Assembly (NCBI RefSeq): GCF_002886045.1 | Contig: NZ_CP025791.1 | Location: 1-64,000 of the forward strand | From: Flavivirga eckloniae | GTDB taxonomy: Bacteria; Bacteroidota; Bacteroidia; Flavobacteriales; Flavobacteriaceae | Length of the DNA stretch: 64,000 nt | Direction: 5' to 3' | Shown here: piece after piece, positions 1 through 64,000 of the stretch | Numbering within the stretch: position 1 is the stretch's first letter | Layout: each line of letters opens with the position of its first letter | Notes under the pieces: model-generated | The model's input: only the letters and a program-made list of their open reading frames with translations | Told to the model about the DNA's origin: nothing | The model's database searches: none | Program-made: the position numbers and the translations under genes

Positions 1-13
1 CTTCCTTTTTTTA

Positions 14-66
14 TGGATGTCATTCAGAGAATAGTCCGTGCTGAGCCTTTAGGCTTCGCTCAAGAT
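14..66. repeat. Degenerate dispersed intergenic repeat
   Basis: The stretch starts with GTCATTCAGAGAATAGTC and runs into a small inverted pair, GAGCCTTTAGGCTTC. It resembles the GTCATTC...GAAGAATCTC family of intergenic repeats that recurs inside the hairpin at 15041-15171. No coding frame is evident between the left edge and 514. The assignment rests on similarity by eye only, and the left part may be cut by the window edge. Confidence 0.3.
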
Positions 67-89
67 AAACTAAAGTTGAAGCAAGCTAA

Positions 90-424
90 CCTACCTACCA
101 CAGCTATGGTGTACCCACAAATATGGCGGCATATTAAATAATAGTTTTACAAAGATGGACACTAATCTCACGAATTATCACAAACGGTTCTAAATATAAA
201 TTATTTACAAATAAGTAATTTGTGTTTACTTATTAATAAATCAAAGTATAGGAATATAATAGAATTAAATCGGGTTTAGATTGTGAAAACAGACAGAAAG
301 TCTGATTCGTGATTATGAATAGTATAGAGAGTTACCTATCATATTGAGGCTTTATTCATGTAAATTTGTGTAATTCGTGGCTTGATTAAAAAGATGTGGA
401 TACACCGCAGCTGCCACAGGCAGG
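90..424. mobile_element. MITE-like element, copy 1 (about 335 bp, 24-bp TIRs)
   Basis: The ends form imperfect terminal inverted repeats: 90-113 (CCTACCTACCACAGCTATGG...) against the reverse complement of 401-424 (CCTGCCTGTGGCAGCTGCGG...). A second inverted pair sits inside: CACGAATTATCACAAA at 169-184 against TTTGTGTAATTCGTGG near 365-380. The whole segment is clearly alignable with 23203-23522, including the block GTCTGATTCGTGATTATGAATAGTATA. No open frame is present, so it cannot mobilise itself. No target-site duplication could be recognised. It lies beyond the 3' end of the TonB receptor gene. A structured RNA repeat is an alternative reading. Confidence 0.7.
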
Positions 425-513
425 GAATCTCATCGAAATGTAAATTAGAGTTTAAATTGACTAATTATTCGTATCAATTTGTGTATTAAATTAATCTTTG
501 ATGCTAAAGTAGA

Positions 514-2964
514 TTACATTTCTACACCGCCACCGCCATTAAAATCACCGTTACGTTCCCGCTTCTTTTGTTGATTAAACCTGTAAGTAAAGGATATGTT
601 ATAAATACGTCCCCCCCTAAATTGAACTTGCTGATCTGTAGTGAAGGTATCTGTCGTAATATGGTTTTTAAAAATATTACTATTAAACACGTCCCTAATA
701 TTAAATGCAATAGAAGCTTTTTCCTTAAATAGGTCTTTACTAAAAGCTAGATTAGTAGTTAGCACGCCTTTCCGGTCGTTTTGGGAATCCTGACTAGGGC
801 CTCTATAATTCATACTCGTTTGCCAATCTATTTTATAAGGTAATGTTAACTTATTGGTTAATCTGCCTCTCCACGTTAAGTTATCGGCTTCAATAGTAAC
901 GTCGTTAAAACTGCCATTTCTTTCAAATTTAAAAACATTAAAGTCTGTATTAATACGCCATTTTCGCGAAGGACTATAGTTTAAATTAAATTCGAAACCG
1001 TATCGCTTATCTGTTGCTAGGTTTACAGGACCTCTCTCAATAACTGGAAATTCTCTATCATTAATCATAACGGTTTTCCCTGTTCTCCTACTTATAAAAG
1101 TCATAACATTTTCAGAATGCGCATAGTATAAAGCAGAACTTAATGTAAACTTGTTAAACCTGTTTAGGTAGCCCAATTCAAATCTATCGGTATAAGTAGG
1201 GTCTAAATCTGGGTTTCCTTGAAATACATTGGTTATACTCGATCTGGAAGGGAAGGGGTTAAGCATAAAACCTCGTGGTCTTCTTAGTCTTCGATTATAA
1301 CCAAGGGAAATACTTTCATCATCACTCATTTCATAATTTAGGTTAACCGTAGGAAATAAACCCGTTAGGTTTTTTCTATTAAAGTCGCCAGTTGTGGGTT
1401 GGTCTATAGTTGTTTTGGTATTTTCAAGACGTAAGCCCAACAAATATGAAAACTTTTTTATTTTACTGCCAAACTGTACATAAGCAGCAGTAATGTATTG
1501 TTTAAAATTGAAAACATTAGTAAGGTTCCTGTTTATTTCAAATGTATTGGTGCTTACATTTAATGTATCAACTCTAAAATCGGTTATATTGGTTCTAAAA
1601 TCACCACGATATCCCATTTCAAACTGACTCATTTCTCCAATTGGTAAAACATAATCGCTTTGTAAAAGAATTTGGGTTTGATCTCTAAAATCACTAACCA
1701 ATTCGGTATCTACAGCATCAAGATTTATTATGGAATTCACATCGTTATTGGTGTCTTCGTATTGAAAATCGAAAGTTAATTTATGATCGCTTTTATCAAA
1801 GTCTTTTACAAAATTCACAGAATACTGTATGTTTTCATTATTTCCTAATTCAGGATTGAGTCTAAGATTTCTAGTAGTATTACCTGTGTTTTTATCTAAT
1901 TGAACCAGGTTATTTACGGAACGATCATCACTATTATTATTACTATATACTACGGCTGTGGTTAATGATGCAGAGTCGTTTATGTACCATTCTATACCTG
2001 TGTTTGTAGTGAGGCCTTTTCGTATATCGGTCCAGTTTCTTTTTTCATCTAAATCTGGAGTGTCAATGTCGTTATATTTTACATTATTGTACCAATACCC
2101 TAAGCGTTCGTTGTATGCATATGACGTGGTGCTAAAAAAGTTTACATCTCCTGTTCTGTAATTTATATTTCCAGAAATTCCTGCTGCGTCTGGATGACCA
2201 GCATTAGCCGTTACAGAACCATTGAGTCCTTGTAATTTACTACGACGTAAAATAATGTTTAATATACCAGCGGTACCTTCTGCTTCATATCTGGCAGATG
2301 GTGATGTTATTACTTCGACCTTTTCAATAGATTCTGCGGGTAGTTGTCTTAAGGCATCTGTAGAATTTAAACCAACCAATCCGGAAGGTTTTCCATTTAT
2401 AAGAATACGTACATTATCGTTTCCTCTTAATGATATATTACCTTCTCCATCAACAGAAACAGAGGGAACGTTATCTAAAACATCGCTAACATTACCACCA
2501 CTGACGGTAAGATCTTTACCAACGTTGTATATTTTCTTGTCAAGTTTAATTTCAACCGTAGTACGTTCAGCAACAATTTCAACTTCATCGAGAGCCGCTA
2601 AATCGATTTCTAAAAAAAAGACCCCTAGGTTTGTATTGGATATAATTTTCTTGTTTTCAATCTTTTGTGTTTTAAACGAAATGTATTCAATTGAGATGTC
2701 GTAAACGCCCTGAGGAACAGGAATGCTAAATGCGCCATTAATATCTGTAATTCCCCCGGCTACAATTTTATTTTTTTGTTTGCTAAAAAACGAAACTGTT
2801 GCATATTCCAGAGGATCCTTGGTTTCTTTATCAACAACTTTTCCTTTTATTGTTACATCCTTAGATATTGCAGAAGCTGTATTAACCTCTTTATTTTTTG
2901 GTTGCGCATAAGTTGTAAGCATACCAAAGAAAAGCATTAAACCGGTTAGAGTAAATTTAGACAT
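514..2964 (-). CDS. TonB-dependent outer-membrane receptor
   Basis: This 816-residue protein should be a TonB-dependent outer-membrane barrel. It has a signal peptide (about residues 1-20, ending TTYAQ), then a carboxypeptidase-regulatory-like beta domain (about 35-125, starting VTIKGKVVDKETKDPLEYA). A plug domain follows (about 145-240, with SLRGNDNVRILINGKPSG), then a long barrel of the 'outer membrane beta-barrel family' type. The barrel ends in a short Arg/Gly-rich tail (NGDFNGGGGVEM), whereas many barrels end in an aromatic residue. No SusD homologue is next to it, so it is not a classic SusC/SusD polysaccharide pair, and the substrate cannot be told from the sequence. It stands alone on its strand, with the MITE-like element beyond its 3' end. 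Confidence 0.9.
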   Translation of the reverse strand: MSKFTLTGLMLFFGMLTTYAQPKNKEVNTASAISKDVTIKGKVVDKETKDPLEYATVSFFSKQKNKIVAGGITDINGAFSIPVPQGVYDISIEYISFKTQKIENKKIISNTNLGVFFLEIDLAALDEVEIVAERTTVEIKLDKKIYNVGKDLTVSGGNVSDVLDNVPSVSVDGEGNISLRGNDNVRILINGKPSGLVGLNSTDALRQLPAESIEKVEVITSPSARYEAEGTAGILNIILRRSKLQGLNGSVTANAGHPDAAGISGNINYRTGDVNFFSTTSYAYNERLGYWYNNVKYNDIDTPDLDEKRNWTDIRKGLTTNTGIEWYINDSASLTTAVVYSNNNSDDRSVNNLVQLDKNTGNTTRNLRLNPELGNNENIQYSVNFVKDFDKSDHKLTFDFQYEDTNNDVNSIINLDAVDTELVSDFRDQTQILLQSDYVLPIGEMSQFEMGYRGDFRTNITDFRVDTLNVSTNTFEINRNLTNVFNFKQYITAAYVQFGSKIKKFSYLLGLRLENTKTTIDQPTTGDFNRKNLTGLFPTVNLNYEMSDDESISLGYNRRLRRPRGFMLNPFPSRSSITNVFQGNPDLDPTYTDRFELGYLNRFNKFTLSSALYYAHSENVMTFISRRTGKTVMINDREFPVIERGPVNLATDKRYGFEFNLNYSPSRKWRINTDFNVFKFERNGSFNDVTIEADNLTWRGRLTNKLTLPYKIDWQTSMNYRGPSQDSQNDRKGVLTTNLAFSKDLFKEKASIAFNIRDVFNSNIFKNHITTDTFTTDQQVQFRGGRIYNISFTYRFNQQKKRERNGDFNGGGGVEM

Positions 2965-3051
2965 TAATTGTGTTTAGTATTTAAACAACAAAAGTAACTT
3001 AAGGTTTAATGGCGTATGGTTAAAATTGTGTTAATAAGAAAGCGGATTTCC

Positions 3052-3393
3052 TTAAATTATGTCCAATATTTTTTCCGGAGGCCTACCAATAACAGCTTTT
3101 TTACCATTTATAACGATTGGGCGTTCTATTAATTTAGGGTTTTCTGTCATGGCTGTAATGATTTCGTCATCACTTAATTCTTTGCCTTTGAATGATTCTT
3201 TCCAGATGGCTTCATTTTTTCTAACTAATTCGATAGGCTTTATACCTAATAAAGCTATTAGATCTTTTAACTCGTTATGAGTTGGAACATTTTCCAGATA
3301 TTTTACGACTTCGAACTCTTTATCAGATTTTTCAAGTATTTCCAGTCCGCAACGCGATTTGCTGCAACGGTTATTATGGTATATTTTTATCAT
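3052..3393 (-). CDS. ArsC/Spx-family arsenate reductase-like protein
   Basis: At 113 residues this is a full-length ArsC-fold protein (thioredoxin-like, glutaredoxin-dependent arsenate reductase family). The N-terminus carries HNNRCSKSRCGL, where Cys10 is in the position of the catalytic cysteine. Arginines expected around the active site are seen in LVRKNE, IERPIVI and GRPPE. Its ATG shares one base with the stop of the HAD gene upstream (TAATG), so translation is probably coupled. No arsR, arsB or acr3 gene is nearby, so a role in arsenate resistance is not supported by context. A general thiol reductase role is equally possible. Confidence 0.85.
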   Translation of the reverse strand: MIKIYHNNRCSKSRCGLEILEKSDKEFEVVKYLENVPTHNELKDLIALLGIKPIELVRKNEAIWKESFKGKELSDDEIITAMTENPKLIERPIVINGKKAVIGRPPEKILDII

Positions 3394-4010
3394 TATAAAT
3401 CGATGTTATAGTTTTTTAGTTGTTGTATAAGCTGTTCTGGAGATTTAAACTGAATGCCATTAATACCTAGAGCATTGGCTGCTTCGATATTCCTTAAGTT
3501 ATCGTCGATAAAAACCGATTTTTCTGCAGTAATATCAAACCGGTTTAGAGTAATATTATAGATTTCATTAAAAGGTTTTCTGGTTTTTTCTTCACCAGAA
3601 ACAATAATACCTTCAAACCATTGCAAAAACTCAAATCTCTCTTGAGCGATAGGGAAGGTTTCGCTACTCCAATTAGTTAAGGCTACAACTTTATACTTTT
3701 TAGATTTTATAAGGGATTCAAGAATGTCTACGGTGCCGTTTATAGCTTCCCCTAGCATTTCTATCCATCTTCCATAATACATTCTAATTAAGGTTTCATG
3801 TTCTGGAAAAAGGGCAACACGATCTTCTGTTGCTTTAGCTATGGGGTATCCCGCATCTTGATTCTCATTCCAATCGTACGTGCAGATGTTATCGAAAAAC
3901 CATTGCATCTTTTCACGATCGCCATTAAATTCATCTAAAAAAACGTATTCGGGGTTCCAATCTATTAAAACCCCACCAAGATCGAAAATTATGGTATCAA
4001 TTTTATTCAT
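3393..4010 (-). CDS. HAD-superfamily phosphatase (YihX-like)
   Basis: The protein begins MNKIDTIIFDLGGVLIDW, which holds HAD motif I in the DxGGV form common in YihX-like sugar phosphatases. Motif II lies in VVALTNWSS, the motif III lysine in EEKTRKP, and motif IV in SVFIDDNLRNIEAA. I chose the ATG at 4010. An upstream in-frame ATG at 4043 would add 11 residues (MEIKKYCLKQQ) that belong to no HAD domain and would overlap the preceding gene. The product is 205 residues, normal for the family. It is coupled to the ArsC-like gene through TAATG. The substrate is unknown, although small sugar phosphates are usual. Confidence 0.85.
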   Translation of the reverse strand: MNKIDTIIFDLGGVLIDWNPEYVFLDEFNGDREKMQWFFDNICTYDWNENQDAGYPIAKATEDRVALFPEHETLIRMYYGRWIEMLGEAINGTVDILESLIKSKKYKVVALTNWSSETFPIAQERFEFLQWFEGIIVSGEEKTRKPFNEIYNITLNRFDITAEKSVFIDDNLRNIEAANALGINGIQFKSPEQLIQQLKNYNIDL

Positions 4011-4033
4011 TTGTTGTTTTAAGCAATATTTTT

Positions 4034-4435
4034 TTATTTCCAATGGAGACTTCTTTCTTTACTATATAATACTTTTCTAAACGCTCCAGGTTTTTTATCA
4101 TTCAATAATTTTAACTTACCTTTTTCTTTTATTAATTCAGAAAAATGATCTTCCCTAAGCTTATATTGTTCTTCATTTAAATAAGTAGTAATAAGCATTA
4201 AATGAAACGGAGCGGCTTCATTTGCTGATGTTTCCAAGATTTGAAATGACTCGATATACTTTTTTTCAATAGCCATGTTTCTAAGTACTTTCCAATTGTT
4301 TTGATAGTAGTATATGGCTTCTTTTTTGTTATCATTTAAAATTTGAACAAAATCAATAGTGGAAATTTTATGATCATGTTGACCGTAGCTAACGACAGAA
4401 GAAGCTAAAACAATAAAAAACAATACTATTTTCAT
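4034..4435 (-). CDS. Small secreted protein, unknown function
   Basis: The 133-residue product starts with a signal peptide (MKIVLFFIVLASSVVSYGQ). The rest is mostly helical and charged. It includes the run LNDNKKEAIYYYQNNWKVLR and ends SKERSLHWK. I do not recognise a family. It is the first gene of a probable three-gene unit with the HAD phosphatase (24 bases downstream) and the ArsC-like gene. The signal peptide suggests export to the periplasm, while its two partners are cytoplasmic, so the linkage may be only transcriptional. Confidence 0.7.
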   Translation of the reverse strand: MKIVLFFIVLASSVVSYGQHDHKISTIDFVQILNDNKKEAIYYYQNNWKVLRNMAIEKKYIESFQILETSANEAAPFHLMLITTYLNEEQYKLREDHFSELIKEKGKLKLLNDKKPGAFRKVLYSKERSLHWK

Positions 4436-4480
4436 AACATTTCTAAATTAATTATTTATACTGAATTGCGTATTAATATT

Positions 4481-5591
4481 TTATAATTGACCATCATCTT
4501 CAACTTTTTGTCCCATCATCATTAAATAAGATTTTAAAAACGCTTCAATATTGCCATCCATAATGGCATCAACATTTCCTGTTTCGTGAGCTGTTCTAAC
4601 ATCTTTTACGAGCTTGTACGGGTGCATAACGTAATTTCGGATCTGGCTTCCCCATTCAATCTTCATTTTACCTGCTTCAATGTCGTCGCGTTGTGCTAAT
4701 TGTTTTTGAAGCTCGATTTCATACAACTGCGATTTCAACATTTGCATGGCACGGGCTCTGTTATCGTGCTGTGATCTTGTTTCGGAACAAGATATTTGAA
4801 TACCGGTTGGTTTATGCGTTAATTGCACCTTGGTTTCAACCTTATTAACATTTTGTCCGCCGGCGCCACTAGATCTGGCTGTTGTAATTTCTATATCTGC
4901 CGGGTTGATCTCTATTTCAATAGTATCGTCTACCAAAGGATATACATAAACAGAAGCAAAACTGGTGTGTCGCTTCGCATTACTATCAAACGGTGAAATT
5001 CTTACCAAACGATGTACCCCATTTTCACCTTTTAGCCAACCAAAGGAAAAATCGCCTTCAATTTCTAAAGTAACGGTTTTTATACCAGCAACATCGCCTT
5101 CCTGAAAGTTAAGTTCCTTTACTTTAAAACCATTTTTTTCGGCATACATTAAGTACATACGCATTAGCATACTGGCCCAATCACAGCTTTCGGTACCACC
5201 AGCACCGGCTGTAATTTGTAAAACAGCACTTAGGCTATCACCTTCATCCGACAACATGTTTTTAAACTCTATGTTTTCTAGAAAAACAGAAGCATCATCA
5301 TACAACTTTTCTACATCTTCTGCGGTAGATTCCCCTTCTTTAAAAAACTCGTAATGAACCTCTAAATCTTCAACAAGCGTTTTAATTTTATTGTAGTCTT
5401 CAACCCATTTTTTCTTAACTCGAAGCGATTTCATAATCGTTTCTGCAGCTTTTGGGTCGTTCCAGAAATTCGGATCGAAGGTTTGTTCTTCCTCGTTTTG
5501 TATCTCTACTAGTTTGGCATCTACGTCAAAGATAGTGCCTTAGTTTGTCAAGGCGGGTATTAAGATCTTTAATTTGATCTGAAGTAATCAT
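4481..5591 (-). CDS. prfB: Peptide chain release factor 2 (programmed +1 frameshift)
   Basis: RF2 releases finished proteins at UGA and UAA stops. The gene starts at the ATG at 5591, runs 21 codons to an in-frame TGA at 5526-5528, and continues in the +1 frame to the stop at 4481, giving 369 residues, the usual RF2 length. The main frame contains SPF (in [12 protein letters not shown]), which reads the stop codon, and GGQ (in [14 protein letters not shown]), which triggers hydrolysis. The joined junction reads [19 protein letters not shown], a normal RF2 N-terminal coiled region. An annotation beginning at the ATG at 5434 would lose about 52 residues. The gene is monocistronic as far as can be seen. 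Confidence 0.97.
5525..5540 (-). promoter_or_regulatory. prfB: prfB programmed frameshift site
   Basis: On the minus strand the sequence is AGGCACTATCTTTGAC. It contains the slippery CTT followed by TGA and C, exactly as in the classic bacterial prfB site. An AGG at 5538-5540 lies in the place of the internal Shine-Dalgarno-like stimulator. When RF2 is scarce the ribosome slips +1 on CTT-T and makes more RF2, so this is an autoregulatory switch. Confidence 0.95.
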
Positions 5592-5802
5592 AATTATTTT
5601 ATTTTGAACAAAAATAGGATTTATTCACCTATTTAAAAATATAATTTTGGTAATGGAAAACCCTACTTTTTCATCAGGTTTATTGGGTGCTTAATATTAA
5701 GCCTCTTAATTGCTCTATGTTATTTAATATTGAATCCTAGTAAGAAGTATGTACCTAAATATTTATTTTAGATATTGGTTAGAGCGTTTTTTAAATAGAA
5801 AA

Positions 5803-5893
5803 AAGGTCTAAAAAGTAAGTAGAATAATAATGAACTACCCCGAGGTAGAACCTCGAGGAATTCCATAGATTAAACTTACTTTTTTAGACCTTC
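5803..5893. terminator. Nested hairpin, likely bidirectional terminator carrying an inserted palindrome
   Basis: The outer arms are 5803-5820 (AAGGTCTAAAAAGTAAGT) and 5875-5893, its near-perfect complement. Between them lie further palindromes: CTACC/GGTAG with a 4-base loop, CGAGGT/ACCTCG, and CCTCGAGG. The 3' arm abuts the stop of the T9SS cargo gene at 5899, so the hairpin probably ends that transcript. The remainder of the 5592-5898 gap is AT-rich and shows no gene. Confidence 0.6.
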
Positions 5894-5898
5894 AATAA

Positions 5899-7410
5899 TT
5901 ATCGATTCTTAATAAATCGTTTTGTAATGTTGCTATTAATAGTGTTTATTTTTATTAGGTAAACCCCATTCGCGAGTTGTGATACATCAATAGCATTATC
6001 ACTATTTGCCTCACTAATTAAAGCTCCATGAATGGTGTATAAGCTCATGTGATTTATAGGCTGCTTAGAAGTAACAAAAAGTTTGTTGCTAGCAGGATTT
6101 GGGTAAAGAGATACACCATCAATCAAAGTTTTATTGTCGATAGATAATACATCTTGATTATTAAATACTTTAACATATTTTTCATCTAGAGAAGATGAAT
6201 TTCCAGTAGCAACTACAGAACCGTTGGAACTTATGCTTACAACACCCATTCTATGTTCTGGGGCTTCTCCATTTATATTTTCTCCTATTTGAACCCATTT
6301 TTCATTTAGGTTTTTGTATATACGAACTTGACCGGAACCTAGCCCTGAATCACTATTAATAGATGTACTTCCGACAGCTAAAATAGAGCCGTTGGAATTA
6401 ATGCTTACAGATTGACCAAATTGGCCATTTTCTTGCGTTCCATAAATAGGTGAACCTATAAGGTTCCAATTGTTATTCGTATTTCTAAATATTTTTACTT
6501 CACCTACATTATTGGATTTACCGTTAGTATCTGCTCCCGCCGTTCCAATAGCTACAATATCACCTAGGTTATTCATGCTAATAGATAGTTTTTTGCTGTA
6601 GGCTATTCCATCTCTTACCCTAATGGATAAATCATTACCTATCTGTGTCCAGTTATTATTTATGTTTCTAAATATTTTAACCTTTTGTGTTTCTAAGAAT
6701 ATATTATTTCTATATTCTAAAAAAGTATTACCTACAGCTATTACAGAGCCATCTGCATTCATACTTAGCGATTCCCCGAATGATTCAAATGATTTTTCAC
6801 CATTTATATCGGCTCCTATTTGTACCCAATCATTATTTTCATAATGAAAAACCCTTACATGTCCTACACCGTTTTTATTCGTGTCTCCACCATTATTGTC
6901 TTCTGCGCCAATGGCAACAATAGTTCCGTCATCATTAATAGCAACTGAAGATCCAAATCTATCCCCTTCGAATTCCCCAATAATTGGAGATCCGACTAAT
7001 ACCCAGGAATTGTTTATGTGTCTGTATACCATTGCTTTACCAGAGGCGCTGCCGTTGTCATCTGCAAAGGAAACTCCAATTACAACAACCGAACCGTCTT
7101 CATTGATAGCTAAAGAACTACCAAAGGATTTATTTGGCTCATTTGTAGAACCAATAGTTCCGATTTGTGTCCATGATTGATTCTCATTATTGAATATTTC
7201 AACATATCCATGATCTCTACTAACACCTCCATCTAAAGACCTAATTGTTTTTAACACGGCTAGTGTATTTCCATTACCACTAAGGCTAATATTATTACCA
7301 AAATTTAATGGCATATCGGAGCTTTCTATATTGTTTCCAATTTGTTGCCATTGTGCGTTAAGTATTTGTAAAAAAAGTAATAAGCTTAAAGTTAGAGTTG
7401 ATTTTTTCAT
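5899..7410 (-). CDS. Secreted beta-propeller protein with T9SS type A sorting domain
   Basis: The 503-residue protein has a signal peptide (MKKSTLTLSLLLFLQILNAQ). Then come about eight repeats of the FG-GAP/WD-like kind, each with a hydrophobic strand such as VVVIGVSFADDNG, IVAIGAEDNNG or ILAVGSTSIN and a partner like VKIFRNTNNNWNLIG. The last 80 residues form a T9SS type A domain, from SLYPNPASNKLFV to NGVYLIKINTINSNITKRFIKNR. It is therefore expected to cross the outer membrane by T9SS and stay on the surface or be released. The repeats resemble integrin-type propellers, but no ligand or enzyme site is evident. It stands alone, between a hairpin and a gene-free stretch. Confidence 0.85.
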   Translation of the reverse strand: MKKSTLTLSLLLFLQILNAQWQQIGNNIESSDMPLNFGNNISLSGNGNTLAVLKTIRSLDGGVSRDHGYVEIFNNENQSWTQIGTIGSTNEPNKSFGSSLAINEDGSVVVIGVSFADDNGSASGKAMVYRHINNSWVLVGSPIIGEFEGDRFGSSVAINDDGTIVAIGAEDNNGGDTNKNGVGHVRVFHYENNDWVQIGADINGEKSFESFGESLSMNADGSVIAVGNTFLEYRNNIFLETQKVKIFRNINNNWTQIGNDLSIRVRDGIAYSKKLSISMNNLGDIVAIGTAGADTNGKSNNVGEVKIFRNTNNNWNLIGSPIYGTQENGQFGQSVSINSNGSILAVGSTSINSDSGLGSGQVRIYKNLNEKWVQIGENINGEAPEHRMGVVSISSNGSVVATGNSSSLDEKYVKVFNNQDVLSIDNKTLIDGVSLYPNPASNKLFVTSKQPINHMSLYTIHGALISEANSDNAIDVSQLANGVYLIKINTINSNITKRFIKNR

Positions 7411-7818
7411 TTTTTCTTTTTCGTTTTTATAAAATAATTAATATGTAAATCACCTTCAGAGACTAATTCTGTGATTTCTATTAATATAAAAGTTAAAAAA
7501 GCCAAAGGTTCTAGAGATAACCAGTAATGAATATTTTCCATTGGTTTTTGTGGTTAAAATTTTAGCTATACCATGACTTATAATATTGCGTATTCTTATA
7601 TGAAAATTGAAGTTTCGAGTGTTCGTAATAGGCAAAAAATAAATTTAAAATTTAATCAAAATTAAATGGTTTCTAATAATAAAAACCCACCCGAAATAGG
7701 TAGTTTTATAGTTTACATGTGTTTATAAGTGTATTTAGATAACTGCTTTTTACCAAAGTTTATAAATCAGGCTTTAAGCATAAATGAATGAAGTATGTAA
7801 AAGCAATACATTTGTATA
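7411..7818. other. Gene-free stretch with possible weak terminator
   Basis: No coding frame or RNA gene is evident in these 408 AT-rich bases. The only structure seen is an imperfect hairpin at 7681-7706 (AAAACCCACC...GGTAGTTTT). It lies downstream of the response regulator gene and could serve as its terminator. The part next to 7410 must hold the promoter of the T9SS cargo gene, but no clear -33/-7 pair was found. Confidence 0.4.
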
Positions 7819-8466
7819 TTATTTATTTTTAAATAGAGCTATAGCTTCCGATTTTTTAGACACATTCAATTTTTCATAAATATTCCTTAAATGAAACTTT
7901 ATGGTATTTATACTCAAGTGAAGAGATATGCCAATGTCGACATAACTTTTGCCTTCCGCCAATAAAGTAAGTACATCGTTTTCACGGTCGGTAAGTACGT
8001 CAAACCTTTTTTCTCTAAAAGACTCTACGGCTATTTTTGCTATGTTAATACATGTTGGGGTGCCTCCATCTTTGCTTTGGTATAAAGACGCAATTAAGGA
8101 TTTTTCACTATCTCTTTTACTTAAATAATCTAAGGTTTCACTACTTAATGTATCAAAAACATGCTGGGGATTTTCATGTAGTGCAACAATTGCATGCACT
8201 TTACTTTTTAAAACTTTTTTAATCTCTTCAATACCATACTTACCTGGCAGGATAATATCTCTCAATACAAAATCGGGCTGAAAGGTTATAATATCTTTGA
8301 ATGCGTCTTCATAGTTGTTGTAGCCTCCAACTACCTTAAAATCGCTTGAAGTATTAATAAAAGTTTTGCAATATTTCGCAACAATTTTATAATCTTCCAT
8401 AAGTAAAATATTCTTCAATGAGGATAGAAGAATTAAAAAAGTAGGTTTCTCCATCATATTTTCCAC
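7819..8466 (-). CDS. LuxR-type (NarL/FixJ) response regulator, orphan
   Basis: This is a two-domain DNA-binding response regulator of 215 residues. The receiver domain has the acidic pair in ILLMEDYKIV, the phospho-acceptor Asp in DFVLRDIILPGKYG, and the conserved Lys in LDYLSKRD. The C-terminal LuxR helix-turn-helix is clear (LTDRENDVLTLLAEGKSY, then SINTIKFHLRNIYEKL). The start is uncertain. The first ATG (8466) gives an extra hydrophobic lead of 16 residues, whereas a TTG at 8418 would give LKNILLMEDY, the usual receiver start. No histidine kinase is adjacent, so its partner lies elsewhere in the genome. The target genes are unknown. Confidence 0.88.
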   Translation of the reverse strand: MENMMEKPTFLILLSSLKNILLMEDYKIVAKYCKTFINTSSDFKVVGGYNNYEDAFKDIITFQPDFVLRDIILPGKYGIEEIKKVLKSKVHAIVALHENPQHVFDTLSSETLDYLSKRDSEKSLIASLYQSKDGGTPTCINIAKIAVESFREKRFDVLTDRENDVLTLLAEGKSYVDIGISLHLSINTIKFHLRNIYEKLNVSKKSEAIALFKNK

Positions 8467-8787
8467 TTTTTTGGAACGTGTATTTTTGGTCGAAAATAAA
8501 GCCTTAATTGTTAAAGTTGTTTGTCAAAAAATCCTTTTTTTTAATTTGAATTAAAAATTTAAGTGTGTCTTTGAAAAAAAATATGAACTAATTCATTCTA
8601 TTAGCTCTTTAAGCTTATTATGTTTCCTAGAGGTATCTGTTTTAATAAGTTATCTTACATGCTTAAAAGAGACCGCTCAAAAATCTAATTTTATCACAGT
8701 TACCTAGCAGTATATATTTTATAAACATTGTACAGAATAATGGTAATCAAGAGTTAATATTCTAATTTTTAAATTGTCTCTCTAGGA

Positions 8788-8820
8788 TTGTATATAATTT
8801 ATAAATATTTGATAGTTTTG
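8788..8820 (+). promoter_or_regulatory. Bacteroidota -33/-7 promoter for the threonine aldolase gene
   Basis: A TTG at 8788-8790 is followed after 22 bases by TAGTTTTG (8813-8820), which fits the TANNTTTG -7 box. The start codon is 31 bases further on. The rest of the 8467-8787 gap shows no gene or RNA. Confidence 0.5.
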
Positions 8821-8850
8821 GATGTTTTTTGAACTACACAAAATATTTAA

Positions 8851-9864
8851 ATGACCATTGACCTAAGAAGCGATACCGTTACAAAACCAACAAAAGATAT
8901 GCTTGATGCTATGATGCAGGCAAAAGTTGGTGATGATGTGTTTAGAGAAGACCCAACTGTTAATGAATTGGAGCAGCGTATAGCAAACATGTTCGGGAAA
9001 AGTGATGCTCTGTTTTTCCCCAGCGGAACTATGGCGAACCAAACGGCATTGAAACTGCATACAAATCCCGGAGATCAGGTTATTTGCGATAAATACGCCC
9101 ATATTTATAATTATGAGTCTGGTGGCGCTTCTTTTAATAGTGGTATTTCCTGTAAACTTATAGATGGTAACAGGGGGATGTTTAAAGCCGAACAAGTTTT
9201 AGAGGCAATAAACCCTGAGGCTTATTATTATAGTCTTACAAGTTTGGTAGAGATTGAAAACACCACAAATAAAGGAGGTGGTGCATGTTGGGATTTTAAC
9301 GAAATAAAAAAAATAAGAACCATTTGCGATGAAAACAGTCTTGGATTTCATCTGGACGGTGCGCGCTTATGGAATGCTTTAGTGGCTAAAAATGAAACGA
9401 CGGAGCAATACGGAGAGGTGTTCGATACTATTTCGGTATGCTTAAGCAAAGGTTTAGGATGTCCTATAGGCTCTGTTCTGGTAGGTGATGCAGATATTAT
9501 GAAACATGCTATACGCATTAGAAAGATTTTTGGAGGTAATATGCGACAGGCGGGTTATTTGGCTGCTGCAGGACTTTACGCCTTAGATCACAACATAGAA
9601 AGACTAGCGGAAGATCATAAGAAGGCAAAAGAAATAGGAGAGACCCTTTCTAACTTATCCATGATAAAAACAGTTGAACCGGTTGAAACGAATATCGTAA
9701 TTTTTGAATTAAACGCAGACGTAAATGAAAATACCTTTGTACAAAAATTAGCAGCCAAAAACATCCACATTATAAGTATGGGAAGTAACAAGCTACGAAT
9801 GGTTACGCATTTAGACTATACAAATGCGATGCACGATAAACTTTTGAGTACACTACGGAGCTAA
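8851..9864 (+). CDS. ltaE: Low-specificity L-threonine aldolase
   Basis: This PLP enzyme splits L-threonine or L-allo-threonine into glycine and acetaldehyde. The 337 residues match the family length. The start, MTIDLRSDTVTKPT, is the hallmark of the family. The PLP-lysine lies in SVCLSKGLGCPIGS, and FFPSGTMANQ and FHLDGARLWNA supply cofactor and substrate contacts. The enzyme is cytoplasmic. It has its own promoter and faces the ybaB gene convergently. A short hairpin (CTCCAA...TTGGAG, 9867-9899) may stop both transcripts. The assignment is firm, although stereospecificity cannot be read from sequence. Confidence 0.93.
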   Translation: MTIDLRSDTVTKPTKDMLDAMMQAKVGDDVFREDPTVNELEQRIANMFGKSDALFFPSGTMANQTALKLHTNPGDQVICDKYAHIYNYESGGASFNSGISCKLIDGNRGMFKAEQVLEAINPEAYYYSLTSLVEIENTTNKGGGACWDFNEIKKIRTICDENSLGFHLDGARLWNALVAKNETTEQYGEVFDTISVCLSKGLGCPIGSVLVGDADIMKHAIRIRKIFGGNMRQAGYLAAAGLYALDHNIERLAEDHKKAKEIGETLSNLSMIKTVEPVETNIVIFELNADVNENTFVQKLAAKNIHIISMGSNKLRMVTHLDYTNAMHDKLLSTLRS

Positions 9865-9914
9865 ATCCTCCAAAAACCAGCTTCACATCTTCTTGGAGTT
9901 TACCCCGAAAAGGT

Positions 9915-10238
9915 TTATTTAAACATATCCATTCCGGGAATATTAGGCATCCCTTCTTTAGCAACAGCAGCTAATTCGGCTTCGTTAACCTTAGTTGCAT
10001 TTTCAATGGCTTTATTCAAAGTGAGAATAAGGTAGTCTTCCAGTTGTTCCTTATCGGCAAGTAATTCGTCATCAATTTCGATAGACTTAATTGTTCTGTT
10101 AGCTGTAAGCGTCACTTTAAGTTTACCATCGTTACTAGCTTCGTCAATTAAAACAGTATCTAGACGTTTTTTAGTTTCTTCAACTTTTTTCTGGGCCTCC
10201 TTAAGTTTGCCCATCATATCCATCATATCTCCAAACAT
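9915..10238 (-). CDS. ybaB: YbaB/EbfC nucleoid-associated protein
   Basis: The 107-residue protein starts [26 protein letters not shown], the typical YbaB N-terminal helix. The beta sheet that follows includes [19 protein letters not shown]. YbaB forms DNA-binding dimers. In many bacteria it sits by dnaX and recR, but here dnaX is about 33 kb away. It is divergent from the oligopeptidase gene at 10327, with 88 bases between them. Confidence 0.92.
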
Positions 10239-10326
10239 AATTTTATTAATTGGTTATTGTGTGTTACAAAACTATTTAATTTTTCTATTTTTGGGGGCTT
10301 AAATTTTAAGAATAAATACATCTTTT

Positions 10327-12387
10327 TTGAAAAACACAATTCAAACCCCAGTAGCAGCTAAGAAAGCTAAAATACTTTCAATACATGACGATTCGCGTAT
10401 TGATAACTATTATTGGCTAAATGAAAGAGAGAACCCAGAGGTTATAGATTATTTAAATGCCGAAAACGATTATACCAAAGGCATCATGGCGCATACAGAA
10501 GCTTTTCAAAAAGAACTGTTTGAAGAAATGAAAGGGCGTATAAAGGAAGATGATACTACAGTACCCTACAAGCTTAATGGCTATTGGTACATTACGCGTT
10601 ATAAAAAAGGTGGTGATTATCCCATTTATATTCGTAAAAAAGGCAGTTTAGATGCCGAGGAAGAGGTTTTATTCGATTGTAACGATATGGCAAAAGAGCA
10701 TGCCTATTTTAATTTAGGAGGCATTGCTATAAGTCCCGACAACACATTGGCGGCTTTTTCTACAGATACTGTAAGTAGAAGGCAATATACCATCCAAATT
10801 AAAAATTTGATCACTGGTGAAGTCTATTCAGACAAGATTTTAAGTACTACAGGATCGGTTACGTGGGCAAACGACAATAAAACGCTGTTTTATTCTGTTA
10901 AAGACGAACTTACTTTACGTTCTCATAAAATTTTTAAGCATAAACTGCATACAGACGCAAAAGACGATATTGAAGTTTATTATGAAGCAGATGAAACCTT
11001 TAACACCTTTGTATATAAAACAAAGTCGAAAAAGTATATTATTATTGGGTCTTCGAGTACGCTAACTACAGAGTATAGAATTTTAAATGCCAATACACCA
11101 GATGGTGAATTTAAGGTGTTTCAAGACCGTGTTCGTAAGTTGGATTATAGTATTTCCCATTTTAAGGATCACTTCTATGTTATAGCCAATAGCGATGGGG
11201 CAACAAACTTTAAATTACTTAAAACAAAGGAAACAACCACCCAAAAAGAACATTGGCAAGAGGTTATTCCTCATAGAGATACTGTTTTATTGGAAGATAT
11301 CGAGATTTTTAAAGACTATTTGGTTGTTAATGAACGTGAAAACGGACTCAATAGCTTACGGATTATTAGTTGGGATGGAAAAGAAGATTATAAACTACCT
11401 ATTAATTCGGAAACTTATACGATGTATATAGGAAATAACCCTGACTTCGATAGTGAGACTTTACGTTATGGGTTTAATTCCTTGACCTCTCCAAGTGCAG
11501 TTATCGATTATAACTTCAAGACAAAACAAAAGGATATTAAGAAAGAGCAGGTCGTATTAGGCGGTAAATTTGATAAAAACAACTACGAATCTAAGCGAAT
11601 TTGGGCAACTGCTAGAGATGGTGTAAAATTGCCAATATCCTTAGTTTATAAAAAAGGTATTAAGCTAGATGGAACCAACCCCTTATTACAATATGCTTAT
11701 GGATCGTATGGTGCAACGGTCGATCCTTCGTTTTCGAGTATTCGCTTAAGTTTATTAGATAGGGGCTTTGTTTATGCCATATCCCATGTAAGAGGCGGCG
11801 AATATTTAGGAAGGCATTGGTATGAAAACGGAAAATTACTTACCAAACGAAATACATTTAGCGATTTTATCGATTGTTCAAAATATTTAATAGAACAGCA
11901 ATATACATCAGAAAAGCATTTATATGCTTACGGTGGTTCTGCTGGAGGTTTGTTAATGGGAGCTGTTATTAATATGAATCCAGAGCTATATAATGGTGTT
12001 TTAGCAGCCGTTCCTTTTGTAGATGTGGTTACAACCATGCTTGATGAAAGTATTCCGCTAACAACAGGAGAGTACGACGAATGGGGGAATCCGAACAATT
12101 TAGAATATTATAAATACATGAAATCGTATTCGCCCTACGATAATGTAGAAGCCAAAAGTTATCCCAATATGTTAGTTACAACGGGCTTGCATGATTCGCA
12201 AGTGCAATATTGGGAACCTGCAAAATGGGTGGCAAAACTTAGGGAGTTGAAAACAGACACTAATAAATTGTTATTACATATAGACATGAATTCTGGTCAT
12301 GGGGGCGCTTCCGGGCGTTTTGAAAGCTTGAAGGAAATTTCGTTAGAATACGCGTTTTTACTAGATTTAGAAGGAATTAATAGGTAA
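10327..12387 (+). CDS. Prolyl oligopeptidase family (S9A, oligopeptidase B-like)
   Basis: The 686-residue serine peptidase has an N-terminal seven-bladed propeller (about residues 70-400) and a C-terminal alpha/beta hydrolase. The nucleophile serine is in AYGGSAGGLLMGA. The catalytic Asp is expected in TGLHDSQVQYWEP and the His in MNSGHGGASGRFE. IDNYYWLNERENPEVIDYL is the usual N-terminus of oligopeptidase B. The start is a TTG at 10327, because no ATG precedes that conserved block in frame. There is no signal peptide, so a cytoplasmic role in cutting small peptides after basic residues is likely. A candidate -7 box (TATTTTTG, 10286-10293) lies upstream without a good -33 box. Confidence 0.9.
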   Translation: MKNTIQTPVAAKKAKILSIHDDSRIDNYYWLNERENPEVIDYLNAENDYTKGIMAHTEAFQKELFEEMKGRIKEDDTTVPYKLNGYWYITRYKKGGDYPIYIRKKGSLDAEEEVLFDCNDMAKEHAYFNLGGIAISPDNTLAAFSTDTVSRRQYTIQIKNLITGEVYSDKILSTTGSVTWANDNKTLFYSVKDELTLRSHKIFKHKLHTDAKDDIEVYYEADETFNTFVYKTKSKKYIIIGSSSTLTTEYRILNANTPDGEFKVFQDRVRKLDYSISHFKDHFYVIANSDGATNFKLLKTKETTTQKEHWQEVIPHRDTVLLEDIEIFKDYLVVNERENGLNSLRIISWDGKEDYKLPINSETYTMYIGNNPDFDSETLRYGFNSLTSPSAVIDYNFKTKQKDIKKEQVVLGGKFDKNNYESKRIWATARDGVKLPISLVYKKGIKLDGTNPLLQYAYGSYGATVDPSFSSIRLSLLDRGFVYAISHVRGGEYLGRHWYENGKLLTKRNTFSDFIDCSKYLIEQQYTSEKHLYAYGGSAGGLLMGAVINMNPELYNGVLAAVPFVDVVTTMLDESIPLTTGEYDEWGNPNNLEYYKYMKSYSPYDNVEAKSYPNMLVTTGLHDSQVQYWEPAKWVAKLRELKTDTNKLLLHIDMNSGHGGASGRFESLKEISLEYAFLLDLEGINR

Positions 12388-12468
12388 TATGAAAAATTGT
12401 TTTATTTTTGTCAGGTTTTAGGTTTTAAATATTTTTAGTAATATTACCTAAGCTTATAAAAAGCATTT

Positions 12469-13509
12469 ATGAAACACAGAAACCAGGTTTTTGACAATGT
12501 ATTAGATTTAATAGGTAATACACCACTTATTAAACTTAATAAAATAGCCGCCAAGTTTAAAGGGAACTTTTACGCAAAAGTAGAAGCCTTTAATCCAGGA
12601 CATTCTTCAAAAGACAGAATAGCACTTTACATTATAGAACAAGCAGAGAAAAAAGGAATTTTATCTCCAGGCGATACGATTATAGAAACGACTTCGGGTA
12701 ATACTGGATTTAGTATAGCTATGGTAAGTATTATAAAGGGATACGATTGTGTTCTAGCCGTGAGTTCTAAATCTTCGGCGGATAAAATAGACATGCTTAA
12801 AACCATGGGAGCTAAAGTTTATGTGTGCCCGGCACATGTAAGTGCAGACGATCCAAGATCGTATTATCAAGTGGCTAAGCGCTTGCACGAAGAGATAAAA
12901 GGTTCTGTGTACATTAACCAATATTTCAATGAGTTAAATGTTGATGCACACTACAATTCTACCGGTCCAGAAATTTGGAACCAAACAGATGGTAAAATAA
13001 CTCACTTAGTAGCATGTAGTGGAACCGGAGGAACGATTTCTGGTACGGCTAGATATTTAAAAGAGCAAAACCCTAACATTAAAGTAATAGGAGTAGATGC
13101 TTTTGGTTCTGTTATTAAAAAATACCACGAAACTAGAGAATTCGACGAAAAGGAAATTTATCCATATAGAATAGAAGGTTTAGGGAAAAACTTGATCCCA
13201 ACCGCTACAGATTTCGATGCTATTGACGAATTTGTAAAGGTAACCGATGAAGAAAGCGCTCATTCTGCTAGATTAATAGCTAAAACAGAAGGTTTGTTTG
13301 TTGGTTATACTTCTGGTGCAGTAATGCAAGCTATTAAACAACTAGGGGAGCAGGGAGAATTTAAAAAAGGAGATAATGTAGTTGTCATTTTTCCAGATCA
13401 CGGATCGAGGTATATGAGCAAAGTATATAGCGATAAATGGATGAACGAACAAGGCTTTTTTGATAGTAAAAATGAAGCTGCTGCGCAAAACATTCAGTAT
13501 ATAAAGTAA
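12469..13509 (+). CDS. capA: Cystathionine-synthase-like PLP enzyme, candidate cysteate synthase (CapA)
   Basis: At 346 residues this is a fold-type II PLP enzyme of the cysteine synthase/cystathionine beta-synthase group without a CBS pair. It has [14 protein letters not shown] at the N-terminus, the PLP-lysine in [23 protein letters not shown] for substrate, and [14 protein letters not shown] for phosphate. Known biology: in Capnocytophaga, CapA is a close relative of CBS that makes cysteate from phosphoserine and sulfite for sulfonolipids. The gene next door is a CapB-type acyltransferase, which favours that role here. Plain cysteine or cystathionine synthesis is the main alternative. It has its own strong terminator, so co-transcription with capB is not assured. 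Confidence 0.7.
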
Positions 13510-13528
13510 TATAAATCAAAACTTTGAG

Positions 13529-13572
13529 GAGATATTATTTTGTCATAAAGGCAAAATAATATCTCTTTTTTT
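13529..13572 (+). terminator. Rho-independent terminator after capA
   Basis: A 14-bp stem (GAGATATTATTTTG at 13529-13542 with CAAAATAATATCTC at 13552-13565) is followed by TTTTTTT. It lies 20 bases after the stop codon. The gap to capB (13573-13761) therefore needs its own promoter. TAATTTTG at 13624-13631 is a possible -7 box, without a well-placed -33 box. Confidence 0.85.
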
Positions 13573-13761
13573 ATTTTATCAATATTTGAGCGGTAAAAAT
13601 TATGCTCAAACGATATAAATATTTAATTTTGCAATAACTAACTAAGAACAAAAAGCTTCATGAAATATGCTTAAACATTATAATTTGTTTTTGTTATCCC
13701 TCAAAAGCAAATGCATCTGTGTGGTTATGTCTTAGTTTTAATAGCAATAAGATTATAATAA

Positions 13762-15021
13762 ATGAAAGATTTATTTGAGAAAATTTATAAGGACAAAGGG
13801 CCATTAGGAAAATGGGCTTCCCAAGCCGAAGGTTACTTTGTATTCCCTAAATTGGAAGGAGAAATTTCAAATCGCATGAAATTTCAAGGAAAAGATGTTA
13901 TTACTTGGAGTATTAATGATTATTTAGGATTAGCTAATCATCCTGAGGTAAGAAAAGTAGATGCAGAAGCAGCTGCTCAATATGGTTCTGCCTATCCGAT
14001 GGGAGCTAGAATGATGTCTGGACATACCGATTTACATGAAAAGTTGCAAGACGAATTAGCTTCTTTTGTAAGTAAAGAAGCAGCCTACCTATTAAATTTT
14101 GGATATCAAGGTATGGTGTCTACTATTGATGCACTCGTATCTAAAGACGATATTATAGTTTATGATGTAGATGCACACGCTTGCATTATTGATGGGGTTC
14201 GTTTGCACATGGGTAAACGTTTTACTTATAAACACAACGACGTTGAAAGTTTAGAAAAGAACTTAGATAGAGCTACTAAAATGGCAGAACAAACCGGAGG
14301 AGGGATTTTAGTAATCTCTGAAGGTGTTTTTGGAATGCGAGGTGAACAAGGACGGTTAAAGGAGATTGTAGCGCTTAAACAGAAATATAACTTTAGATTA
14401 TTTGTTGATGATGCTCATGGTTTTGGTACGTTGGGAGCAACAGGAGCTGGAGCAGGAGAGGAGCAAGGTGTACAGAACGATATTGATGTGTATTTTGCCA
14501 CATTTGCAAAATCGTTAGCAAGTACAGGAGCGTTTATAGCTGGAGATCAAGAAATAATTGATTATTTGAAATATAACTTACGTTCTCAAATGTTTGCAAA
14601 ATCATTGCAAATGCAATTGGTTGTTGGTGCTTTAAAGCGTTTAGAAATGCTTAGAACTATGCCAGAACTAAAGAATAAGCTTTGGGAAAATGTAAATGCG
14701 TTACAATCTGGATTAAAAGATCGCGGTTTCGACATAGGAACAACCCAAAGTTGTGTAACACCTGTGTATTTAAAAGGAAGTATTCCGGAAGCCATGGCCT
14801 TAGTTAGAGATTTACGTGAGAATTATGGCATATTCTGTTCTATAGTGGTTTATCCGGTAATTCCAAAAGGTTTGATTCTTTTAAGACTCATACCTACAGC
14901 TACACATACTTTAGAAGACGTTGCTGAAACTTTAGCTGCTTTTGAAGCTATACGTACTCGACTAAAAAATGGAACATACAAACGCTTATCTGCTTCGCTA
15001 ATGGAAGCGATGAGGGAGTAG
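13762..15021 (+). CDS. capB: Alpha-oxoamine synthase, candidate cysteate acyltransferase (CapB)/serine palmitoyltransferase
   Basis: This 419-residue PLP enzyme belongs to the KBL/SPT/AONS family, which condenses an amino acid with an acyl thioester. It has the cofactor-binding FVDDAHGFGTLGATG and the PLP-lysine in YFATFAKSLASTGAF. NDYLGLANHPEV and PMGARMMSGH are typical family blocks. Known biology: CapB joins cysteate to a branched acyl chain to give dehydrocapnine, while true serine palmitoyltransferase makes sphingoid bases. Sequence alone does not separate the two. The neighbouring CapA-like gene argues for cysteate. 2-Amino-3-ketobutyrate ligase is a less likely alternative, since no threonine dehydrogenase is adjacent. 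Confidence 0.8.
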   Translation: MKDLFEKIYKDKGPLGKWASQAEGYFVFPKLEGEISNRMKFQGKDVITWSINDYLGLANHPEVRKVDAEAAAQYGSAYPMGARMMSGHTDLHEKLQDELASFVSKEAAYLLNFGYQGMVSTIDALVSKDDIIVYDVDAHACIIDGVRLHMGKRFTYKHNDVESLEKNLDRATKMAEQTGGGILVISEGVFGMRGEQGRLKEIVALKQKYNFRLFVDDAHGFGTLGATGAGAGEEQGVQNDIDVYFATFAKSLASTGAFIAGDQEIIDYLKYNLRSQMFAKSLQMQLVVGALKRLEMLRTMPELKNKLWENVNALQSGLKDRGFDIGTTQSCVTPVYLKGSIPEAMALVRDLRENYGIFCSIVVYPVIPKGLILLRLIPTATHTLEDVAETLAAFEAIRTRLKNGTYKRLSASLMEAMRE

Positions 15022-15040
15022 TAGTGTTTTAAAATAATAA

Positions 15041-15171
15041 AAAAGAGCGTCTAAAAAGTGTCATTCAGAACAAAGTGAAGAATCTCAAAAAATAAACACG
15101 AGTTTATTAGAATGTTGAGATTTTTCGACTGCGCTCAAAATGACATTCAACACTTTTTAGACGCTCTCTTT
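15041..15171. terminator. Composite bidirectional terminator with a dispersed repeat in its loop
   Basis: Outer arms 15041-15060 (AAAAGAGCGTCTAAAAAGTG) and 15151-15171 are complementary over about 20 bp and sit between two convergent genes. The interior is itself an imperfect palindrome. TCATTCAGAACAAAGTGAAG (from 15061) pairs with the complement of the stretch ending in GACTGCGCTCAAAATGACA, with CTC...GAG nearer the middle. It matches the common Bacteroidota intergenic repeat that reads GTCATT...GAAGAATCTC. The arms share GTCTAAAAAGT with the hairpin at 5803-5893. Confidence 0.7.
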
Positions 15172-16293
15172 TTATGCAATATCCTTTTTAAAAGTACAGC
15201 GCCTTTTATTGACGACTGGATTGAAGTTTTTCCATATTTTTTGAATGGCAACGTTGTCATCTAGTTCTGGACCTCTTACGCACCATTCTATATTTTTTTC
15301 TTTAAATGTTTTATAAAACTCATCAAAAATAATAGCGGTTACACCTTTATTTTGATATTCTGGTAAAATACCTATTAAATAAAAAGTAACTGTTTTAGCA
15401 TGCTTCTTAGCGCGTAGTAAATGAATTATTCCAAAAGGGAATAGTTTACCCTTCATTTTCTGTAAAGCTTTAGCGTAAGATGGTGTAACAATACCAAAAC
15501 CGACTAGTTTGTCGTCTTTGTCCAAAACAAATTTTACATATTCCGGATTAAGGAATCCGATGAATTTTTTCTTGAAATATTCGCGTTGCTCATCATTTAT
15601 TTTAACAAAAGAAGACAGGACTTCGTGCGATTTAGAAAATACATCAAACATCTCGTCTGTATATGGGAGAATGTCTTTGTTTTTTGTAAAGCAAAGGGCT
15701 TTAAGCTGATAGCGCTTTTTTATAATGCCTTGCATTCTAACAAAAAAACTGGAATCCATATTCTGAAAATTCATGATGTTTTCAGAATACGATTTGGCAA
15801 CATCATAACCTAGTTCCCTTAAGTGATCTGCATAATATGAGTGGCTGTGCCAGGTAATCATGTTTCCTATTTGGTCAAACCCTTCAGTTAGTACACCCAC
15901 TTTGTCAAGATTAGAAAAACCAACCGGACCTTCAACGAAATCGAGGTTTTTTTCTTTGCCTATCTCTATAACCTTATCGAGTAAAGCTTTTGTAACATCA
16001 ATATCGTCAATAACATCAAACCAACCAAAGCGCATTTTTTTTACGGCTTGATCTTTTACTTCTATCCAATTAATGATAGCCGCTATACGGCCTACAATTT
16101 CATTGTTTTTATAAGCCAAAAACATTCTGGCTTCCGCATCATTGAATACCGGGTTTTCTGTTTTATCTAAAGTTTTAATTTCTTCACTTATAATTGGAGG
16201 AACCCAATATTTGGAATTTTTAAACAGCTTAAATGGAAATTTCACAAAAGCTTTAAGCTCTTTTTTTGTCTGTACTTCTTTAAGTATTATCAT
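15172..16293 (-). CDS. GNAT-superfamily acyltransferase, candidate lipid N-acyltransferase
   Basis: The 373-residue protein has an N-terminal half with YWVPPIISEEIKTLDKTENP and MFLAYKNNEIVGRIAAIIN, typical of YghO-like GNAT proteins. The C-terminal GNAT core holds VTFYLIGILPEYQNKGVTAIIFDEF, which contains the acyl-CoA loop. It converges on capB across the terminator at 15041-15171. The ceramide synthase of Caulobacter is also a GNAT-type protein encoded beside its serine palmitoyltransferase. By analogy this protein may N-acylate the capnine base, but that is inference. A generic acetyltransferase cannot be excluded. There is no signal peptide or membrane segment. Confidence 0.7.
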   Translation of the reverse strand: MIILKEVQTKKELKAFVKFPFKLFKNSKYWVPPIISEEIKTLDKTENPVFNDAEARMFLAYKNNEIVGRIAAIINWIEVKDQAVKKMRFGWFDVIDDIDVTKALLDKVIEIGKEKNLDFVEGPVGFSNLDKVGVLTEGFDQIGNMITWHSHSYYADHLRELGYDVAKSYSENIMNFQNMDSSFFVRMQGIIKKRYQLKALCFTKNKDILPYTDEMFDVFSKSHEVLSSFVKINDEQREYFKKKFIGFLNPEYVKFVLDKDDKLVGFGIVTPSYAKALQKMKGKLFPFGIIHLLRAKKHAKTVTFYLIGILPEYQNKGVTAIIFDEFYKTFKEKNIEWCVRGPELDDNVAIQKIWKNFNPVVNKRRCTFKKDIA

Positions 16294-16318
16294 AAGTAAT
16301 TATATAGATATCCGATTT

Positions 16319-17341
16319 TTAATTATCGTCAAAATCTATATCGTTTCGTTTTCGTTTTTTGGTTTTACCGGGTAGGTCGGTTTGGTTCTTTTTGTTTCGT
16401 CTCGATTTTCTTTTGCCTTCTTCTTTGGCAGAATTACCGTTGTCTATTTTTTCACGTTTTACTTCTTTATCTTTATGAAAATCCAATCTATAAGATACGC
16501 CAAGATTAGCTCCAAAAACAGAAGGTGTGTCCTTGGCATTAAACGTTATGGCTGTATCTAGTTGAAGATCTTTGTTTAATAAATAGGCACCTCCTAATCT
16601 AAAAAGATTATCGGCATAAACATCACTCTTAATACCTTGGGTTTCAGCAAATATAACCCATTGCGGATTGAAAGAATGTGTTAATGTTAGTATGTATTGA
16701 AAATCCGATTGATCGGTTCCAATCCTATCTTTTGAAAAATTCATTACAAAAACCCATCCTCCCGGGAAATTGTGCTGCGTGGCTACCATAATCTTCGGAC
16801 TAAATCCTTCTACGTCCGGTGCTAAGTAGGGATTGTCTTTTGTGTCGTAATGTGCCCCCAGATACACTGCCACAGCAGGAATTAACGAACGCCATTTAAA
16901 ACTGTGATTGGCTCTCCAGCTGTATAGGTCTGGTTTTCTGTTTTCTGGGTTTTTATAGGGATCGTAAACCAAATATTTGGCACCTAATGTTAGTGTTTTA
17001 AAGTTAGATCGTTTTTCTTCGGAAGAAAACCCAGAAGCGTATAGGGTTTTTGTATCGTTTTGATAGGTGCCTTCAATGTTTATTTCAAGCTGTTCTAATA
17101 ATAATCCATATCTAGCAGCGAAATCAACTCCGAAACCATTAGCATCGTAGGCAACAGCAGGAGTTCTTTTTTCTCTAGAAAGGTAGGGACCAACTTCAAA
17201 TTGAACAACGTTGGTGCCTACGGAAAAGGCGCTTCTGGACACCCCAGGTCTGTTTGAGTTTATAACATTGGTATATTGACCATATGCTTGAATTGAAATC
17301 AAGGTCAATAGCAAGCATAATGTAGGTTTAATCAAGTTCAT
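16319..17341 (-). CDS. Outer-membrane beta-barrel 'transporter' (MetA-like) with basic tail
   Basis: The 340-residue product has a signal peptide (MNLIKPTLCLLLTLISIQAYGQ). The barrel of alternating strands starts NVINSNRPGVSRSAFSVG, the start typical of the phenol-degradation MetA-type outer-membrane family. The barrel ends near LGVSYRLDF. About 65 residues follow that are very rich in Lys and Arg (KSRRNKKNQTDLPGKTKKRK) and end in the acidic DIDFDDN. Such a tail is unusual for a barrel and would lie in the periplasm. The substrate is unknown. It begins a minus-strand pair with the GNAT gene, 25 bases apart. Confidence 0.75.
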   Translation of the reverse strand: MNLIKPTLCLLLTLISIQAYGQYTNVINSNRPGVSRSAFSVGTNVVQFEVGPYLSREKRTPAVAYDANGFGVDFAARYGLLLEQLEINIEGTYQNDTKTLYASGFSSEEKRSNFKTLTLGAKYLVYDPYKNPENRKPDLYSWRANHSFKWRSLIPAVAVYLGAHYDTKDNPYLAPDVEGFSPKIMVATQHNFPGGWVFVMNFSKDRIGTDQSDFQYILTLTHSFNPQWVIFAETQGIKSDVYADNLFRLGGAYLLNKDLQLDTAITFNAKDTPSVFGANLGVSYRLDFHKDKEVKREKIDNGNSAKEEGKRKSRRNKKNQTDLPGKTKKRKRNDIDFDDN

Positions 17342-17500
17342 AATTAATGTTTATGTTTACAACTAGTAGCATTTTAGTAGTACTTAGTTATTGTTTTTAA
17401 GTCCTAAGACTTTTTCAAATATAGATATTTTATACATTTTTTATCATTTTTGAACGTTTTTTAAACATATAGAATTGTATTTTTGTTAAAAATATTTTTT

Positions 17501-17782
17501 ATGCTACAATTTGCATCTGTAACAGGTTTTGTTAGAATGATATTAATCATTCTCCTAATTTACTTTGGGGTGAAAATCCTATCTCGCTTGTTTGCACCGT
17601 TTCTAATGAAATATGTTGCTAAAAAAGCAGAACAGCGTTTTGGTGATCAATTTGGTCAGTATGGAAGACAGCAAAAAGAAAAACCAAGAAAAGAAGGTGA
17701 GGTTACCATCGATAAAATGCCAAACACAAGAACCTCTAATAAAGAAGTAGGAGATTATGTCGATTTCGAAGAAATTGATTAA
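17501..17782 (+). CDS. DUF4834 family small membrane protein
   Basis: Starting from the ATG at 17501 the protein has 93 residues. An in-frame TTG at 17483 would add six. The N-terminal third is one membrane helix (FVRMILIILLIYFGVKILSRLF). The rest is charged and soluble (KKAEQRFGDQFGQYGRQQKEK). DUF4834 proteins usually sit just upstream of a YfhO-family gene in Flavobacteriaceae, as here (35 bases apart). TATTTTTG at 17477-17484 is a possible -7 box, and it favours the ATG over the TTG. No function is known. Confidence 0.8.
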   Translation: MLQFASVTGFVRMILIILLIYFGVKILSRLFAPFLMKYVAKKAEQRFGDQFGQYGRQQKEKPRKEGEVTIDKMPNTRTSNKEVGDYVDFEEID

Positions 17783-17817
17783 ATTTCACAACCATTATTT
17801 TTAACAGATACTTCCCC

Positions 17818-20256
17818 ATGCAATTTTCAGTCAAAAGAATACTTCCCCATGTATTAATTTTAGTAGGGTTTATTGTGCTTTCATTAGCATATTTTAGCCC
17901 GGTTTTAAAAGGAGAAAAGATTTTCCAAAGTGATATCATGCAATATATTGGCATGAGCAAGCAGCAAAAAGATTTTAAGGCAGAAACGGGAGAAGAAACT
18001 TATTGGACAAATAGTGCGTTTGCGGGTATGCCAACCTATCAATTAGGAGCGAGGTATCCTCATAATTATATTAAAAAGCTAGACTCAGCACTTCGATTCT
18101 TACCGCGTCCGGCAGATTATCTGTTTTTGTACCTCTTAAGTTTTTATATCCTGTTATTGGTTTTAAAAGTCGATTTTAAACTTGCAGCACTTGGAGCTAT
18201 TGCTTTTGGCTTTTCTACCTATTTAATAATAATTCTAGGAGTAGGACATAATAGTAAAGCACATGCTATTGCTTATATGCCTTTGGTTTTAAGTGGTATT
18301 TTGCTTGTTTTTCAGAAGAAGTATATTTTAGGGTTCTTGTTAACGGTTGTTGCCATGGGCTTAGAGCTTGTGTCTAACCATTTTCAAATGACCTACTATT
18401 TATTGTTCCTGGTTGTTGTTTTGGGTATTGTATATTTAGTTGATGCGTATAGAAAAAAAATACTACCACATTATTTTAAATCCATAGGGGTTTTAGTTGC
18501 TGCAGTTATTTTGTCTATAGCCTTAAATGCTACAGGTATAATGGCAACACGAGAATATGTAAAGGAAAGCACACGTGGCAAAAGTGAATTAACCATAAAT
18601 CCAGATGGCTCGCCAAAACAAGTAACAAATGGTTTAGATAGGGATTATATTACAGCGTACAGTTATGGTATTCTTGAAACCTTTAACCTTTTTATACCAA
18701 GGTTTATGGGGGGCGGAAACTTTGAAGATGTAGGCAGGGATTCAGGTACTTACGAGGCTTATAGAAAATTGGGAGCCAGTACAGCACAAGCCTTGGAAGA
18801 ATCGAAACGAGCGCCTTTATACTGGGGAAAACAACCTATTGTAGAAGCACCGGCTTATGTTGGAGCTGTTATTTTGTTTTTGTTCGTTTTTGCCTTGTTC
18901 CTGGTTAAAGGGCGATTAAAATGGTGGCTGGTAGGAGGAACTCTACTGTCTTTATTATTGTCTTACGGAAAGAACTTGGGCTTTTTAACAGACTTCTTTA
19001 TTGATTATGTGCCGTTATACAACAAGTTTCGAGCTGTAAGCTCTATTCAAGTTATTTTGGAGTTGTGTATTCCGGCTTTAGCCATTTTCGGATTAGTTAG
19101 ATTGTTTAACGATTTTGAGAAGAAAGAAGAGAAGCTAAAAGCTTTAAAAATTACAACTGCGATAACAGGAGGTTTGGCACTTGTGTTTCTACTGTTTAAA
19201 TCGTCGTTGTTCGACTTTGTGGGGGTGAGAGATGGTCAGTATATACAGGCTTATGGTCAGGATTTTATTAGAGGTATTAAAGAAGACAGGAAAGCTGTTT
19301 TTACTCAAGATACTTTACGTACATTGGTTTTAGTGTTATTGTCTGCAGGTACAATTTTTATGTTTTTACGAGATAAGTTAAAAGAGAAATGGGTGATAAC
19401 TGCATTTTGTGCGCTCATTCTGTTTGATTTGGTAGGTGTAGATAGACGCTATGTGAACAATGATGATTTTGTATCGGCAATTAAAGTAAACAAGCCGTTT
19501 GAAGCTAATGAAGTAGACAAAGAGATTTTAAAAGACAAAACGCATTTTAGAGTATTCGATTTAGTTTCGGGGCCTTCTAAGCCTTCGTACTTTCATAATT
19601 CGTTAAATGGCTACAATGCTGCGGAATTAAAGCGTTATAGAGAGGTTTTCGATTTTTATGTATCTCAAAACAACATCAATGTGCTTAATATGCTCAATAC
19701 CAAGTATATTATTGCTCAAGATGAAAAAAACGCTCTGTTTTCTTATAAGAACGACCAAGCTAATGGTAATGCCTGGTTTGTAAAGAATGTGCAAGAAGTT
19801 CAATCTGCAAATGAAGAAATCAAGCAATTGGATAGCCTACCGAACAAGGTTATGGCTATTTATTCGCAACACAAAGCTTTGAAAAAGCGGGGAGATGTAA
19901 AGCCTAATTATGCGGTAGACTCATTGGCCACTATTAATTTGGTTGAAGTAAAACCAAATTATTTAAAGTATAAATCTGAGAATTCCAACGAAGGGTTTGC
20001 TGTCTTTTCCGAAGTGTACTATGGAAATGGTTGGAAAACGTATATAAACGGCGAAGAGACTTCTTATATGCGTGTTAATTATACATTACGAGGTATGCCG
20101 TTACCAGCAGGAAACCACACTATAGAATTTAAGTTTGACCCGGATGTTGTTAAAACTGGTAGCCGTATTGCTTTAGCGAGTTCCATTTTGTTTGGAATAT
20201 TATTGCTGGGTGGTTTGTTTTATGAATTTAAAGGTTTGTCATTCCTGCGGAAGTAG
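17818..20256 (+). CDS. YfhO-family polytopic membrane protein (GT-C-like glycosyltransferase)
   Basis: The 812-residue protein starts with a membrane helix (VLILVGFIVLSLAYFSPVLKG). An exoplasmic loop with SDIMQYIGMSKQQ and FAGMPTYQLG is followed by about ten more helices, a large exoplasmic domain (about residues 560-760) and a last helix (SSILFGILLLGGLFYEF). The layout fits YfhO, which in Bacillus decorates cell-wall polymers using a lipid-linked sugar. It is followed by a GT4 glycosyltransferase and a flippase, so it probably modifies an exported glycan. The last residues, SFLRK, and the stop are encoded by a dispersed repeat (20238-20260). Confidence 0.85.
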   Translation: MQFSVKRILPHVLILVGFIVLSLAYFSPVLKGEKIFQSDIMQYIGMSKQQKDFKAETGEETYWTNSAFAGMPTYQLGARYPHNYIKKLDSALRFLPRPADYLFLYLLSFYILLLVLKVDFKLAALGAIAFGFSTYLIIILGVGHNSKAHAIAYMPLVLSGILLVFQKKYILGFLLTVVAMGLELVSNHFQMTYYLLFLVVVLGIVYLVDAYRKKILPHYFKSIGVLVAAVILSIALNATGIMATREYVKESTRGKSELTINPDGSPKQVTNGLDRDYITAYSYGILETFNLFIPRFMGGGNFEDVGRDSGTYEAYRKLGASTAQALEESKRAPLYWGKQPIVEAPAYVGAVILFLFVFALFLVKGRLKWWLVGGTLLSLLLSYGKNLGFLTDFFIDYVPLYNKFRAVSSIQVILELCIPALAIFGLVRLFNDFEKKEEKLKALKITTAITGGLALVFLLFKSSLFDFVGVRDGQYIQAYGQDFIRGIKEDRKAVFTQDTLRTLVLVLLSAGTIFMFLRDKLKEKWVITAFCALILFDLVGVDRRYVNNDDFVSAIKVNKPFEANEVDKEILKDKTHFRVFDLVSGPSKPSYFHNSLNGYNAAELKRYREVFDFYVSQNNINVLNMLNTKYIIAQDEKNALFSYKNDQANGNAWFVKNVQEVQSANEEIKQLDSLPNKVMAIYSQHKALKKRGDVKPNYAVDSLATINLVEVKPNYLKYKSENSNEGFAVFSEVYYGNGWKTYINGEETSYMRVNYTLRGMPLPAGNHTIEFKFDPDVVKTGSRIALASSILFGILLLGGLFYEFKGLSFLRK

Positions 20257-20334
20257 GAATTTTAAAAGCTGAAAATAAATAGTTTAAGGATTCCTGCCGA
20301 AGTTTATCTTGAGCGATAGTCGAAAGGCAGGAAT
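20238..20334. repeat. Pair of 'ATTCCTGC' dispersed repeats, one across the yfhO stop codon
   Basis: GTCATTCCTGCGGAAGTAGG (from 20238) forms the last codons of the YfhO gene, including its TAG. A second unit, 20290-20334, begins ATTCCTGCC and ends GGCAGGAAT, a perfect 9-bp stem around an inner TTGAGCGATAGTCGAAA. The second unit ends only 6 bases before the ATG of the glycosyltransferase gene. It could form a hairpin in the mRNA leader. Confidence 0.7.
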
Positions 20335-20340
20335 TATAGG

Positions 20341-21624
20341 ATGAAAAAAAAAGTACTCATAATAACTTATTATTGGCCGCCAGCAGGAGGTCCCGGAGTG
20401 CAACGTTGGTTGAAGTTTGTTAAGTATTTACCTAAATTCCAAATAGAACCTATTGTTTATATTCCAGAAAACCCTAATTATCCACTAGTTGATGAGAGTA
20501 TGGTTTCTGAAATTCCAGAACATGCTACCTATTTAAAACAGCCTATAAAAGAACCTTATAAATTAGCCGGTATATTTTCGAAAAAATCATCGAAAACCAT
20601 CAGCAAAGGGATTATTTCTGATACTAAAAAACAATCTCTCGTTGAAAAGCTATTGCTTTTTATACGAGGAAACTTTTTTATACCCGATGCGCGAATTGGT
20701 TGGGTAAAGCCTTCTGTAGCGTATCTTTATAAATATATTACTGAGAATAATATAGAAACCATAATCACCACAGGACCACCACATAGTTTGCACCTTATTG
20801 GTTTGCAGTTAAAGGAAAGGTTAGGAGTGAATTGGTTGGCAGATTTTAGAGACCCGTGGACAACTATTGGTTATCATAAACAGTTAAAGTTGACAAACGC
20901 TTCTAAAGAAAAACATAAAGCTTTAGAGAAACAGGTTTTAAATACTGCCGATCAAATTATTGTCACCAGTTTCACAACAAAAAAAGAGTTTCAGGAAATA
21001 ACTAATCGCTCCATCGAAGTTATTACGAATGGTTACGATTATGAACCTGCTAGCGAATTTAAGCTAGATTCTAAGTTTTCTATAGCGCATATTGGCTCCT
21101 TGCTGTCTAAACGAAACCCGGAAGTTTTATGGCGCGTATTACGCGAGTTGTTAAAAGAACATGATGATTTTTCGAAAGATTTTCAACTTAATTTTGTTGG
21201 AGCCGTTAGTGATAATGTATTAGAATCTATTAATAGCAATGGATTAAGTGATTATATAAATAAGGTGGGATATGTTTCTCATAAAGAAGCAATTGAATTT
21301 CAGAAAAAATCGCAAGTATTACTACTTATTGAAATAGATTCTGAAGATACGAAATGTATTATACCCGGGAAGTTATTTGAGTACATGGTATCTAACCGTC
21401 CCATTATTGCCATAGGGCCTAAAGATTCTGATGTTGAAAAAATTATTAAAGAAACCAATACGGGAAACTACTTCTGTTATAATGATTATGAGTCGTTAAA
21501 AAGAACTATATTGGAATGCTATAAAGCGTTTCAAAGTAAAGGTTTACAATCGCATCCTATTGGCTTGCAAAAGTACAGTAGGGAAAAGTTGACTCAGCAG
21601 TTAACAGAGTTGATCAAGAAATAA
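20341..21624 (+). CDS. Family 4 (GT-B) glycosyltransferase
   Basis: The 427-residue protein begins KVLIITYYWPPAGGPGVQRWLK, the glycine-rich acceptor loop of GT4 enzymes. The donor half has the conserved acidic/Pro block in IPGKLFEYMVSNRPIIAIGP, where the Glu in FEYM is the usual sugar-nucleotide ligand. WLADFRDPW and VITNGYDY are other family blocks. The sugar and acceptor are unknown. It sits between YfhO and a flippase, all on one strand, which fits synthesis of a surface polysaccharide. A hairpin lies directly ahead of its ATG and may lower its translation. Confidence 0.88.
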   Translation: MKKKVLIITYYWPPAGGPGVQRWLKFVKYLPKFQIEPIVYIPENPNYPLVDESMVSEIPEHATYLKQPIKEPYKLAGIFSKKSSKTISKGIISDTKKQSLVEKLLLFIRGNFFIPDARIGWVKPSVAYLYKYITENNIETIITTGPPHSLHLIGLQLKERLGVNWLADFRDPWTTIGYHKQLKLTNASKEKHKALEKQVLNTADQIIVTSFTTKKEFQEITNRSIEVITNGYDYEPASEFKLDSKFSIAHIGSLLSKRNPEVLWRVLRELLKEHDDFSKDFQLNFVGAVSDNVLESINSNGLSDYINKVGYVSHKEAIEFQKKSQVLLLIEIDSEDTKCIIPGKLFEYMVSNRPIIAIGPKDSDVEKIIKETNTGNYFCYNDYESLKRTILECYKAFQSKGLQSHPIGLQKYSREKLTQQLTELIKK

Positions 21625-21700
21625 AAGTATAAAAAACAAATTCCAATTTATTTTGATTTTGAGCGTTTATGGAATTTAATTATCAATATTTAAACAGTTA

Positions 21701-23158
21701 ATGGGACTAGTTGCTTCACAATCTTTTAAAAACGTTATTTCAACATATTTAGGTTTTTTTGTCGGAGCGATTAATACATTATTTCTATATACTGAGTTTC
21801 TTAGTGACGAGTATTACGGTATGGTTGGGTATATGCTGTCTTTAGCCTATGTTATTATGCCTTTAATGTCCTTTGGTGCTCACAATACCCTGATTAAGTT
21901 TTATTCATCGTTTAAAACACGTGTGTCCTTAAATAGCTTTTTAACACTCATGCTGTTCTTGCCGTTTATCATCACGATTCCGTTGAGTTTTTTTAGTTAT
22001 GTATGTTATGATACTATTGCAGATTTTTTATCTAAAGAAAATGACATTATTAGTGGTTATATATGGCATGTTATAGTTATAGCGCTTGCTTTGGCCTATT
22101 TTGAGGTGTTTTTTGCTTGGGCTAAGGTGCAAATGCAAACTGTGTTTGGAAATTTTATGAAAGAGGTTTTCCATCGAATAGGAACTATGGTGCTGTTGTT
22201 TTTATTGCATTTTAATGTAGTTGATGTTGAGCAGTTTATGATTGGATTGGTTTGTGTTTATGTTTTAAGAATGTTTGTTATGAACGCATATGCGTTTAGT
22301 GTTAAACTTCCAGTTATTACTTTTAAAAAGGTAAATGGGGTAAGTAGCATTTTTAAGTATTCATTTTTAATAATTATAGCTGGGTCTATTGCTACTATTT
22401 TTTTAGATGTGGATAAGGTTATGCTGGGCGCTTATATTAAAATTGAAGAAATAGCGTATTATAATGTAGCTGTTTTTATAGCTGCAGTAATTGCAGTGCC
22501 CCAAAAATCGATGAATCAAATACTATTGCCTTTATCTGCCAAGTATTTAAATGAAAAGGATTTTGATGCTTTGGAAGACTTGTACAAAAAGAGCTCGTTG
22601 AATTTATTTATTATTAGTGGGTTTATTTTTCTGCTTATAGTTTTAAATATTGATCAGTTATATTATATCATTCCAGAAGAATTTAATGGAGGACTGTTTG
22701 TTGTGTTTATAATTAGTGTTGGTAAACTATATGATGCTATTTTAGGGAGTAACAATGCTATTTTATTCAATAGCGATTATTATAGAGTAGTGCTCTATTT
22801 AGGAGTTGCCCTAGTTATATTAATGATTGTTTTAAATATGGTTTTCATCCCCTTGTTTGGTATAGATGGAGCAGCTTTGGCAACCTTTATAGCCATTTTT
22901 GTATACAACTCCATAAAACTGCTGTTCGTTTATAAGAAGTTTCAAATTCATCCTTTTACATCCAATGTGCTTAGAATAACGGGCTTAATAACTTTAAGTG
23001 TATTGCTTTTTTATTTTTGGGAATTCCCATTTCATCCTTTTGTAAATATTGCTTTAAAATCGGCTTTAATCACTGCATTGTATGTGTTTGTAGTTTATAG
23101 GTTTAAGTTTTCTGAGGATATTTCCGCACTTATTGAGCGCTATTTGAAGATTAAATAA
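21701..23158 (+). CDS. Polysaccharide flippase (Wzx/MATE-like)
   Basis: This 485-residue protein has about 14 membrane helices and the start typical of oligosaccharide flippases (SFKNVISTYLGFFVGAINTL). GSIATIFLDVDKVMLGAYI in the middle carries charged residues inside a helix, as in Wzx proteins. It should move a lipid-linked glycan from the inner to the outer face of the inner membrane. It lies 76 bases after the GT4 gene and is last in the YfhO-GT4-flippase run. The MITE-like copy 2 lies just after its stop. Confidence 0.85.
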   Translation: MGLVASQSFKNVISTYLGFFVGAINTLFLYTEFLSDEYYGMVGYMLSLAYVIMPLMSFGAHNTLIKFYSSFKTRVSLNSFLTLMLFLPFIITIPLSFFSYVCYDTIADFLSKENDIISGYIWHVIVIALALAYFEVFFAWAKVQMQTVFGNFMKEVFHRIGTMVLLFLLHFNVVDVEQFMIGLVCVYVLRMFVMNAYAFSVKLPVITFKKVNGVSSIFKYSFLIIIAGSIATIFLDVDKVMLGAYIKIEEIAYYNVAVFIAAVIAVPQKSMNQILLPLSAKYLNEKDFDALEDLYKKSSLNLFIISGFIFLLIVLNIDQLYYIIPEEFNGGLFVVFIISVGKLYDAILGSNNAILFNSDYYRVVLYLGVALVILMIVLNMVFIPLFGIDGAALATFIAIFVYNSIKLLFVYKKFQIHPFTSNVLRITGLITLSVLLFYFWEFPFHPFVNIALKSALITALYVFVVYRFKFSEDISALIERYLKIK

Positions 23159-23202
23159 CGTGAACCCGAAGTAAATCAAAACAATGCTTTACAATGTCGA
23201 CA

Positions 23203-23522
23203 CCTACCTGTAGTCAGCTACGGTGTAACTACAAATATGGCTGTATATTAAATAATAATTCTACATAGATAGACACTAATTTCACGAATTATCACAAATT
23301 ATTTACTAATAAATAATCTTTATTTACTTATTAGTAAATTAAAGTGCAGGAGTATAATAGAATTAAATTAGGGTTTGGATTGTAAAGATTGACTGAAAGT
23401 CTGATTCGTGATTATGAATAGTATATGATCATCCATTATATTGAGGTTAAATCCGTGCAAATTTGTGTAATTCGTGGCTTGATTAAAGAGATATGAGGAC
23501 ACCATAGCTGCTGACAGGTAGG
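23203..23522. mobile_element. MITE-like element, copy 2 (about 320 bp, about 24-bp TIRs)
   Basis: The left end is CCTACCTGTAGTCAGCTACG (23203 on) and the right end is its imperfect reverse complement (about 23498-23522, ACACCATAGCTGCTGACAGG). The inner pair CACGAATTATCACAAA and TTTGTGTAATTCGTGG is kept as in copy 1. The copies match block by block with small indels, including ATAATAGAATTAAAT and GTCTGATTCGTGATTATGAA. It carries no frame and lies between two convergent genes. The rest of the 23159-23647 gap holds only the terminator at 23591-23624. Confidence 0.75.
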
Positions 23523-23590
23523 CTCTTCAATAGCTACGCTATATACGTTCAAGTTAAATGTATTAAATGGTAAGGCCTTTAAAAAACGAA

Positions 23591-23624
23591 AAAACCATCA
23601 AAAGATAAATCCCTTGATGGTTTT
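23591..23624. terminator. Bidirectional terminator at the end of the spr-like operon
   Basis: An 11-bp stem, AAAACCATCAA (23591-23601) with TTGATGGTTTT (23614-23624), lies 23 bases beyond the OmpA stop. It has runs of A on one side and T on the other, so it can work for both strands. Confidence 0.8.
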
Positions 23625-23647
23625 AATTATTATTGAACTAGCTTAAA

Positions 23648-25567
23648 TTATTCCATTTTAATCACAATAAATTGTGTACGTCTGTTTAATTGATGTTCTT
23701 CCTCTGTACAATTGGTATTGTCATCACAATCATTAATCAATTTTTGCTCACCATAACCTTTGTATTCAGTTATTCTGGCAGGATCTACACCTTTATCGAT
23801 TAGATACTTGTATGTAGCTTTAGCTCTACCTAGAGAGAGTCTGTCGTTGTATCTTGATGAACCTCTGGAATCGGTATGCGATTCTATTTTTATTACCATA
23901 TTCGGGTACGTGTTCATCATTAAATTAACTATTCTATCTAACTCGGCAGTACCATCGCTTCTAATATCGAACTTATTAAAGTCAAAATAAATAGGATAGA
24001 GCTCTGTAATTGGTAAAACTTTTTCAACTTGATTTAGGTGGAAGTTTTCTGTAATACTGGTAACCTTTTTTTCTACACCTTTAGAGGTTACATGTCTGGT
24101 ATCGTCTATATAGTCTTCTTTTTTAATGTTTAATATATAGTCTGTATCTCTATCGATGTTTATATCGTAATTTCCGTCTTCATCAGTTTTCAGGAGGGCT
24201 ATTTGTTTATTGTTGCCGTCTAGTAACGTAACTATAGCATTAGGTACTGGAGCATTTGTTTTAACATCTGTTATGGTACCTTCTATTTTTAATTGTGGCA
24301 CTCTGTCGTAAGCATAAATATCGTCACCACCAACACCTCCATTTCTATTAGATGCGAAATACCCGGATAATCCATCGTCGTTCATAAAGAATGAAAAATC
24401 GTCTTTACTAGAGTTTACTGGAACACCAAGATTTAAAACACTAATAATGTTATTGGTTTTGTCTGAAACGGTTCCAAAGATGTCTAGCAAACCTAATCCC
24501 GGATGCCCATCTGAAGCAAAGAAAAGGACACCTTCACTGTTAACAAAAGGGAATCTCTCATTTTTATCTGTGTTAACCACATTACCTAAGTTTTGTGGTT
24601 TGCCATAAGAGCCATTGCTATTTACATCTACATAATAAATATCTGTTCCGCCAAAACCATCTGGCATATTGGATGCAAAATATAATTTCGTTTCGTCGCT
24701 ATTCAAAGCCGGATGTCCGTTGGAATAATCATCGTTATTAAAAGGAAGTTCTTCAACATTAGTCCATTTGCCATCAATTAAGGATGCCTTATAGATTTTA
24801 AGGTTTGTCATGCCTTCTGCATCTTTCCCTAAAACATCTTTATTGTAATTGTTTCTAGAGAAATAAATGGTTTTACCATCCTTAGTTATGGTTATTGGTC
24901 CTTCGTGATACACGGAATTAATATCGCCTTTAAGTCTAGACTTATGATCTACAATACTGTCGTTAGCACTTTTATCGGTAACATAAATGTCTAAAAAGGG
25001 CTCTTCGTTCCAGCCATATATGTGTTTTTTAGTAACACCCTCGTTTCTTGATGAGGCAAAGTAAATTTTACCATCGTGCTCGTATGCTCCAAAATCACTA
25101 TACTTTGAATTGAAGTTAACATCTGTTAAAAAGTATTGTTGTTTTGCATTGAAAATGGAATTAATAAAATCGGGATCTTTTGAAAGCCTTTCTTCATTTA
25201 CTTCTCCTCCCGCTTTTTTAAAGCGTCTCATCCAAACACGAGATTCTTTATAGGCTTTTACACCCCTTAAGGCTTGTGCATAGTTGTAATAATATGCAAT
25301 AGGCACATTAGGTTGTTCTACCGCCTTTTTATAATATACAACAGCACTGTCTGGGTTTCGTAAAAACGCATAACTGTCTGCTAATTGCCTGGTGGCATAA
25401 TCGGCATTAAAATCTTTTTCTATAAGATTGTGATACACCTGAACAGCATTAACAAACGAAAATTTATTAAATAAGTTATCCGCTTTTTTTTGAGTGCCAT
25501 ATTGGGCTAGTGCCGAAAAGCTTAATAACAATATAATACTAGTTAATATATGATGTTTTGCTCTCAT
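23648..25567 (-). CDS. OmpA-family protein with TPR, PD40 propeller and regulatory domain (copy A)
   Basis: The 639-residue protein has a signal peptide ending SALAQ, then TPR-like helices (about 30-120). A PD40 propeller follows, with repeated YFAS/YFSR strands (IYFASSRNEG, LYFASNMPDG, GYFASNRNGG; about 150-400). Next come a carboxypeptidase-regulatory-like domain (about 405-490) and a C-terminal OmpA domain (YFDFNKFDIRSDG and IESHTDSRGSSRYNDRLS), which binds peptidoglycan. The layout matches PorE-like T9SS accessory proteins and the OmpA protein near sprF in Flavobacterium. It should tie the SprF/adhesin export complex to the cell wall. It is a close paralogue of the next gene, of identical length. 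Confidence 0.88.
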   Translation of the reverse strand: MRAKHHILTSIILLLSFSALAQYGTQKKADNLFNKFSFVNAVQVYHNLIEKDFNADYATRQLADSYAFLRNPDSAVVYYKKAVEQPNVPIAYYYNYAQALRGVKAYKESRVWMRRFKKAGGEVNEERLSKDPDFINSIFNAKQQYFLTDVNFNSKYSDFGAYEHDGKIYFASSRNEGVTKKHIYGWNEEPFLDIYVTDKSANDSIVDHKSRLKGDINSVYHEGPITITKDGKTIYFSRNNYNKDVLGKDAEGMTNLKIYKASLIDGKWTNVEELPFNNDDYSNGHPALNSDETKLYFASNMPDGFGGTDIYYVDVNSNGSYGKPQNLGNVVNTDKNERFPFVNSEGVLFFASDGHPGLGLLDIFGTVSDKTNNIISVLNLGVPVNSSKDDFSFFMNDDGLSGYFASNRNGGVGGDDIYAYDRVPQLKIEGTITDVKTNAPVPNAIVTLLDGNNKQIALLKTDEDGNYDINIDRDTDYILNIKKEDYIDDTRHVTSKGVEKKVTSITENFHLNQVEKVLPITELYPIYFDFNKFDIRSDGTAELDRIVNLMMNTYPNMVIKIESHTDSRGSSRYNDRLSLGRAKATYKYLIDKGVDPARITEYKGYGEQKLINDCDDNTNCTEEEHQLNRRTQFIVIKME

Positions 25568-25653
25568 GGGGTCAATTAGTTTTAATTAAAAGACTATGCT
25601 AATTCGAGATAGTTTTTTAGTTATTTTATAAACGTATTGGGTTAGTTGTGGTG

Positions 25654-27573
25654 TTATTCCATTTTCACAACTATAAATTGAGTACGTCTGTTTAATTGAT
25701 GTTGTTCCTCTTCACAGTCTTCACCATCTTCACATCCATTAGTTAACCTACGTTCTCCAAAACCTTGATGTTCTGTAATTCTTTCCGGTTTTATACCTTT
25801 GGAAATTAAGTAATCGTATGTTGAATTTGCTCTATCTATAGATAATCTATCATTGTATGTTAAGTCTCCTCTGGAATCGGTATGCGACTCTATTCTAATA
25901 ATCATATCTGGATAGTCGTTTTGCATTAGGCTAACAATTTTATCCAGCTCTAAAGCAGCATCTTTTCTAATATCGTATTTGTTGAAATCGAAATAAATCG
26001 TGTTCAACTCAGCAAGTTTTATAACATTAGGTACCGGGTTCAATAGTAAATTGGCATTAATGGTAATGAGCTCGGTTTGAATGTTTTTTGAGGTAAAATG
26101 TCTGTAGTCGTCAATGTATTTGTCCTGACTCGCCACAATTTTATAATCTTCGTTTCTGTCGATATTTATTTGATAGTAACCGTTTTCATCTGTTTCCATA
26201 TAGGCAATTTGGTTGCCGTTTTTGTCGAACAAAGTAATTATGGCATGTGCTACAGGATTCATATTAATGGCATCTGTTACAACACCTTCTACATGTAATA
26301 CAGGTTTTCTGTGGTATGCGTAAATATCGTCGTCGCCACGTCCTCCTTTTCTGTTAGATGCAAAATACCCTGTTATACCATTTTCATTCATGGTAAACGA
26401 GAAATCATCTTTATTGGAGTTAACAGGAATTCCTAAGTTTATAACGTCGGCAATGCCACCGTCTTCTCCTTTAATGGTTCCAAAGATATCGTACAGTCCT
26501 AAACCAGGATGTCCGTCTGAAGAGAAGAATAAAACACCTTCATTGTTAATAAAGGGAAATCCTTCCGAGCTTTCTGTATTTACAATATTTCCAACATTTT
26601 GAGGTTCTCCTAAGGAGCCATCAGGATTGATGTCTACCTCATAAATATCTGAACCACCATATCCGCCAGGCCTATCTGATGCAAAGTATAATTTGGTTTC
26701 ATCAACGTTTAAGGCGGCATGCTGTGTAGAAAAATCATCACTGTTTATGGATAAGTCTTCAATATTTGTCCATACGCTGTCCTGAAGGGTTGCTCTGTAT
26801 ATTTTCATGTTAGTTAACCCTTTTCTATCTTTTCTTTCACCAGCTTCCTTGGTAAAGTTATTGCTGGAAAAGTACATGGTATGCCCATTTTTTGTAATGG
26901 TTACCGGACCATCGTGATATATAGAGTTTACATCTCCTTTTATTTTTGCTGAATGATTTACATTTCTTCTGGTACCTACATCGGCTACATAAATATCCAG
27001 GAAAGGTTGTTCGTTCCAACCGTACAAACGTTTTATGGCAACACCTTCGTCTCTGGATGAAGCAAAATAGACTTTACCATTATGTTCGAAAGCTCCAAAG
27101 TCGCTGTATTTTGAATTGAATCGGATTTTATCTAAAAAGTATTGTTGTTTAGCACCAAAAACACTGGTGATAAAGTTGGCGTCTTTAGAAAAGTCGTTTG
27201 ATTTTACAACACCTCCAGAATCTTTGTAACGCTGCAACCAAACTTGCGAGTCTTCATATTTTTTCATGCCTCGAAGCGATTGTGCGTATTTATAGTAATA
27301 CTCTATAGGTACGTTTTTTTGCTTAACTACATTTTTATAAAATCTAGAGGCGTTTCTCGGGTCTCTTAAATAAGCATAACAGTCTGCTAACTGTCGTGTA
27401 GCATAATCTCTGTTGTAGTTATTTTGAATAAGCTCTCTGTAAACTTTAGCTGCTTTTACGAAAGAGAATTTATTGAATAATGTATCGGCTCTTTTTTGTT
27501 TTCCTTGTTGAGAAAAGGCTGAAAAGCTTAACATTAAAGCGATACAGACTAATATGTAGTTTTTATTTTTCAT
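25654..27573 (-). CDS. OmpA-family protein with TPR, PD40 propeller and regulatory domain (copy B)
   Basis: Same domain order and the same 639-residue length as copy A: signal peptide ending FSAFSQ, TPR helices, PD40 strands (VYFASSRDEG, LYFASDRPGG, GYFASNRKGG), a regulatory beta domain (LHVEGVVTDAINMNPVAHA) and OmpA (YFDFNKYDIRKDAALELD, IESHTDSRGDLTYNDRLS). Clearly a tandem duplicate. It lies 11 bases from sprF and 86 from copy A, so all are probably on one mRNA. Two diverged copies may form a hetero-complex or serve different cargo. Confidence 0.88.
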   Translation of the reverse strand: MKNKNYILVCIALMLSFSAFSQQGKQKRADTLFNKFSFVKAAKVYRELIQNNYNRDYATRQLADCYAYLRDPRNASRFYKNVVKQKNVPIEYYYKYAQSLRGMKKYEDSQVWLQRYKDSGGVVKSNDFSKDANFITSVFGAKQQYFLDKIRFNSKYSDFGAFEHNGKVYFASSRDEGVAIKRLYGWNEQPFLDIYVADVGTRRNVNHSAKIKGDVNSIYHDGPVTITKNGHTMYFSSNNFTKEAGERKDRKGLTNMKIYRATLQDSVWTNIEDLSINSDDFSTQHAALNVDETKLYFASDRPGGYGGSDIYEVDINPDGSLGEPQNVGNIVNTESSEGFPFINNEGVLFFSSDGHPGLGLYDIFGTIKGEDGGIADVINLGIPVNSNKDDFSFTMNENGITGYFASNRKGGRGDDDIYAYHRKPVLHVEGVVTDAINMNPVAHAIITLFDKNGNQIAYMETDENGYYQINIDRNEDYKIVASQDKYIDDYRHFTSKNIQTELITINANLLLNPVPNVIKLAELNTIYFDFNKYDIRKDAALELDKIVSLMQNDYPDMIIRIESHTDSRGDLTYNDRLSIDRANSTYDYLISKGIKPERITEHQGFGERRLTNGCEDGEDCEEEQHQLNRRTQFIVVKME

Positions 27574-27584
27574 ATAAAATCCAA

Positions 27585-28511
27585 TTAGAAATATCTTGGT
27601 GATTTTAACTTAGAACTTAAGAACTTAAATTCGTATATAAGCAATATCTCATGCGTTCCAGTAGTATATCTGGCTATGTCTGAAATAGGCTTTTCGTAAG
27701 CATATCCTAAACGTAGTTGTCTTGAAACTTGAAAGTCTACAATACCACCTATGGCAGCGGCTTGCTCATTTATTCTATAGGATCCGCCTAACCAAAACTT
27801 TTCCCTGTATAAGAAATTAGCTGTAAGATCGAAAGATAGGGGAGCACCATTGGTCGCTTTTATTAAACCAGCAGGCTTAAATTTAAACGAGTTACTAATA
27901 TCGAATACACCTCCTAATGTAAAGTAGTAGCTAATACGCTCTAAGGCTTTATAGTCTCCGTTTTTGTTTTCGTCTGTGCTAAGTATTCTTGGCGCAGATA
28001 ATCCGGCATAGAATCTATTTGTATGATAGTAAACACCAGCACCGATGTTAGGCGCCCAGCGGTTTTCTGTGCCACTAAAAAATGGATCTTGACTTACAGT
28101 TGGATCGTTAATGAAATCCTGATCGAAACTATAGAGTGTAGCACCACCTTTTGCTCCAAATGCAAACTTCCCTGTTCTTCCCACTGGAATACTATATGAG
28201 AAATCTGCATATAGGTACGAATAGTTTTGTGGTCCCAGATCGTCTTCAATAAAAGATAACCCTAAGCCTATTCTATCGTTTCTTAGTGGTGTGTGTATTG
28301 AAAGTGTTTGGGTAATAGGTCCACCTTTAAAACCAACCCATTGGCTTCTGTGCAATCCAACAATGCTTAATGCTTCTCTACTTCCTGCATAAGCTGGATT
28401 TATTGAGATTGTATTGTACATATACTGGGTGAATTGCGGTAATTGTTGTGCAATTCCAACCGTACAGCTTAACAATGCAATAGCTATTATGTTATGTTTT
28501 ATAAGTCTCAT
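27585..28511 (-). CDS. sprF: PorP/SprF-family T9SS outer-membrane protein
   Basis: The 308-residue protein has a signal peptide (ends TVGIAQ) followed at once by LPQFTQYMYNTISINPAYAG, the signature of the PorP/SprF family. The rest is a barrel (strands such as GLGLSFIEDDLGPQNYSYLYADF). In Flavobacterium johnsoniae SprF is needed to export the adhesin SprB encoded just upstream. The gene here is 10 bases after a large type-B-CTD adhesin gene, so it should serve that cargo. The symbol marks the family and context, not proven orthology. Confidence 0.88.
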   Translation of the reverse strand: MRLIKHNIIAIALLSCTVGIAQQLPQFTQYMYNTISINPAYAGSREALSIVGLHRSQWVGFKGGPITQTLSIHTPLRNDRIGLGLSFIEDDLGPQNYSYLYADFSYSIPVGRTGKFAFGAKGGATLYSFDQDFINDPTVSQDPFFSGTENRWAPNIGAGVYYHTNRFYAGLSAPRILSTDENKNGDYKALERISYYFTLGGVFDISNSFKFKPAGLIKATNGAPLSFDLTANFLYREKFWLGGSYRINEQAAAIGGIVDFQVSRQLRLGYAYEKPISDIARYTTGTHEILLIYEFKFLSSKLKSPRYF

Positions 28512-28521
28512 AGGTTATGTT

Positions 28522-31500
28522 TTATTTGGTTCCTAAGTAAACAGGTCCTGTAATAGGATTCAAGCCACTATTCAGTAATTTTATTATATAGTAATATGTT
28601 CCGTTAGGGACTTTTCCGGCAGATCCTATAGATCCGTTACCGGTAGTTCCATTCCAATCGTTTTGATAGTTACCGGATTCGTACACTAAAGCACCCCATC
28701 TGTTAAAGATTTGAACTTCATACTGGAATCCGCATAATTCAATTCCGGAAATTTCGAAATATTCATTATATGCATCACCATTCGGAGTTACAGCTTTCGA
28801 TACGACTACATCATTTTCACCACAAGGTAATACCACACAATCGGCATGTACATTCATGGTAATTTCTGTAACACTAATACAACCTTGATCGGTAGTTGTG
28901 TATTTGAATTCATAATCTATTCCACCACTTTCTGGTAAGAAATCCAAGCTTAATTCAAGTCCGCTAGGATCGAATACGTTACCGTTTAGTATTGCGGCAG
29001 TATCGCCTTCTAACATTTCCCAAGTACCATTTTTATTAAGGTCTGCAGGTAATAAATCATTCATGTTTATAGCACCTTCGTCATAACACCAGTCTGGTGC
29101 AACTATTTCGGTAACTACTTCGTCTAGCGCTACATTAAGTGTTTGCGTATATATTGCTTCATTGTTGCATTCGTCTCTAACCGTCCACGTTCTAACAATT
29201 TCGTAATCTACAAAAGCATTTTCGTCAAATGAGTTTGTTTCGTTAAATACTACGATAATATTTGTTGAACAATTATCGGTAAAGCTTAATTCTGGTGCAT
29301 CTGGTATATCTGTACAACTTACATCTAATGTTTCATCAAAAGTAGATGTAGGCACAGGTGCCGTTGTATCCTGTACAGTAATAATTTGTGTGTGTGTTGT
29401 TGTTAAACCACATTCGTCTGTAGCCGTCCAGGTACGTGCTATGAAATAATTATTAGGACAGTCTCCATCTGTTCTTGAATCTTGGACTGTAACTGTAGCA
29501 TCGCCACAATTGTCTGTAGCTGTTAATGTTTCTGCCGTTGGTATGGCATCACATTCTACAGTTATAGCATCACTTGGAAGTGGTGTATCAAAAACTGGAG
29601 GTACTGTATCTTCAACGTTTATTATTTGCGTGTGTGTTGTTGTTAAGCCACATTCGTCTGTAGCTGTCCAAGTACGTGCAATTCTGTATGTGTTAGGACA
29701 ACTACCATTTGTTCTTACATCGTTTACTGTAACTGTAGCGTCGCCACAGCTATCTGTAGCTGTTAATGTTTCTGCAACAGGAACAGCGTCACATTGTACA
29801 GTTTGAACCAATTCAGGTAGTGTACCTTCAAATTCTGGAGGCGTTATGTCTTGAACTGTTATTGTTTGAATATGGGTATTGGTTAAACCACAATCGTCTG
29901 TTGCAACCCATGTACGGGTAATGGTATAGTTGTTTGGACAGTTGCCATTTGTTCTCGCTTCGGTAAATTCAACGGTAGCATTCCCACAATTATCTGTAGC
30001 TGTTAATGTTACAGCTGCTGGCACTGTACTACATTCAACTGTTATGTCTTGCGGTAGTTGTTCAACAAAATCTGGAGCTATACTATCTGATGTTGAAATT
30101 TCTTGTTGCGCAGAGGCTACATTTCCACAAGCATCTGTTGCTGTCCAGGTTCTAACGATTTTAAACGTACCAGAACATGCGCCATCTTCTCTAACATCTA
30201 CAAACGTTATGATAGGGTTAGGGTCGCAGTTATCTGTTGCTGTAGCATTACCAAATGCTAATGGTGTTAAATCATCACTACATTCTGCTGTTTGATTAGC
30301 AGGTAAGGTTAATACAGGTGGAGTAACGTCATCAATAATAATGTTTTGAGTGACGTTGGTTATATTGCCACACTCATCTGTAATACTATATGTTCTAGTA
30401 ATGGTTTCTGCACAGGTATTGTTATCTGATACTTCAGAAACAAAAACAACGCTAAGATTGTCAGCAATCGTACAATTATCTGTTTCTCCAATAACCACAT
30501 TAATATCTGGAGCTGGTACATCGTCTAAACATTCTACCGTAATATCAGCCGGATTAGACACTGTAGGAGGTGTCGTATCGTTTACGTTTATAGTCTGAGT
30601 CGCCGTAACGGAGTTGTTACATGCGTCGGTGATCGTATATGTTCTTGTCACGACAATCGGGCATGTCCCCGCAGCACTGTCGGAGTTTGTAACGGTAAGG
30701 TCAGCATCTGCGGTACAGTTGTCCCCGATAACAAGACCAAGCGCTTCAAGGGCGGCCACATCTGTTGCCGGAGCCGTAGCATCTGCAGAGGTACATCCCT
30801 CTACCGTAGACTCTGGAATAGAGCCGGTAGCTGTTGGATCCTGATCGTCGTTAACGATTATGTTCTGGGTCACAAATATCTGGTTGTCACAGATATCCGT
30901 AACGCTGTATGTTCTAGTAATGGTCTCGGGACACGTATTGCCGTCCGATGCGTCCGATACGAATGCCACAGCGGGCGTTCCCTGGTTGTCAGCCTCGTCG
31001 GTCACCACGTCCACGTTGGGAGCAGGCACGTCGTCGATACACTGTACGTTTATGTCCGCAGGGTTAGAAGCGGTAGGCATTATAGGGTCCGTAATAAGTA
31101 TGGTCTGTGTCACTGTGATCGAGTTGCCGCACTGGTCTGTCACGCTATAAGTCCTTGTAATGGTCTCAGGACAGTTCCCGTTGTCGGATACGTCCGATAC
31201 ATGTGCCACCGTAGGCGGTACCGTGCAATTGTCCGCTTCGTCGATAACCACTGTTACATCCGGAGCCGGAACCGGTCCACCTGGTACTGATATCGTATCC
31301 GGGTTTGATGCCGTAGGGTCCGTCGTATCGTTTACGTTTATGGTCTGTGTTGCGGTAACGGAGTTGTTACACGCATCTGTGATGGTGTATGTTCTTGTTA
31401 CGACAATCGGGCAAGTACCCGCAGCACTGTCGGAGTTTGTAACGGTAAGGTCAGCATCTGCGGTACAGTTGTCACCGATAACAAGTCCGAGCGCCTCAAG

Positions 31501-34500
31501 GGCGGCCACGTCCGTTGCAGGCGCGGTAGCATCTGCAGCGGTACATCCCTCTACCGTAGACTCTGGAATAGAGCCGGTAGCTGTTGGATCCTGATCGTCG
31601 TTCACGATTATGTTCTGGGTCACAAATATCTGGTTGTCACAGATATCCGTAACGCTGTATGTTCTTGTAATGGTCTCTGGACAGGTATTACCATCCGATG
31701 CGTCCGATACGAATGCCACAGCGGGCGTTCCCTGGTTGTCAGCCTCGTCGGTCACCACGTCCACGTTGGGAGCAGGCACGTCGTCGATGCACTGTACGTT
31801 TATGTCCGCAGGGTTAGAAGCCGTAGGCATTATAGGGTCGGTAATAAGTATGGTCTGTGTCACTGTGATCGAGTTGCCGCACTGGTCCGTCACACTATAG
31901 GTCCTTGTAATGGTCTCGGGACAGTTTCCGTTGTCGGATACGTCGGATACATGTGCCACCGTAGGCGGTACCGTGCAATTGTCCGCTTCGTCAATAACTA
32001 CTGTTACATCTGGAGCAGGGACCGGTCCACCTGGTACGGATATCGTATCCGGGTTTGAGGCCGTAGGGTCCGTCGTATCGTTAACGTTTATGGTCTGTGT
32101 CGCGGTAACGGAGTTGTTACACGCGTCGGTGATGGTATATGTTCTTGTTACGACAATCGGGCATGTCCCCGCAGCACTGTCCGAGTTTGTAACGGTAAGG
32201 TCAGCATCGGCTGTACAGTTGTCACCGATAACAAGTCCGAGCGCCTCAAGGGCGGCCACGTCTGTTGCAGGTGCGGTAGCATCTGCAGCGGTACATCCCT
32301 CTACCGTAGACTCTGGAATAGAGCCGGTAGCTGTTGGATCCTGATCGTCGTTCACGATTATGTTCTGGGTCACAAATATCTGGTTGTCACAGATATCCGT
32401 AACGCTGTATGTTCTTGTAATGGTCTCTGGACAGGTATTACCATCCGATGCGTCCGATACGAATGCCACAGCGGGCGTTCCCTGGTTGTCAGCCTCGTCG
32501 GTCACCACGTCCACGTTGGGAGCAGGCACGTCGTCGATACACTGTACGTTTATGTCCGCAGGGTTAGAAGCGGTAGGCATTATAGGGTCCGTAATAAGTA
32601 TGGTCTGTGTCACTGTGATCGAGTTACCGCACTGGTCCGTCACACTATAAGTCCTTGTAATGGTCTCAGGACAGTTCCCGTTGTCGGATACGTCCGATAC
32701 ATGTGCCACCGTAGGCGGTACCGTGCAATTGTCCGCTTCGTCGATAACCACTGTTACATCTGGAGCAGGGACCGGTCCACCTGGTACGGATATCGTATCC
32801 GGGTTTGAGGCCGTAGGGTCCGTCGTATCGTTTACGTTTATGGTCTGTGTCGCGGTAACGGAGTTGTTACACGCGTCTGTGATGGTATATGTTCTTGTTA
32901 CGACAATCGGGCATGTCCCCGCAGCACTGTCCGAGTTTGTAACGGTAAGGTCAGCATCGGCTGTACAGTTGTCGCCGATAACAAGTCCGAGCGCCTCAAG
33001 GGCGGCCACGTCCGTTGCAGGTGCGGTAGCATCCGCAGCGGTACATCCCTCTACCGTAGACTCTGGAATAGAGCCGGTAGCTGTTGGATCCTGATCGTCG
33101 TTCACGATTATGTTCTGGGTCACAAATATCTGGTTGTCACAGATATCCGTAACGCTGTATGTTCTTGTAATGGTCTCTGGACAGGTATTACCATCCGATG
33201 CGTCCGATACGAATGCCACAGCGGGCGTTCCCTGGTTGTCAGCCTCGTCGGTCACCACGTCCACGTTGGGAGCAGGCACGTCGTCGATACACTGTACGTT
33301 TATGTCCGCAGGGTTAGAAGCGGTAGGCATTATAGGGTCCGTAATAAGTATGGTCTGTGTCACTGTGATCGAGTTGCCGCACTGGTCCGTCACACTATAG
33401 GTCCTTGTAATGGTCTCGGGACAGTTCCCGTTGTCGGATACGTCGGATACATGTGCCACCGTAGGCGGTACCGTGCAATTGTCCGCTTCGTCGATAACCA
33501 CTGTTACATCTGGAGCCGGAACCGGTCCACCTGGTACGGTTATCGTATCCGGGTTTGATGCCGTAGGGTCTGTCGTATCGTTTACGTTTATGATCTGTGT
33601 TGCGGTAACGGAGTTGTTACACGCGTCGGTGATGGTATATGTTCTTGTCACGACAATCGGGCATGTCCCCGCAGCACTGTCCGAGTTTGTAACGGTAAGG
33701 TCAGCATCGGCGGTACAGTTGTCGCCGATAACAAGTCCGAGCGCCTCAAGGGCGGCCACGTCCGTTGCAGGCGCGGTAGCATCCGCAGCGGTACATCCCT
33801 CTATCGTGGATTCTGGAATAGAGCCAGTAGCTGTAGGGTTTTGTGTGTCGTCAATATTAATAGTTTGCGTAGCTGTAGTTTCGTTATCACACTCATCTGT
33901 AATGGTATAAGTTCTAGTTACTATAACTGGACATGTGCCGGTAGCACTATCAGAACTGGTTACCACAAGGTTAGCATCATCTGTACAATTATCGCCAATA
34001 GTAAGCCCTAAAGCTTCCAAAGCTGCTACTGTGCTAACAGGTGCTGTAGCGTCTGCCGCTGTACATCCTTCTATAGTAGATTCAGCTATATTTCCAGAAA
34101 CAACAGGTGCTTCAGTATCGTCTACATTTATAGTTTGAGTTGCTGTAACAAAGTTGTCGCAAGCATCTGTAATGGTGTAAGTTCTAGTCACGATAATTGG
34201 GCAAGTTCCAGTTGCACTATCAGAACTTGTTACTACAAGGTCTGCATCAGCGGTACAATTGTCACCAATAGTAAGACCGAGAGCTTCTAAAGCAGCCACA
34301 GTATTAACTGGAGCTGTAGCATCGGTAGCCGTACAACCTTCTACTGTAGTTTCAGTAATTGAACCTGTAGCAGTTGGTACCTCGTCATCGTTAACTGTAA
34401 TGGTTTGTGTAACATTTATGGAGTTACCACAATCGTCTGTTACGCTATATGTTCTTGTTATAACTTCCGGGCAAGTATTTCCATCGGATGCATCAGATAC

Positions 34501-36381
34501 GTGAGCTACAACAGGAGCTATGCCTGAATTGTCAGCTTCATCTATAACAACCGTAATGTCCGGTGTTGGTACGTCGTCTATACATTGTACATTAATAGGT
34601 GCAGGATTACTTGCAGTAGGAGGTTCATTAACATAGTCTAAATATTCGATAGGAATTATACTTGGTCCTGGTATTGGGTCTCCTATACAAAGCCCCGAGG
34701 TTTCATATCCTTGAATTAAGTCTAAATTAAATGGTTGACCGGATGTTGCTCCAACACCACTAATGGTTCCATTAACAGCTACATTTGGATCGAAACCAGG
34801 GTCTGTTAAAATAGAACAATTTGTAGTTACTGTTAATGAAAAACTTAAATCTGCAAGAACAGTATCTGGATCTGTAGGCACTGGTAGGGTACCTATGTTC
34901 CATACTATGGCACCATTTGCACCTATATTCGGATCGAAAGATGGAACATTTGGATTTGTAATTGGTGTTAACGGTGGGTATATGTTATAATTTATATTTA
35001 AATTATTCTGATTTACAGATTCTGGAAGGGGTATTGTAATAGTTGTATTATTAGTAGCCTCGGTTCCTGTATTCTTTATTTCAATAGCATAGGCCGCATT
35101 ATCGTCTGGCTCTAATGATCCATTGGTATTACTTGGCGGGTTACCATTTATTGAGGTATTTGCTAAGATTCCTTCTGGTTCTGGTACATAGGCATCAACC
35201 GCAAAGGTTACATTAAAGATAATGTAAGTATCTAATGTAGAACCGTATCTAAATCGTGTAAATGTTTTATTGTTTGGAATTATAGTATTTCCTGTATTAT
35301 CTATATTAAACATGGCAATATCTAACCCCGTGTTATTTAGTAAATTAGGGTTTCTCGCATTACCACCGGTAACAATAGAAGAATTGAAAAAGTTATTTGT
35401 ACTATTATTGGTATGTGATAGTAATTGATAACTGTTGTTATTTAAAGTTGCCAGGTTATTAGGGTCGTCATCACCATCAGGAATTATTATTTCAAAAGTA
35501 TCACCAGTCCAAGGCACATCACCTTCACCAGCCATTAATCCTAATTTAAGGTTAACATCTCCACTTTGTACGGCATTAAACCCGTTCACGTCTATAGTAA
35601 AATCGGCAACACCATTTGTTACGTATGCATGTCCGTCAAAAACAGTGATATCTCTCCAATTCATTTTAGAATTTTCGTAAACAACAACCATACCCCAACC
35701 TCCGTAGAAACCGGTTCCATCGGCGTTACCTTCTCTTGTTGCTACATCTGCAACAAAGTATTCACCAATACCATTGTTTACTACATAGTCAGTAACTTCT
35801 GTATAGGCAGAATACATATTACCATCTGTTCCGGACGGATAATAGATATTGGTAGGACTGGCTGTGATTTCAGTATAGCCAGCAGAAGAAGGCCCTTTTA
35901 TTAATACTTTTCTTTTATCTAGGGTTTTTGTGATACCATTTTTTGTAACCTCAAATGTGTCAGAATCTGATTCTCCATCACCAAAGGCTCTACCTGTCCA
36001 GTATAATCCGGCAAAAATAATATTTGAACATTCTGGAATGGCACCATTTTCTGTTGAAAAGGTTACTGTTGCAGAAGATGAGTTAAACGTGTCGTTTCCT
36101 GGTACTGCTGTACCATCCACATCGACATATCTTACATCTTCAAAATTAGAACCTCCATCGGAATAGTCTACCATAGTAATGTTTGTATTACCTACCATGG
36201 TAAAATCTCCTTTAACGTTATACATTGTTGATGAAGGAGGAATGGTTGACGTTCTTGGTGTGAACTCAACTCTAACCTGACCATAACTACTAAAAACTGT
36301 AGATGCAAGTAAAATAGCCATAGCCAAAACCTTTTGGTTTTTGGATGATAAAGCTTTAATTGTAGTGTATAGTTTTTTCAT
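28522..36381 (-). CDS. Giant SprB-like surface adhesin with HYR-type repeats and T9SS type B sorting domain
   Basis: The 2619-residue protein has a signal peptide (about 1-34, ends VFSSYGQ), then an N-terminal region of about 560 residues with beta-rich adhesin-like parts (CSNIIFAGLYWTGRAFGD; NTGTEATNNTTITIPLPES). From about 590 to 2430 it is a string of about 80-residue HYR-like modules, many with four cysteines (NCTADADLTVTNSD, then TRTYTITDACNNSVTATQ). The last 90 residues, from SKAVTPNGDAYNEYFEI and FNRWGALVYES, are a T9SS type B domain. Residues about 848-1937 come from near-identical 750-bp DNA repeats. It is a likely motility or attachment adhesin, by analogy with SprB. Confidence 0.88.
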   Translation of the reverse strand: MKKLYTTIKALSSKNQKVLAMAILLASTVFSSYGQVRVEFTPRTSTIPPSSTMYNVKGDFTMVGNTNITMVDYSDGGSNFEDVRYVDVDGTAVPGNDTFNSSSATVTFSTENGAIPECSNIIFAGLYWTGRAFGDGESDSDTFEVTKNGITKTLDKRKVLIKGPSSAGYTEITASPTNIYYPSGTDGNMYSAYTEVTDYVVNNGIGEYFVADVATREGNADGTGFYGGWGMVVVYENSKMNWRDITVFDGHAYVTNGVADFTIDVNGFNAVQSGDVNLKLGLMAGEGDVPWTGDTFEIIIPDGDDDPNNLATLNNNSYQLLSHTNNSTNNFFNSSIVTGGNARNPNLLNNTGLDIAMFNIDNTGNTIIPNNKTFTRFRYGSTLDTYIIFNVTFAVDAYVPEPEGILANTSINGNPPSNTNGSLEPDDNAAYAIEIKNTGTEATNNTTITIPLPESVNQNNLNINYNIYPPLTPITNPNVPSFDPNIGANGAIVWNIGTLPVPTDPDTVLADLSFSLTVTTNCSILTDPGFDPNVAVNGTISGVGATSGQPFNLDLIQGYETSGLCIGDPIPGPSIIPIEYLDYVNEPPTASNPAPINVQCIDDVPTPDITVVIDEADNSGIAPVVAHVSDASDGNTCPEVITRTYSVTDDCGNSINVTQTITVNDDEVPTATGSITETTVEGCTATDATAPVNTVAALEALGLTIGDNCTADADLVVTSSDSATGTCPIIVTRTYTITDACDNFVTATQTINVDDTEAPVVSGNIAESTIEGCTAADATAPVSTVAALEALGLTIGDNCTDDANLVVTSSDSATGTCPVIVTRTYTITDECDNETTATQTINIDDTQNPTATGSIPESTIEGCTAADATAPATDVAALEALGLVIGDNCTADADLTVTNSDSAAGTCPIVVTRTYTITDACNNSVTATQIINVNDTTDPTASNPDTITVPGGPVPAPDVTVVIDEADNCTVPPTVAHVSDVSDNGNCPETITRTYSVTDQCGNSITVTQTILITDPIMPTASNPADINVQCIDDVPAPNVDVVTDEADNQGTPAVAFVSDASDGNTCPETITRTYSVTDICDNQIFVTQNIIVNDDQDPTATGSIPESTVEGCTAADATAPATDVAALEALGLVIGDNCTADADLTVTNSDSAAGTCPIVVTRTYTITDACNNSVTATQTINVNDTTDPTASNPDTISVPGGPVPAPDVTVVIDEADNCTVPPTVAHVSDVSDNGNCPETITRTYSVTDQCGNSITVTQTILITDPIMPTASNPADINVQCIDDVPAPNVDVVTDEADNQGTPAVAFVSDASDGNTCPETITRTYSVTDICDNQIFVTQNIIVNDDQDPTATGSIPESTVEGCTAADATAPATDVAALEALGLVIGDNCTADADLTVTNSDSAAGTCPIVVTRTYTITDACNNSVTATQTINVNDTTDPTASNPDTISVPGGPVPAPDVTVVIDEADNCTVPPTVAHVSDVSDNGNCPETITRTYSVTDQCGNSITVTQTILITDPIMPTASNPADINVQCIDDVPAPNVDVVTDEADNQGTPAVAFVSDASDGNTCPETITRTYSVTDICDNQIFVTQNIIVNDDQDPTATGSIPESTVEGCTAADATAPATDVAALEALGLVIGDNCTADADLTVTNSDSAAGTCPIVVTRTYTITDACNNSVTATQTINVNDTTDPTASNPDTISVPGGPVPAPDVTVVIDEADNCTVPPTVAHVSDVSDNGNCPETITRTYSVTDQCGNSITVTQTILITDPIMPTASNPADINVQCIDDVPAPNVDVVTDEADNQGTPAVAFVSDASDGNTCPETITRTYSVTDICDNQIFVTQNIIVNDDQDPTATGSIPESTVEGCTSADATAPATDVAALEALGLVIGDNCTADADLTVTNSDSAAGTCPIVVTRTYTITDACNNSVTATQTINVNDTTPPTVSNPADITVECLDDVPAPDINVVIGETDNCTIADNLSVVFVSEVSDNNTCAETITRTYSITDECGNITNVTQNIIIDDVTPPVLTLPANQTAECSDDLTPLAFGNATATDNCDPNPIITFVDVREDGACSGTFKIVRTWTATDACGNVASAQQEISTSDSIAPDFVEQLPQDITVECSTVPAAVTLTATDNCGNATVEFTEARTNGNCPNNYTITRTWVATDDCGLTNTHIQTITVQDITPPEFEGTLPELVQTVQCDAVPVAETLTATDSCGDATVTVNDVRTNGSCPNTYRIARTWTATDECGLTTTHTQIINVEDTVPPVFDTPLPSDAITVECDAIPTAETLTATDNCGDATVTVQDSRTDGDCPNNYFIARTWTATDECGLTTTHTQIITVQDTTAPVPTSTFDETLDVSCTDIPDAPELSFTDNCSTNIIVVFNETNSFDENAFVDYEIVRTWTVRDECNNEAIYTQTLNVALDEVVTEIVAPDWCYDEGAINMNDLLPADLNKNGTWEMLEGDTAAILNGNVFDPSGLELSLDFLPESGGIDYEFKYTTTDQGCISVTEITMNVHADCVVLPCGENDVVVSKAVTPNGDAYNEYFEISGIELCGFQYEVQIFNRWGALVYESGNYQNDWNGTTGNGSIGSAGKVPNGTYYYIIKLLNSGLNPITGPVYLGTK
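30574..33840 (-). repeat. Four complete 750-bp tandem repeats plus a partial fifth, inside the adhesin gene
   Basis: The units are 30841-31590, 31591-32340, 32341-33090 and 33091-33840, with a partial copy at about 30574-30840. Each encodes 250 residues, that is three HYR-type modules, and the frame is kept. Units differ mainly at synonymous sites (for example GTCGGATACGTCCGATAC against GTCGGATACGTCGGATAC). The block is visibly more GC-rich than its flanks. In 31741-31800 I count 37 of 60 G or C, while the homologous single-copy stretch 34533-34592 has 24 of 60. Confidence 0.95.
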
Positions 36382-36410
36382 TTCTTATTCTTTTAATTGC
36401 CTGTATACTA

Positions 36411-36911
36411 TTATGATGGTCTCACTGATGTATAAAAAATTCTTATGCTATCATTTGGATTCTTTACAAATCTTTCGATCTGACTTGCGGTACAACTAAA
36501 TAGACATTTTATATAGATGTATTGCAATTGTGGAAATCCTTGGGTGTTCGATAGGTCTAAAGGCGTGTTTAAATCACTTTCGTTTTTTAGTGTAATTGTG
36601 ATTAGTTTAACACCATTATAGTTAGAATTCTGTTGGTTAAGTAAACTAAAACCGTTCGTACCTTTTAAAGAGATTCTAACTGGGGCACCTTCTCCATACT
36701 TATTTTTCAATGTGTTGTTTTCAAAATAATGCGTAGGGTGAAGTTTTTTAGAAAGATTATAAAAATCGTTTCTATTATTCGATTTTTGAACTATTTGGTT
36801 ATTTACTAATTCATAAATACCGTGTTCTTGTGCCAGGGTATTATTTGAATATAATAGGGCTGACAAGCAAAATAGTAAGGTACAAAACGTTATGATTGAT
36901 TTATTTTTCAT
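36411..36911 (-). CDS. Small secreted protein, unknown function, first gene of the spr-like operon
   Basis: The 166-residue product has a signal peptide (MKNKSIITFCTLLFCLSALL, cleavage near TLAQ). It has no family I recognise. The body is polar and beta-like, with ISLKGTNGFSLLNQQNSNYN and two cysteines near IKCLFSCTASQ. It lies 29 bases ahead of the adhesin gene. In Flavobacterium the sprB operon also begins with small secreted proteins (SprC, SprD), but I see no recognisable similarity, so no name is given. Confidence 0.65.
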   Translation of the reverse strand: MKNKSIITFCTLLFCLSALLYSNNTLAQEHGIYELVNNQIVQKSNNRNDFYNLSKKLHPTHYFENNTLKNKYGEGAPVRISLKGTNGFSLLNQQNSNYNGVKLITITLKNESDLNTPLDLSNTQGFPQLQYIYIKCLFSCTASQIERFVKNPNDSIRIFYTSVRPS

Positions 36912-37401
36912 GATTTAGTAAATTATTTTATTTAAAGACTATATATAATAAAACACCTATATGTTAAATTAGTCACACTTAGGTATCAATGTTAATTATT
37001 AAAAAAACCGATAAAAAAGTTTTTGAGGGAAAAAACTGTGAGGGATAAACATTGTTTAACAATGCTGGATTAGTGTATGGTATCGGGTTCAGGTTCATTA
37101 CTTTATAACTTTAAGTAGGTACTACAAAAAAACGCATATACAGTTATCCCTTCAAAAATATATGCTAAATCACTTATAAATTCGATTAAAAGCTTTTGAA
37201 AAACCATTAGTCGTTAATTATAAGGTTTTCATCGGTTTGCACTGTATTCGTTTGTTTATAATGGTTTGTTCTTTAATTTTTTTATGGTTAGTAATATCTT
37301 TTGTTCTATTATTTTTAGTTAATTTTATGTGCAAATAAATTGAATTTTATCGATAAAATTAATCGTTTTGTCGGTAAAATAATACATTTAATCGATTTTT
37401 T
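36912..37401. other. Divergent intergenic region between the spr-like operon and sixA
   Basis: No gene is evident in these 490 bases. It must hold the promoter of the adhesin operon on the minus strand, but no CAAANNTA box was found near 36911. A perfect 15-base inverted repeat, CATTGTTTAACAATG, lies at 37050-37064. The 21-bp phased array at 37341-37400 is listed separately. Confidence 0.6.
37341..37400 (+). promoter_or_regulatory. Three phased palindromic sites, 21 bp apart, just before sixA
   Basis: The centres lie at 37351.5 (AATTTTATCGATAAAATT, a perfect 18-base palindrome at 37343-37360), 37372.5 (TTTTGTCGGTAAAA) and 37393.5 (TTTAATCGATTTTT). Spacing is exactly 21 bp, two DNA turns, so bound dimers would line up on one face. 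A repressor or activator array is the likely reading. The last site ends at the sixA start codon. Confidence 0.6.
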
Positions 37402-37887
37402 ATGAAAAAGCTTATTTTGGTAAGACATGCCAAATCTTCTTGGAAGCATAACGTGATAGATCATGAACGACCTCTTAATGATAGGGGGTTTAAGGATGCT
37501 AACTTAGTTTCTAACCATTTAAAGGAAAATGACTTAGGTGTTGATTTAGTACTGTCTAGCGATGCTATGCGTGCGAAAACAACGGCTAATATTTTTATTT
37601 CCAACCTTGGTATCGATACGGGTATAGCTCATCTAAATCATGAATTATATGATTTTTCGGGGTCGAATCTTATAGCGGTTATTAAGGCCTGCGACAATGC
37701 TGTTAATACACTTATGCTTTTTGGGCATAATCATGCTATTACGGCTTTTGTAAATACTTATGGGGATCGTTATGTAGATAATGTTCCTACCAGTGGCGCT
37801 GTTTTTATAGAGTTTGATATGGATGCCTGGAAGAACTTAGATAAAGGAAAGACCGTAAAAATACTATTTCCTAGAGATTTAAAGTAA
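37402..37887 (+). CDS. sixA: SixA-type phosphohistidine phosphatase
   Basis: The 161-residue histidine phosphatase has the RHG-type motif at its start (KLILVRHAKSSW; phospho-acceptor His9), SSDAMRAKTTANIF with a conserved Arg, and LMLFGHNHAITAF with the second catalytic His. SixA removes phosphate from histidine on phosphorelay proteins. It is followed 247 bases later by ppk1 and ppx. A short form of the phosphoglycerate-mutase family acting on another substrate is possible. Confidence 0.85.
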   Translation: MKKLILVRHAKSSWKHNVIDHERPLNDRGFKDANLVSNHLKENDLGVDLVLSSDAMRAKTTANIFISNLGIDTGIAHLNHELYDFSGSNLIAVIKACDNAVNTLMLFGHNHAITAFVNTYGDRYVDNVPTSGAVFIEFDMDAWKNLDKGKTVKILFPRDLK

Positions 37888-38075
37888 TGCTGTAAACTAC
37901 AAGGGGATATCGTTGTAACCGAAATGGATGCTTTGTGCACTTTTTGTTACGTTTTAATCTGTCTTAATAAGGGAAATTCTTTGTGTTTATTGTTTACGTG
38001 TAAGTGCATGCTTTCGCAAAGCGTTACTAAATTATTATGTGGGGTTTAATCTTCTTTTTCATGCTAGTTTTAGTG

Positions 38076-38105
38076 GTTGTATTACGCTTAAATAGAATAT
38101 ATTTG
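38076..38105 (+). promoter_or_regulatory. -33/-7 promoter of ppk1
   Basis: GTTG at 38076-38079 is followed after 18 bases by TATATTTG (38098-38105), a TANNTTTG box. Transcription should start near 38112, about 23 bases before the ppk1 ATG. Confidence 0.5.
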
Positions 38106-38134
38106 TGTGTCTATTCTAAATTAGAAATTATCCA

Positions 38135-40198
38135 ATGACCAAACCTGAATTACAAAACAATAGTTATATAAACAGAGAGATAAGTTGGCTGCAATTTAAC
38201 GCACGAGTTTTACAAGAGGCATCAGATGAAAATGTGCCATTGATAGAGCGTTTGCGGTTTCTGGGAATTTTTTCCAATAACTTAGATGAATTTTTTAAGG
38301 TAAGATATGCTACGGTAAAGCGTATTGTAGATGCTGGAAAGGGTGGGAAAAATGCCTTGGGTGGTATTAGGGCTAAAGAGCTGTTGGAAATTATTACTCA
38401 AATTGTGATAGAGCAGCAAAGTAAGAGTTTAGAGATATTAAATACGATTCATCAAAGGTTAGAGGAGGAGGATATACATATTATTGATGAAAATCAAATT
38501 GATGATGCACAACATGATTATATTAAAAAGTATTTTATAACAAAGGTTAGCCCTGCTTTGGTTACCATTATTTTAAATGATTCTGTAGAGCTTCCTAATT
38601 TAAAGGATAGTGGTGCTTATTTGGCAGTTAGAATGGTTATGGCTGATGGTGAAAAACAGTTTGCATTAATTGAAATACCTAAATCTGTTAATCGATTTGT
38701 TGTATTACCTAAGGAAGGGGAAAAGAATTATATTATAATGATAGACGATTTGCTTCGTCATTGTTTAAGTGATATTTTCAATATTTTCGATTATAAGAGC
38801 ATTTCTGCTCACATGGTAAAAATTACACGTGATGGTGAGCTGGATTTTGAAAGTGATTTAAGTAAGAGTTTTATTGAAAAGATCTCAGATAGTGTTAAGC
38901 ATAGAAAAATTGGTGATCCTGTTCGTTTTGTATATGATAAAACGATAGATAAGGAAACATTGGAGTATTTAATGAGCAAAATGGGTATTGACGATACGGA
39001 TAGTATCATTCCTGGGGGACGTTATCACAATAGAAGGGATTATATGGGCTTCCCGAGTTTGGGTAGAAATGACCTTTTGTACAGAAAGATTGAGGCTTTA
39101 CCTGTTAAAGGACTTACTTTAGAGGCTAGTATTTTTGAGGCAATTGAGAAAAAGGATTATTTGCTTCAGGCGCCTTACCAAACTTTTTCTTATGTGGTTA
39201 AGTTCTTAAGGGAGGCCGCCTTAGATCCGAATGTAAAAACGATAAAGATTACTATTTATCGTTTGGCTCAAATATCCCATATAGCAAGTTCGCTTATAAA
39301 TGCTGCTATTAATGGTAAATCGGTTACTGTATCTATAGAGTTGCGGGCTAGATTTGATGAGCAGGCTAATATAGATTATGCGCAACAGATGGAGGACGAG
39401 GGTATTAATCTGGTTTTTGGTGTGGCAGGTTTAAAAGTGCATAGTAAAATGTGTGTTATTGAACGTGAGGAAGGAAAGAAACTAAAACGCTATGGGTTTA
39501 TTAGCACGGGTAACTTTAACGAATCTACGGCAAAAATTTATACGGATTTTACTTTGTTTACTTCTAACCAGCGTATTTTAAAGGATGTAAACAAGATTTT
39601 TAATTTCTTTGAGACCAATTACAAGATTTTCACGTACAAACATTTAATAACATCTCCACATTATACCCAAAAAGCAGTTTATAAATTAATTGATGCGGAA
39701 ATAGAAAAGGCTAGAAATGGTAATTTGGGTTATATAAGGTTAAAAATGAACAGTATTTCCAGCTATAAAATGATTGACAAGCTTTATGAAGCTAGTAGGG
39801 CTGGAGTGAAAATTCAAATGATAGTAAGGGGAATTTGCTGTTTAATACCCGGCGTGGAAGGGATGAGTGAAAATATAGAGGTTATTAGTATTGTAGATAA
39901 ATTTTTAGAACACTCGAGAATCTATATATTTGGGGAAGATGATGAAGCCAAGATTTATATTTCTTCGGCAGATTGGATGACAAGAAATATAGATAACAGG
40001 GTAGAGGTTAGTTGCCCTATTTATAACGACGATATTAAACAAGAAATCATAGATACATTTAATATTAGCTGGAACGATAATGTTAAGGCTAGAGTGTTAA
40101 ATGAATCGCAAGACAATAATTACAGAATAAATAATAAGGAAAAAGTAAGGTCTCAATTTGCTACATATGATTATTATTTAAAAAAGTTAGAAAGTTAA
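38135..40198 (+). CDS. ppk1: Polyphosphate kinase 1
   Basis: PPK1 makes inorganic polyphosphate from ATP, reversibly, through a phosphohistidine. The 687 residues match the family. The start (YINREISWLQFNARVLQEA) and FSNNLDEFFKVRYATVKR are conserved N-terminal blocks. The catalytic His lies in GLKVHSKMCVIERE, followed by FISTGNFNESTAKIYTDF, a phospholipase-D-like motif. A second His block, SRIYIFGEDDEAKIYISSADWM, is near the C-terminus. Its stop is 3 bases from the ppx start, so the two genes are an operon for making and breaking polyphosphate. Confidence 0.96.
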   Translation: MTKPELQNNSYINREISWLQFNARVLQEASDENVPLIERLRFLGIFSNNLDEFFKVRYATVKRIVDAGKGGKNALGGIRAKELLEIITQIVIEQQSKSLEILNTIHQRLEEEDIHIIDENQIDDAQHDYIKKYFITKVSPALVTIILNDSVELPNLKDSGAYLAVRMVMADGEKQFALIEIPKSVNRFVVLPKEGEKNYIIMIDDLLRHCLSDIFNIFDYKSISAHMVKITRDGELDFESDLSKSFIEKISDSVKHRKIGDPVRFVYDKTIDKETLEYLMSKMGIDDTDSIIPGGRYHNRRDYMGFPSLGRNDLLYRKIEALPVKGLTLEASIFEAIEKKDYLLQAPYQTFSYVVKFLREAALDPNVKTIKITIYRLAQISHIASSLINAAINGKSVTVSIELRARFDEQANIDYAQQMEDEGINLVFGVAGLKVHSKMCVIEREEGKKLKRYGFISTGNFNESTAKIYTDFTLFTSNQRILKDVNKIFNFFETNYKIFTYKHLITSPHYTQKAVYKLIDAEIEKARNGNLGYIRLKMNSISSYKMIDKLYEASRAGVKIQMIVRGICCLIPGVEGMSENIEVISIVDKFLEHSRIYIFGEDDEAKIYISSADWMTRNIDNRVEVSCPIYNDDIKQEIIDTFNISWNDNVKARVLNESQDNNYRINNKEKVRSQFATYDYYLKKLES

Positions 40199-40201
40199 TT
40201 T

Positions 40202-41107
40202 ATGCTTACAATAAAAAAATATGCAGCTATAGATATTGGGTCTAATGCTGTAAGATTACTTATTTCAAATATTATAGAACAGAAGGGGAGACCTGTACAA
40301 TTCAAAAAAAATTCATTGGTTCGTGTGCCTATTCGTTTAGGGGCCGATGTGTTTGTAGAAGATAAGATTTCTGAAGAGAATAAAGAGCGCATTGTGGATA
40401 CTATGACGGCGTTTAAATTGTTAATGAAGTCTCATAAGGTGGTGAAATATAAGGCGTGTGCTACATCGGCTATGAGGGAATCTAAAAATGGCAAACAGGT
40501 AGTTGATTTAGTTTTAAAAGAGGCCGGAATAAGTATCGATATTATTGAAGGAAAAGAAGAAGCTGCAATAATAGCTGCGACCGATTTGCATAAGTATATA
40601 GATGACAATAAGACGTATTTATATGTCGATGTTGGGGGTGGTAGTACTGAATTTACTGTCATTGATAGAGGCGTACAGGTAGCTTCAAAATCTTTTAAAA
40701 TAGGTACGGTTAGGTTGCTTAACGATATCGTTAAAAAGGAATCTTGGATAGATTTGGAGTCCTGGATATGGAAGCATGCGAGGCATTATCATAAAATTGA
40801 AGTTATAGGCTCTGGAGGAAACATTAATAAAATATTTAAAATATCTGGCAAGGCCCTCGGGAAACCGCTTTCGTATTTTTATTTAACCAGCTATTATAAC
40901 AAACTTCAGAGTTATTCTTATGAGGAACGTATTACTGAGTTGGGTTTAAATCAAGATAGGGCCGATGTTATTATTCCTGCTATGCGGATCTATCTTTCTT
41001 CAATGAAATGGAGCGGCGCGAAGAATATTTATGTGCCAAAAATAGGTTTAGCAGACGGTATTATTAAAAGTATCTATTACGATACTGTTTCTAGCAATAC
41101 ACAGTAA
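40202..41107 (+). CDS. ppx: Ppx/GppA-type exopolyphosphatase
   Basis: The 301-residue protein holds the ASKHA ATPase fold with AAIDIGSNAVRLLISNI (phosphate 1), the central VDVGGGSTEFTV (phosphate 2) and EVIGSGGNINKIF near the end. It lacks the C-terminal HD-like domain of the E. coli enzyme, which is normal for the short Ppx form. It should cut phosphate from polyphosphate, or act on pppGpp. It is translated right after ppk1, with a 3-base gap. Confidence 0.92.
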   Translation: MLTIKKYAAIDIGSNAVRLLISNIIEQKGRPVQFKKNSLVRVPIRLGADVFVEDKISEENKERIVDTMTAFKLLMKSHKVVKYKACATSAMRESKNGKQVVDLVLKEAGISIDIIEGKEEAAIIAATDLHKYIDDNKTYLYVDVGGGSTEFTVIDRGVQVASKSFKIGTVRLLNDIVKKESWIDLESWIWKHARHYHKIEVIGSGGNINKIFKISGKALGKPLSYFYLTSYYNKLQSYSYEERITELGLNQDRADVIIPAMRIYLSSMKWSGAKNIYVPKIGLADGIIKSIYYDTVSSNTQ

Positions 41108-41131
41108 AATTGTGCACTTTACCTTTTATAC

Positions 41132-41163
41132 TTGTCGTTTTTTAATTTTATAATATATATTCG
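41132..41163 (+). promoter_or_regulatory. -33/-7 promoter of the small porin gene
   Basis: TTG at 41132-41134 is followed after 21 bases by TATATTCG (41156-41163), one base off the TANNTTTG box. The ATG at 41209 is 45 bases downstream. Confidence 0.4.
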
Positions 41164-41208
41164 TACCTGTATAATTGCTTAAAATTATATCCCAAACTAA
41201 ATGTTATT

Positions 41209-41736
41209 ATGAAAAAAATATTACTATTAGCAATCTTATTTAGTTTTTCTTTTTACGGCTTTTCGCAAGACGTAAAGTACGGAATAAGAGGCGGTTTAAA
41301 TATTTCAAATTTAGATTTCGATACTAACCTAGGTGTTGAAAATAAACATAGAAACAGTTTTTATATTGGTGCTTTTGCAAATATTGGTTTATCTAAAACC
41401 ATTGCTTTAGTACCAGAGTTGCAGTTTTCTGCCGAAGGTGGAAATGAAGAGACTTTACACTTGGATTATATTCAGGCACCTGTGTTATTAAAATTTAGAT
41501 TAAGTGAAAAGATTTATTTAGGAGCTGGTCCACAAGTGGGGATTAAAGTACACAAAGAAGATGATCGTGCAAGGAACTTCGCTTATTCTGGTGTTATTGG
41601 TTTAGAATATAAAATTAACTATGCCATCTTTGCAGATGTAAGGTATACTAGAGGCTTATCGAACGTGTTTGATGATGATGTACTAGTTGAAGCTAAAAAT
41701 TCGAATATACAAATTGGTGTGGGTTATAAGTTTTAA
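41209..41736 (+). CDS. Small outer-membrane beta-barrel (porin family)
   Basis: A 175-residue protein with a signal peptide (MKKILLLAILFSFSFYGFSQ) and an eight-strand-type barrel starting DVKYGIRGGLNISNL and ending NSNIQIGVGYKF with a terminal Phe. This is the usual 'porin family/outer membrane beta-barrel' of Bacteroidota (PF13568 type). The role is probably structural. Its stop codon overlaps that of miaE on the other strand by 4 bases. Confidence 0.88.
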   Translation: MKKILLLAILFSFSFYGFSQDVKYGIRGGLNISNLDFDTNLGVENKHRNSFYIGAFANIGLSKTIALVPELQFSAEGGNEETLHLDYIQAPVLLKFRLSEKIYLGAGPQVGIKVHKEDDRARNFAYSGVIGLEYKINYAIFADVRYTRGLSNVFDDDVLVEAKNSNIQIGVGYKF

Positions 41737-42314
41737 CCGTGCACAGTTTCCTTTTTTCCTAAGTTAGACATAATCTCTGCTTCATATTCAAGAAGTTGTT
41801 GCCATTTGGTATCGACCTCTTTTTTATCTCCATATTTGCGGGCAAAACCCAAAAACATGGTGTAGTGGTTGGCTTCGCTAACCATTAGGTTTCTGTAAAA
41901 TGTGGCTAGTTCTTTGTCTTTAAGTTCTTCGGAAAGTAATCTAAAGCGTTCGCAGCTTCGTGCTTCAATTAATGCAGCATAAAGCAGACGGTGTACTAAT
42001 TGCGTGGTTCTACTACCACCTTTTGGAAAGAATTTTACAAGTTGTATGACATAGTCGTCTTTCCTGTCGCGTCCAAGAACCCAACCGCGTTCAATTATTT
42101 TATCATGTACCATTTTAAAATGGCTCATTTCTTCTTTTACCAAGGCTGTCATTTCCTGTACCAATTCGGTATACTCAGGAAAGCTTACAATTAATGAAAT
42201 AGCTGTACTGGTTGCTTTTTGTTCGCAAAAAGCATGATCGGTAAGTATTTCTTCAATGTTTTTTTCTACAATATTAACCCAACGTGGATCTGTTGGAAGT
42301 TTTAGTCCTAGCAT
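41733..42314 (-). CDS. miaE: tRNA-(ms2io6A)-hydroxylase
   Basis: MiaE is a di-iron monooxygenase that hydroxylates the modified adenosine at position 37 of tRNA. The 193 residues hold the four-helix iron-binding pattern: a Glu in the first helix, EEMSHFKMVH (ExxH), EARSCERFRLL, and MVSEANHYTMFL (second ExxH). The length fits the family. It is followed by the lipoprotein gene in the same direction, 2 bases away, so the three genes dnaX, lipoprotein and miaE may be one unit. Confidence 0.9.
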   Translation of the reverse strand: MLGLKLPTDPRWVNIVEKNIEEILTDHAFCEQKATSTAISLIVSFPEYTELVQEMTALVKEEMSHFKMVHDKIIERGWVLGRDRKDDYVIQLVKFFPKGGSRTTQLVHRLLYAALIEARSCERFRLLSEELKDKELATFYRNLMVSEANHYTMFLGFARKYGDKKEVDTKWQQLLEYEAEIMSNLGKKETVHG

Positions 42315-42316
42315 TA

Positions 42317-42883
42317 TTACACGGTATTGGAAAGAATAATAACTTCTTCTATTTTAATAATTCCTTGTTTATTTATTTTAAGAACGAAGTCCTTGCATTC
42401 CTCAGTGCTAGGAATACAGAACGATGTATTTAAATATAGTTCATTTTTATTTGATGCTTCATGATCGATCCATACAAATTGCATAATGGCGTTTTGCCAA
42501 AATGTTATGTCGTCATTATAAAAAAGCTTTTTATTGATTAGGCTCTGGTTAATAATAGTGTTGTTTTTAAATACCAACAGTTGGGCTTCAAAGTTTTTAT
42601 GATGAATTTTGATTAGGGAATCGTTTTTTGATTTTTTGGTTTCTAAAACAAAATCGTTTTCTACAGAATAGTAGTTTATTTTTATTTTAAATCCATTGCT
42701 TAAAATGGTGTCTGATTTTATTTCGGTATAAGTTTCCGGAACAAACTTTATGGCTTCTTTAAACGATTTTAAGAGCTTGTTTTCTTTTAAGACCTCTGTA
42801 TTGGTTTTGTACTTTCTATCTCTGCCATCGCAACTAATTAAAGTGATAATAGAAAGAAACATTAAGACCGCTAATTTTTTCAT
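42317..42883 (-). CDS. Lipoprotein, unknown function
   Basis: The 188-residue protein has a lipoprotein signal (MKKLAVLMFLSIITLISCDG), with the Cys at residue 19 as the expected lipid anchor. The remainder is polar, with beta-like stretches such as NGFKIKINYYSVENDFVLETKK. I do not recognise a family. It is separated from dnaX by 6 bases and from miaE by 2, so it is likely co-transcribed with both. Confidence 0.75.
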   Translation of the reverse strand: MKKLAVLMFLSIITLISCDGRDRKYKTNTEVLKENKLLKSFKEAIKFVPETYTEIKSDTILSNGFKIKINYYSVENDFVLETKKSKNDSLIKIHHKNFEAQLLVFKNNTIINQSLINKKLFYNDDITFWQNAIMQFVWIDHEASNKNELYLNTSFCIPSTEECKDFVLKINKQGIIKIEEVIILSNTV

Positions 42884-42889
42884 ATTTAA

Positions 42890-44665
42890 TTATATGTCTA
42901 AATCGAAAGTTTTTCTAAGAAGATCAATATTAGGGTTTTTCTCTTTCAATTTCTCGAATTTCTCTGCCGTAGTGTAGGCATACTTCTTTTCCATGACCTC
43001 ATTTATACTAATTGATAAACTAATATCGAAATTGTTTAGAGACTTTCTAACAAAGGCTAAAAGATCATATTGATTACGCTCTACTTCAACCTTGTTTGTA
43101 GCATTAGGGTACTCTAAATAAACCGTAGTACCTTTTACTTTAGGTGTATCTATATCTAAAATAGAAGCTAAATTATGCTTTCCATTTTTACGTATTTTTT
43201 CGGTATAGGTATTCCAAACTGTGATGAGTTCCTTTTCTGTAAAATCTTCTTTAGGTAGATCTTCTTCATCAATAACAACATCCATTTGTTTTATGAGATG
43301 TTCTTTTTTTGCTTTTATACTGCTTAAAGATAGCCCGGAAGCTCGTTTGGTTTCTTTCTTTAGAAGGATTTTTGGAGGTTCGTTTACCTGAAAAGCTTCT
43401 GAAGTATTAGTTGCATAGTTTTTTACAGGAGCACCTTTGTTTTCTTCCTTTACAGGGGAAGTCCCGTCATTATTTTGCTTTTGTTCTGGTGTTGTTACTG
43501 GAATGGGAGTGATGCCCTTCTTTTTGAAGTAGGACGCTGGAATTATGTAATGTCTGCTATTTTTTTTTTCTCCATCAAAAGTGATAGAGGCAAGCTGCAT
43601 TAGGCATAATTCAACGAGTAAACGTTGATTTTTACTGGTTTTATATTTGAGATCGCAATCGTTTGCTAGGTTTATACCACGAAGTAAAAAGTCTTGAGAG
43701 GCTTTTTTAGATTGCTCCAAATATTTGGTTTTGGTTTGATCGCCTACTTCAAGCAGTTCGATAGTTTCTTGTGTTTTGCTTACCAGAAGGTCTCTAAAGT
43801 GTGATGCCAACCCTGCAATGTAATGGTGACCGTCGAACCCTTTAGACAGCGTACTATTAAACTGTAGCAACAATTCTGGAATTTTATTTTCCAAAATTAA
43901 ATCGGTACTTGTAAAATAGGTTTCGTAGTCAAGTACGTTTAGGTTTTCTGTAACGGCCTGTCTGGTTAAATTTTTACCCGAAAAGCTTACTACACGATCG
44001 AAAATAGACAGTGCATCTCGCATAGCACCGTCTGCTTTTTGAGCTATGATGTGTAAAGCATCATCATCTGCAGTTATACCTTGCTCTTCGGCGATGTATT
44101 TTAAATATTCCTTAGCATCTTTTACCGTAATGCGCTTGAAATCAAAAATCTGGCAGCGCGACAAAATAGTTGGAATAATTTTATGCTTTTCTGTAGTCGC
44201 TAAGATAAATATACAGTGCTTTGGTGGCTCTTCTAATGTTTTAAGAAATGCATTGAAAGCGGCCTGCGATAGCATATGAACCTCGTCAATAATATAAACC
44301 TTGTATTTTCCAACTTGAGGCGGAATACGAACCTGATCTGTTAAACTTCTTATGTCATCAACAGAATTGTTCGAAGCGGCATCGAGCTCAAAAATATTGA
44401 AAGCAAAATCTTCGTCGTTGGATTCGGAATCATCGCTATTAATCATTTTAGCAAGAATACGTGCGCAAGTTGTTTTACCAACACCACGAGGTCCAGTAAA
44501 CAATAAAGCTTGAGCTAAATGATTGTTATCAATAGCATTCAATAGGGTATTTGTAATAGCCTGCTGCCCCACAACATCCTTAAATGTTTGTGGTCTATAT
44601 TTTCTAGCCGATACTACAAAGTGTTCCAATCTTACTAAATTTACTTGTATTGAATTTGTTGCCAT
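42890..44665 (-). CDS. dnaX: DNA polymerase III subunit gamma/tau
   Basis: The 591-residue clamp loader subunit has an AAA+ domain with Walker A (LLFTGPRGVGKTTCARIL), Walker B (KVYIIDEVHMLS), sensor 1 (FILATTEK) and SRCQIFDFKRI. The Cys-rich zinc module usual after Walker A is absent. The region between ILAKMINSDDSE and FAFNIFELDAASNNS has no Cys. The start is ambiguous: the ATG at 44665, or a TTG at 44629 that gives LEHFVVSARKYRP, the usual N-terminus. The C-terminal part (about 370-591) is charged and less conserved, as in tau. No A-run slippage site was noted. Confidence 0.94.
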   Translation of the reverse strand: MATNSIQVNLVRLEHFVVSARKYRPQTFKDVVGQQAITNTLLNAIDNNHLAQALLFTGPRGVGKTTCARILAKMINSDDSESNDEDFAFNIFELDAASNNSVDDIRSLTDQVRIPPQVGKYKVYIIDEVHMLSQAAFNAFLKTLEEPPKHCIFILATTEKHKIIPTILSRCQIFDFKRITVKDAKEYLKYIAEEQGITADDDALHIIAQKADGAMRDALSIFDRVVSFSGKNLTRQAVTENLNVLDYETYFTSTDLILENKIPELLLQFNSTLSKGFDGHHYIAGLASHFRDLLVSKTQETIELLEVGDQTKTKYLEQSKKASQDFLLRGINLANDCDLKYKTSKNQRLLVELCLMQLASITFDGEKKNSRHYIIPASYFKKKGITPIPVTTPEQKQNNDGTSPVKEENKGAPVKNYATNTSEAFQVNEPPKILLKKETKRASGLSLSSIKAKKEHLIKQMDVVIDEEDLPKEDFTEKELITVWNTYTEKIRKNGKHNLASILDIDTPKVKGTTVYLEYPNATNKVEVERNQYDLLAFVRKSLNNFDISLSISINEVMEKKYAYTTAEKFEKLKEKNPNIDLLRKTFDLDI

Positions 44666-44802
44666 TATTTAGCATCTTTTTTGACACTAATTATAATGTT
44701 TAACAAAGTTAAAAATTCAACTTAAAATTTAAGATAATGCACATAAAATTTAAGACGAGTTATTAACAACTTTAAGTAATAAGTACTTAAATAGAGAACA
44801 GT

Positions 44803-44835
44803 TTTGTTTTTTAAGATTTCTTTATTGTAATTTTG
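44803..44835 (+). promoter_or_regulatory. -33/-7 promoter of rnpB
   Basis: TTTG at 44803-44806 is followed after 21 bases by TAATTTTG at 44828-44835. This matches the Bacteroidota consensus exactly. The predicted start, about 5-6 bases further, coincides with the 5' end inferred from the P1 pairing. Confidence 0.8.
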
Positions 44836-44840
44836 CAGTT

Positions 44841-45227
44841 AAGTAGATCGCTTTATCGCTTTTGTGCTGAATTTGTTTTAGTGTCTAAGTTTATATTTAA
44901 AAGGTACTGAAACAAGTTCAGCACTTGAGAGGAAAGTCCGAACACCGTAGTGCAACATAGTGGTTAACAGCCACCAGTCGTGAGGCTAGGAAAAGTGCAA
45001 CAGAAAGTATGTACAGGTCATGCTGTAGTGAAACCGGGTAAACTCTATGTGGTGCAATGCCATGTATACCAGTGTTTGAGGGCTGCACGCTCGATACTGG
45101 AGGGTAGGCAGCTAAAGTGTATTGGTAACAATATACGTAGATAAATGATAAAGTATTCTTGTATTTGTTTTGGGTGATCCTAAAACAAGTTCGAGATAAA
45201 CAGAATTCGGCTTATAGATTTACTTGA
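44841..45227 (+). ncRNA. rnpB: RNase P RNA
   Basis: The catalytic RNA of RNase P, which trims the 5' ends of tRNAs. It shows the conserved blocks GAGGAAAGTCCGAACACC near 44927 (P4 5' side) and ACAGAATTCGGCTTATAG near 45200 (P4 3' side). Between them are ACAGAAAGTATGTACAGG and GTGAAACCGG. P1 is formed by AAGTAGATC at 44841 with GATTTACTT at 45217-45225, which sets the ends. The length, about 387 nt, is normal. The ends are estimated to a few bases. Confidence 0.93.
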
Positions 45228-45235
45228 AAATAAAT

Positions 45236-45263
45236 AAACCCTTCTTAAACTTAAGAAGGGTTT
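45236..45263. terminator. Terminator between rnpB and the following minus-strand gene
   Basis: A 13-bp stem, AAACCCTTCTTAA (45236-45248) with TTAAGAAGGGTTT (45251-45263), lies just after rnpB. A second small hairpin, ACCATTTGGCCAAAAATGGT, follows at about 45264-45283. Either could end the minus-strand transcript as well. Confidence 0.7.
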
Positions 45264-45293
45264 ACCATTTGGCCAAAAATGGTTGGTTAGTAA

Positions 45294-46046
45294 TTATTCT
45301 TTTTTAGCAGAGTAGCTCAGGTCTGGGCGCATTTCTCCACTGTATTCTTCCATTCTGCTTATGTGGTTTAGTACTTTGCTAAAGGTTTCCATACGATCTG
45401 GTCCTAAAACTTCTTGATTTGCTTTAGCTTGTGTAGCACCATCTATTTCATCTTTAGCAGAAACTGATACCAAATAGTAGTTTTCCAAAGAGCCATAACC
45501 GTTTTTATAAACACGGTAATAGTTTGTAGAGCCTTTGCTTTTAAAGAGCTCTTTAACGGCTTTCATGCCTTCCTTTACTTTTTTAGCGTTTTCGGGTGTG
45601 TAATACATGTAAAACCATTTGCGATAATTTTCACCTTTAATGGCTTCACTGGCTCCGTCTGGCATATAGCTTAGATCATCGTCACTTAAAACGATATAGG
45701 TACCATGTGAATCAAGGCATTTATTTAAACGGGTAAACATGTCTAAGAATTTGTCCCCCATAGTTTTAGCCATATCGGCAAAAGGTTTTTTATCCAATTC
45801 TGCAAAATTTTCAATCGGCGTGATATAAAAATATTTAAAATCGTTGGACATAGCTGCAAACCATTCGTCTTGAACATTATGCTCGGTCGTGGCTGTAACA
45901 AATTCTTTTGCAATTTTTTCGTATTCAATAAACTTTGAAGGTTTTACATTGTCTTGGTGAACACTAAACATTTTTTGAGCTTGCGACACATGACACGTTA
46001 AGAATAATACTATTGTTAAGATAATAGCAGTTTTAATTGTTTTCAT
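45294..46046 (-). CDS. Secreted protein, unknown function
   Basis: A 250-residue protein with a signal peptide (MKTIKTAIILTIVLFLTCHVSQAQ), then a mixed alpha/beta body with YYRVYKNGYGSLENYYLVSV and FYMYYTPENAKKVKEGMKA. I do not recognise a family by name. It lies 39 bases after the NTF2-like gene and is probably in its operon. A 15-base sequence just beyond its stop (45281-45295) is identical to one just beyond the stop of that gene. Confidence 0.7.
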   Translation of the reverse strand: MKTIKTAIILTIVLFLTCHVSQAQKMFSVHQDNVKPSKFIEYEKIAKEFVTATTEHNVQDEWFAAMSNDFKYFYITPIENFAELDKKPFADMAKTMGDKFLDMFTRLNKCLDSHGTYIVLSDDDLSYMPDGASEAIKGENYRKWFYMYYTPENAKKVKEGMKAVKELFKSKGSTNYYRVYKNGYGSLENYYLVSVSAKDEIDGATQAKANQEVLGPDRMETFSKVLNHISRMEEYSGEMRPDLSYSAKKE

Positions 46047-46085
46047 AATTAATACGTTTAGTTAATTAAAGGTTGGTTAGTAATT

Positions 46086-46613
46086 TTAATCTTCTGAAAC
46101 TTCGGTTGTGTCTTCTGCTTTCGCTTTTTCGGCAACTATCGCCGCAAATTCTGCATTCATTTCTGTGCCATCAAAATAAATATGTTCTTCTGCAATTTTT
46201 CCATTTACAAATTGCACAGCCAGATGCACAGGTATGGTTAACTCTTTATTGTTAGAAGCAAAAGTGCCTTTGTGTGTAGCCCAATAATATACCCAGGTTT
46301 CATCTTCTTTGTCCAGAACCATTTCAATGTATTCTTTTTCATGGTTAAAGCCATATTTAGACATGGCACTGGTCATAGCCTTTAACCCTTCTAATCGCTT
46401 TTCTGGAGTTAAAGGTTTAGTGGAATTAACAAAGATTTTTGCTGTGTCTGCAAAATGACTTTTCCATTTGTCCCAGTCACCCGTTTCGTAGGCTTTAATA
46501 CCAGATTTTAATGTTTCAATTTCTGCAGATTCTGCAAAATAGCGTTGTTGGGGTTGTTTTCCGCAGGCAATAAAGAGAAGGGCTATTAACTGTAATAAAA
46601 GGAGTTTTTTCAT
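46086..46613 (-). CDS. NTF2/SnoaL-like lipoprotein
   Basis: 175 residues with a lipoprotein signal (MKKLLLLQLIALLFIACGKQ), Cys17 being the anchor. The body has the NTF2-like cone fold signature: AYETGDWDKWKSHFADTAK near the start and VHLAVQFVNGKIAEEHIYFD with the final strands. Such proteins bind small ligands or act in a complex, and no active site is evident. A gene upstream of the secreted protein at 45294. Confidence 0.75.
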   Translation of the reverse strand: MKKLLLLQLIALLFIACGKQPQQRYFAESAEIETLKSGIKAYETGDWDKWKSHFADTAKIFVNSTKPLTPEKRLEGLKAMTSAMSKYGFNHEKEYIEMVLDKEDETWVYYWATHKGTFASNNKELTIPVHLAVQFVNGKIAEEHIYFDGTEMNAEFAAIVAEKAKAEDTTEVSED

Positions 46614-46771
46614 TTTGTTTATGGTTTTGAAGTTAGTGTTTCAAATTAGACCATAAGCAATTACAAAAAAGCGCACTTCTTTGATGAGATAAAGTATATA
46701 TAGAGCCTGGGACTCTCAGGGAATATCTAAGTTACTGAAAAAAAAGGAATTAACAAAAAATAATGTGTGCT

Positions 46772-47311
46772 CTATGCTATTTCAAAAAAGCTAAACACAC
46801 AACCACCATAGCTTTTTGAGTAGCTATAATGCTTTAAGTTGGATAGGTTTGTATGCTTGGAATGCTCTATGATGAGAACACCATTTTTTAATAACAAATT
46901 GTTTTGAAAAACCAATTCTGGAATTTTAGAAAATTGTTCTTCTGTAAAGCTATATGGAGGATCTGCAAATATGATGTTGGTTTGTAAATTAGACCTCTCT
47001 AAAAATTTAAAAACATCACTTTTAATAGTACTAATAGGCATGTCGAAAGCCTCAGCAGTTTGGTTTATAAACTTAATGCAGCCATAATCCTGATCTACAC
47101 AGGTGATATTTAAAGAGCCTCTTGATGCGAATTCGTAACTTATATTGCCAGTACCGGCAAACAAATCCAAAACAGAAATTTCGTCGAAATAAAATAGATT
47201 ATTTATAATATTGAACAGCGATTCCTTGGCCATATCGGTTGTTGGTCTCACAGGTAAGTTTTTAGGAGCAACAATTTTTCTACTTTTATAAAGACCTGAA
47301 ATAATACGCAT
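46772..47311 (-). CDS. rsmD: 16S rRNA (guanine(966)-N2)-methyltransferase
   Basis: RsmD uses SAM to methylate G966 of 16S rRNA. The 179 residues have MRIISGLYKSRKIVAP and RPTTDMAKESLFNII at the start, the SAM motif in VLDLFAGTGNISYE, and the catalytic NPPY-type motif as IIFADPPYSF. The start overlaps the stop of the DUF3822 gene by one base (TAATG). It is last in a three-gene run from 48853. Confidence 0.93.
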   Translation of the reverse strand: MRIISGLYKSRKIVAPKNLPVRPTTDMAKESLFNIINNLFYFDEISVLDLFAGTGNISYEFASRGSLNITCVDQDYGCIKFINQTAEAFDMPISTIKSDVFKFLERSNLQTNIIFADPPYSFTEEQFSKIPELVFQNNLLLKNGVLIIEHSKHTNLSNLKHYSYSKSYGGCVFSFFEIA

Positions 47312-48132
47312 TAAAAACTTTTTATTATGGTAAAATCTGAATGATTATATTTTGGATTTACTTCGTATTTGTAATTGTCGTTTCTGGTACCAAAGCTTAT
47401 GTTTCTAATATACTTATAAGCTATTTTATATAAATCATCATCTTTATGTGTATCACCAATAAAAATAAGATTCAACGTTTCGGGATTTAGTTTTAATTGT
47501 TCTACGGTAAATAGTAGATAGTATATAAAATCCTCTTTGGTATTGTATTCGAATGTGTTATAAAGCAAAAGTTTGCCCTTTTCTGTAATGATGATTTCAA
47601 AATTATTTTTACTCACGTTTAAGTACACCTTAGGGGTGTGTGAGTTTTTTTCAATATTCAAAATTTCTTCAATTAGAATAGTTGAAAGGTGTTTAAAAGT
47701 AAATGCCCCGTATTTTTCGTATATAAAATTATTGATATTAATATAAGGTACATATACATTTACGCTGTCGTTTAGCACAATATCATCATGGGCTATAAAA
47801 TCCGATTTAAGAATCTTAGAATTAAATTTTAAATAGTCTGCAATACAATCTTCTTCAAATAGTGGTTTTGGTACTAGAGTAGAGAGCTCGTTATCGTGAA
47901 TTACACAAATATTAGCGAATGATTTTTGTAGAGCAGTTTCGGTATTAAAAGTATTTTTTAAGTAATCTAATATCTCTAAAGGATTTAGCTTCTTATCAAA
48001 ATCGAAACTTTTTAAAAACGAGATCGTGTTGGTATCTTTTTGTAATATACAAAAAGAAAGTCCACTCAAACTTATTTGAATGGACAGTTCTGTATTGGTA
48101 AGTATATTAATATTTTTATTCGGCTGAGCCAT
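47311..48132 (-). CDS. DUF3822 family protein
   Basis: A 273-residue soluble protein that precedes rsmD, as in many Flavobacteriaceae. It has LSIQISLSGLSFCILQKDTN near the start and repeated actin-like strands (KVYLNVSKNNFEIIITEKGK, LLLYNTFEYNTKEDFIYYLL), suggesting an ASKHA-like fold. The function is unknown. It overlaps the gene upstream by 17 bases and the gene downstream by one, so translation is coupled on both sides. Confidence 0.85.
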   Translation of the reverse strand: MAQPNKNINILTNTELSIQISLSGLSFCILQKDTNTISFLKSFDFDKKLNPLEILDYLKNTFNTETALQKSFANICVIHDNELSTLVPKPLFEEDCIADYLKFNSKILKSDFIAHDDIVLNDSVNVYVPYININNFIYEKYGAFTFKHLSTILIEEILNIEKNSHTPKVYLNVSKNNFEIIITEKGKLLLYNTFEYNTKEDFIYYLLFTVEQLKLNPETLNLIFIGDTHKDDDLYKIAYKYIRNISFGTRNDNYKYEVNPKYNHSDFTIIKSF

Positions 48133-48853
48133 AATTTTTTGGCCAGTTTCCTATTGTTTTAACTTCATCCATAGAACCAACTCTTAAAGCGTCTCCATTT
48201 ACTCCGTCTACTGAAACCACTTGGTTTTCTTGAACAAGAAGATCTGGGTTTTGGTCATATAAAATAACGTCCTTTTTTACAGAAGCTTCAAAAACAGGTA
48301 TTTGTATATCGTTTTGCTCTATAAATCCAGCTTGTAAAACAAATCGTGCACCTTCTTTACCTATTGGTACAAACATCATGCTTTTGTAATGGTTCGAATT
48401 TTTAAATAAAGAATCTTTTACTGGAACAAAACCTAAAGTATCGATTATTACAATTTCCTTAGTAGTATCTACACCATATAATTTTGTTAATGCTTCATCT
48501 ATAACAGTAGAATCTCTACGTTGAGTGATTGTATATTCAGCCGTATCAACAAATTTAATTAAACCTTCAAAGTTATTTGAGAATCTACCAGTTACTTGTT
48601 TATGGGCAAGTTGAGCATCTCTAATATCGATCAAACTTGTAATTATTGTTTTGTAACGTTTGTTCTTAACCTTGTTGAACTGAATAGGCTCATAAATAGA
48701 TAGGTATGTTTGGTAGCCTAAATAACCAATTAATACCCAAAGGACAATGGTTAAAACAGGCTTAATTTTTAAAGGAACGAATTTGTCAATTAGCTTAACC
48801 AAGCCAATTGTAACTAATATCACTGCTACAGCAATCAGAATAAATGTCAACAT
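48116..48853 (-). CDS. Membrane-anchored protein, unknown function
   Basis: Starting at the ATG at 48853 (an in-frame ATG at 48934 would add a basic stretch ahead of the hydrophobic start), the protein has 245 residues. Two membrane helices (MLTFILIAVAVILVTIGLVK and VLTIVLWVLIGYLGYQTYL) are followed by a periplasmic part with DAQLAHKQVTGRFSNNFEGL, similar to pilin-like cores. No family is recognised. The stop lies inside the next gene (17-base overlap), so it is in an operon with DUF3822 and rsmD. Confidence 0.7.
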   Translation of the reverse strand: MLTFILIAVAVILVTIGLVKLIDKFVPLKIKPVLTIVLWVLIGYLGYQTYLSIYEPIQFNKVKNKRYKTIITSLIDIRDAQLAHKQVTGRFSNNFEGLIKFVDTAEYTITQRRDSTVIDEALTKLYGVDTTKEIVIIDTLGFVPVKDSLFKNSNHYKSMMFVPIGKEGARFVLQAGFIEQNDIQIPVFEASVKKDVILYDQNPDLLVQENQVVSVDGVNGDALRVGSMDEVKTIGNWPKNYGSAE

Positions 48854-48973
48854 AGGGATGTTTTTAATTAAAAGTCTTTTCGCAAATCTACAATTTTTTT
48901 TTAACCGTAAAAACCTAATAAGAGTAAAAATCATTTCTATATTTGAATAATTTTTAATTTGCCTAAACCTTTA

Positions 48974-50401
48974 ATGACGCCATCCGAATTTTATTCCCTT
49001 ATAAAACAGCAATTTCCGTTTAAACCAACGTTAAAACAGGACGTTGTATTGCAACAGCTATCGGAGTTTATTTTTAGTAAAAAAAACGATGCTTTATACG
49101 TGTTGAAGGGGTATGCGGGTACAGGAAAGACAACAATTGTAGGAACAATCGTAACCAATTTGTGGAAAGCAAAGAAAAGCGCCGTTTTAATGGCTCCAAC
49201 AGGTAGGGCGGCCAAAGTTATTTCTAATTATTCAGGAAAAGAAGCATTTACCATACATAAAAAGATATATTTCCCAAAGAAAGACAGTGGTGGTGGGGTT
49301 AAATTCGTCTTGCAACCAAACAAACACAAAAACACGGTTTTTATAGTAGATGAAGCTTCAATGATACCAGATACTCCCGGAGAATCGAAATTCTTTGAAA
49401 ATGGCTCGCTATTGGACGATTTAATACAGTATGTCTATTCTGGGCATCAGTGTAAATTACTTTTAATTGGAGACACGGCTCAGTTACCACCGGTTAAATT
49501 GGATATAAGCCCTGCTTTGAATAAGGATTCACTTGGCTTAAATTACAACAAAGAGGTTTCCGGAACGGAATTGGACGAAGTTGTAAGGCAAGCACAAGAT
49601 TCAGGTATACTTGCCAATGCAACTGTACTTCGCGAAGCCTTGACATATAATATTTATGATAGTTTCAAATTCGATTTGGTCGACTTTAAGGATATTGTAA
49701 GGCTCATTGATGGTCATGATATTATGGATGCCATTACAGATGCTTATAGCGATTTAGGCAAAGAAGAAACTGCTATTATAGTAAGAAGTAACAAGCGTGC
49801 TAATTTGTACAATCAGCAAATACGAAATAGGATCTTGTTTAACGAGAGTGAGATTAGTGCTGGAGATTATTTAATGGTGGTTAAAAACAATTATTTTTGG
49901 ATAAAACCAACTACAGAAGCTGGGTTTATTGCCAATGGTGACATTATTGAAGTTCTCGAGATTTTTAGTATTCAGGAACTTTACGGTTTTCGCTTTGCGG
50001 AAGTTAAAGTACGTATGGTAGATTATCCTAAAATGAGACCTTTTGAAACTGTTTTGCTGTTAGATACTATTGATGCTGAAACACCATCATTACCTTATGA
50101 AGATTCCAATAGGCTATATCAGGAAGTCATGAAAGACTTTGAGGACGAATCCAGTAAATATAAAAAGTTCTTAAAGGTAAAAGGTAATAAGCATTTTAAT
50201 GCGCTTCAAGTAAAGTTTTCTTATGCCATTACCTGTCATAAATCGCAAGGGGGGCAATGGAATACTGTTTTTGTAGAACAGCCTTATCTGCCAAACGGTA
50301 TCGATAAAGATTATTTAAGATGGTTGTACACAGCCGTAACCAGAGCTAAAGAAAAACTGTACCTTATCGGTTTTAAGGATGATTTTTTTGAAGACGTTTG
50401 A
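48974..50401 (+). CDS. RecD-like ATP-dependent DNA helicase (AAA_30/UvrD C-terminal)
   Basis: 475 residues from the ATG at 48974 (a TTG at 48959 is an in-frame alternative). It has Walker A (VLKGYAGTGKTTIVGTIV), TPTGRAAKV (as APTGRAAKVI), Walker B (FIVDEASMIPD), and motif III in LLIGDTAQLPPVK. The C-terminal UvrD-like motif is seen in FSYAITCHKSQGGQWN and LYTAVTRAKEKLYLI. It should unwind DNA 5' to 3' like the short RecD2 type, in repair. TATATTTG (48938-48945) is a likely -7 box. Confidence 0.92.
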   Translation: MTPSEFYSLIKQQFPFKPTLKQDVVLQQLSEFIFSKKNDALYVLKGYAGTGKTTIVGTIVTNLWKAKKSAVLMAPTGRAAKVISNYSGKEAFTIHKKIYFPKKDSGGGVKFVLQPNKHKNTVFIVDEASMIPDTPGESKFFENGSLLDDLIQYVYSGHQCKLLLIGDTAQLPPVKLDISPALNKDSLGLNYNKEVSGTELDEVVRQAQDSGILANATVLREALTYNIYDSFKFDLVDFKDIVRLIDGHDIMDAITDAYSDLGKEETAIIVRSNKRANLYNQQIRNRILFNESEISAGDYLMVVKNNYFWIKPTTEAGFIANGDIIEVLEIFSIQELYGFRFAEVKVRMVDYPKMRPFETVLLLDTIDAETPSLPYEDSNRLYQEVMKDFEDESSKYKKFLKVKGNKHFNALQVKFSYAITCHKSQGGQWNTVFVEQPYLPNGIDKDYLRWLYTAVTRAKEKLYLIGFKDDFFEDV

Positions 50402-50636
50402 TTTTAGTGTTCGGTATTCAGTGTTCAGTGTTTAGTTGACCTAATAAAGTCGTTTTTGTATCGGTTTCAATTTTAGCTTTTTGTTTTTATGCCTCGAATT
50501 TTGGAAAAGTAAGTCTATATGAAATTATACTATTTGGTGTGGTTTATAATTTACATTGTTTAAAATTTTAAGCCCTAGAAATGCAAAATCTAATAATAAT
50601 TGTTCTATTTTTGGACAAGATTCTGACCTATTCATT

Positions 50637-51365
50637 ATGAAAATAATTTCGATGATTCCTGCACGCTATAGTGCATCGCGATTTCCAGGAAAACTAATGC
50701 AAGACCTTGGGGGTAAAACGGTTATTTTGCGTACATATGAAGCCACAGTAGCAACTAATTTGTTTGATGATGTGTTTGTTGTTACAGATAGCTCGATTAT
50801 TTATGATGAAATTGTAAATAACGGCGGAAAAGCTATGATGAGTAAAAAGGAACATGATTGTGGTAGTGATAGAATAGCTGAAGCCGTAGAGTTAATGGAT
50901 GTGGATATTGTTATAAATGTTCAAGGAGATGAGCCATTTACAGATAAAGAATCGTTAGCTAAGCTAATTGACGTTTTTAAAGGTGATCATGAGAAAACTA
51001 TTGATCTGGCGTCCTTAATGGTTCATATTACGGATTTGGATGAAATTAATAATCCGAATACAGTTAAGGTTATAGTAGATCAATCTAATTTTGCTCTTTA
51101 TTTTTCCAGAAGTCCAATTCCTTTTCCAAGAGAAAAGAACGCTGGGGTAAAATACTATAAGCACAAAGGTGTTTATGCCTTTAGAAAGGACGCTATATTA
51201 GATTTTTACAAGTTGCCTATGCTGCCATTGGAGGCTTCAGAAAAGATTGAATGTATTCGTTATTTAGAATATGGAAAGCGAATAAAAATGGTAGAAACCG
51301 ATGTTCAGGGGATTGAAATAGACACTCCTGAGGATTTAGAACGCGCTAAAAAAGTATGGAAATAA
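50637..51365 (+). CDS. kdsB: 3-deoxy-manno-octulosonate cytidylyltransferase
   Basis: KdsB couples Kdo to CMP, the last step before Kdo is added to lipid A. The ATG at 50637 gives 242 residues, the usual length, and begins [20 protein letters not shown], the family signature. The frame stays open 27 codons upstream, but that part is not conserved. Motifs include VNVQGDEPF and [10 protein letters not shown]. The gap ahead of it (50402-50636) shows only a short TTCAGTGTTCAGTG direct repeat. A Kdo 8-oxidase gene lies in the same run. Confidence 0.95.
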
Positions 51366-51410
51366 GCTGACTGAAATTAGTTTTTGCTAATTCATTAAAA
51401 CAATATTGAA

Positions 51411-52115
51411 GTGACAGAAGAATACGGAAATATAAAAGTTATTGGCTTTGATGCAGATGACACACTTTGGGTAAACGAAACCTATTTTCGTGAAGCCGAA
51501 GAGACATTTGGGAGGTTATTGTCAGACTATGAAACTCCAAATAAGATAGATCAGGAATTGTTTAAAACGGAAATAGACAATTTACCCATATACGGTTATG
51601 GTGTTAAAGCATTTACGCTGTCTATGGTGCAATCTGCTTTAGAATTGTCTAACTACAATGTATCAAACAAAACCATTGAAGCTATACTTGGTATTGGTAA
51701 GGGTATGCTTGAAAAACCCGTAGAATTACTTGATGGGGTTGAAGAGGTTTTAAGCGTACTATCAAAAAAATACCGTTTAATACTAGCTACAAAAGGTGAT
51801 TTGCTGGACCAAGAACGTAAACTGGAAAAGTCTGGTCTTACCAGTTATTTTCACCATATTGAAGTGTTAAGCGATAAAAAGGAAACGAATTATTCTAAAT
51901 TGTTAAACCATTTAGACATTAAACCTTCTGAGTTTTTAATGATAGGAAATTCGTTAAAATCGGATGTGTTACCACTAGTTAACATAGGAGCTCATGCTGT
52001 TCATATTCCTTTTCATACTACTTGGGCACATGAACAGGTTACAGAAAAAGAAACTAACGGAAAGACTTACAAGACAGTAAGTAGTTTACGAGAGGTAATA
52101 AATTTATTAGACTAA
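51411..52115 (+). CDS. HAD-superfamily phosphatase
   Basis: A GTG start gives 234 residues. HAD motif I is VIGFDADDTLW (DxDxT), motif II is in LILATKGD, the lysine is in VLSDKKETNYSKLL, and motif IV is in FLMIGNSLKSDVLP. A cap domain lies between motifs I and II. This is a HAD type of about 230 residues, unlike the compact KdsC (Kdo-8-phosphate phosphatase). Substrate unknown. It is 45 bases after kdsB, so co-transcription is likely. Confidence 0.85.
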   Translation: MTEEYGNIKVIGFDADDTLWVNETYFREAEETFGRLLSDYETPNKIDQELFKTEIDNLPIYGYGVKAFTLSMVQSALELSNYNVSNKTIEAILGIGKGMLEKPVELLDGVEEVLSVLSKKYRLILATKGDLLDQERKLEKSGLTSYFHHIEVLSDKKETNYSKLLNHLDIKPSEFLMIGNSLKSDVLPLVNIGAHAVHIPFHTTWAHEQVTEKETNGKTYKTVSSLREVINLLD

Positions 52116-52120
52116 GTTCA

Positions 52121-52738
52121 TTGAAGATAATTGATTTAAATACCTGGAATAGAAAGCAGCATTATGAGCATTTTTGTGGATTAAAAGACCCTTATTTTGG
52201 AGTAACGATTCCGTTTAATGTGACTAAAGCCTATAAATTTTCGAAAGAAAACAATATAAGTTTTTTTGCAAAATATCTACATGATTGTATGGAAGCTATA
52301 AATACAATCGATAATTTTAGGTATCGAATAGAAAACGAAAGCATTGTAGATCATGATGTTATACATGCATCTGCTACAATAATGCGAAGTAATAAAACGT
52401 TTGGTTTTTCATTCATTGAGTATAGTAACGATTTGAATGTTTTTATAAAGAATATTGCTATGGAAAAAGAAAGAATTGAAAACACAATGGATTTATATCC
52501 GCCCCAAAATGGCTTAGACTGCATACATTGTTCAGCCATGCCTTGGCTTCATTTTACAGGACATAAAGAGCCCGTTTCCGGAATACTGGAATCTGTACCA
52601 AAAATTGCATTTGGCAAATTAAGTGAAGTTAATAATGAACTAATAATGAATGTAGCTGTTAATGTTAATCATGCCTTGGTAGATGGTTACCATGTTGGTT
52701 TATTTTCAGAAAAATTCCAAAACAACCTAGATCAGTAA
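52121..52738 (+). CDS. Chloramphenicol acetyltransferase-family (CAT) acyltransferase
   Basis: 205 residues from a TTG start. The catalytic His-Asp motif of the CAT fold is present in NHALVDGYHVGLF. Other blocks of the family (FGVTIPFNVT, GFSFIEYSND, DCIHCSAMPWLHFTGH) are clear. True CAT enzymes give chloramphenicol resistance, but chromosomal homologues in Bacteroidota are common and their substrate is often unknown. It is 5 bases after the HAD gene and ahead of kdnB, which suggests a role in an envelope sugar pathway. Confidence 0.85.
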   Translation: MKIIDLNTWNRKQHYEHFCGLKDPYFGVTIPFNVTKAYKFSKENNISFFAKYLHDCMEAINTIDNFRYRIENESIVDHDVIHASATIMRSNKTFGFSFIEYSNDLNVFIKNIAMEKERIENTMDLYPPQNGLDCIHCSAMPWLHFTGHKEPVSGILESVPKIAFGKLSEVNNELIMNVAVNVNHALVDGYHVGLFSEKFQNNLDQ

Positions 52739-52789
52739 AAATTTTAAAATAAATACTATTTTTACTTTTTGTAAAAGAAAACATACTAA

Positions 52790-53872
52790 ATGAGTTATAA
52801 AAACTTTCCAATGGTGCCAAGAGTTATTTTTGGTAGAGGTAGTTTCAATCAGTTAAACGAAATTTTGGCCCCAAAACGTTTAAGCATCAATGCTCCATTT
52901 ATTTATTTGGTAGATGATGTTTTTAAAAACAATTCTTGGTTAACTTCAAGAATACAGTTATCTTATGATGACAAACTTATTTTTGTTTCTTCAAAAGAAG
53001 AACCCAAAACATCTCAAGTAGATGCCTTGGTAGAAGAAATTATTTTATTAACAAAAGAACGCCCGTCTGGGGTTATAGGCATAGGAGGAGGAACGCTTTT
53101 AGATCTTGCTAAAGCAGTTTCTATAATGTTAACCAATAATGGAGAATCTAAAGATTACCAAGGTTGGGATTTAGTGAAAAACGAAGGTGTATACCATGTA
53201 GGTATTCCAACCATATCTGGTACAGGAGCAGAGGTTTCAAGAACAACCGTACTAACAGGACCAGATAGAAAACTAGGTATTAATTCGGACTTTACGCCGT
53301 TTGACCAAGTTATATTGGATTCTGAGCTAACAAAAGATGTTCCTACAGATCAGTGGTTTTATACAGGAATGGATTGCTATATCCATTGTGTAGAATCGTT
53401 AACAGGAACTTATTTAAATGCTTTTAGCCAAAGTTATGGCGACATGGCTTTAGAGCTTTGTAAAGAAGTGTTTTTAAACGGGGAACTTCCAGAGGTAGAG
53501 TCTCAGGAAAAACTAATGATGGCTTCTTGGCATGGTGGTATGAGTATTGTTTATTCGCAAGTGGGTGTTGCCCATGCTTTGAGTTATGGCTTATCGTATT
53601 TGTTGGGTACTAAGCATGGAATTGGAAACTGTATTGTTTTCGATCAATTAGAAGAGTTTTACCCAGAAGGCGTAAAGCTTTTTAAAGAAATGAAAGCCAA
53701 ACACAATATTGAATTACCTAAAGGTATTTGTGCAGACTTAATTGATGAGCAATTTGATATTATGATCGATATTTCGTTAAGTTTAGAACCTCTTTGGGAA
53801 AATGCTCTTGGAAAAAATTGGGAAAAAACAATTACTAGGGAAAAATTAAGGGAACTTTATCAAAAAATGTAG
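52790..53872 (+). CDS. kdnB: 3-deoxy-alpha-D-manno-octulosonate 8-oxidase (KdnB-like)
   Basis: A 360-residue iron-type alcohol dehydrogenase. It has the nucleotide-binding GIGGGTLLDLAKAVSIMLTN and metal ligands in TGMDCYIHCVESL (Asp, His), VGVAHALSYGL (His) and GTKHGIGN (His). The blocks YQGWDLVKN, GIPTISGTGAEVSRT and TDQWFYTGMDCYIHCVESL match Shewanella KdnB as I recall it. KdnB oxidises Kdo at C8, and an aminotransferase (KdnA) then makes 8-amino-Kdo. kdsB is three genes upstream. No KdnA gene is seen in this window. Confidence 0.85.
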   Translation: MSYKNFPMVPRVIFGRGSFNQLNEILAPKRLSINAPFIYLVDDVFKNNSWLTSRIQLSYDDKLIFVSSKEEPKTSQVDALVEEIILLTKERPSGVIGIGGGTLLDLAKAVSIMLTNNGESKDYQGWDLVKNEGVYHVGIPTISGTGAEVSRTTVLTGPDRKLGINSDFTPFDQVILDSELTKDVPTDQWFYTGMDCYIHCVESLTGTYLNAFSQSYGDMALELCKEVFLNGELPEVESQEKLMMASWHGGMSIVYSQVGVAHALSYGLSYLLGTKHGIGNCIVFDQLEEFYPEGVKLFKEMKAKHNIELPKGICADLIDEQFDIMIDISLSLEPLWENALGKNWEKTITREKLRELYQKM

Positions 53873-53873
53873 T

Positions 53874-54422
53874 ATGCGATGGCTGTCCAGATTTATCTAT
53901 TTTAAATTATTAGGATGGAACGTTGTAGGTAATACTCATATCTCTAAAGACTTAGTTAAAAAAGCAATTATTATAACCGTACCACATACGAGTTGGCACG
54001 ACTTTTATATTGGTATTTTGTTGCGTTCTGTATTAGGAATAAAAACAAATTATATTGGTAAAAAAGAGTTGTTTGTTTTTCCTATGGGTTGTTTTTTTAG
54101 AGAATTGGGAGGCATACCAATCGACAGACACACCAAAGAAAATAAAGTAGATATAATTGCCCGTTTATTTGAAGAAAAGGAAAAATTTAGGATGGCTATG
54201 GCGCCAGAAGGAACGCGCAAAAAAGTAAATGAATGGCGTACAGGGTTTTATTATATCGCTAAAAAAGCCAAAGTACCGATTATAATGATTACGCTCGATT
54301 TTGAAAATAAACAAAATAAAATTTCAGAACCGTTTTATCCAACCGATAGCATGGAATCCGATTTTAAGTTTATGCGTAATTATTTTAAGGGTGTAAAAGG
54401 CAAAATAGCGCATTATTCCTAG
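53874..54422 (+). CDS. PlsC-like 1-acyl-glycerol-3-phosphate acyltransferase family
   Basis: 182 residues with the acyltransferase HxxxxD motif (VPHTSWHDFYIGI) and the second block MAPEGTRKKVNEWRTGFYYIA. It starts 1 base after the kdnB stop. The length is short for a PlsC (about 240 residues). It may be a compact membrane-bound form acting on lipid A or a related lipid. Confidence 0.82.
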   Translation: MRWLSRFIYFKLLGWNVVGNTHISKDLVKKAIIITVPHTSWHDFYIGILLRSVLGIKTNYIGKKELFVFPMGCFFRELGGIPIDRHTKENKVDIIARLFEEKEKFRMAMAPEGTRKKVNEWRTGFYYIAKKAKVPIIMITLDFENKQNKISEPFYPTDSMESDFKFMRNYFKGVKGKIAHYS

Positions 54423-54531
54423 GGTTTAAAAATATGGCATGGAATTTGGATATTACTTAATATGTAGAAATGAAACATAAAGTAAACAATTAATTTGTAC
54501 CTAAAAAGAAACATTTTTACTTAACAAAACT

Positions 54532-54564
54532 AAAAGCTCCCATATGATTTATATGGGAGCTTTT
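54532..54564. terminator. Strong bidirectional terminator
   Basis: A 14-bp perfect stem, AAAAGCTCCCATAT (54532-54545) with ATATGGGAGCTTTT (54551-54564), lies between the convergent acyltransferase and metalloprotease genes. It also has the U-tract pattern on both strands. Confidence 0.9.
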
Positions 54565-54609
54565 CGTATGGTTTAGTTTCAAATACACTATTCTTTTAAC
54601 AACCCTGTA

Positions 54610-57213
54610 TTATTTTATCTCTTTTAAAGCATTGTCTATGAGGGTTCTTAAATGTTGTTTATGCGCTCTAGAGGATATATTCCCAGTATTAGAAGCCAAG
54701 TTTCTAATATTTTTTAAATTATATAAAGCCATAGATTTAGCATTGTTTGTATATTTCCCACTTTGTTTCCCGGTAAGCATATTTATTAACATGTCTGTAT
54801 ATTCCAATTGTAAGTTTTGTCTAAAAGAGTTTATATTGGAATAAATATCAGCCTTGAAAATAGCGCCATTTAGATCATTCATAAAGGTTGATAATTTATA
54901 TGTGTTTCCATATAATTCAGAATCTGTTATTCTTTGCAACGTATTGGGGTGTAATATGTGGCTTAGTACATTTTTTTGATATCCCAGTACTTGTTTGTGA
55001 ATTTTAGGATCTTCTGGAGTTCTAAAATTATAACCTCTCCTTTGCATGGCCAAATAGTTGTATAAATCATTAGGAGCTTTAAAAGCATCGGGTGCGAACA
55101 CATATTTACTTAAAGCAACCATAGCTCTTTTTTGATCGTTTAGACTTACTGGTGTGTACGGTTGTTTTTCACCTTCTTGTCCCGCCATGGCTCTATCTAC
55201 ATAAACACCACCAATAAATCTTGAGATTACATTGGCTGCATTAGCCTTTTGACTACTTAGAATGAGATAGGCTTGCCTTAATTCTTGATAAGACTGACCG
55301 GATTTGGTAAACTTATCTTTTATACCAAGCATCATCGCGTTAACGGTTTCAAATCGATCGATGGAATATCTAATTTGGTCGTTAGACATATCTCCAACCA
55401 TAACCCTTGGATCAATAGCTTTTCCGGGCGATCGCATATCGTCGGCATCATTACCAAAAATAAGTTCTGGTTGGGTTGATTTATTTAATAATGTCGTTTT
55501 TTCTGCTTCAGTTTTAAAAGGAGTATATCCAAATTGAATCGCCCAAATATCATAAGGACCAACAGCTGTATCGTAATACTGCCCTTGTTTAGATCTGTCT
55601 CTAGTTACATTTATAGCAGCATAGTCCATTACAGAACCGGTTAAACATTTGCCCTTAATAAAATTGGGATCTGCTAATTGCTCTGGTGAGAATAGTTGAC
55701 TGGCTTTCATATTATGGTTTAGTCCTAATGTATGCCCGACTTCGTGCATAATTAATGCTAACATAGCTTCTTTTTTCATACGTTTCATCTCCAGATCTGT
55801 AGCATTGGTAGCTTTTAAAACCGCATTTCCGAAAAGTGTATTTTCATGCATAACATGACCTAAAGAGCAATACATGTTATGATCTTCTTCAAGACTTGAA
55901 TTTTCATAAGTTTCGTTAGCTGATGCTAGATGAAATAACTTATCGTACATCACCCTGTTGGTAAAATGCACATATTCCAACATAATATCAGCCCCTAGGA
56001 TTTGTCCTGTTCTTGGGTTTACAAAACTGGGTCCATATCCGCCAAAAGGTGGTTTAGGCGATGAAGTCCAGCGTAATACATTATATCTTATGTCGCCAGC
56101 ATCCCATTTGGCATCGTCTGGTTGAATTTTTACAACCATAGCATTTTTAAATCCAGCTTTTTCGAAAGCTACGTTCCATTTTAAAACACCATTTTTTATA
56201 GTTTCTCTCCATTCTAAAGGAGTTGTATTTTCTATCCACCACGTAATTGGTTCTACAGGTTCAGAAATGGAGGCATTAGGATCCTTCTTTTTTAAGTTCC
56301 AACGGTGTACTAGATCGCGGTATGGCGTAGCATCGGTAGAAGTTTGGTCATCAACTTGATTTGTAAAATAACCAACCCGAGGGTCATCTAACCTAATTTC
56401 ATAATCGTTTTCTGGCATAGCTATTAAACTGTGATACACTTTAACACTTACGTTTCTGCCATCTGCCAAGGCATTAGAACCATTATTTAAAACAGAAGGA
56501 GAGGAGTAAACATATTCTACTTCCAAATCGGTATTGCTATCGTAGTTTCTAATAGCACTTATTTTAGTTTTTGTTTTGCTTAAAGAACCTAATTTAAAAG
56601 TATTTGGAGGCGTACCCGGCAATTTAGGTCGTTTAATTTGAGATAGTGTTTCTGCTAAAAAAAGGTTGTCGGCTTTTATAAGATAAAGCCCTTTTTTTTC
56701 ATCGTGGCTTTCAATTTTTATACTAGCCATATTACCATTACTAATGTTGGCATCTTTAGATTTAGAAAGTGGACTTTCCGGATCAAAGTAAAATGAGGTG
56801 TTTTGGGTAATAAACTCGATTTTGTTAAAATACTTTTCAATTTTAAATACTTTGGAGCCTCTATAAATACCTTTTATGGCTCTTCCAGCCTCCATAACGC
56901 CATTGGCGATTTGACTGAAATAGATATATTCTTTGTTTATCTGATCTTCAGAAATAAGCATTTGTATTGTCCCCGTTATAGTGTCTTGATAAATGGTGAA
57001 GAGACCATCTATTTTTTTACTGGATTTAACCAGTTCGGTAATCGTTTTTTTCTTTGGTTTTTTCTTGTCAGGTTTGGCAGCAACTTCTATTTGATTTTTT
57101 TCTTTTCCTTTTTTTCTTTTTTGAGCCACTGCATTTTCCGATACGGTAAAAAGCATTAATGTTAGCACAAAACAAATGAGTTTTGTGGCTCTTAAATTTT
57201 TTAATGTCATCAT
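54610..57213 (-). CDS. Zinc-dependent metalloprotease (DUF5117/DUF5118 type)
   Basis: The 867-residue protein has a signal peptide (ends SENAVAQ) and a Lys-rich stretch just after it (KRKKGKEKNQIEVAAKPDKK). A DUF5118/DUF5117 region follows (for instance YFSQIANGVMEAGRAIKGIY). The zinc site lies in LALIMHEVGHTLGLNHNMKA (HExxHxxGxxH) at about residues 490-505, followed by the metzincin-type Met-turn in GSVMDYAA. It is a common secreted or periplasmic peptidase of Bacteroidota. Substrate unknown. It stands alone on its strand. Confidence 0.92.
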   Translation of the reverse strand: MMTLKNLRATKLICFVLTLMLFTVSENAVAQKRKKGKEKNQIEVAAKPDKKKPKKKTITELVKSSKKIDGLFTIYQDTITGTIQMLISEDQINKEYIYFSQIANGVMEAGRAIKGIYRGSKVFKIEKYFNKIEFITQNTSFYFDPESPLSKSKDANISNGNMASIKIESHDEKKGLYLIKADNLFLAETLSQIKRPKLPGTPPNTFKLGSLSKTKTKISAIRNYDSNTDLEVEYVYSSPSVLNNGSNALADGRNVSVKVYHSLIAMPENDYEIRLDDPRVGYFTNQVDDQTSTDATPYRDLVHRWNLKKKDPNASISEPVEPITWWIENTTPLEWRETIKNGVLKWNVAFEKAGFKNAMVVKIQPDDAKWDAGDIRYNVLRWTSSPKPPFGGYGPSFVNPRTGQILGADIMLEYVHFTNRVMYDKLFHLASANETYENSSLEEDHNMYCSLGHVMHENTLFGNAVLKATNATDLEMKRMKKEAMLALIMHEVGHTLGLNHNMKASQLFSPEQLADPNFIKGKCLTGSVMDYAAINVTRDRSKQGQYYDTAVGPYDIWAIQFGYTPFKTEAEKTTLLNKSTQPELIFGNDADDMRSPGKAIDPRVMVGDMSNDQIRYSIDRFETVNAMMLGIKDKFTKSGQSYQELRQAYLILSSQKANAANVISRFIGGVYVDRAMAGQEGEKQPYTPVSLNDQKRAMVALSKYVFAPDAFKAPNDLYNYLAMQRRGYNFRTPEDPKIHKQVLGYQKNVLSHILHPNTLQRITDSELYGNTYKLSTFMNDLNGAIFKADIYSNINSFRQNLQLEYTDMLINMLTGKQSGKYTNNAKSMALYNLKNIRNLASNTGNISSRAHKQHLRTLIDNALKEIK

Positions 57214-57373
57214 GTTAAACGATTAGAGTTTAGGTTTTATTAATTTTTTGAATTAGTCGCGATAAAATTAAAGATAAAGAACTGGCTAATGTCTATATAA
57301 AATGTTAAAAGAGCTCTAAGGTTGCATATTTTAAGAAGTTTATTAAACAATATATCAGTATCTTTAACCACTT

Positions 57374-58102
57374 ATGATAAAAGACACTAAGATTGCCATA
57401 TTAATTGATGGGGACAATATACCTTCGAAGTACATTTCTGAAATGATGGAAGAAATAGCTAAATATGGTACACCAACCATAAAACGTATTTACGGAGATT
57501 GGACGAAACCACACTTATCTAAATGGAAAACTGTGTTGCTGGAAAATGCTGTAACGCCAGTTCAGCAATATGGTTATACTACAGGAAAGAATGCCACGGA
57601 TTCTGCAATGATTATTGATGCCATGGATATTTTATATTCTGAAAAGGTTAATGGCTTTTGTTTGGTGTCTTCTGATAGCGATTTTACCAGATTGGCTACT
57701 CGGTTAAGGGAAGCTGGCATGCAAGTTTACGGTATGGGAGAGAAGAAAACCCCTAACCCGTTTATTGTGGCTTGCGATAAGTTTATTTATCTGGAAATTC
57801 TTAAAAAGGATACTGAAAAAGGGGATAAGGAAGGAAAATCTAAAAAGGCGAATTTATATAATATTACTCCTAAAGTAATTAGGCTTCTTAAAAACTCGGT
57901 ATCGGATGCTGCTGGGGATGATGGCTGGGCTTTTCTTGGAGATGTTGGTTCTTTAATTTTAAAGAAACAACCTAATTTTGATTCGAGAAACTTTGGTTTT
58001 GATAAGTTAATGCCTCTTTTTAAATCATTAGATCATTTTGAAATGGAACAGCGTGATCAAAGCAGCGGACGGTTTAAATTAATTTATGTCCGGAATAAGT
58101 GA
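57374..58102 (+). CDS. NYN-domain ribonuclease with LOTUS/OST-HTH C-terminus
   Basis: A 242-residue protein. The NYN (PIN-like) domain has acidic residues in IAILIDGDNIPSKYI, GKNATDSAMIIDAMDIL and CLVSSDSDFTRLA, as expected for a metal-dependent RNase. The C-terminal domain (about 165-242), with DGWAFLGDVGSLILKKQP and FGFDKLMPLFKSLDHFEM, fits the LOTUS/OST-HTH RNA-binding fold. It likely cuts or binds RNA. Divergent from the metalloprotease. Confidence 0.9.
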   Translation: MIKDTKIAILIDGDNIPSKYISEMMEEIAKYGTPTIKRIYGDWTKPHLSKWKTVLLENAVTPVQQYGYTTGKNATDSAMIIDAMDILYSEKVNGFCLVSSDSDFTRLATRLREAGMQVYGMGEKKTPNPFIVACDKFIYLEILKKDTEKGDKEGKSKKANLYNITPKVIRLLKNSVSDAAGDDGWAFLGDVGSLILKKQPNFDSRNFGFDKLMPLFKSLDHFEMEQRDQSSGRFKLIYVRNK

Positions 58103-58194
58103 CCTATTTCTAGTTTCTCTTCGAATATAATTTATACAAATCTAAAGTACTCAGTGGCCGTGCTGGATGACTAAATATTACGTCTAAAAAACAG

Positions 58195-58239
58195 AAAACC
58201 CCACGATGTTGCTTTGAGGCAAACATTTCGTAGGGCTTT
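58195..58239. terminator. Imperfect hairpin between convergent genes
   Basis: AAAACCCCACGATGTTGC (from 58195) pairs imperfectly with the complement of GCAAACATTTCGTAGGGCTTT (to 58239). It lies between the ends of the NYN gene and the Arg-rich gene. Confidence 0.45.
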
Positions 58240-58261
58240 CCAAACTAACCAACCAAAATTG

Positions 58262-59587
58262 TTATGATCGTCTTCTGCTAGTCGATCGCATATTGTTATT
58301 CCCAGATCTACTTCTGTTTTGTGTCGCTCTTGGTCTACTATTTTGCGAAGATCTGTTAACGCTTCTTTGTTGCGTTGCTCTGGATCTTTGGGTTGTAGTA
58401 CGCGTTACTTGTTTCGTATTTCTGGTACTCGTATTATTTCTATTGTATGAACGTTTGTTTTGTTGTACTCTTGGTTTTGTCGTAACCACACTTTTACGTG
58501 TTACGGTTCTAGAATTATAAGTTCTAGGCTTTACTGACCTGTTAGTAGCAACTCCAGTTCTTTTGTTACTATTTCTTTGCACATAATTTCTGGTGTTACC
58601 TGAATTTGTGTTTCGTCTAACCGTAGTACTTCTTTTAGTTACGGTATTACCTCTTGAATTTCTGTTAACAGTTGTAGAATTATTACGTCTTGTTACACTT
58701 CTATTTGGGCTTGAATAATCTCTTCTGGAATCTCTATTTACAGTACTATTACGTCTTGTAGCATTTCTATTTGAATCTGAATAGTTTCTTCCCGAATTTC
58801 TGTTAATAGCACTGCTACGTCTAGTATTGTTGTTTTGAGCAACACTTCGTCTGTAATTTGCATTTCTGTTTACTCGTGTTACATTTCTCTTGCTTCTGTT
58901 TACTGTAGCATAACCTCTGTGTCTACTTATAGTATTACCTCTTCTAGTGGCAATAGATGTTCTAGGTCTGTAATTGTTATAAAACGGTCTATTGTAAGTA
59001 TAACGTACAGGTCTATAATATTGTCTGTAGGGTCTGTTATAAACCACACAGTAGTCATAAGCAGGAACACTGTAATATCTGTGCCATGGTCTGAAAACAT
59101 AATTTCTGTTGTATACATTTATAAAACCAGTACAGTGTGAAAAACGATTGTAACGGTTGTAGTGTACATATAAACCACCTACACGGGTTACATAACCGTA
59201 GTTATTATAGTTTATCCTTACGTTTCCTACGCGACTAATACGTCCGTAGTAATCGTAATATATAGGAGTGTTTTCTATTTGAATAATAGCGCCATATTCA
59301 TCGTATTGTACGTAGGCGTTATAATCGTACCCAGAGTTAAAACTAAAATTAACGTTTGGAGTTCCTATGGAAACATTTACGTTAGAACCGCAGTAACGTT
59401 GTATATTAAAATCGAATTGTCCATCTCGAAATACGGAGAATTCTATACCGTCTTCAACAAATATGAAAGAGTTTCCATAACCTCTGGTATAAATAGATGT
59501 AGAATTGGTGTCAGCGTTGGTTGTGGTTGCATTAACAGTAAACCCTGTAAGAGCTAAACCTGCTAATAAGAATATAAACTTTTTCAT
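58262..59587 (-). CDS. Secreted protein with Arg/Asn/Ser-rich basic tail (paralogue A)
   Basis: A 441-residue protein. Signal peptide (MKKFIFLLAGLALTGFTVNA), then a domain of about 150 residues with VEDGIEFSVFRDGQFDFN and two repeats of the type YYGRISRVGNVRINYNNYG and YVTRVGGLYVHYN. A Tyr-rich stretch follows, then from about residue 205 to the end a tail dominated by Arg, Asn, Ser and Thr with a strong positive charge. The family is unnamed to me. It shares the N-terminal domain with 61448-62170. A basic tail on an exported protein could bind nucleic acids or acidic glycans. It has a sigma54-like promoter. Confidence 0.75.
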   Translation of the reverse strand: MKKFIFLLAGLALTGFTVNATTTNADTNSTSIYTRGYGNSFIFVEDGIEFSVFRDGQFDFNIQRYCGSNVNVSIGTPNVNFSFNSGYDYNAYVQYDEYGAIIQIENTPIYYDYYGRISRVGNVRINYNNYGYVTRVGGLYVHYNRYNRFSHCTGFINVYNRNYVFRPWHRYYSVPAYDYCVVYNRPYRQYYRPVRYTYNRPFYNNYRPRTSIATRRGNTISRHRGYATVNRSKRNVTRVNRNANYRRSVAQNNNTRRSSAINRNSGRNYSDSNRNATRRNSTVNRDSRRDYSSPNRSVTRRNNSTTVNRNSRGNTVTKRSTTVRRNTNSGNTRNYVQRNSNKRTGVATNRSVKPRTYNSRTVTRKSVVTTKPRVQQNKRSYNRNNTSTRNTKQVTRTTTQRSRATQQRSVNRSSQNSRPRATQNRSRSGNNNMRSTSRRRS

Positions 59588-59625
59588 AACAATTTGTTTT
59601 AATGGATGAATATGTTTGGTTAATT

Positions 59626-59641
59626 ACAAACAGCGTGCCAA
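59626..59641 (-). promoter_or_regulatory. Sigma54-like -24/-12 promoter
   Basis: On the minus strand: TTGGCACGCTGTTTGT. The -24 part matches the consensus TTGGCACG fully. The -12 part is TTGT, while the consensus is TTGC. Predicted start near 59615, with the ATG at 59587. A similar box lies at 62770-62785. Confidence 0.5.
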
Positions 59642-59821
59642 AAAACGGGTGGTTGGTTTAAGTGTCTGTTATTCAGTAAATAAGTGTTGATAAGTTTTTT
59701 TTAACTAGAATAGCTTCTGTTGGTATTGTGGGAAAAATTATCGAAATTCGTTTATGACTAGGATATAAAACATCAAAACGCTTTTATATCACTTTGTTAA
59801 GTTTATTTAAAATAGGATACT

Positions 59822-61249
59822 ATGAAAGTTCTCCTTACTGGAGCTACAGGATATATAGGAAAAAGACTGTTACCGGTTTTATTGGAGATGGGGTGTTATG
59901 TTGTTTGTGGTGTGCGAGATAAAAACAAGTTTTACCTGGAAAATGCCTTTCAAGGTAAACTTGAAGTTATTGAAATAGACTTAACCAAACGAGAATCTCT
60001 TGATAACATTCCGAGAGATATAGATTTTGCCTATTATTTAGTCCATTCTATGTCGGCCTCGAAAAACTACAGTGTGTTAGAAAAGGAATCCGCAATTAAT
60101 TTTAGGGAAGCTCTGGGGAAAACGAATGCCAATCAAGTTATCTATTTGAGTGGCATTGTAAACTCACAAACATTATCGAAGCATCTTAATTCCAGAAAAA
60201 ATGTTGAAATAGAACTAGGTAAGGGAAAATATGCTCTAACCTGCGTTCGGGCTGGTATTATTATTGGTTCGGGGAGTGCTTCTTTCGAAATTATACGCGA
60301 TTTGGTAGAGAAATTACCCATTATGATCGCTCCAAAATGGTTAAAGACCAAGTGCCAACCCATTGGAATCTCAGATGTTATTAAAATCTTAACGGGTGTA
60401 ATTGATAACGAAAAAGTGTTTGATAAAAGCTATGATATTGCCAGTGGAGATGTTCTTACGTATAAAGATATGTTATTAGATTTTGCCTCGGTTCGGGGAT
60501 TAAAACGATATATCTGGACAGTACCGGTAATGACCCCAAGACTATCATCGTATTGGTTATATTTTGTAACATCTACATCTTATAAACTTGCAGTTTCGTT
60601 AGTCGACAGCATGAAGGTTGAAGTTATAGCTAACAATGATGATATCAATAAGATCTTAAATATTCAACCATTGGCCTATACGGATTGCATTAGGCAGGCC
60701 TTTAAGAAAATAGAGCAAAATGAGATTGTTTCTAGCTGGAAAGATTCAACCATAAGTGGTAGGATAGATTTTAAAATATCCGATTACATCAAGGTTCCAG
60801 TATTTGGATGCTTTAAAGATGTTCGTAAAAGGCAAGTTTTAGATACGATATCTTGTATTGATAAAATATGGCAGATTGGAGGAAAAACAGGTTGGTATTA
60901 TGCCAATTGGCTTTGGGAACTTAGAGGGTTTATCGATAAGCTTTTTGGTGGTGTTGGCTTGAGAAGAGGGAGAACGAACATAAACCATATTCATGCTGGT
61001 GATACACTAGATTTCTGGCGGGTTTTATATGCCAATAAAACCGAAAAACGTTTATTGCTATTTGCCGAAATGAAATTGCCGGGAGAAGCTTGGCTTGATT
61101 TTCAAATACTGGATAATGAGCTTATTCAAACCGCTACGTTTAGACCCAAAGGGTTATTAGGAAGATTATATTGGTATGCGGTATTTCCTTTGCATGGATT
61201 GATCTTTAATGGATTGATACGGCAATTGACCAAGTATGATAAAGTGTAA
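59822..61249 (+). CDS. NAD(P)-binding SDR-type protein with DUF2867 domain
   Basis: 475 residues. N-terminal Rossmann fold with MKVLLTGATGYIGKRLLPVL (GxxGxxG) and epimerase-like YYLVHSMSASKNY. The C-terminal half (about 310-475), with WELRGFIDKLFGGVGLRRGR, DTLDFWRVLYANKTEKRLLL and the GLLGRLYWYAVFPLHGLIF block, is DUF2867. Common in Bacteroidota. The substrate is unknown. It has no signal peptide and lies between the two paralogues on the other strand. Confidence 0.88.
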   Translation: MKVLLTGATGYIGKRLLPVLLEMGCYVVCGVRDKNKFYLENAFQGKLEVIEIDLTKRESLDNIPRDIDFAYYLVHSMSASKNYSVLEKESAINFREALGKTNANQVIYLSGIVNSQTLSKHLNSRKNVEIELGKGKYALTCVRAGIIIGSGSASFEIIRDLVEKLPIMIAPKWLKTKCQPIGISDVIKILTGVIDNEKVFDKSYDIASGDVLTYKDMLLDFASVRGLKRYIWTVPVMTPRLSSYWLYFVTSTSYKLAVSLVDSMKVEVIANNDDINKILNIQPLAYTDCIRQAFKKIEQNEIVSSWKDSTISGRIDFKISDYIKVPVFGCFKDVRKRQVLDTISCIDKIWQIGGKTGWYYANWLWELRGFIDKLFGGVGLRRGRTNINHIHAGDTLDFWRVLYANKTEKRLLLFAEMKLPGEAWLDFQILDNELIQTATFRPKGLLGRLYWYAVFPLHGLIFNGLIRQLTKYDKV

Positions 61250-61390
61250 GCAATATTGGGATTTTCTTTAAGTTGTTGTTAATCAGTAAATAAGTATTTC
61301 AGGTTTTTTGTTAGAGGACTTGTTTTTGTTGTATTCTCGAAATTCTGATGAATATGCTAAAACAGAAAATATTTACATATTAAATGAGCA

Positions 61391-61422
61391 AAAAACTCGA
61401 AGCTACAAACTTCGAGTTTTTT
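61391..61422. terminator. Bidirectional terminator
   Basis: AAAAACTCGAAG (61391-61402) with CTTCGAGTTTTTT (61410-61422), loop CTACAAA or slightly smaller. It lies between the SDR/DUF2867 gene and the convergent paralogue B. Confidence 0.85.
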
Positions 61423-61447
61423 AATCTTAAATTATTTTCTAAAAGCA

Positions 61448-62170
61448 TTAACTATTTCTTCGATGCTTTTTGGTTTTGCCATTTTGTTTATAATAGTAGT
61501 AATTATCGTCGTCTTCATAGATGTCATCATCGTCCCAATCGTTGTCGTGGTCATCACGATCATCATGATCTCTATTTCTATGCGAATGATCTATGGTGCA
61601 GGATTGTACACCACAAAAATTACAGTAATTACTAGAATGTTTTACGCGTCCACGAGTGTTAATAATCTGTCCCCAATGGTTATAATGTACTCGTAATCCA
61701 CCAACTTGGTTAAGTCTACCATGTCGTCTGTAATTGTAATTCATGTAGACTGATCCTACACGTTTAATTTTCCCGTACCTATCGTAATTTAAATATACAT
61801 TACCAATACGTCTAACTTTGCCGTCTCTGTCGTGTATAATAGAAACCCCATTATTATAGCGATATGCATTATATCTGTATCTTTTGTGCTTTGTACCATA
61901 GGTAGCATTTACAGAACCTCTTCTGGAATTTCTTTTGTAGAAATACGTATCGTTATAACATGCATTATTGGCATTTGTGTTAAAATCGAAACTTCCATCT
62001 GGAAAAATTAAAAACTCAATACCGCGCTCTAAAAATTTAATTGGTTGTGCGTAGCGGTAACGTTTAGTAATGTCTAAATTGTTTTCTAATTTTTGGTGAT
62101 TTAGTTCTGTTGCTGATACAGTTGTTAATCCTATTAACAAACCTGCAAATAATAGTAATAATCTTCTCAT
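61448..62170 (-). CDS. Secreted protein with acidic Asp/His-rich tail (paralogue B)
   Basis: 240 residues. Signal peptide (MRRLLLLFAGLLIGLTTVSA), then the domain shared with paralogue A: LERGIEFLIFPDGSFDFN, RRIGNVYLNYDRYGKIKRVG, LNQVGGLRVHYNHWGQI. A Cys pair (NFCGVQSC) follows. The tail is rich in Asp and His (HRNRDHDDRDDHDND...), followed by a Tyr run and a few Lys/Arg. Such a tail could bind metal ions. It follows the gene at 62259-62705, 88 bases apart, with a shared leader element. Confidence 0.75.
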   Translation of the reverse strand: MRRLLLLFAGLLIGLTTVSATELNHQKLENNLDITKRYRYAQPIKFLERGIEFLIFPDGSFDFNTNANNACYNDTYFYKRNSRRGSVNATYGTKHKRYRYNAYRYNNGVSIIHDRDGKVRRIGNVYLNYDRYGKIKRVGSVYMNYNYRRHGRLNQVGGLRVHYNHWGQIINTRGRVKHSSNYCNFCGVQSCTIDHSHRNRDHDDRDDHDNDWDDDDIYEDDDNYYYYKQNGKTKKHRRNS

Positions 62171-62190
62171 AATTATAGGATTAATTATTA

Positions 62191-62217
62191 TGCCTACTCT
62201 TTAGCTTTTCGGCTTAC
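62191..62217 (-). promoter_or_regulatory. 27-nt leader element, copy before paralogue B
   Basis: On the minus strand it begins GTAAGCCGAAAAGCTAAAGA and ends GTAGGCA. It is identical over 27 bases to 62724-62750 and lies 21-47 bases ahead of the ATG. A small GCC...GGC or AGC...GCT hairpin is possible. The family is unknown to me. Confidence 0.6.
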
Positions 62218-62258
62218 GCTATGAGGTTTGGTGGTTCTTATACTAGCAATACATGCTA

Positions 62259-62705
62259 TTAATGGAATTCGCCGTAAGTATGAATGGATTTCATGATCTC
62301 TTCATAGAATAAAACAGCAGCTACCAGGTTTCCAGTATCAGAATACGGTAAAATAACATTTTGAAATTCGATGGTGTTTTTTACGTAATTCTCGGTGTTT
62401 TCAATTTGATTATCCAGCGCTTTTCTATTTTCGTTGCTATTTGGGATACCTAGAGTAGACATCGTAATGCCAGGCTTAGTAGCAAAGGCTATATACGGTA
62501 AAATGTTGGTTAAAACTTCAATTCTTTCGGTATACAATTGCAATAACTGGCCTTTTTGCATTCGGTTTAGTTCTTCGCTATCGTGATATTTTTTTATGCC
62601 TATATTTTTACTTATAATACTTTTTGGGGCATTCTTTTTTTGAGCAAAACTTGATGCTGCAATTAAAAAAAAGCAAACACTTAATAGGGTAATTTTTATT
62701 TTCAT
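62259..62705 (-). CDS. Small secreted protein, unknown function
   Basis: 148 residues with a signal peptide (MKIKITLLSVCFFLIAASSFAQ). The rest is mostly helical, including YTERIEVLTNILPYIAF and ENTENYVKNTIEFQNVIL. I do not recognise a family. It is first in a unit with paralogue B, with a sigma54-like promoter at 62770-62785 and the 27-nt leader between. Confidence 0.7.
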   Translation of the reverse strand: MKIKITLLSVCFFLIAASSFAQKKNAPKSIISKNIGIKKYHDSEELNRMQKGQLLQLYTERIEVLTNILPYIAFATKPGITMSTLGIPNSNENRKALDNQIENTENYVKNTIEFQNVILPYSDTGNLVAAVLFYEEIMKSIHTYGEFH

Positions 62706-62723
62706 GATTATGGGATTAAATTT

Positions 62724-62750
62724 TGCCTACTCTTTAGCTTTTCGGCTTAC
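62724..62750 (-). promoter_or_regulatory. 27-nt leader element, copy before the small secreted protein
   Basis: Identical to 62191-62217 over all 27 bases. It lies 19-45 bases ahead of the ATG at 62705, a nearly identical spacing. It should be inside the 5' leader of the mRNA started at the sigma54-like box. Confidence 0.6.
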
Positions 62751-62769
62751 TCTGTTTGTTTATTGCCTT

Positions 62770-62785
62770 TCAATTTGCGTGCCAA
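62770..62785 (-). promoter_or_regulatory. Sigma54-like -24/-12 promoter
   Basis: On the minus strand: TTGGCACGCAAATTGA. The -24 part is a perfect TTGGCACG. The -12 part is TTGA in place of TTGC. Predicted start near 62759. The 295 bases to 63001 show no gene. Confidence 0.55.
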
Positions 62786-63000
62786 AAATGTAAGTAATTG
62801 TTTTACAGTGTTTTGTGCGTCTTTAGTGTTTTTTGGTTTGAAAAACAAGTCTTACAAAATGAATTAATGATCATATTTATTGTATAGTGTGTTGACTCAA
62901 TCGTACCTCATTGGATATATTAAAGGAGTTTGTTTTTTCAATGCTATATATCATATAGTATGATAAAAACTTCTATTTTTATAAAAAATCAATCATTTTA

Positions 63001-64000
63001 ATGAAAACGGAGTTGGAAACCTGTAAAAATTGTGAAAATCAATTCGAAGAATCATTTAAATTTTGTCCACATTGTGGACAACAGGCTAAAGATGATCTCA
63101 CAGTACGAGTGTTGTTTTACAATACGATAAGCAATTACTTCTCCTTCGATGCCCGTTTTTTTAAAAGTTTTTTGCCTTTACTGTTTAAACCAGGTTATTT
63201 AGCAAAAACGTTTGTTGAAGGCAGGCGGTTAATGTATTTACACCCCGCTCAGCTTTATTTGTTTATTTCGGTGGTTTTTTTCTTTTTACTTTCGGCTACT
63301 GTTGTTAGAAAGCAGGTACAAAACTTAGATGAGGGATTGAAGAAAACTTTTAAAACATCTTTGGTTTCAGATAGTCTCCGACTGGAAAATATAAAAGAGA
63401 TAGATTCCATTAAGTTCGATAGTATTTTACTGCCTATCTCTAATAATAAGATTTTTGGAGTAGACAAGGAAGAAATAAAAGTTCTCGACTCTGTAATAAA
63501 GGCTGAAGCTAGTACAAGTAAAAACTCTGGATCGTCATTTCTAATGAATAAAAACAAAATAGATTCTTTATTAGCTACTGACTCATCAGATAAGGAGATT
63601 TATAAAGCTATGGGAATGAGTGATGATGCTAATTATATTACCAAAAAGTTTTATATTCAGGTGCTTAAGTTTTATAAACAGCGTAATGGCGGACAAATTT
63701 TGCAGGCTATTTACGATACAATCCCTATTTCGTTGTTCGTTTTACTGCCTATTTTTGCGCTTATATTAAAATTATTGTTTTATAATCGAGGGCGTTACGC
63801 CCACCATTTGGTTTTTAGCTTTTACTTCTTTTCGTTCCTGTTTACTGTATTTAGTTTGATTTTAATTGTCAATAACTTTATAAAAGTGTCCAACGGGATA
63901 GATTTTCTACTTGTGGTTTCTACTTTTTTCTATTTATTGGTTGCTATTAAACGATTCTATAATCAGGGATGGTTTTCAAGTTTTATAAAAGCCAGTATTT
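63001..64000 (+). CDS. DUF3667-type zinc-ribbon membrane protein (cut by window edge)
   Basis: The frame opens at ATG 63001 and runs beyond the right edge (333 codons seen). The N-terminus has a zinc ribbon, CKNCENQFEESFKFCPHCGQ (two CxxC knuckles), then a DUF3667-like part with YFSFDARFFKSFLPLLFKPG and YLHPAQLYLFISVVFFFLL. A central charged loop of about 140 residues separates the first membrane helix from at least three more helices (ISLFVLLPIFALILKLLF and after). The function is unknown. Confidence 0.85.
   Translation, partial: MKTELETCKNCENQFEESFKFCPHCGQQAKDDLTVRVLFYNTISNYFSFDARFFKSFLPLLFKPGYLAKTFVEGRRLMYLHPAQLYLFISVVFFFLLSATVVRKQVQNLDEGLKKTFKTSLVSDSLRLENIKEIDSIKFDSILLPISNNKIFGVDKEEIKVLDSVIKAEASTSKNSGSSFLMNKNKIDSLLATDSSDKEIYKAMGMSDDANYITKKFYIQVLKFYKQRNGGQILQAIYDTIPISLFVLLPIFALILKLLFYNRGRYAHHLVFSFYFFSFLFTVFSLILIVNNFIKVSNGIDFLLVVSTFFYLLVAIKRFYNQGWFSSFIKASI

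Follow-up and report, generated by a model that had tools for sequence, protein, structure and literature searches.

N-acyl-capnines, the sulfonolipids at issue here, are outer-membrane lipids that passages of the published literature connect with gliding and with the responses of hosts and choanoflagellates. The CapA and CapB steps of their synthesis are already published, and hence that half of the locus described below is known. Within the parts of the literature covered by our searches, steps 1-3 of the pathway have genes and the N-acylation step has no gene assigned to it. A comparable reaction occurs in bacterial ceramide synthesis, where, as given in part of PMC9386255, YghO is listed together with CC_1154 and is the E. 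coli counterpart of the Caulobacter ceramide synthase (CerS). As far as these descriptions go, the characterised homologues of this GNAT family use long-chain bases as substrates. The locus that we analysed offers a single candidate gene for N-acylation, together with relatives that are naturally deprived of it.

The locus lies in the window, the first 64,000 nucleotides of contig NZ_CP025791.1 of Flavivirga eckloniae. A first-pass annotation had placed CapA-like, CapB-like and GNAT genes together at 12469..16293, and an ORF check of the window confirmed three complete, intact reading frames there, which a domain search assigned to the families named, the first as a PALP/CBS-type enzyme, the second as an alpha-oxoamine synthase (Aminotran_1_2) and the third as a GNAT protein (PF00583, 9e-7). 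Their coordinates and those of adjoining features are given in the table.

Table. Features of the predicted sulfonolipid locus and its immediate surroundings (positions within the window).
Feature	Position	Strand	Remarks
capA, predicted cysteate synthase (phosphoserine + sulfite -> cysteate)	12469..13509	+	346 aa; PALP/CBS-type; NF053679
Terminator-like hairpin between capA and capB	13526..13568	+	19 pairs; pattern scan
capB/sulA/cfat, predicted cysteate fatty acyltransferase	13762..15021	+	419 aa; Aminotran_1_2; PLP lysine K250, SulA-type lysine K280
Tandem-GNAT protein, YghO/CerS family; candidate N-acyltransferase of capnine or 3-ketocapnine	15172..16293	-	373 aa; PF00583, 9e-7
PF13557 (Phenol_MetA_deg) protein	16319..17341	-	340 aa; 25 bp upstream of GNAT, same strand

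That the CBS-type enzyme is a cysteate synthase, as the first pass had proposed, is borne out by an independent test: it scores 654.8 bits against the NCBIfam model NF053679 (CysteaSynCapA), over the equivalog cut-off of 600, and the next-best homologue in the window genome reaches 465.2 bits. Its best PDB match is 9k2p (E 5e-153), the best cystathionine beta-synthase standing at 3e-81; a grouping with cysteine synthases, which had been named as a finding that would overturn the proposal, did not occur. The accompanying claim that the alpha-oxoamine synthase is a cysteate acyltransferase also held, on its structural relatives and a diagnostic lysine. Its nearest solved structures, ranked by sequence match, are a cysteate-C-fatty acyltransferase (28eh, E 3.2e-215) and SulA (7u7h, 4.6e-171), with the best SPT at 4.2e-73, and the PLP-site residues of SulA (N53, H140, D217, H220, T248, K251 and R376) are all present in CapB, numbered one lower. 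The column of K280 holds Lys in 22/22 CapB rows and Ala in 37/37 SPT or SPT-like rows of an alignment in which near-duplicates were kept; the rule that SulA-type enzymes have Lys and SPT-type enzymes Ala comes from the discussion section of PMC9304779. An ordinary cysteine or cystathionine synthase lying beside a serine palmitoyltransferase or glycine C-acetyltransferase would belong to the same superfamilies as CapA and CapB, but we consider such a pair very improbable, as CapA passes its own cut-off and stays under the respective cut-offs of the 24 other models among the matches listed (37 matched), and CapB, besides carrying Lys280, falls far below the cut-off of the SPT model NF047600 (299.8 bits against 640).

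Two counts put the arrangement beyond chance. In a set of 80 named loci, picked because they are close to a single Psychroflexus CapB, 79 have CapA upstream of CapB at a distance of at most 510 bp. Of the 18 genomes from the window's family that carry both CapB and GNAT in the phylum sample, 13 have the two as convergent neighbours. A scan of 12380-17500 gave six hairpins where 3.2 were expected, and with the one between capA and capB the two genes may not form a single simple transcript, although such a pattern hit does not in itself demonstrate a function. The PF13557 gene (MetA_deg hereafter) is possibly co-transcribed with GNAT. A small ORF between CapB and GNAT, seen in six genomes (g2), had no Pfam or NCBIfam match in the one example searched.

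In a two-sequence comparison the GNAT protein is 26% identical to YghO over 328 aa (E 3e-31), with homology over most of the length, and a further alignment extends to the C-terminus; judged from these sequences, it belongs to the YghO/CerS family by descent. A fold search returned generic tandem GNATs and N-myristoyltransferases, which are compatible with this placement and indicate no function, and a sequence search of the PDB gave nothing useful. Among 198 Bacteroidota, all five genomes with an SPT over the cut-off have the gene order SPT-GNAT-CerR-like, and the GNAT from one such operon (genome G033) falls inside the clade of the window protein with an SH-aLRT value of 100. This quick tree, made without bootstrap, holds 122 of the 179 unique GNATs that remained once 234 matches had been filtered by length and cleared of duplicates (12/50 named, 19/37 SPT-like, 14/15 CapB-adjacent and all others). 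One motif, a C-terminal KRRR, was considered as a mark of a sulfonate head group and dropped because the SPT-operon GNAT of G033 carries it too, so that no such residue was established.

The phylum sample contains 19 genomes of the window's family, the window genome among them, and none has a match to NF047600 at 1e-110. Because no SPT is found in the window genome to supply a sphingoid base, we do not file the window GNAT as a ceramide synthase; its membership of the family that includes the bacterial ceramide synthases makes it a good, though unproven, candidate for adding the second fatty chain. In the pathway that we propose, CapA would form cysteate from phosphoserine and sulfite, CapB would then catalyse the cysteate fatty acyltransferase step, and a putative reductase encoded elsewhere would lead to capnine. 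Modelled on the proposal for CerS in Caulobacter, GNAT would attach a second fatty acyl chain to the amine of capnine, or already to that of 3-ketocapnine, yielding N-acyl-capnine for the outer membrane; we infer this step from the occurrence of a ceramide-synthase homologue in a genome that gave no SPT match. We put the probability that these genes form the sulfonolipid locus of a Flavobacteriaceae member of the Flavivirga type, with GNAT as the N-acyltransferase for capnine or 3-ketocapnine, at roughly 60%.

The co-occurrence of CapB and GNAT, scored by E-value (CapB 1e-90, GNAT 1e-60, SPT 1e-110), is consistent with that role. Of 337 Flavobacteriaceae, 307 have both genes, 18 CapB alone, 2 GNAT alone and 10 neither (Fisher p 1.7e-10, with relatedness ignored), such that GNAT is absent from 10/12 CapB-less and 18/325 CapB-bearing genomes. 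Eight GNAT-negative genomes outside those listed were assigned by difference, and a profile check gave no match in any of the eight; the GNAT profile likewise had no match at 1e-8 in the ten double negatives, and 17 of the 18 genomes with CapB alone were without any match. The two genomes with GNAT alone (G487 and G514) are fragmented assemblies, 91 and 95% complete. At genus level the figures are 5/5 versus 11/198 genera, which are not independent by descent and are not used as a claim. In a YfhO tree, a single gene tree of 71 chosen rows, the nine double negatives shown fall in a 14-row clade and are accounted for by as few as 2-3 losses, and on 3-4 occasions GNAT disappeared while CapB was retained; since the three members of that clade with both genes have them unlinked, the co-loss is unlikely to stem from a single deletion that took both. 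Outside Flavobacteriaceae GNAT tracks CapB weakly. GNAT at E<=1e-60 occurs in 14/124 CapB-less genomes of other families (this count and that of 29/74 are manual readings of search rows), and of 27 CapB-bearing genomes that belong to the class but to other orders, the distant paralogue clade is all that is present in 15 (13 assigned by tree and 2 by score), with GNAT absent or a fragment-like match in 3.

Linkage alone was rejected as proof of a GNAT role because the steadiest neighbours of GNAT are those of the YfhO block. GNAT sits with a MetA_deg-DUF4834-YfhO-glycosyltransferase block in 17/17 regions, even where CapB is elsewhere; the MetA_deg gene adjoins it in all 17 and lies within 500 bp in 48/52 named loci, and in 5/18 family genomes of the phylum sample GNAT is not linked to CapB. 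These counts, and the 14 CapB-less genomes of other families, favour an alternative in which CapA and CapB act as stated, GNAT acylates another amine, for example that of a lipid or glycan of the YfhO/glycosyltransferase block, and its proximity to CapB is that of two blocks meeting. We judge this unlikely, although worth serious consideration, as the block survives the loss of GNAT (YfhO is present in 9/10 double negatives and in 37/38 genomes examined, and the order CapA-CapB-MetA_deg-YfhO without GNAT is seen in 9/13 regions), most CapB-less Flavobacteriaceae also lack GNAT, and the homologues characterised in the literature consulted act on long-chain bases. The MetA_deg gene itself is retained in 9/13 GNAT-less CapB regions and in 5/9 regions of genomes with neither CapB nor GNAT; in favour of the proposed role, GNAT lies 1.2-2.9 kb from CapB in three named loci (L324, L332 and L335), with the MetA_deg gene far off or not seen.

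Capnine might instead be N-acylated mainly by the distant GNAT paralogue of the window genome (G000:C1:454106-455227) or by an unrelated acyltransferase, leaving the window GNAT redundant or minor, as the paralogue-only genomes of other orders and the 17 CapB-bearing Flavobacteriaceae without any GNAT of the YghO/CerS family could suggest. This seems to us quite improbable, given that, of the 18 family genomes with a GNAT in the phylum sample, 16 have the window-type protein as their sole match at 1e-5, and that the paralogue lies far from CapB. The first-pass suggestion that GNAT may be the missing N-acyltransferase has indirect support: homology to YghO/CerS, SPT-GNAT-CerR operons elsewhere and co-loss with CapB in Flavobacteriaceae speak for it, and the unlinked genomes, the GNAT-less genomes with CapAB and the occurrence of a related GNAT in other families' genomes that lack CapB speak against it.

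A wider reading, which we offer tentatively and hold to be somewhat short of even odds, is that GNAT is the missing fourth sulfonolipid enzyme and that one family serves both ceramide and sulfonolipid synthesis; Gramella, Salegentibacter, Mesonia, Gillisia and Psychroflexus, which have kept CapAB and lost exactly GNAT, would then have free capnine or a replacement acyltransferase. For the N-acyltransferase role itself, the absence of GNAT from the Gramella/Salegentibacter group, which does have CapAB, counts as evidence against. Capnocytophaga, which may contain mostly free capnine, was considered as a GNAT-less CapAB genome and set aside, the genome concerned (G053) being that of Psychroflexus curvus. 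Among the matches listed in a literature search for capnine or sulfonolipids in Gramella, Salegentibacter, Mesonia and Psychroflexus, sulfonolipid was named in one paper, in a reference and in a caption abbreviation close to text that concerns other phyla. In favour of the N-acyltransferase role, Leeuwenhoekiella polynyae has GNAT, unlinked from CapB, and sulfobacin A was reported tentatively by mass from a congener in the part of PMC9859067 consulted.

Elsewhere in the window, positions 28522-36381 encode a 2,619-aa protein in which 14 stretches match HYR_4C and which also has a CHU_C type IX secretion signal, followed downstream by PorP/SprF and two OmpA proteins; Pfam found no SprB repeat in the 2,619-aa protein.

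Compared with CapA-CapB of Capnocytophaga ochracea, Cys-CFAT of Chryseobacterium gleum, SulA of Alistipes finegoldii and Fjoh_2419 of Flavobacterium johnsoniae, the locus has the same enzyme families, as seen from profile, structural relatives and the SulA lysine, the systems of Capnocytophaga, C. gleum and F. johnsoniae being likened at family level and not by direct sequence comparison. CapA directly precedes CapB in all but one of the 80 named Flavobacteriaceae-type loci, as in the known CapA-CapB systems; unlike these, the window locus has a CerS-family GNAT next to CapB in convergent orientation, and its capA and capB are set apart by a terminator-like hairpin. The window GNAT resembles CerS (CC_1154/CCNA_01212) and YghO in its tandem GNAT fold and in its homology to YghO over most of its length, and in other Bacteroidota members of its family lie next to SPT and a CerR-like gene; it differs in belonging to a genome without an SPT match and to a different clade, at about 26% identity, the comparison having been made with YghO and not with CC_1154 itself. 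In its putative activity, the fatty-chain N-acylation of an amine, it would also be like GlsB and the OlsF-type N-acyltransferases of glycine and ornithine lipids, a likeness drawn from the descriptions available in PMC10191378 and PMC12927429 rather than from sequence comparison.

The three genes of the proposed sulfonolipid locus, on the single 5.67-Mb contig of the genome, lie exactly where the first-pass annotation had placed them. CapA reaches 654.8 bits against the NCBIfam model for cysteate synthase (cut-off 600). For each of the 24 further models shown, including those for cystathionine beta-synthase and the cysteine synthases, its score is under the cut-off, so that it does not group with the cysteine synthases, the outcome that would have counted against the first-pass call. 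That cut-off is passed in 19 of 198 sampled Bacteroidota genomes, all from the window's family; in two genomes of the same order a CapB-adjacent homologue scores below it (546 and 548 bits). Among solved structures the best relative of CapB is 28eh, by name a cysteate-C-fatty acyltransferase (E 3.2e-215), and 7u7h, identified as SulA of Alistipes finegoldii through its PDB code in PMC9304779, also matches (4.6e-171) far above the best SPT (4.2e-73). The available text of PMC9304779 proposes as a mark the Lys281 that replaces the alanine of SPT in SulA; a SulA-type lysine stands at position 280 of the window CapB, and in the alignment 21 further CapB rows carry the equivalent lysine and 37 SPT or SPT-like rows the alanine, which bears out the CapB call. 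CapB (E<=1e-90) is present in 74 of the 198 Bacteroidota genomes and in 325 of 337 Flavobacteriaceae. CapA and CapB add a further case of an already described pathway, and the closest relative among 80 named loci is that of Flavivirga aquimarina (CapB 97%, GNAT 85%).

Features of the locus and related regions (window coordinates unless a locus or genome is named)
Feature	Position	Strand	Remarks
CapA	12469-13509	+	Pfam PALP
Terminator-like hairpin	13526-13568		19 pairs, between capA and capB
CapB	13762-15021	+	Pfam Aminotran_1_2
GNAT	15172-16293	-	Pfam GNAT match, 9e-7
MetA_deg	16319-17341	-	PF13557 protein
Type IX secretion-type cluster	28522-36381, 27585-28511, 25654-27573, 23648-25567	-	2,619-aa protein (14 matched HYR_4C stretches, CHU_C signal), PorP/SprF, two OmpA-family proteins
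Distant second GNAT paralogue, same family	G000:C1:454106-455227 (-, window genome); L117:8062-9228		
Small unnamed ORF between CapB and GNAT	L212:10120-10671; equivalents L213-L217		155-207 aa, six genomes of genus g2

A SprB-like operon had also been proposed in the window: the CHU_C, PorP/SprF and OmpA components of the type IX secretion-type cluster are there, but Pfam finds no SprB repeat in it.

Steps 1-3 of the pathway are credited to CapA, CapB and CapC or KCR in the accessible parts of PMC10191378, PMC12927429 and PMC11211663, the last of which places kcr genes away from cfat and Cys, not adjacent, and in those parts names no gene for N-acylation. Nor did the literature searched, as far as its text was accessible, assign a gene to sulfonolipid N-acylation, although subscription papers fell mostly outside its coverage and absence is unproven.

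In the phylum sample, 18 window-family genomes have both CapB and GNAT, and in 13 of them the two genes are adjacent and convergent. Seven of these pairs lie within 160 bp; in the other six the gap is about 700-800 bp and contains a single small ORF, and the one such ORF tested lacks a Pfam or NCBIfam match. In seven of the 13 the pair is retained though CapA does not adjoin CapB; the genes are unlinked in G021, G029, G084, G088 and G107. Of the 80 named loci, selected by closeness to a single Psychroflexus CapB, 43 have GNAT no more than 500 bp from CapB and nine have it farther away; no GNAT is seen in the remaining 28, of which four have less than 5 kb of downstream sequence. Such linkage by itself proves little, because GNAT accompanies a MetA_deg-YfhO block: in each of 17 regions it occurs together with the genes for MetA_deg, DUF4834, YfhO and a glycosyltransferase, and 48 of 52 named loci have MetA_deg no more than 500 bp away from it. 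Three loci (L324, L332, L335) have GNAT near CapB without that block alongside; L345 meets a contig end.

The 337 Flavobacteriaceae comprise 307 genomes with both genes, 18 with CapB only, two with GNAT only and ten with neither (Fisher p 1.7e-10, counted by genomes rather than by events, which are few). A profile search at 1e-8 found no GNAT family member in any of the ten double negatives. The CapB-only genomes gave the same result in 17 of 18 cases, the exception (G295) having the distant paralogue. In the double negatives the block as a whole has not gone with GNAT, since YfhO is kept in 37 of the 38 genomes checked for it, nine of these ten among them. On a YfhO tree (one gene, 71 chosen rows) these nine require two to three losses and fall within a 14-row clade whose three members with both genes (G029, G088, G107) have them unlinked. 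The CapB-only genomes fall into one 19-row group, which includes Gramella, Mesonia, Salegentibacter, Gillisia and Psychroflexus, and three isolated cases. In nine of 13 GNAT-less CapB regions and in four named loci (L268, L269, L286, L302), GNAT alone is absent from an otherwise intact CapA-CapB-MetA_deg-YfhO order.

Beyond Flavobacteriaceae the link fades. GNAT (E<=1e-60) is found in 29 of the 74 CapB-positive genomes (20 of the 29 belong to the window's order) and in 14 of the 124 CapB-negative ones. In other orders within the class, 27 genomes are CapB-positive; in 15 of these the distant paralogue clade supplies the only full-length family GNAT, and three have no GNAT or a fragment-like match; sulfonolipid N-acylation there, where it occurs, must fall to the paralogue or to another enzyme. 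The locus proposed at first pass holds for CapA and CapB. For N-acylation in Flavobacteriaceae, we consider the window GNAT the best single-gene candidate to come out of this analysis, with a probability of roughly 60%.

GNAT-family matches at 1e-5 occur in 189 of the 198 Bacteroidota genomes. SPT exceeds its cut-off in five, and in all five SPT, GNAT and a CerR-like epimerase are consecutive, their ends mostly touching or overlapping (L119, L161, L162, L168, L187). In many other Bacteroidota regions GNAT adjoins an SPT-like gene that scores under the NCBIfam cut-off for SPT, and a CerR-like epimerase is often present too (L132-L135, L137-L145, L166, L167, L173, and loci of family f22 such as L148, L149 and L152); these are possible sphingolipid loci, and an SPT-like match occurs together with CapB in 25 f22 genomes. 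Two f22 genomes (G151 and G081; loci L050 and L051) have a GNAT that nests within the Flavobacteriaceae part of the tree, a placement suggestive of transfer.

The window GNAT matches YghO of E. coli BL21 (26% over 328 aa, E 3e-31), which the accessible text of PMC9386255 lists, together with CC_1154, for the acyl-CoA N-acyltransferase step in dihydroceramide synthesis. In the available parts of PMC11324152 and PMC11087976, CC_1154/bCerS is taken as the ceramide N-acyltransferase, and the two disagree on whether it acts before reduction. In the tree one clade (72 rows, support 100) unites the window GNAT, other window-type GNATs of Flavobacteriaceae and the GNAT of the G033 SPT operon, and on the opposite side stand YghO, the remaining SPT-linked GNATs and the distant paralogue clade. 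Because SPT-linked members occur on both sides, the tree favours long-chain-base N-acylation as the general activity of the family.
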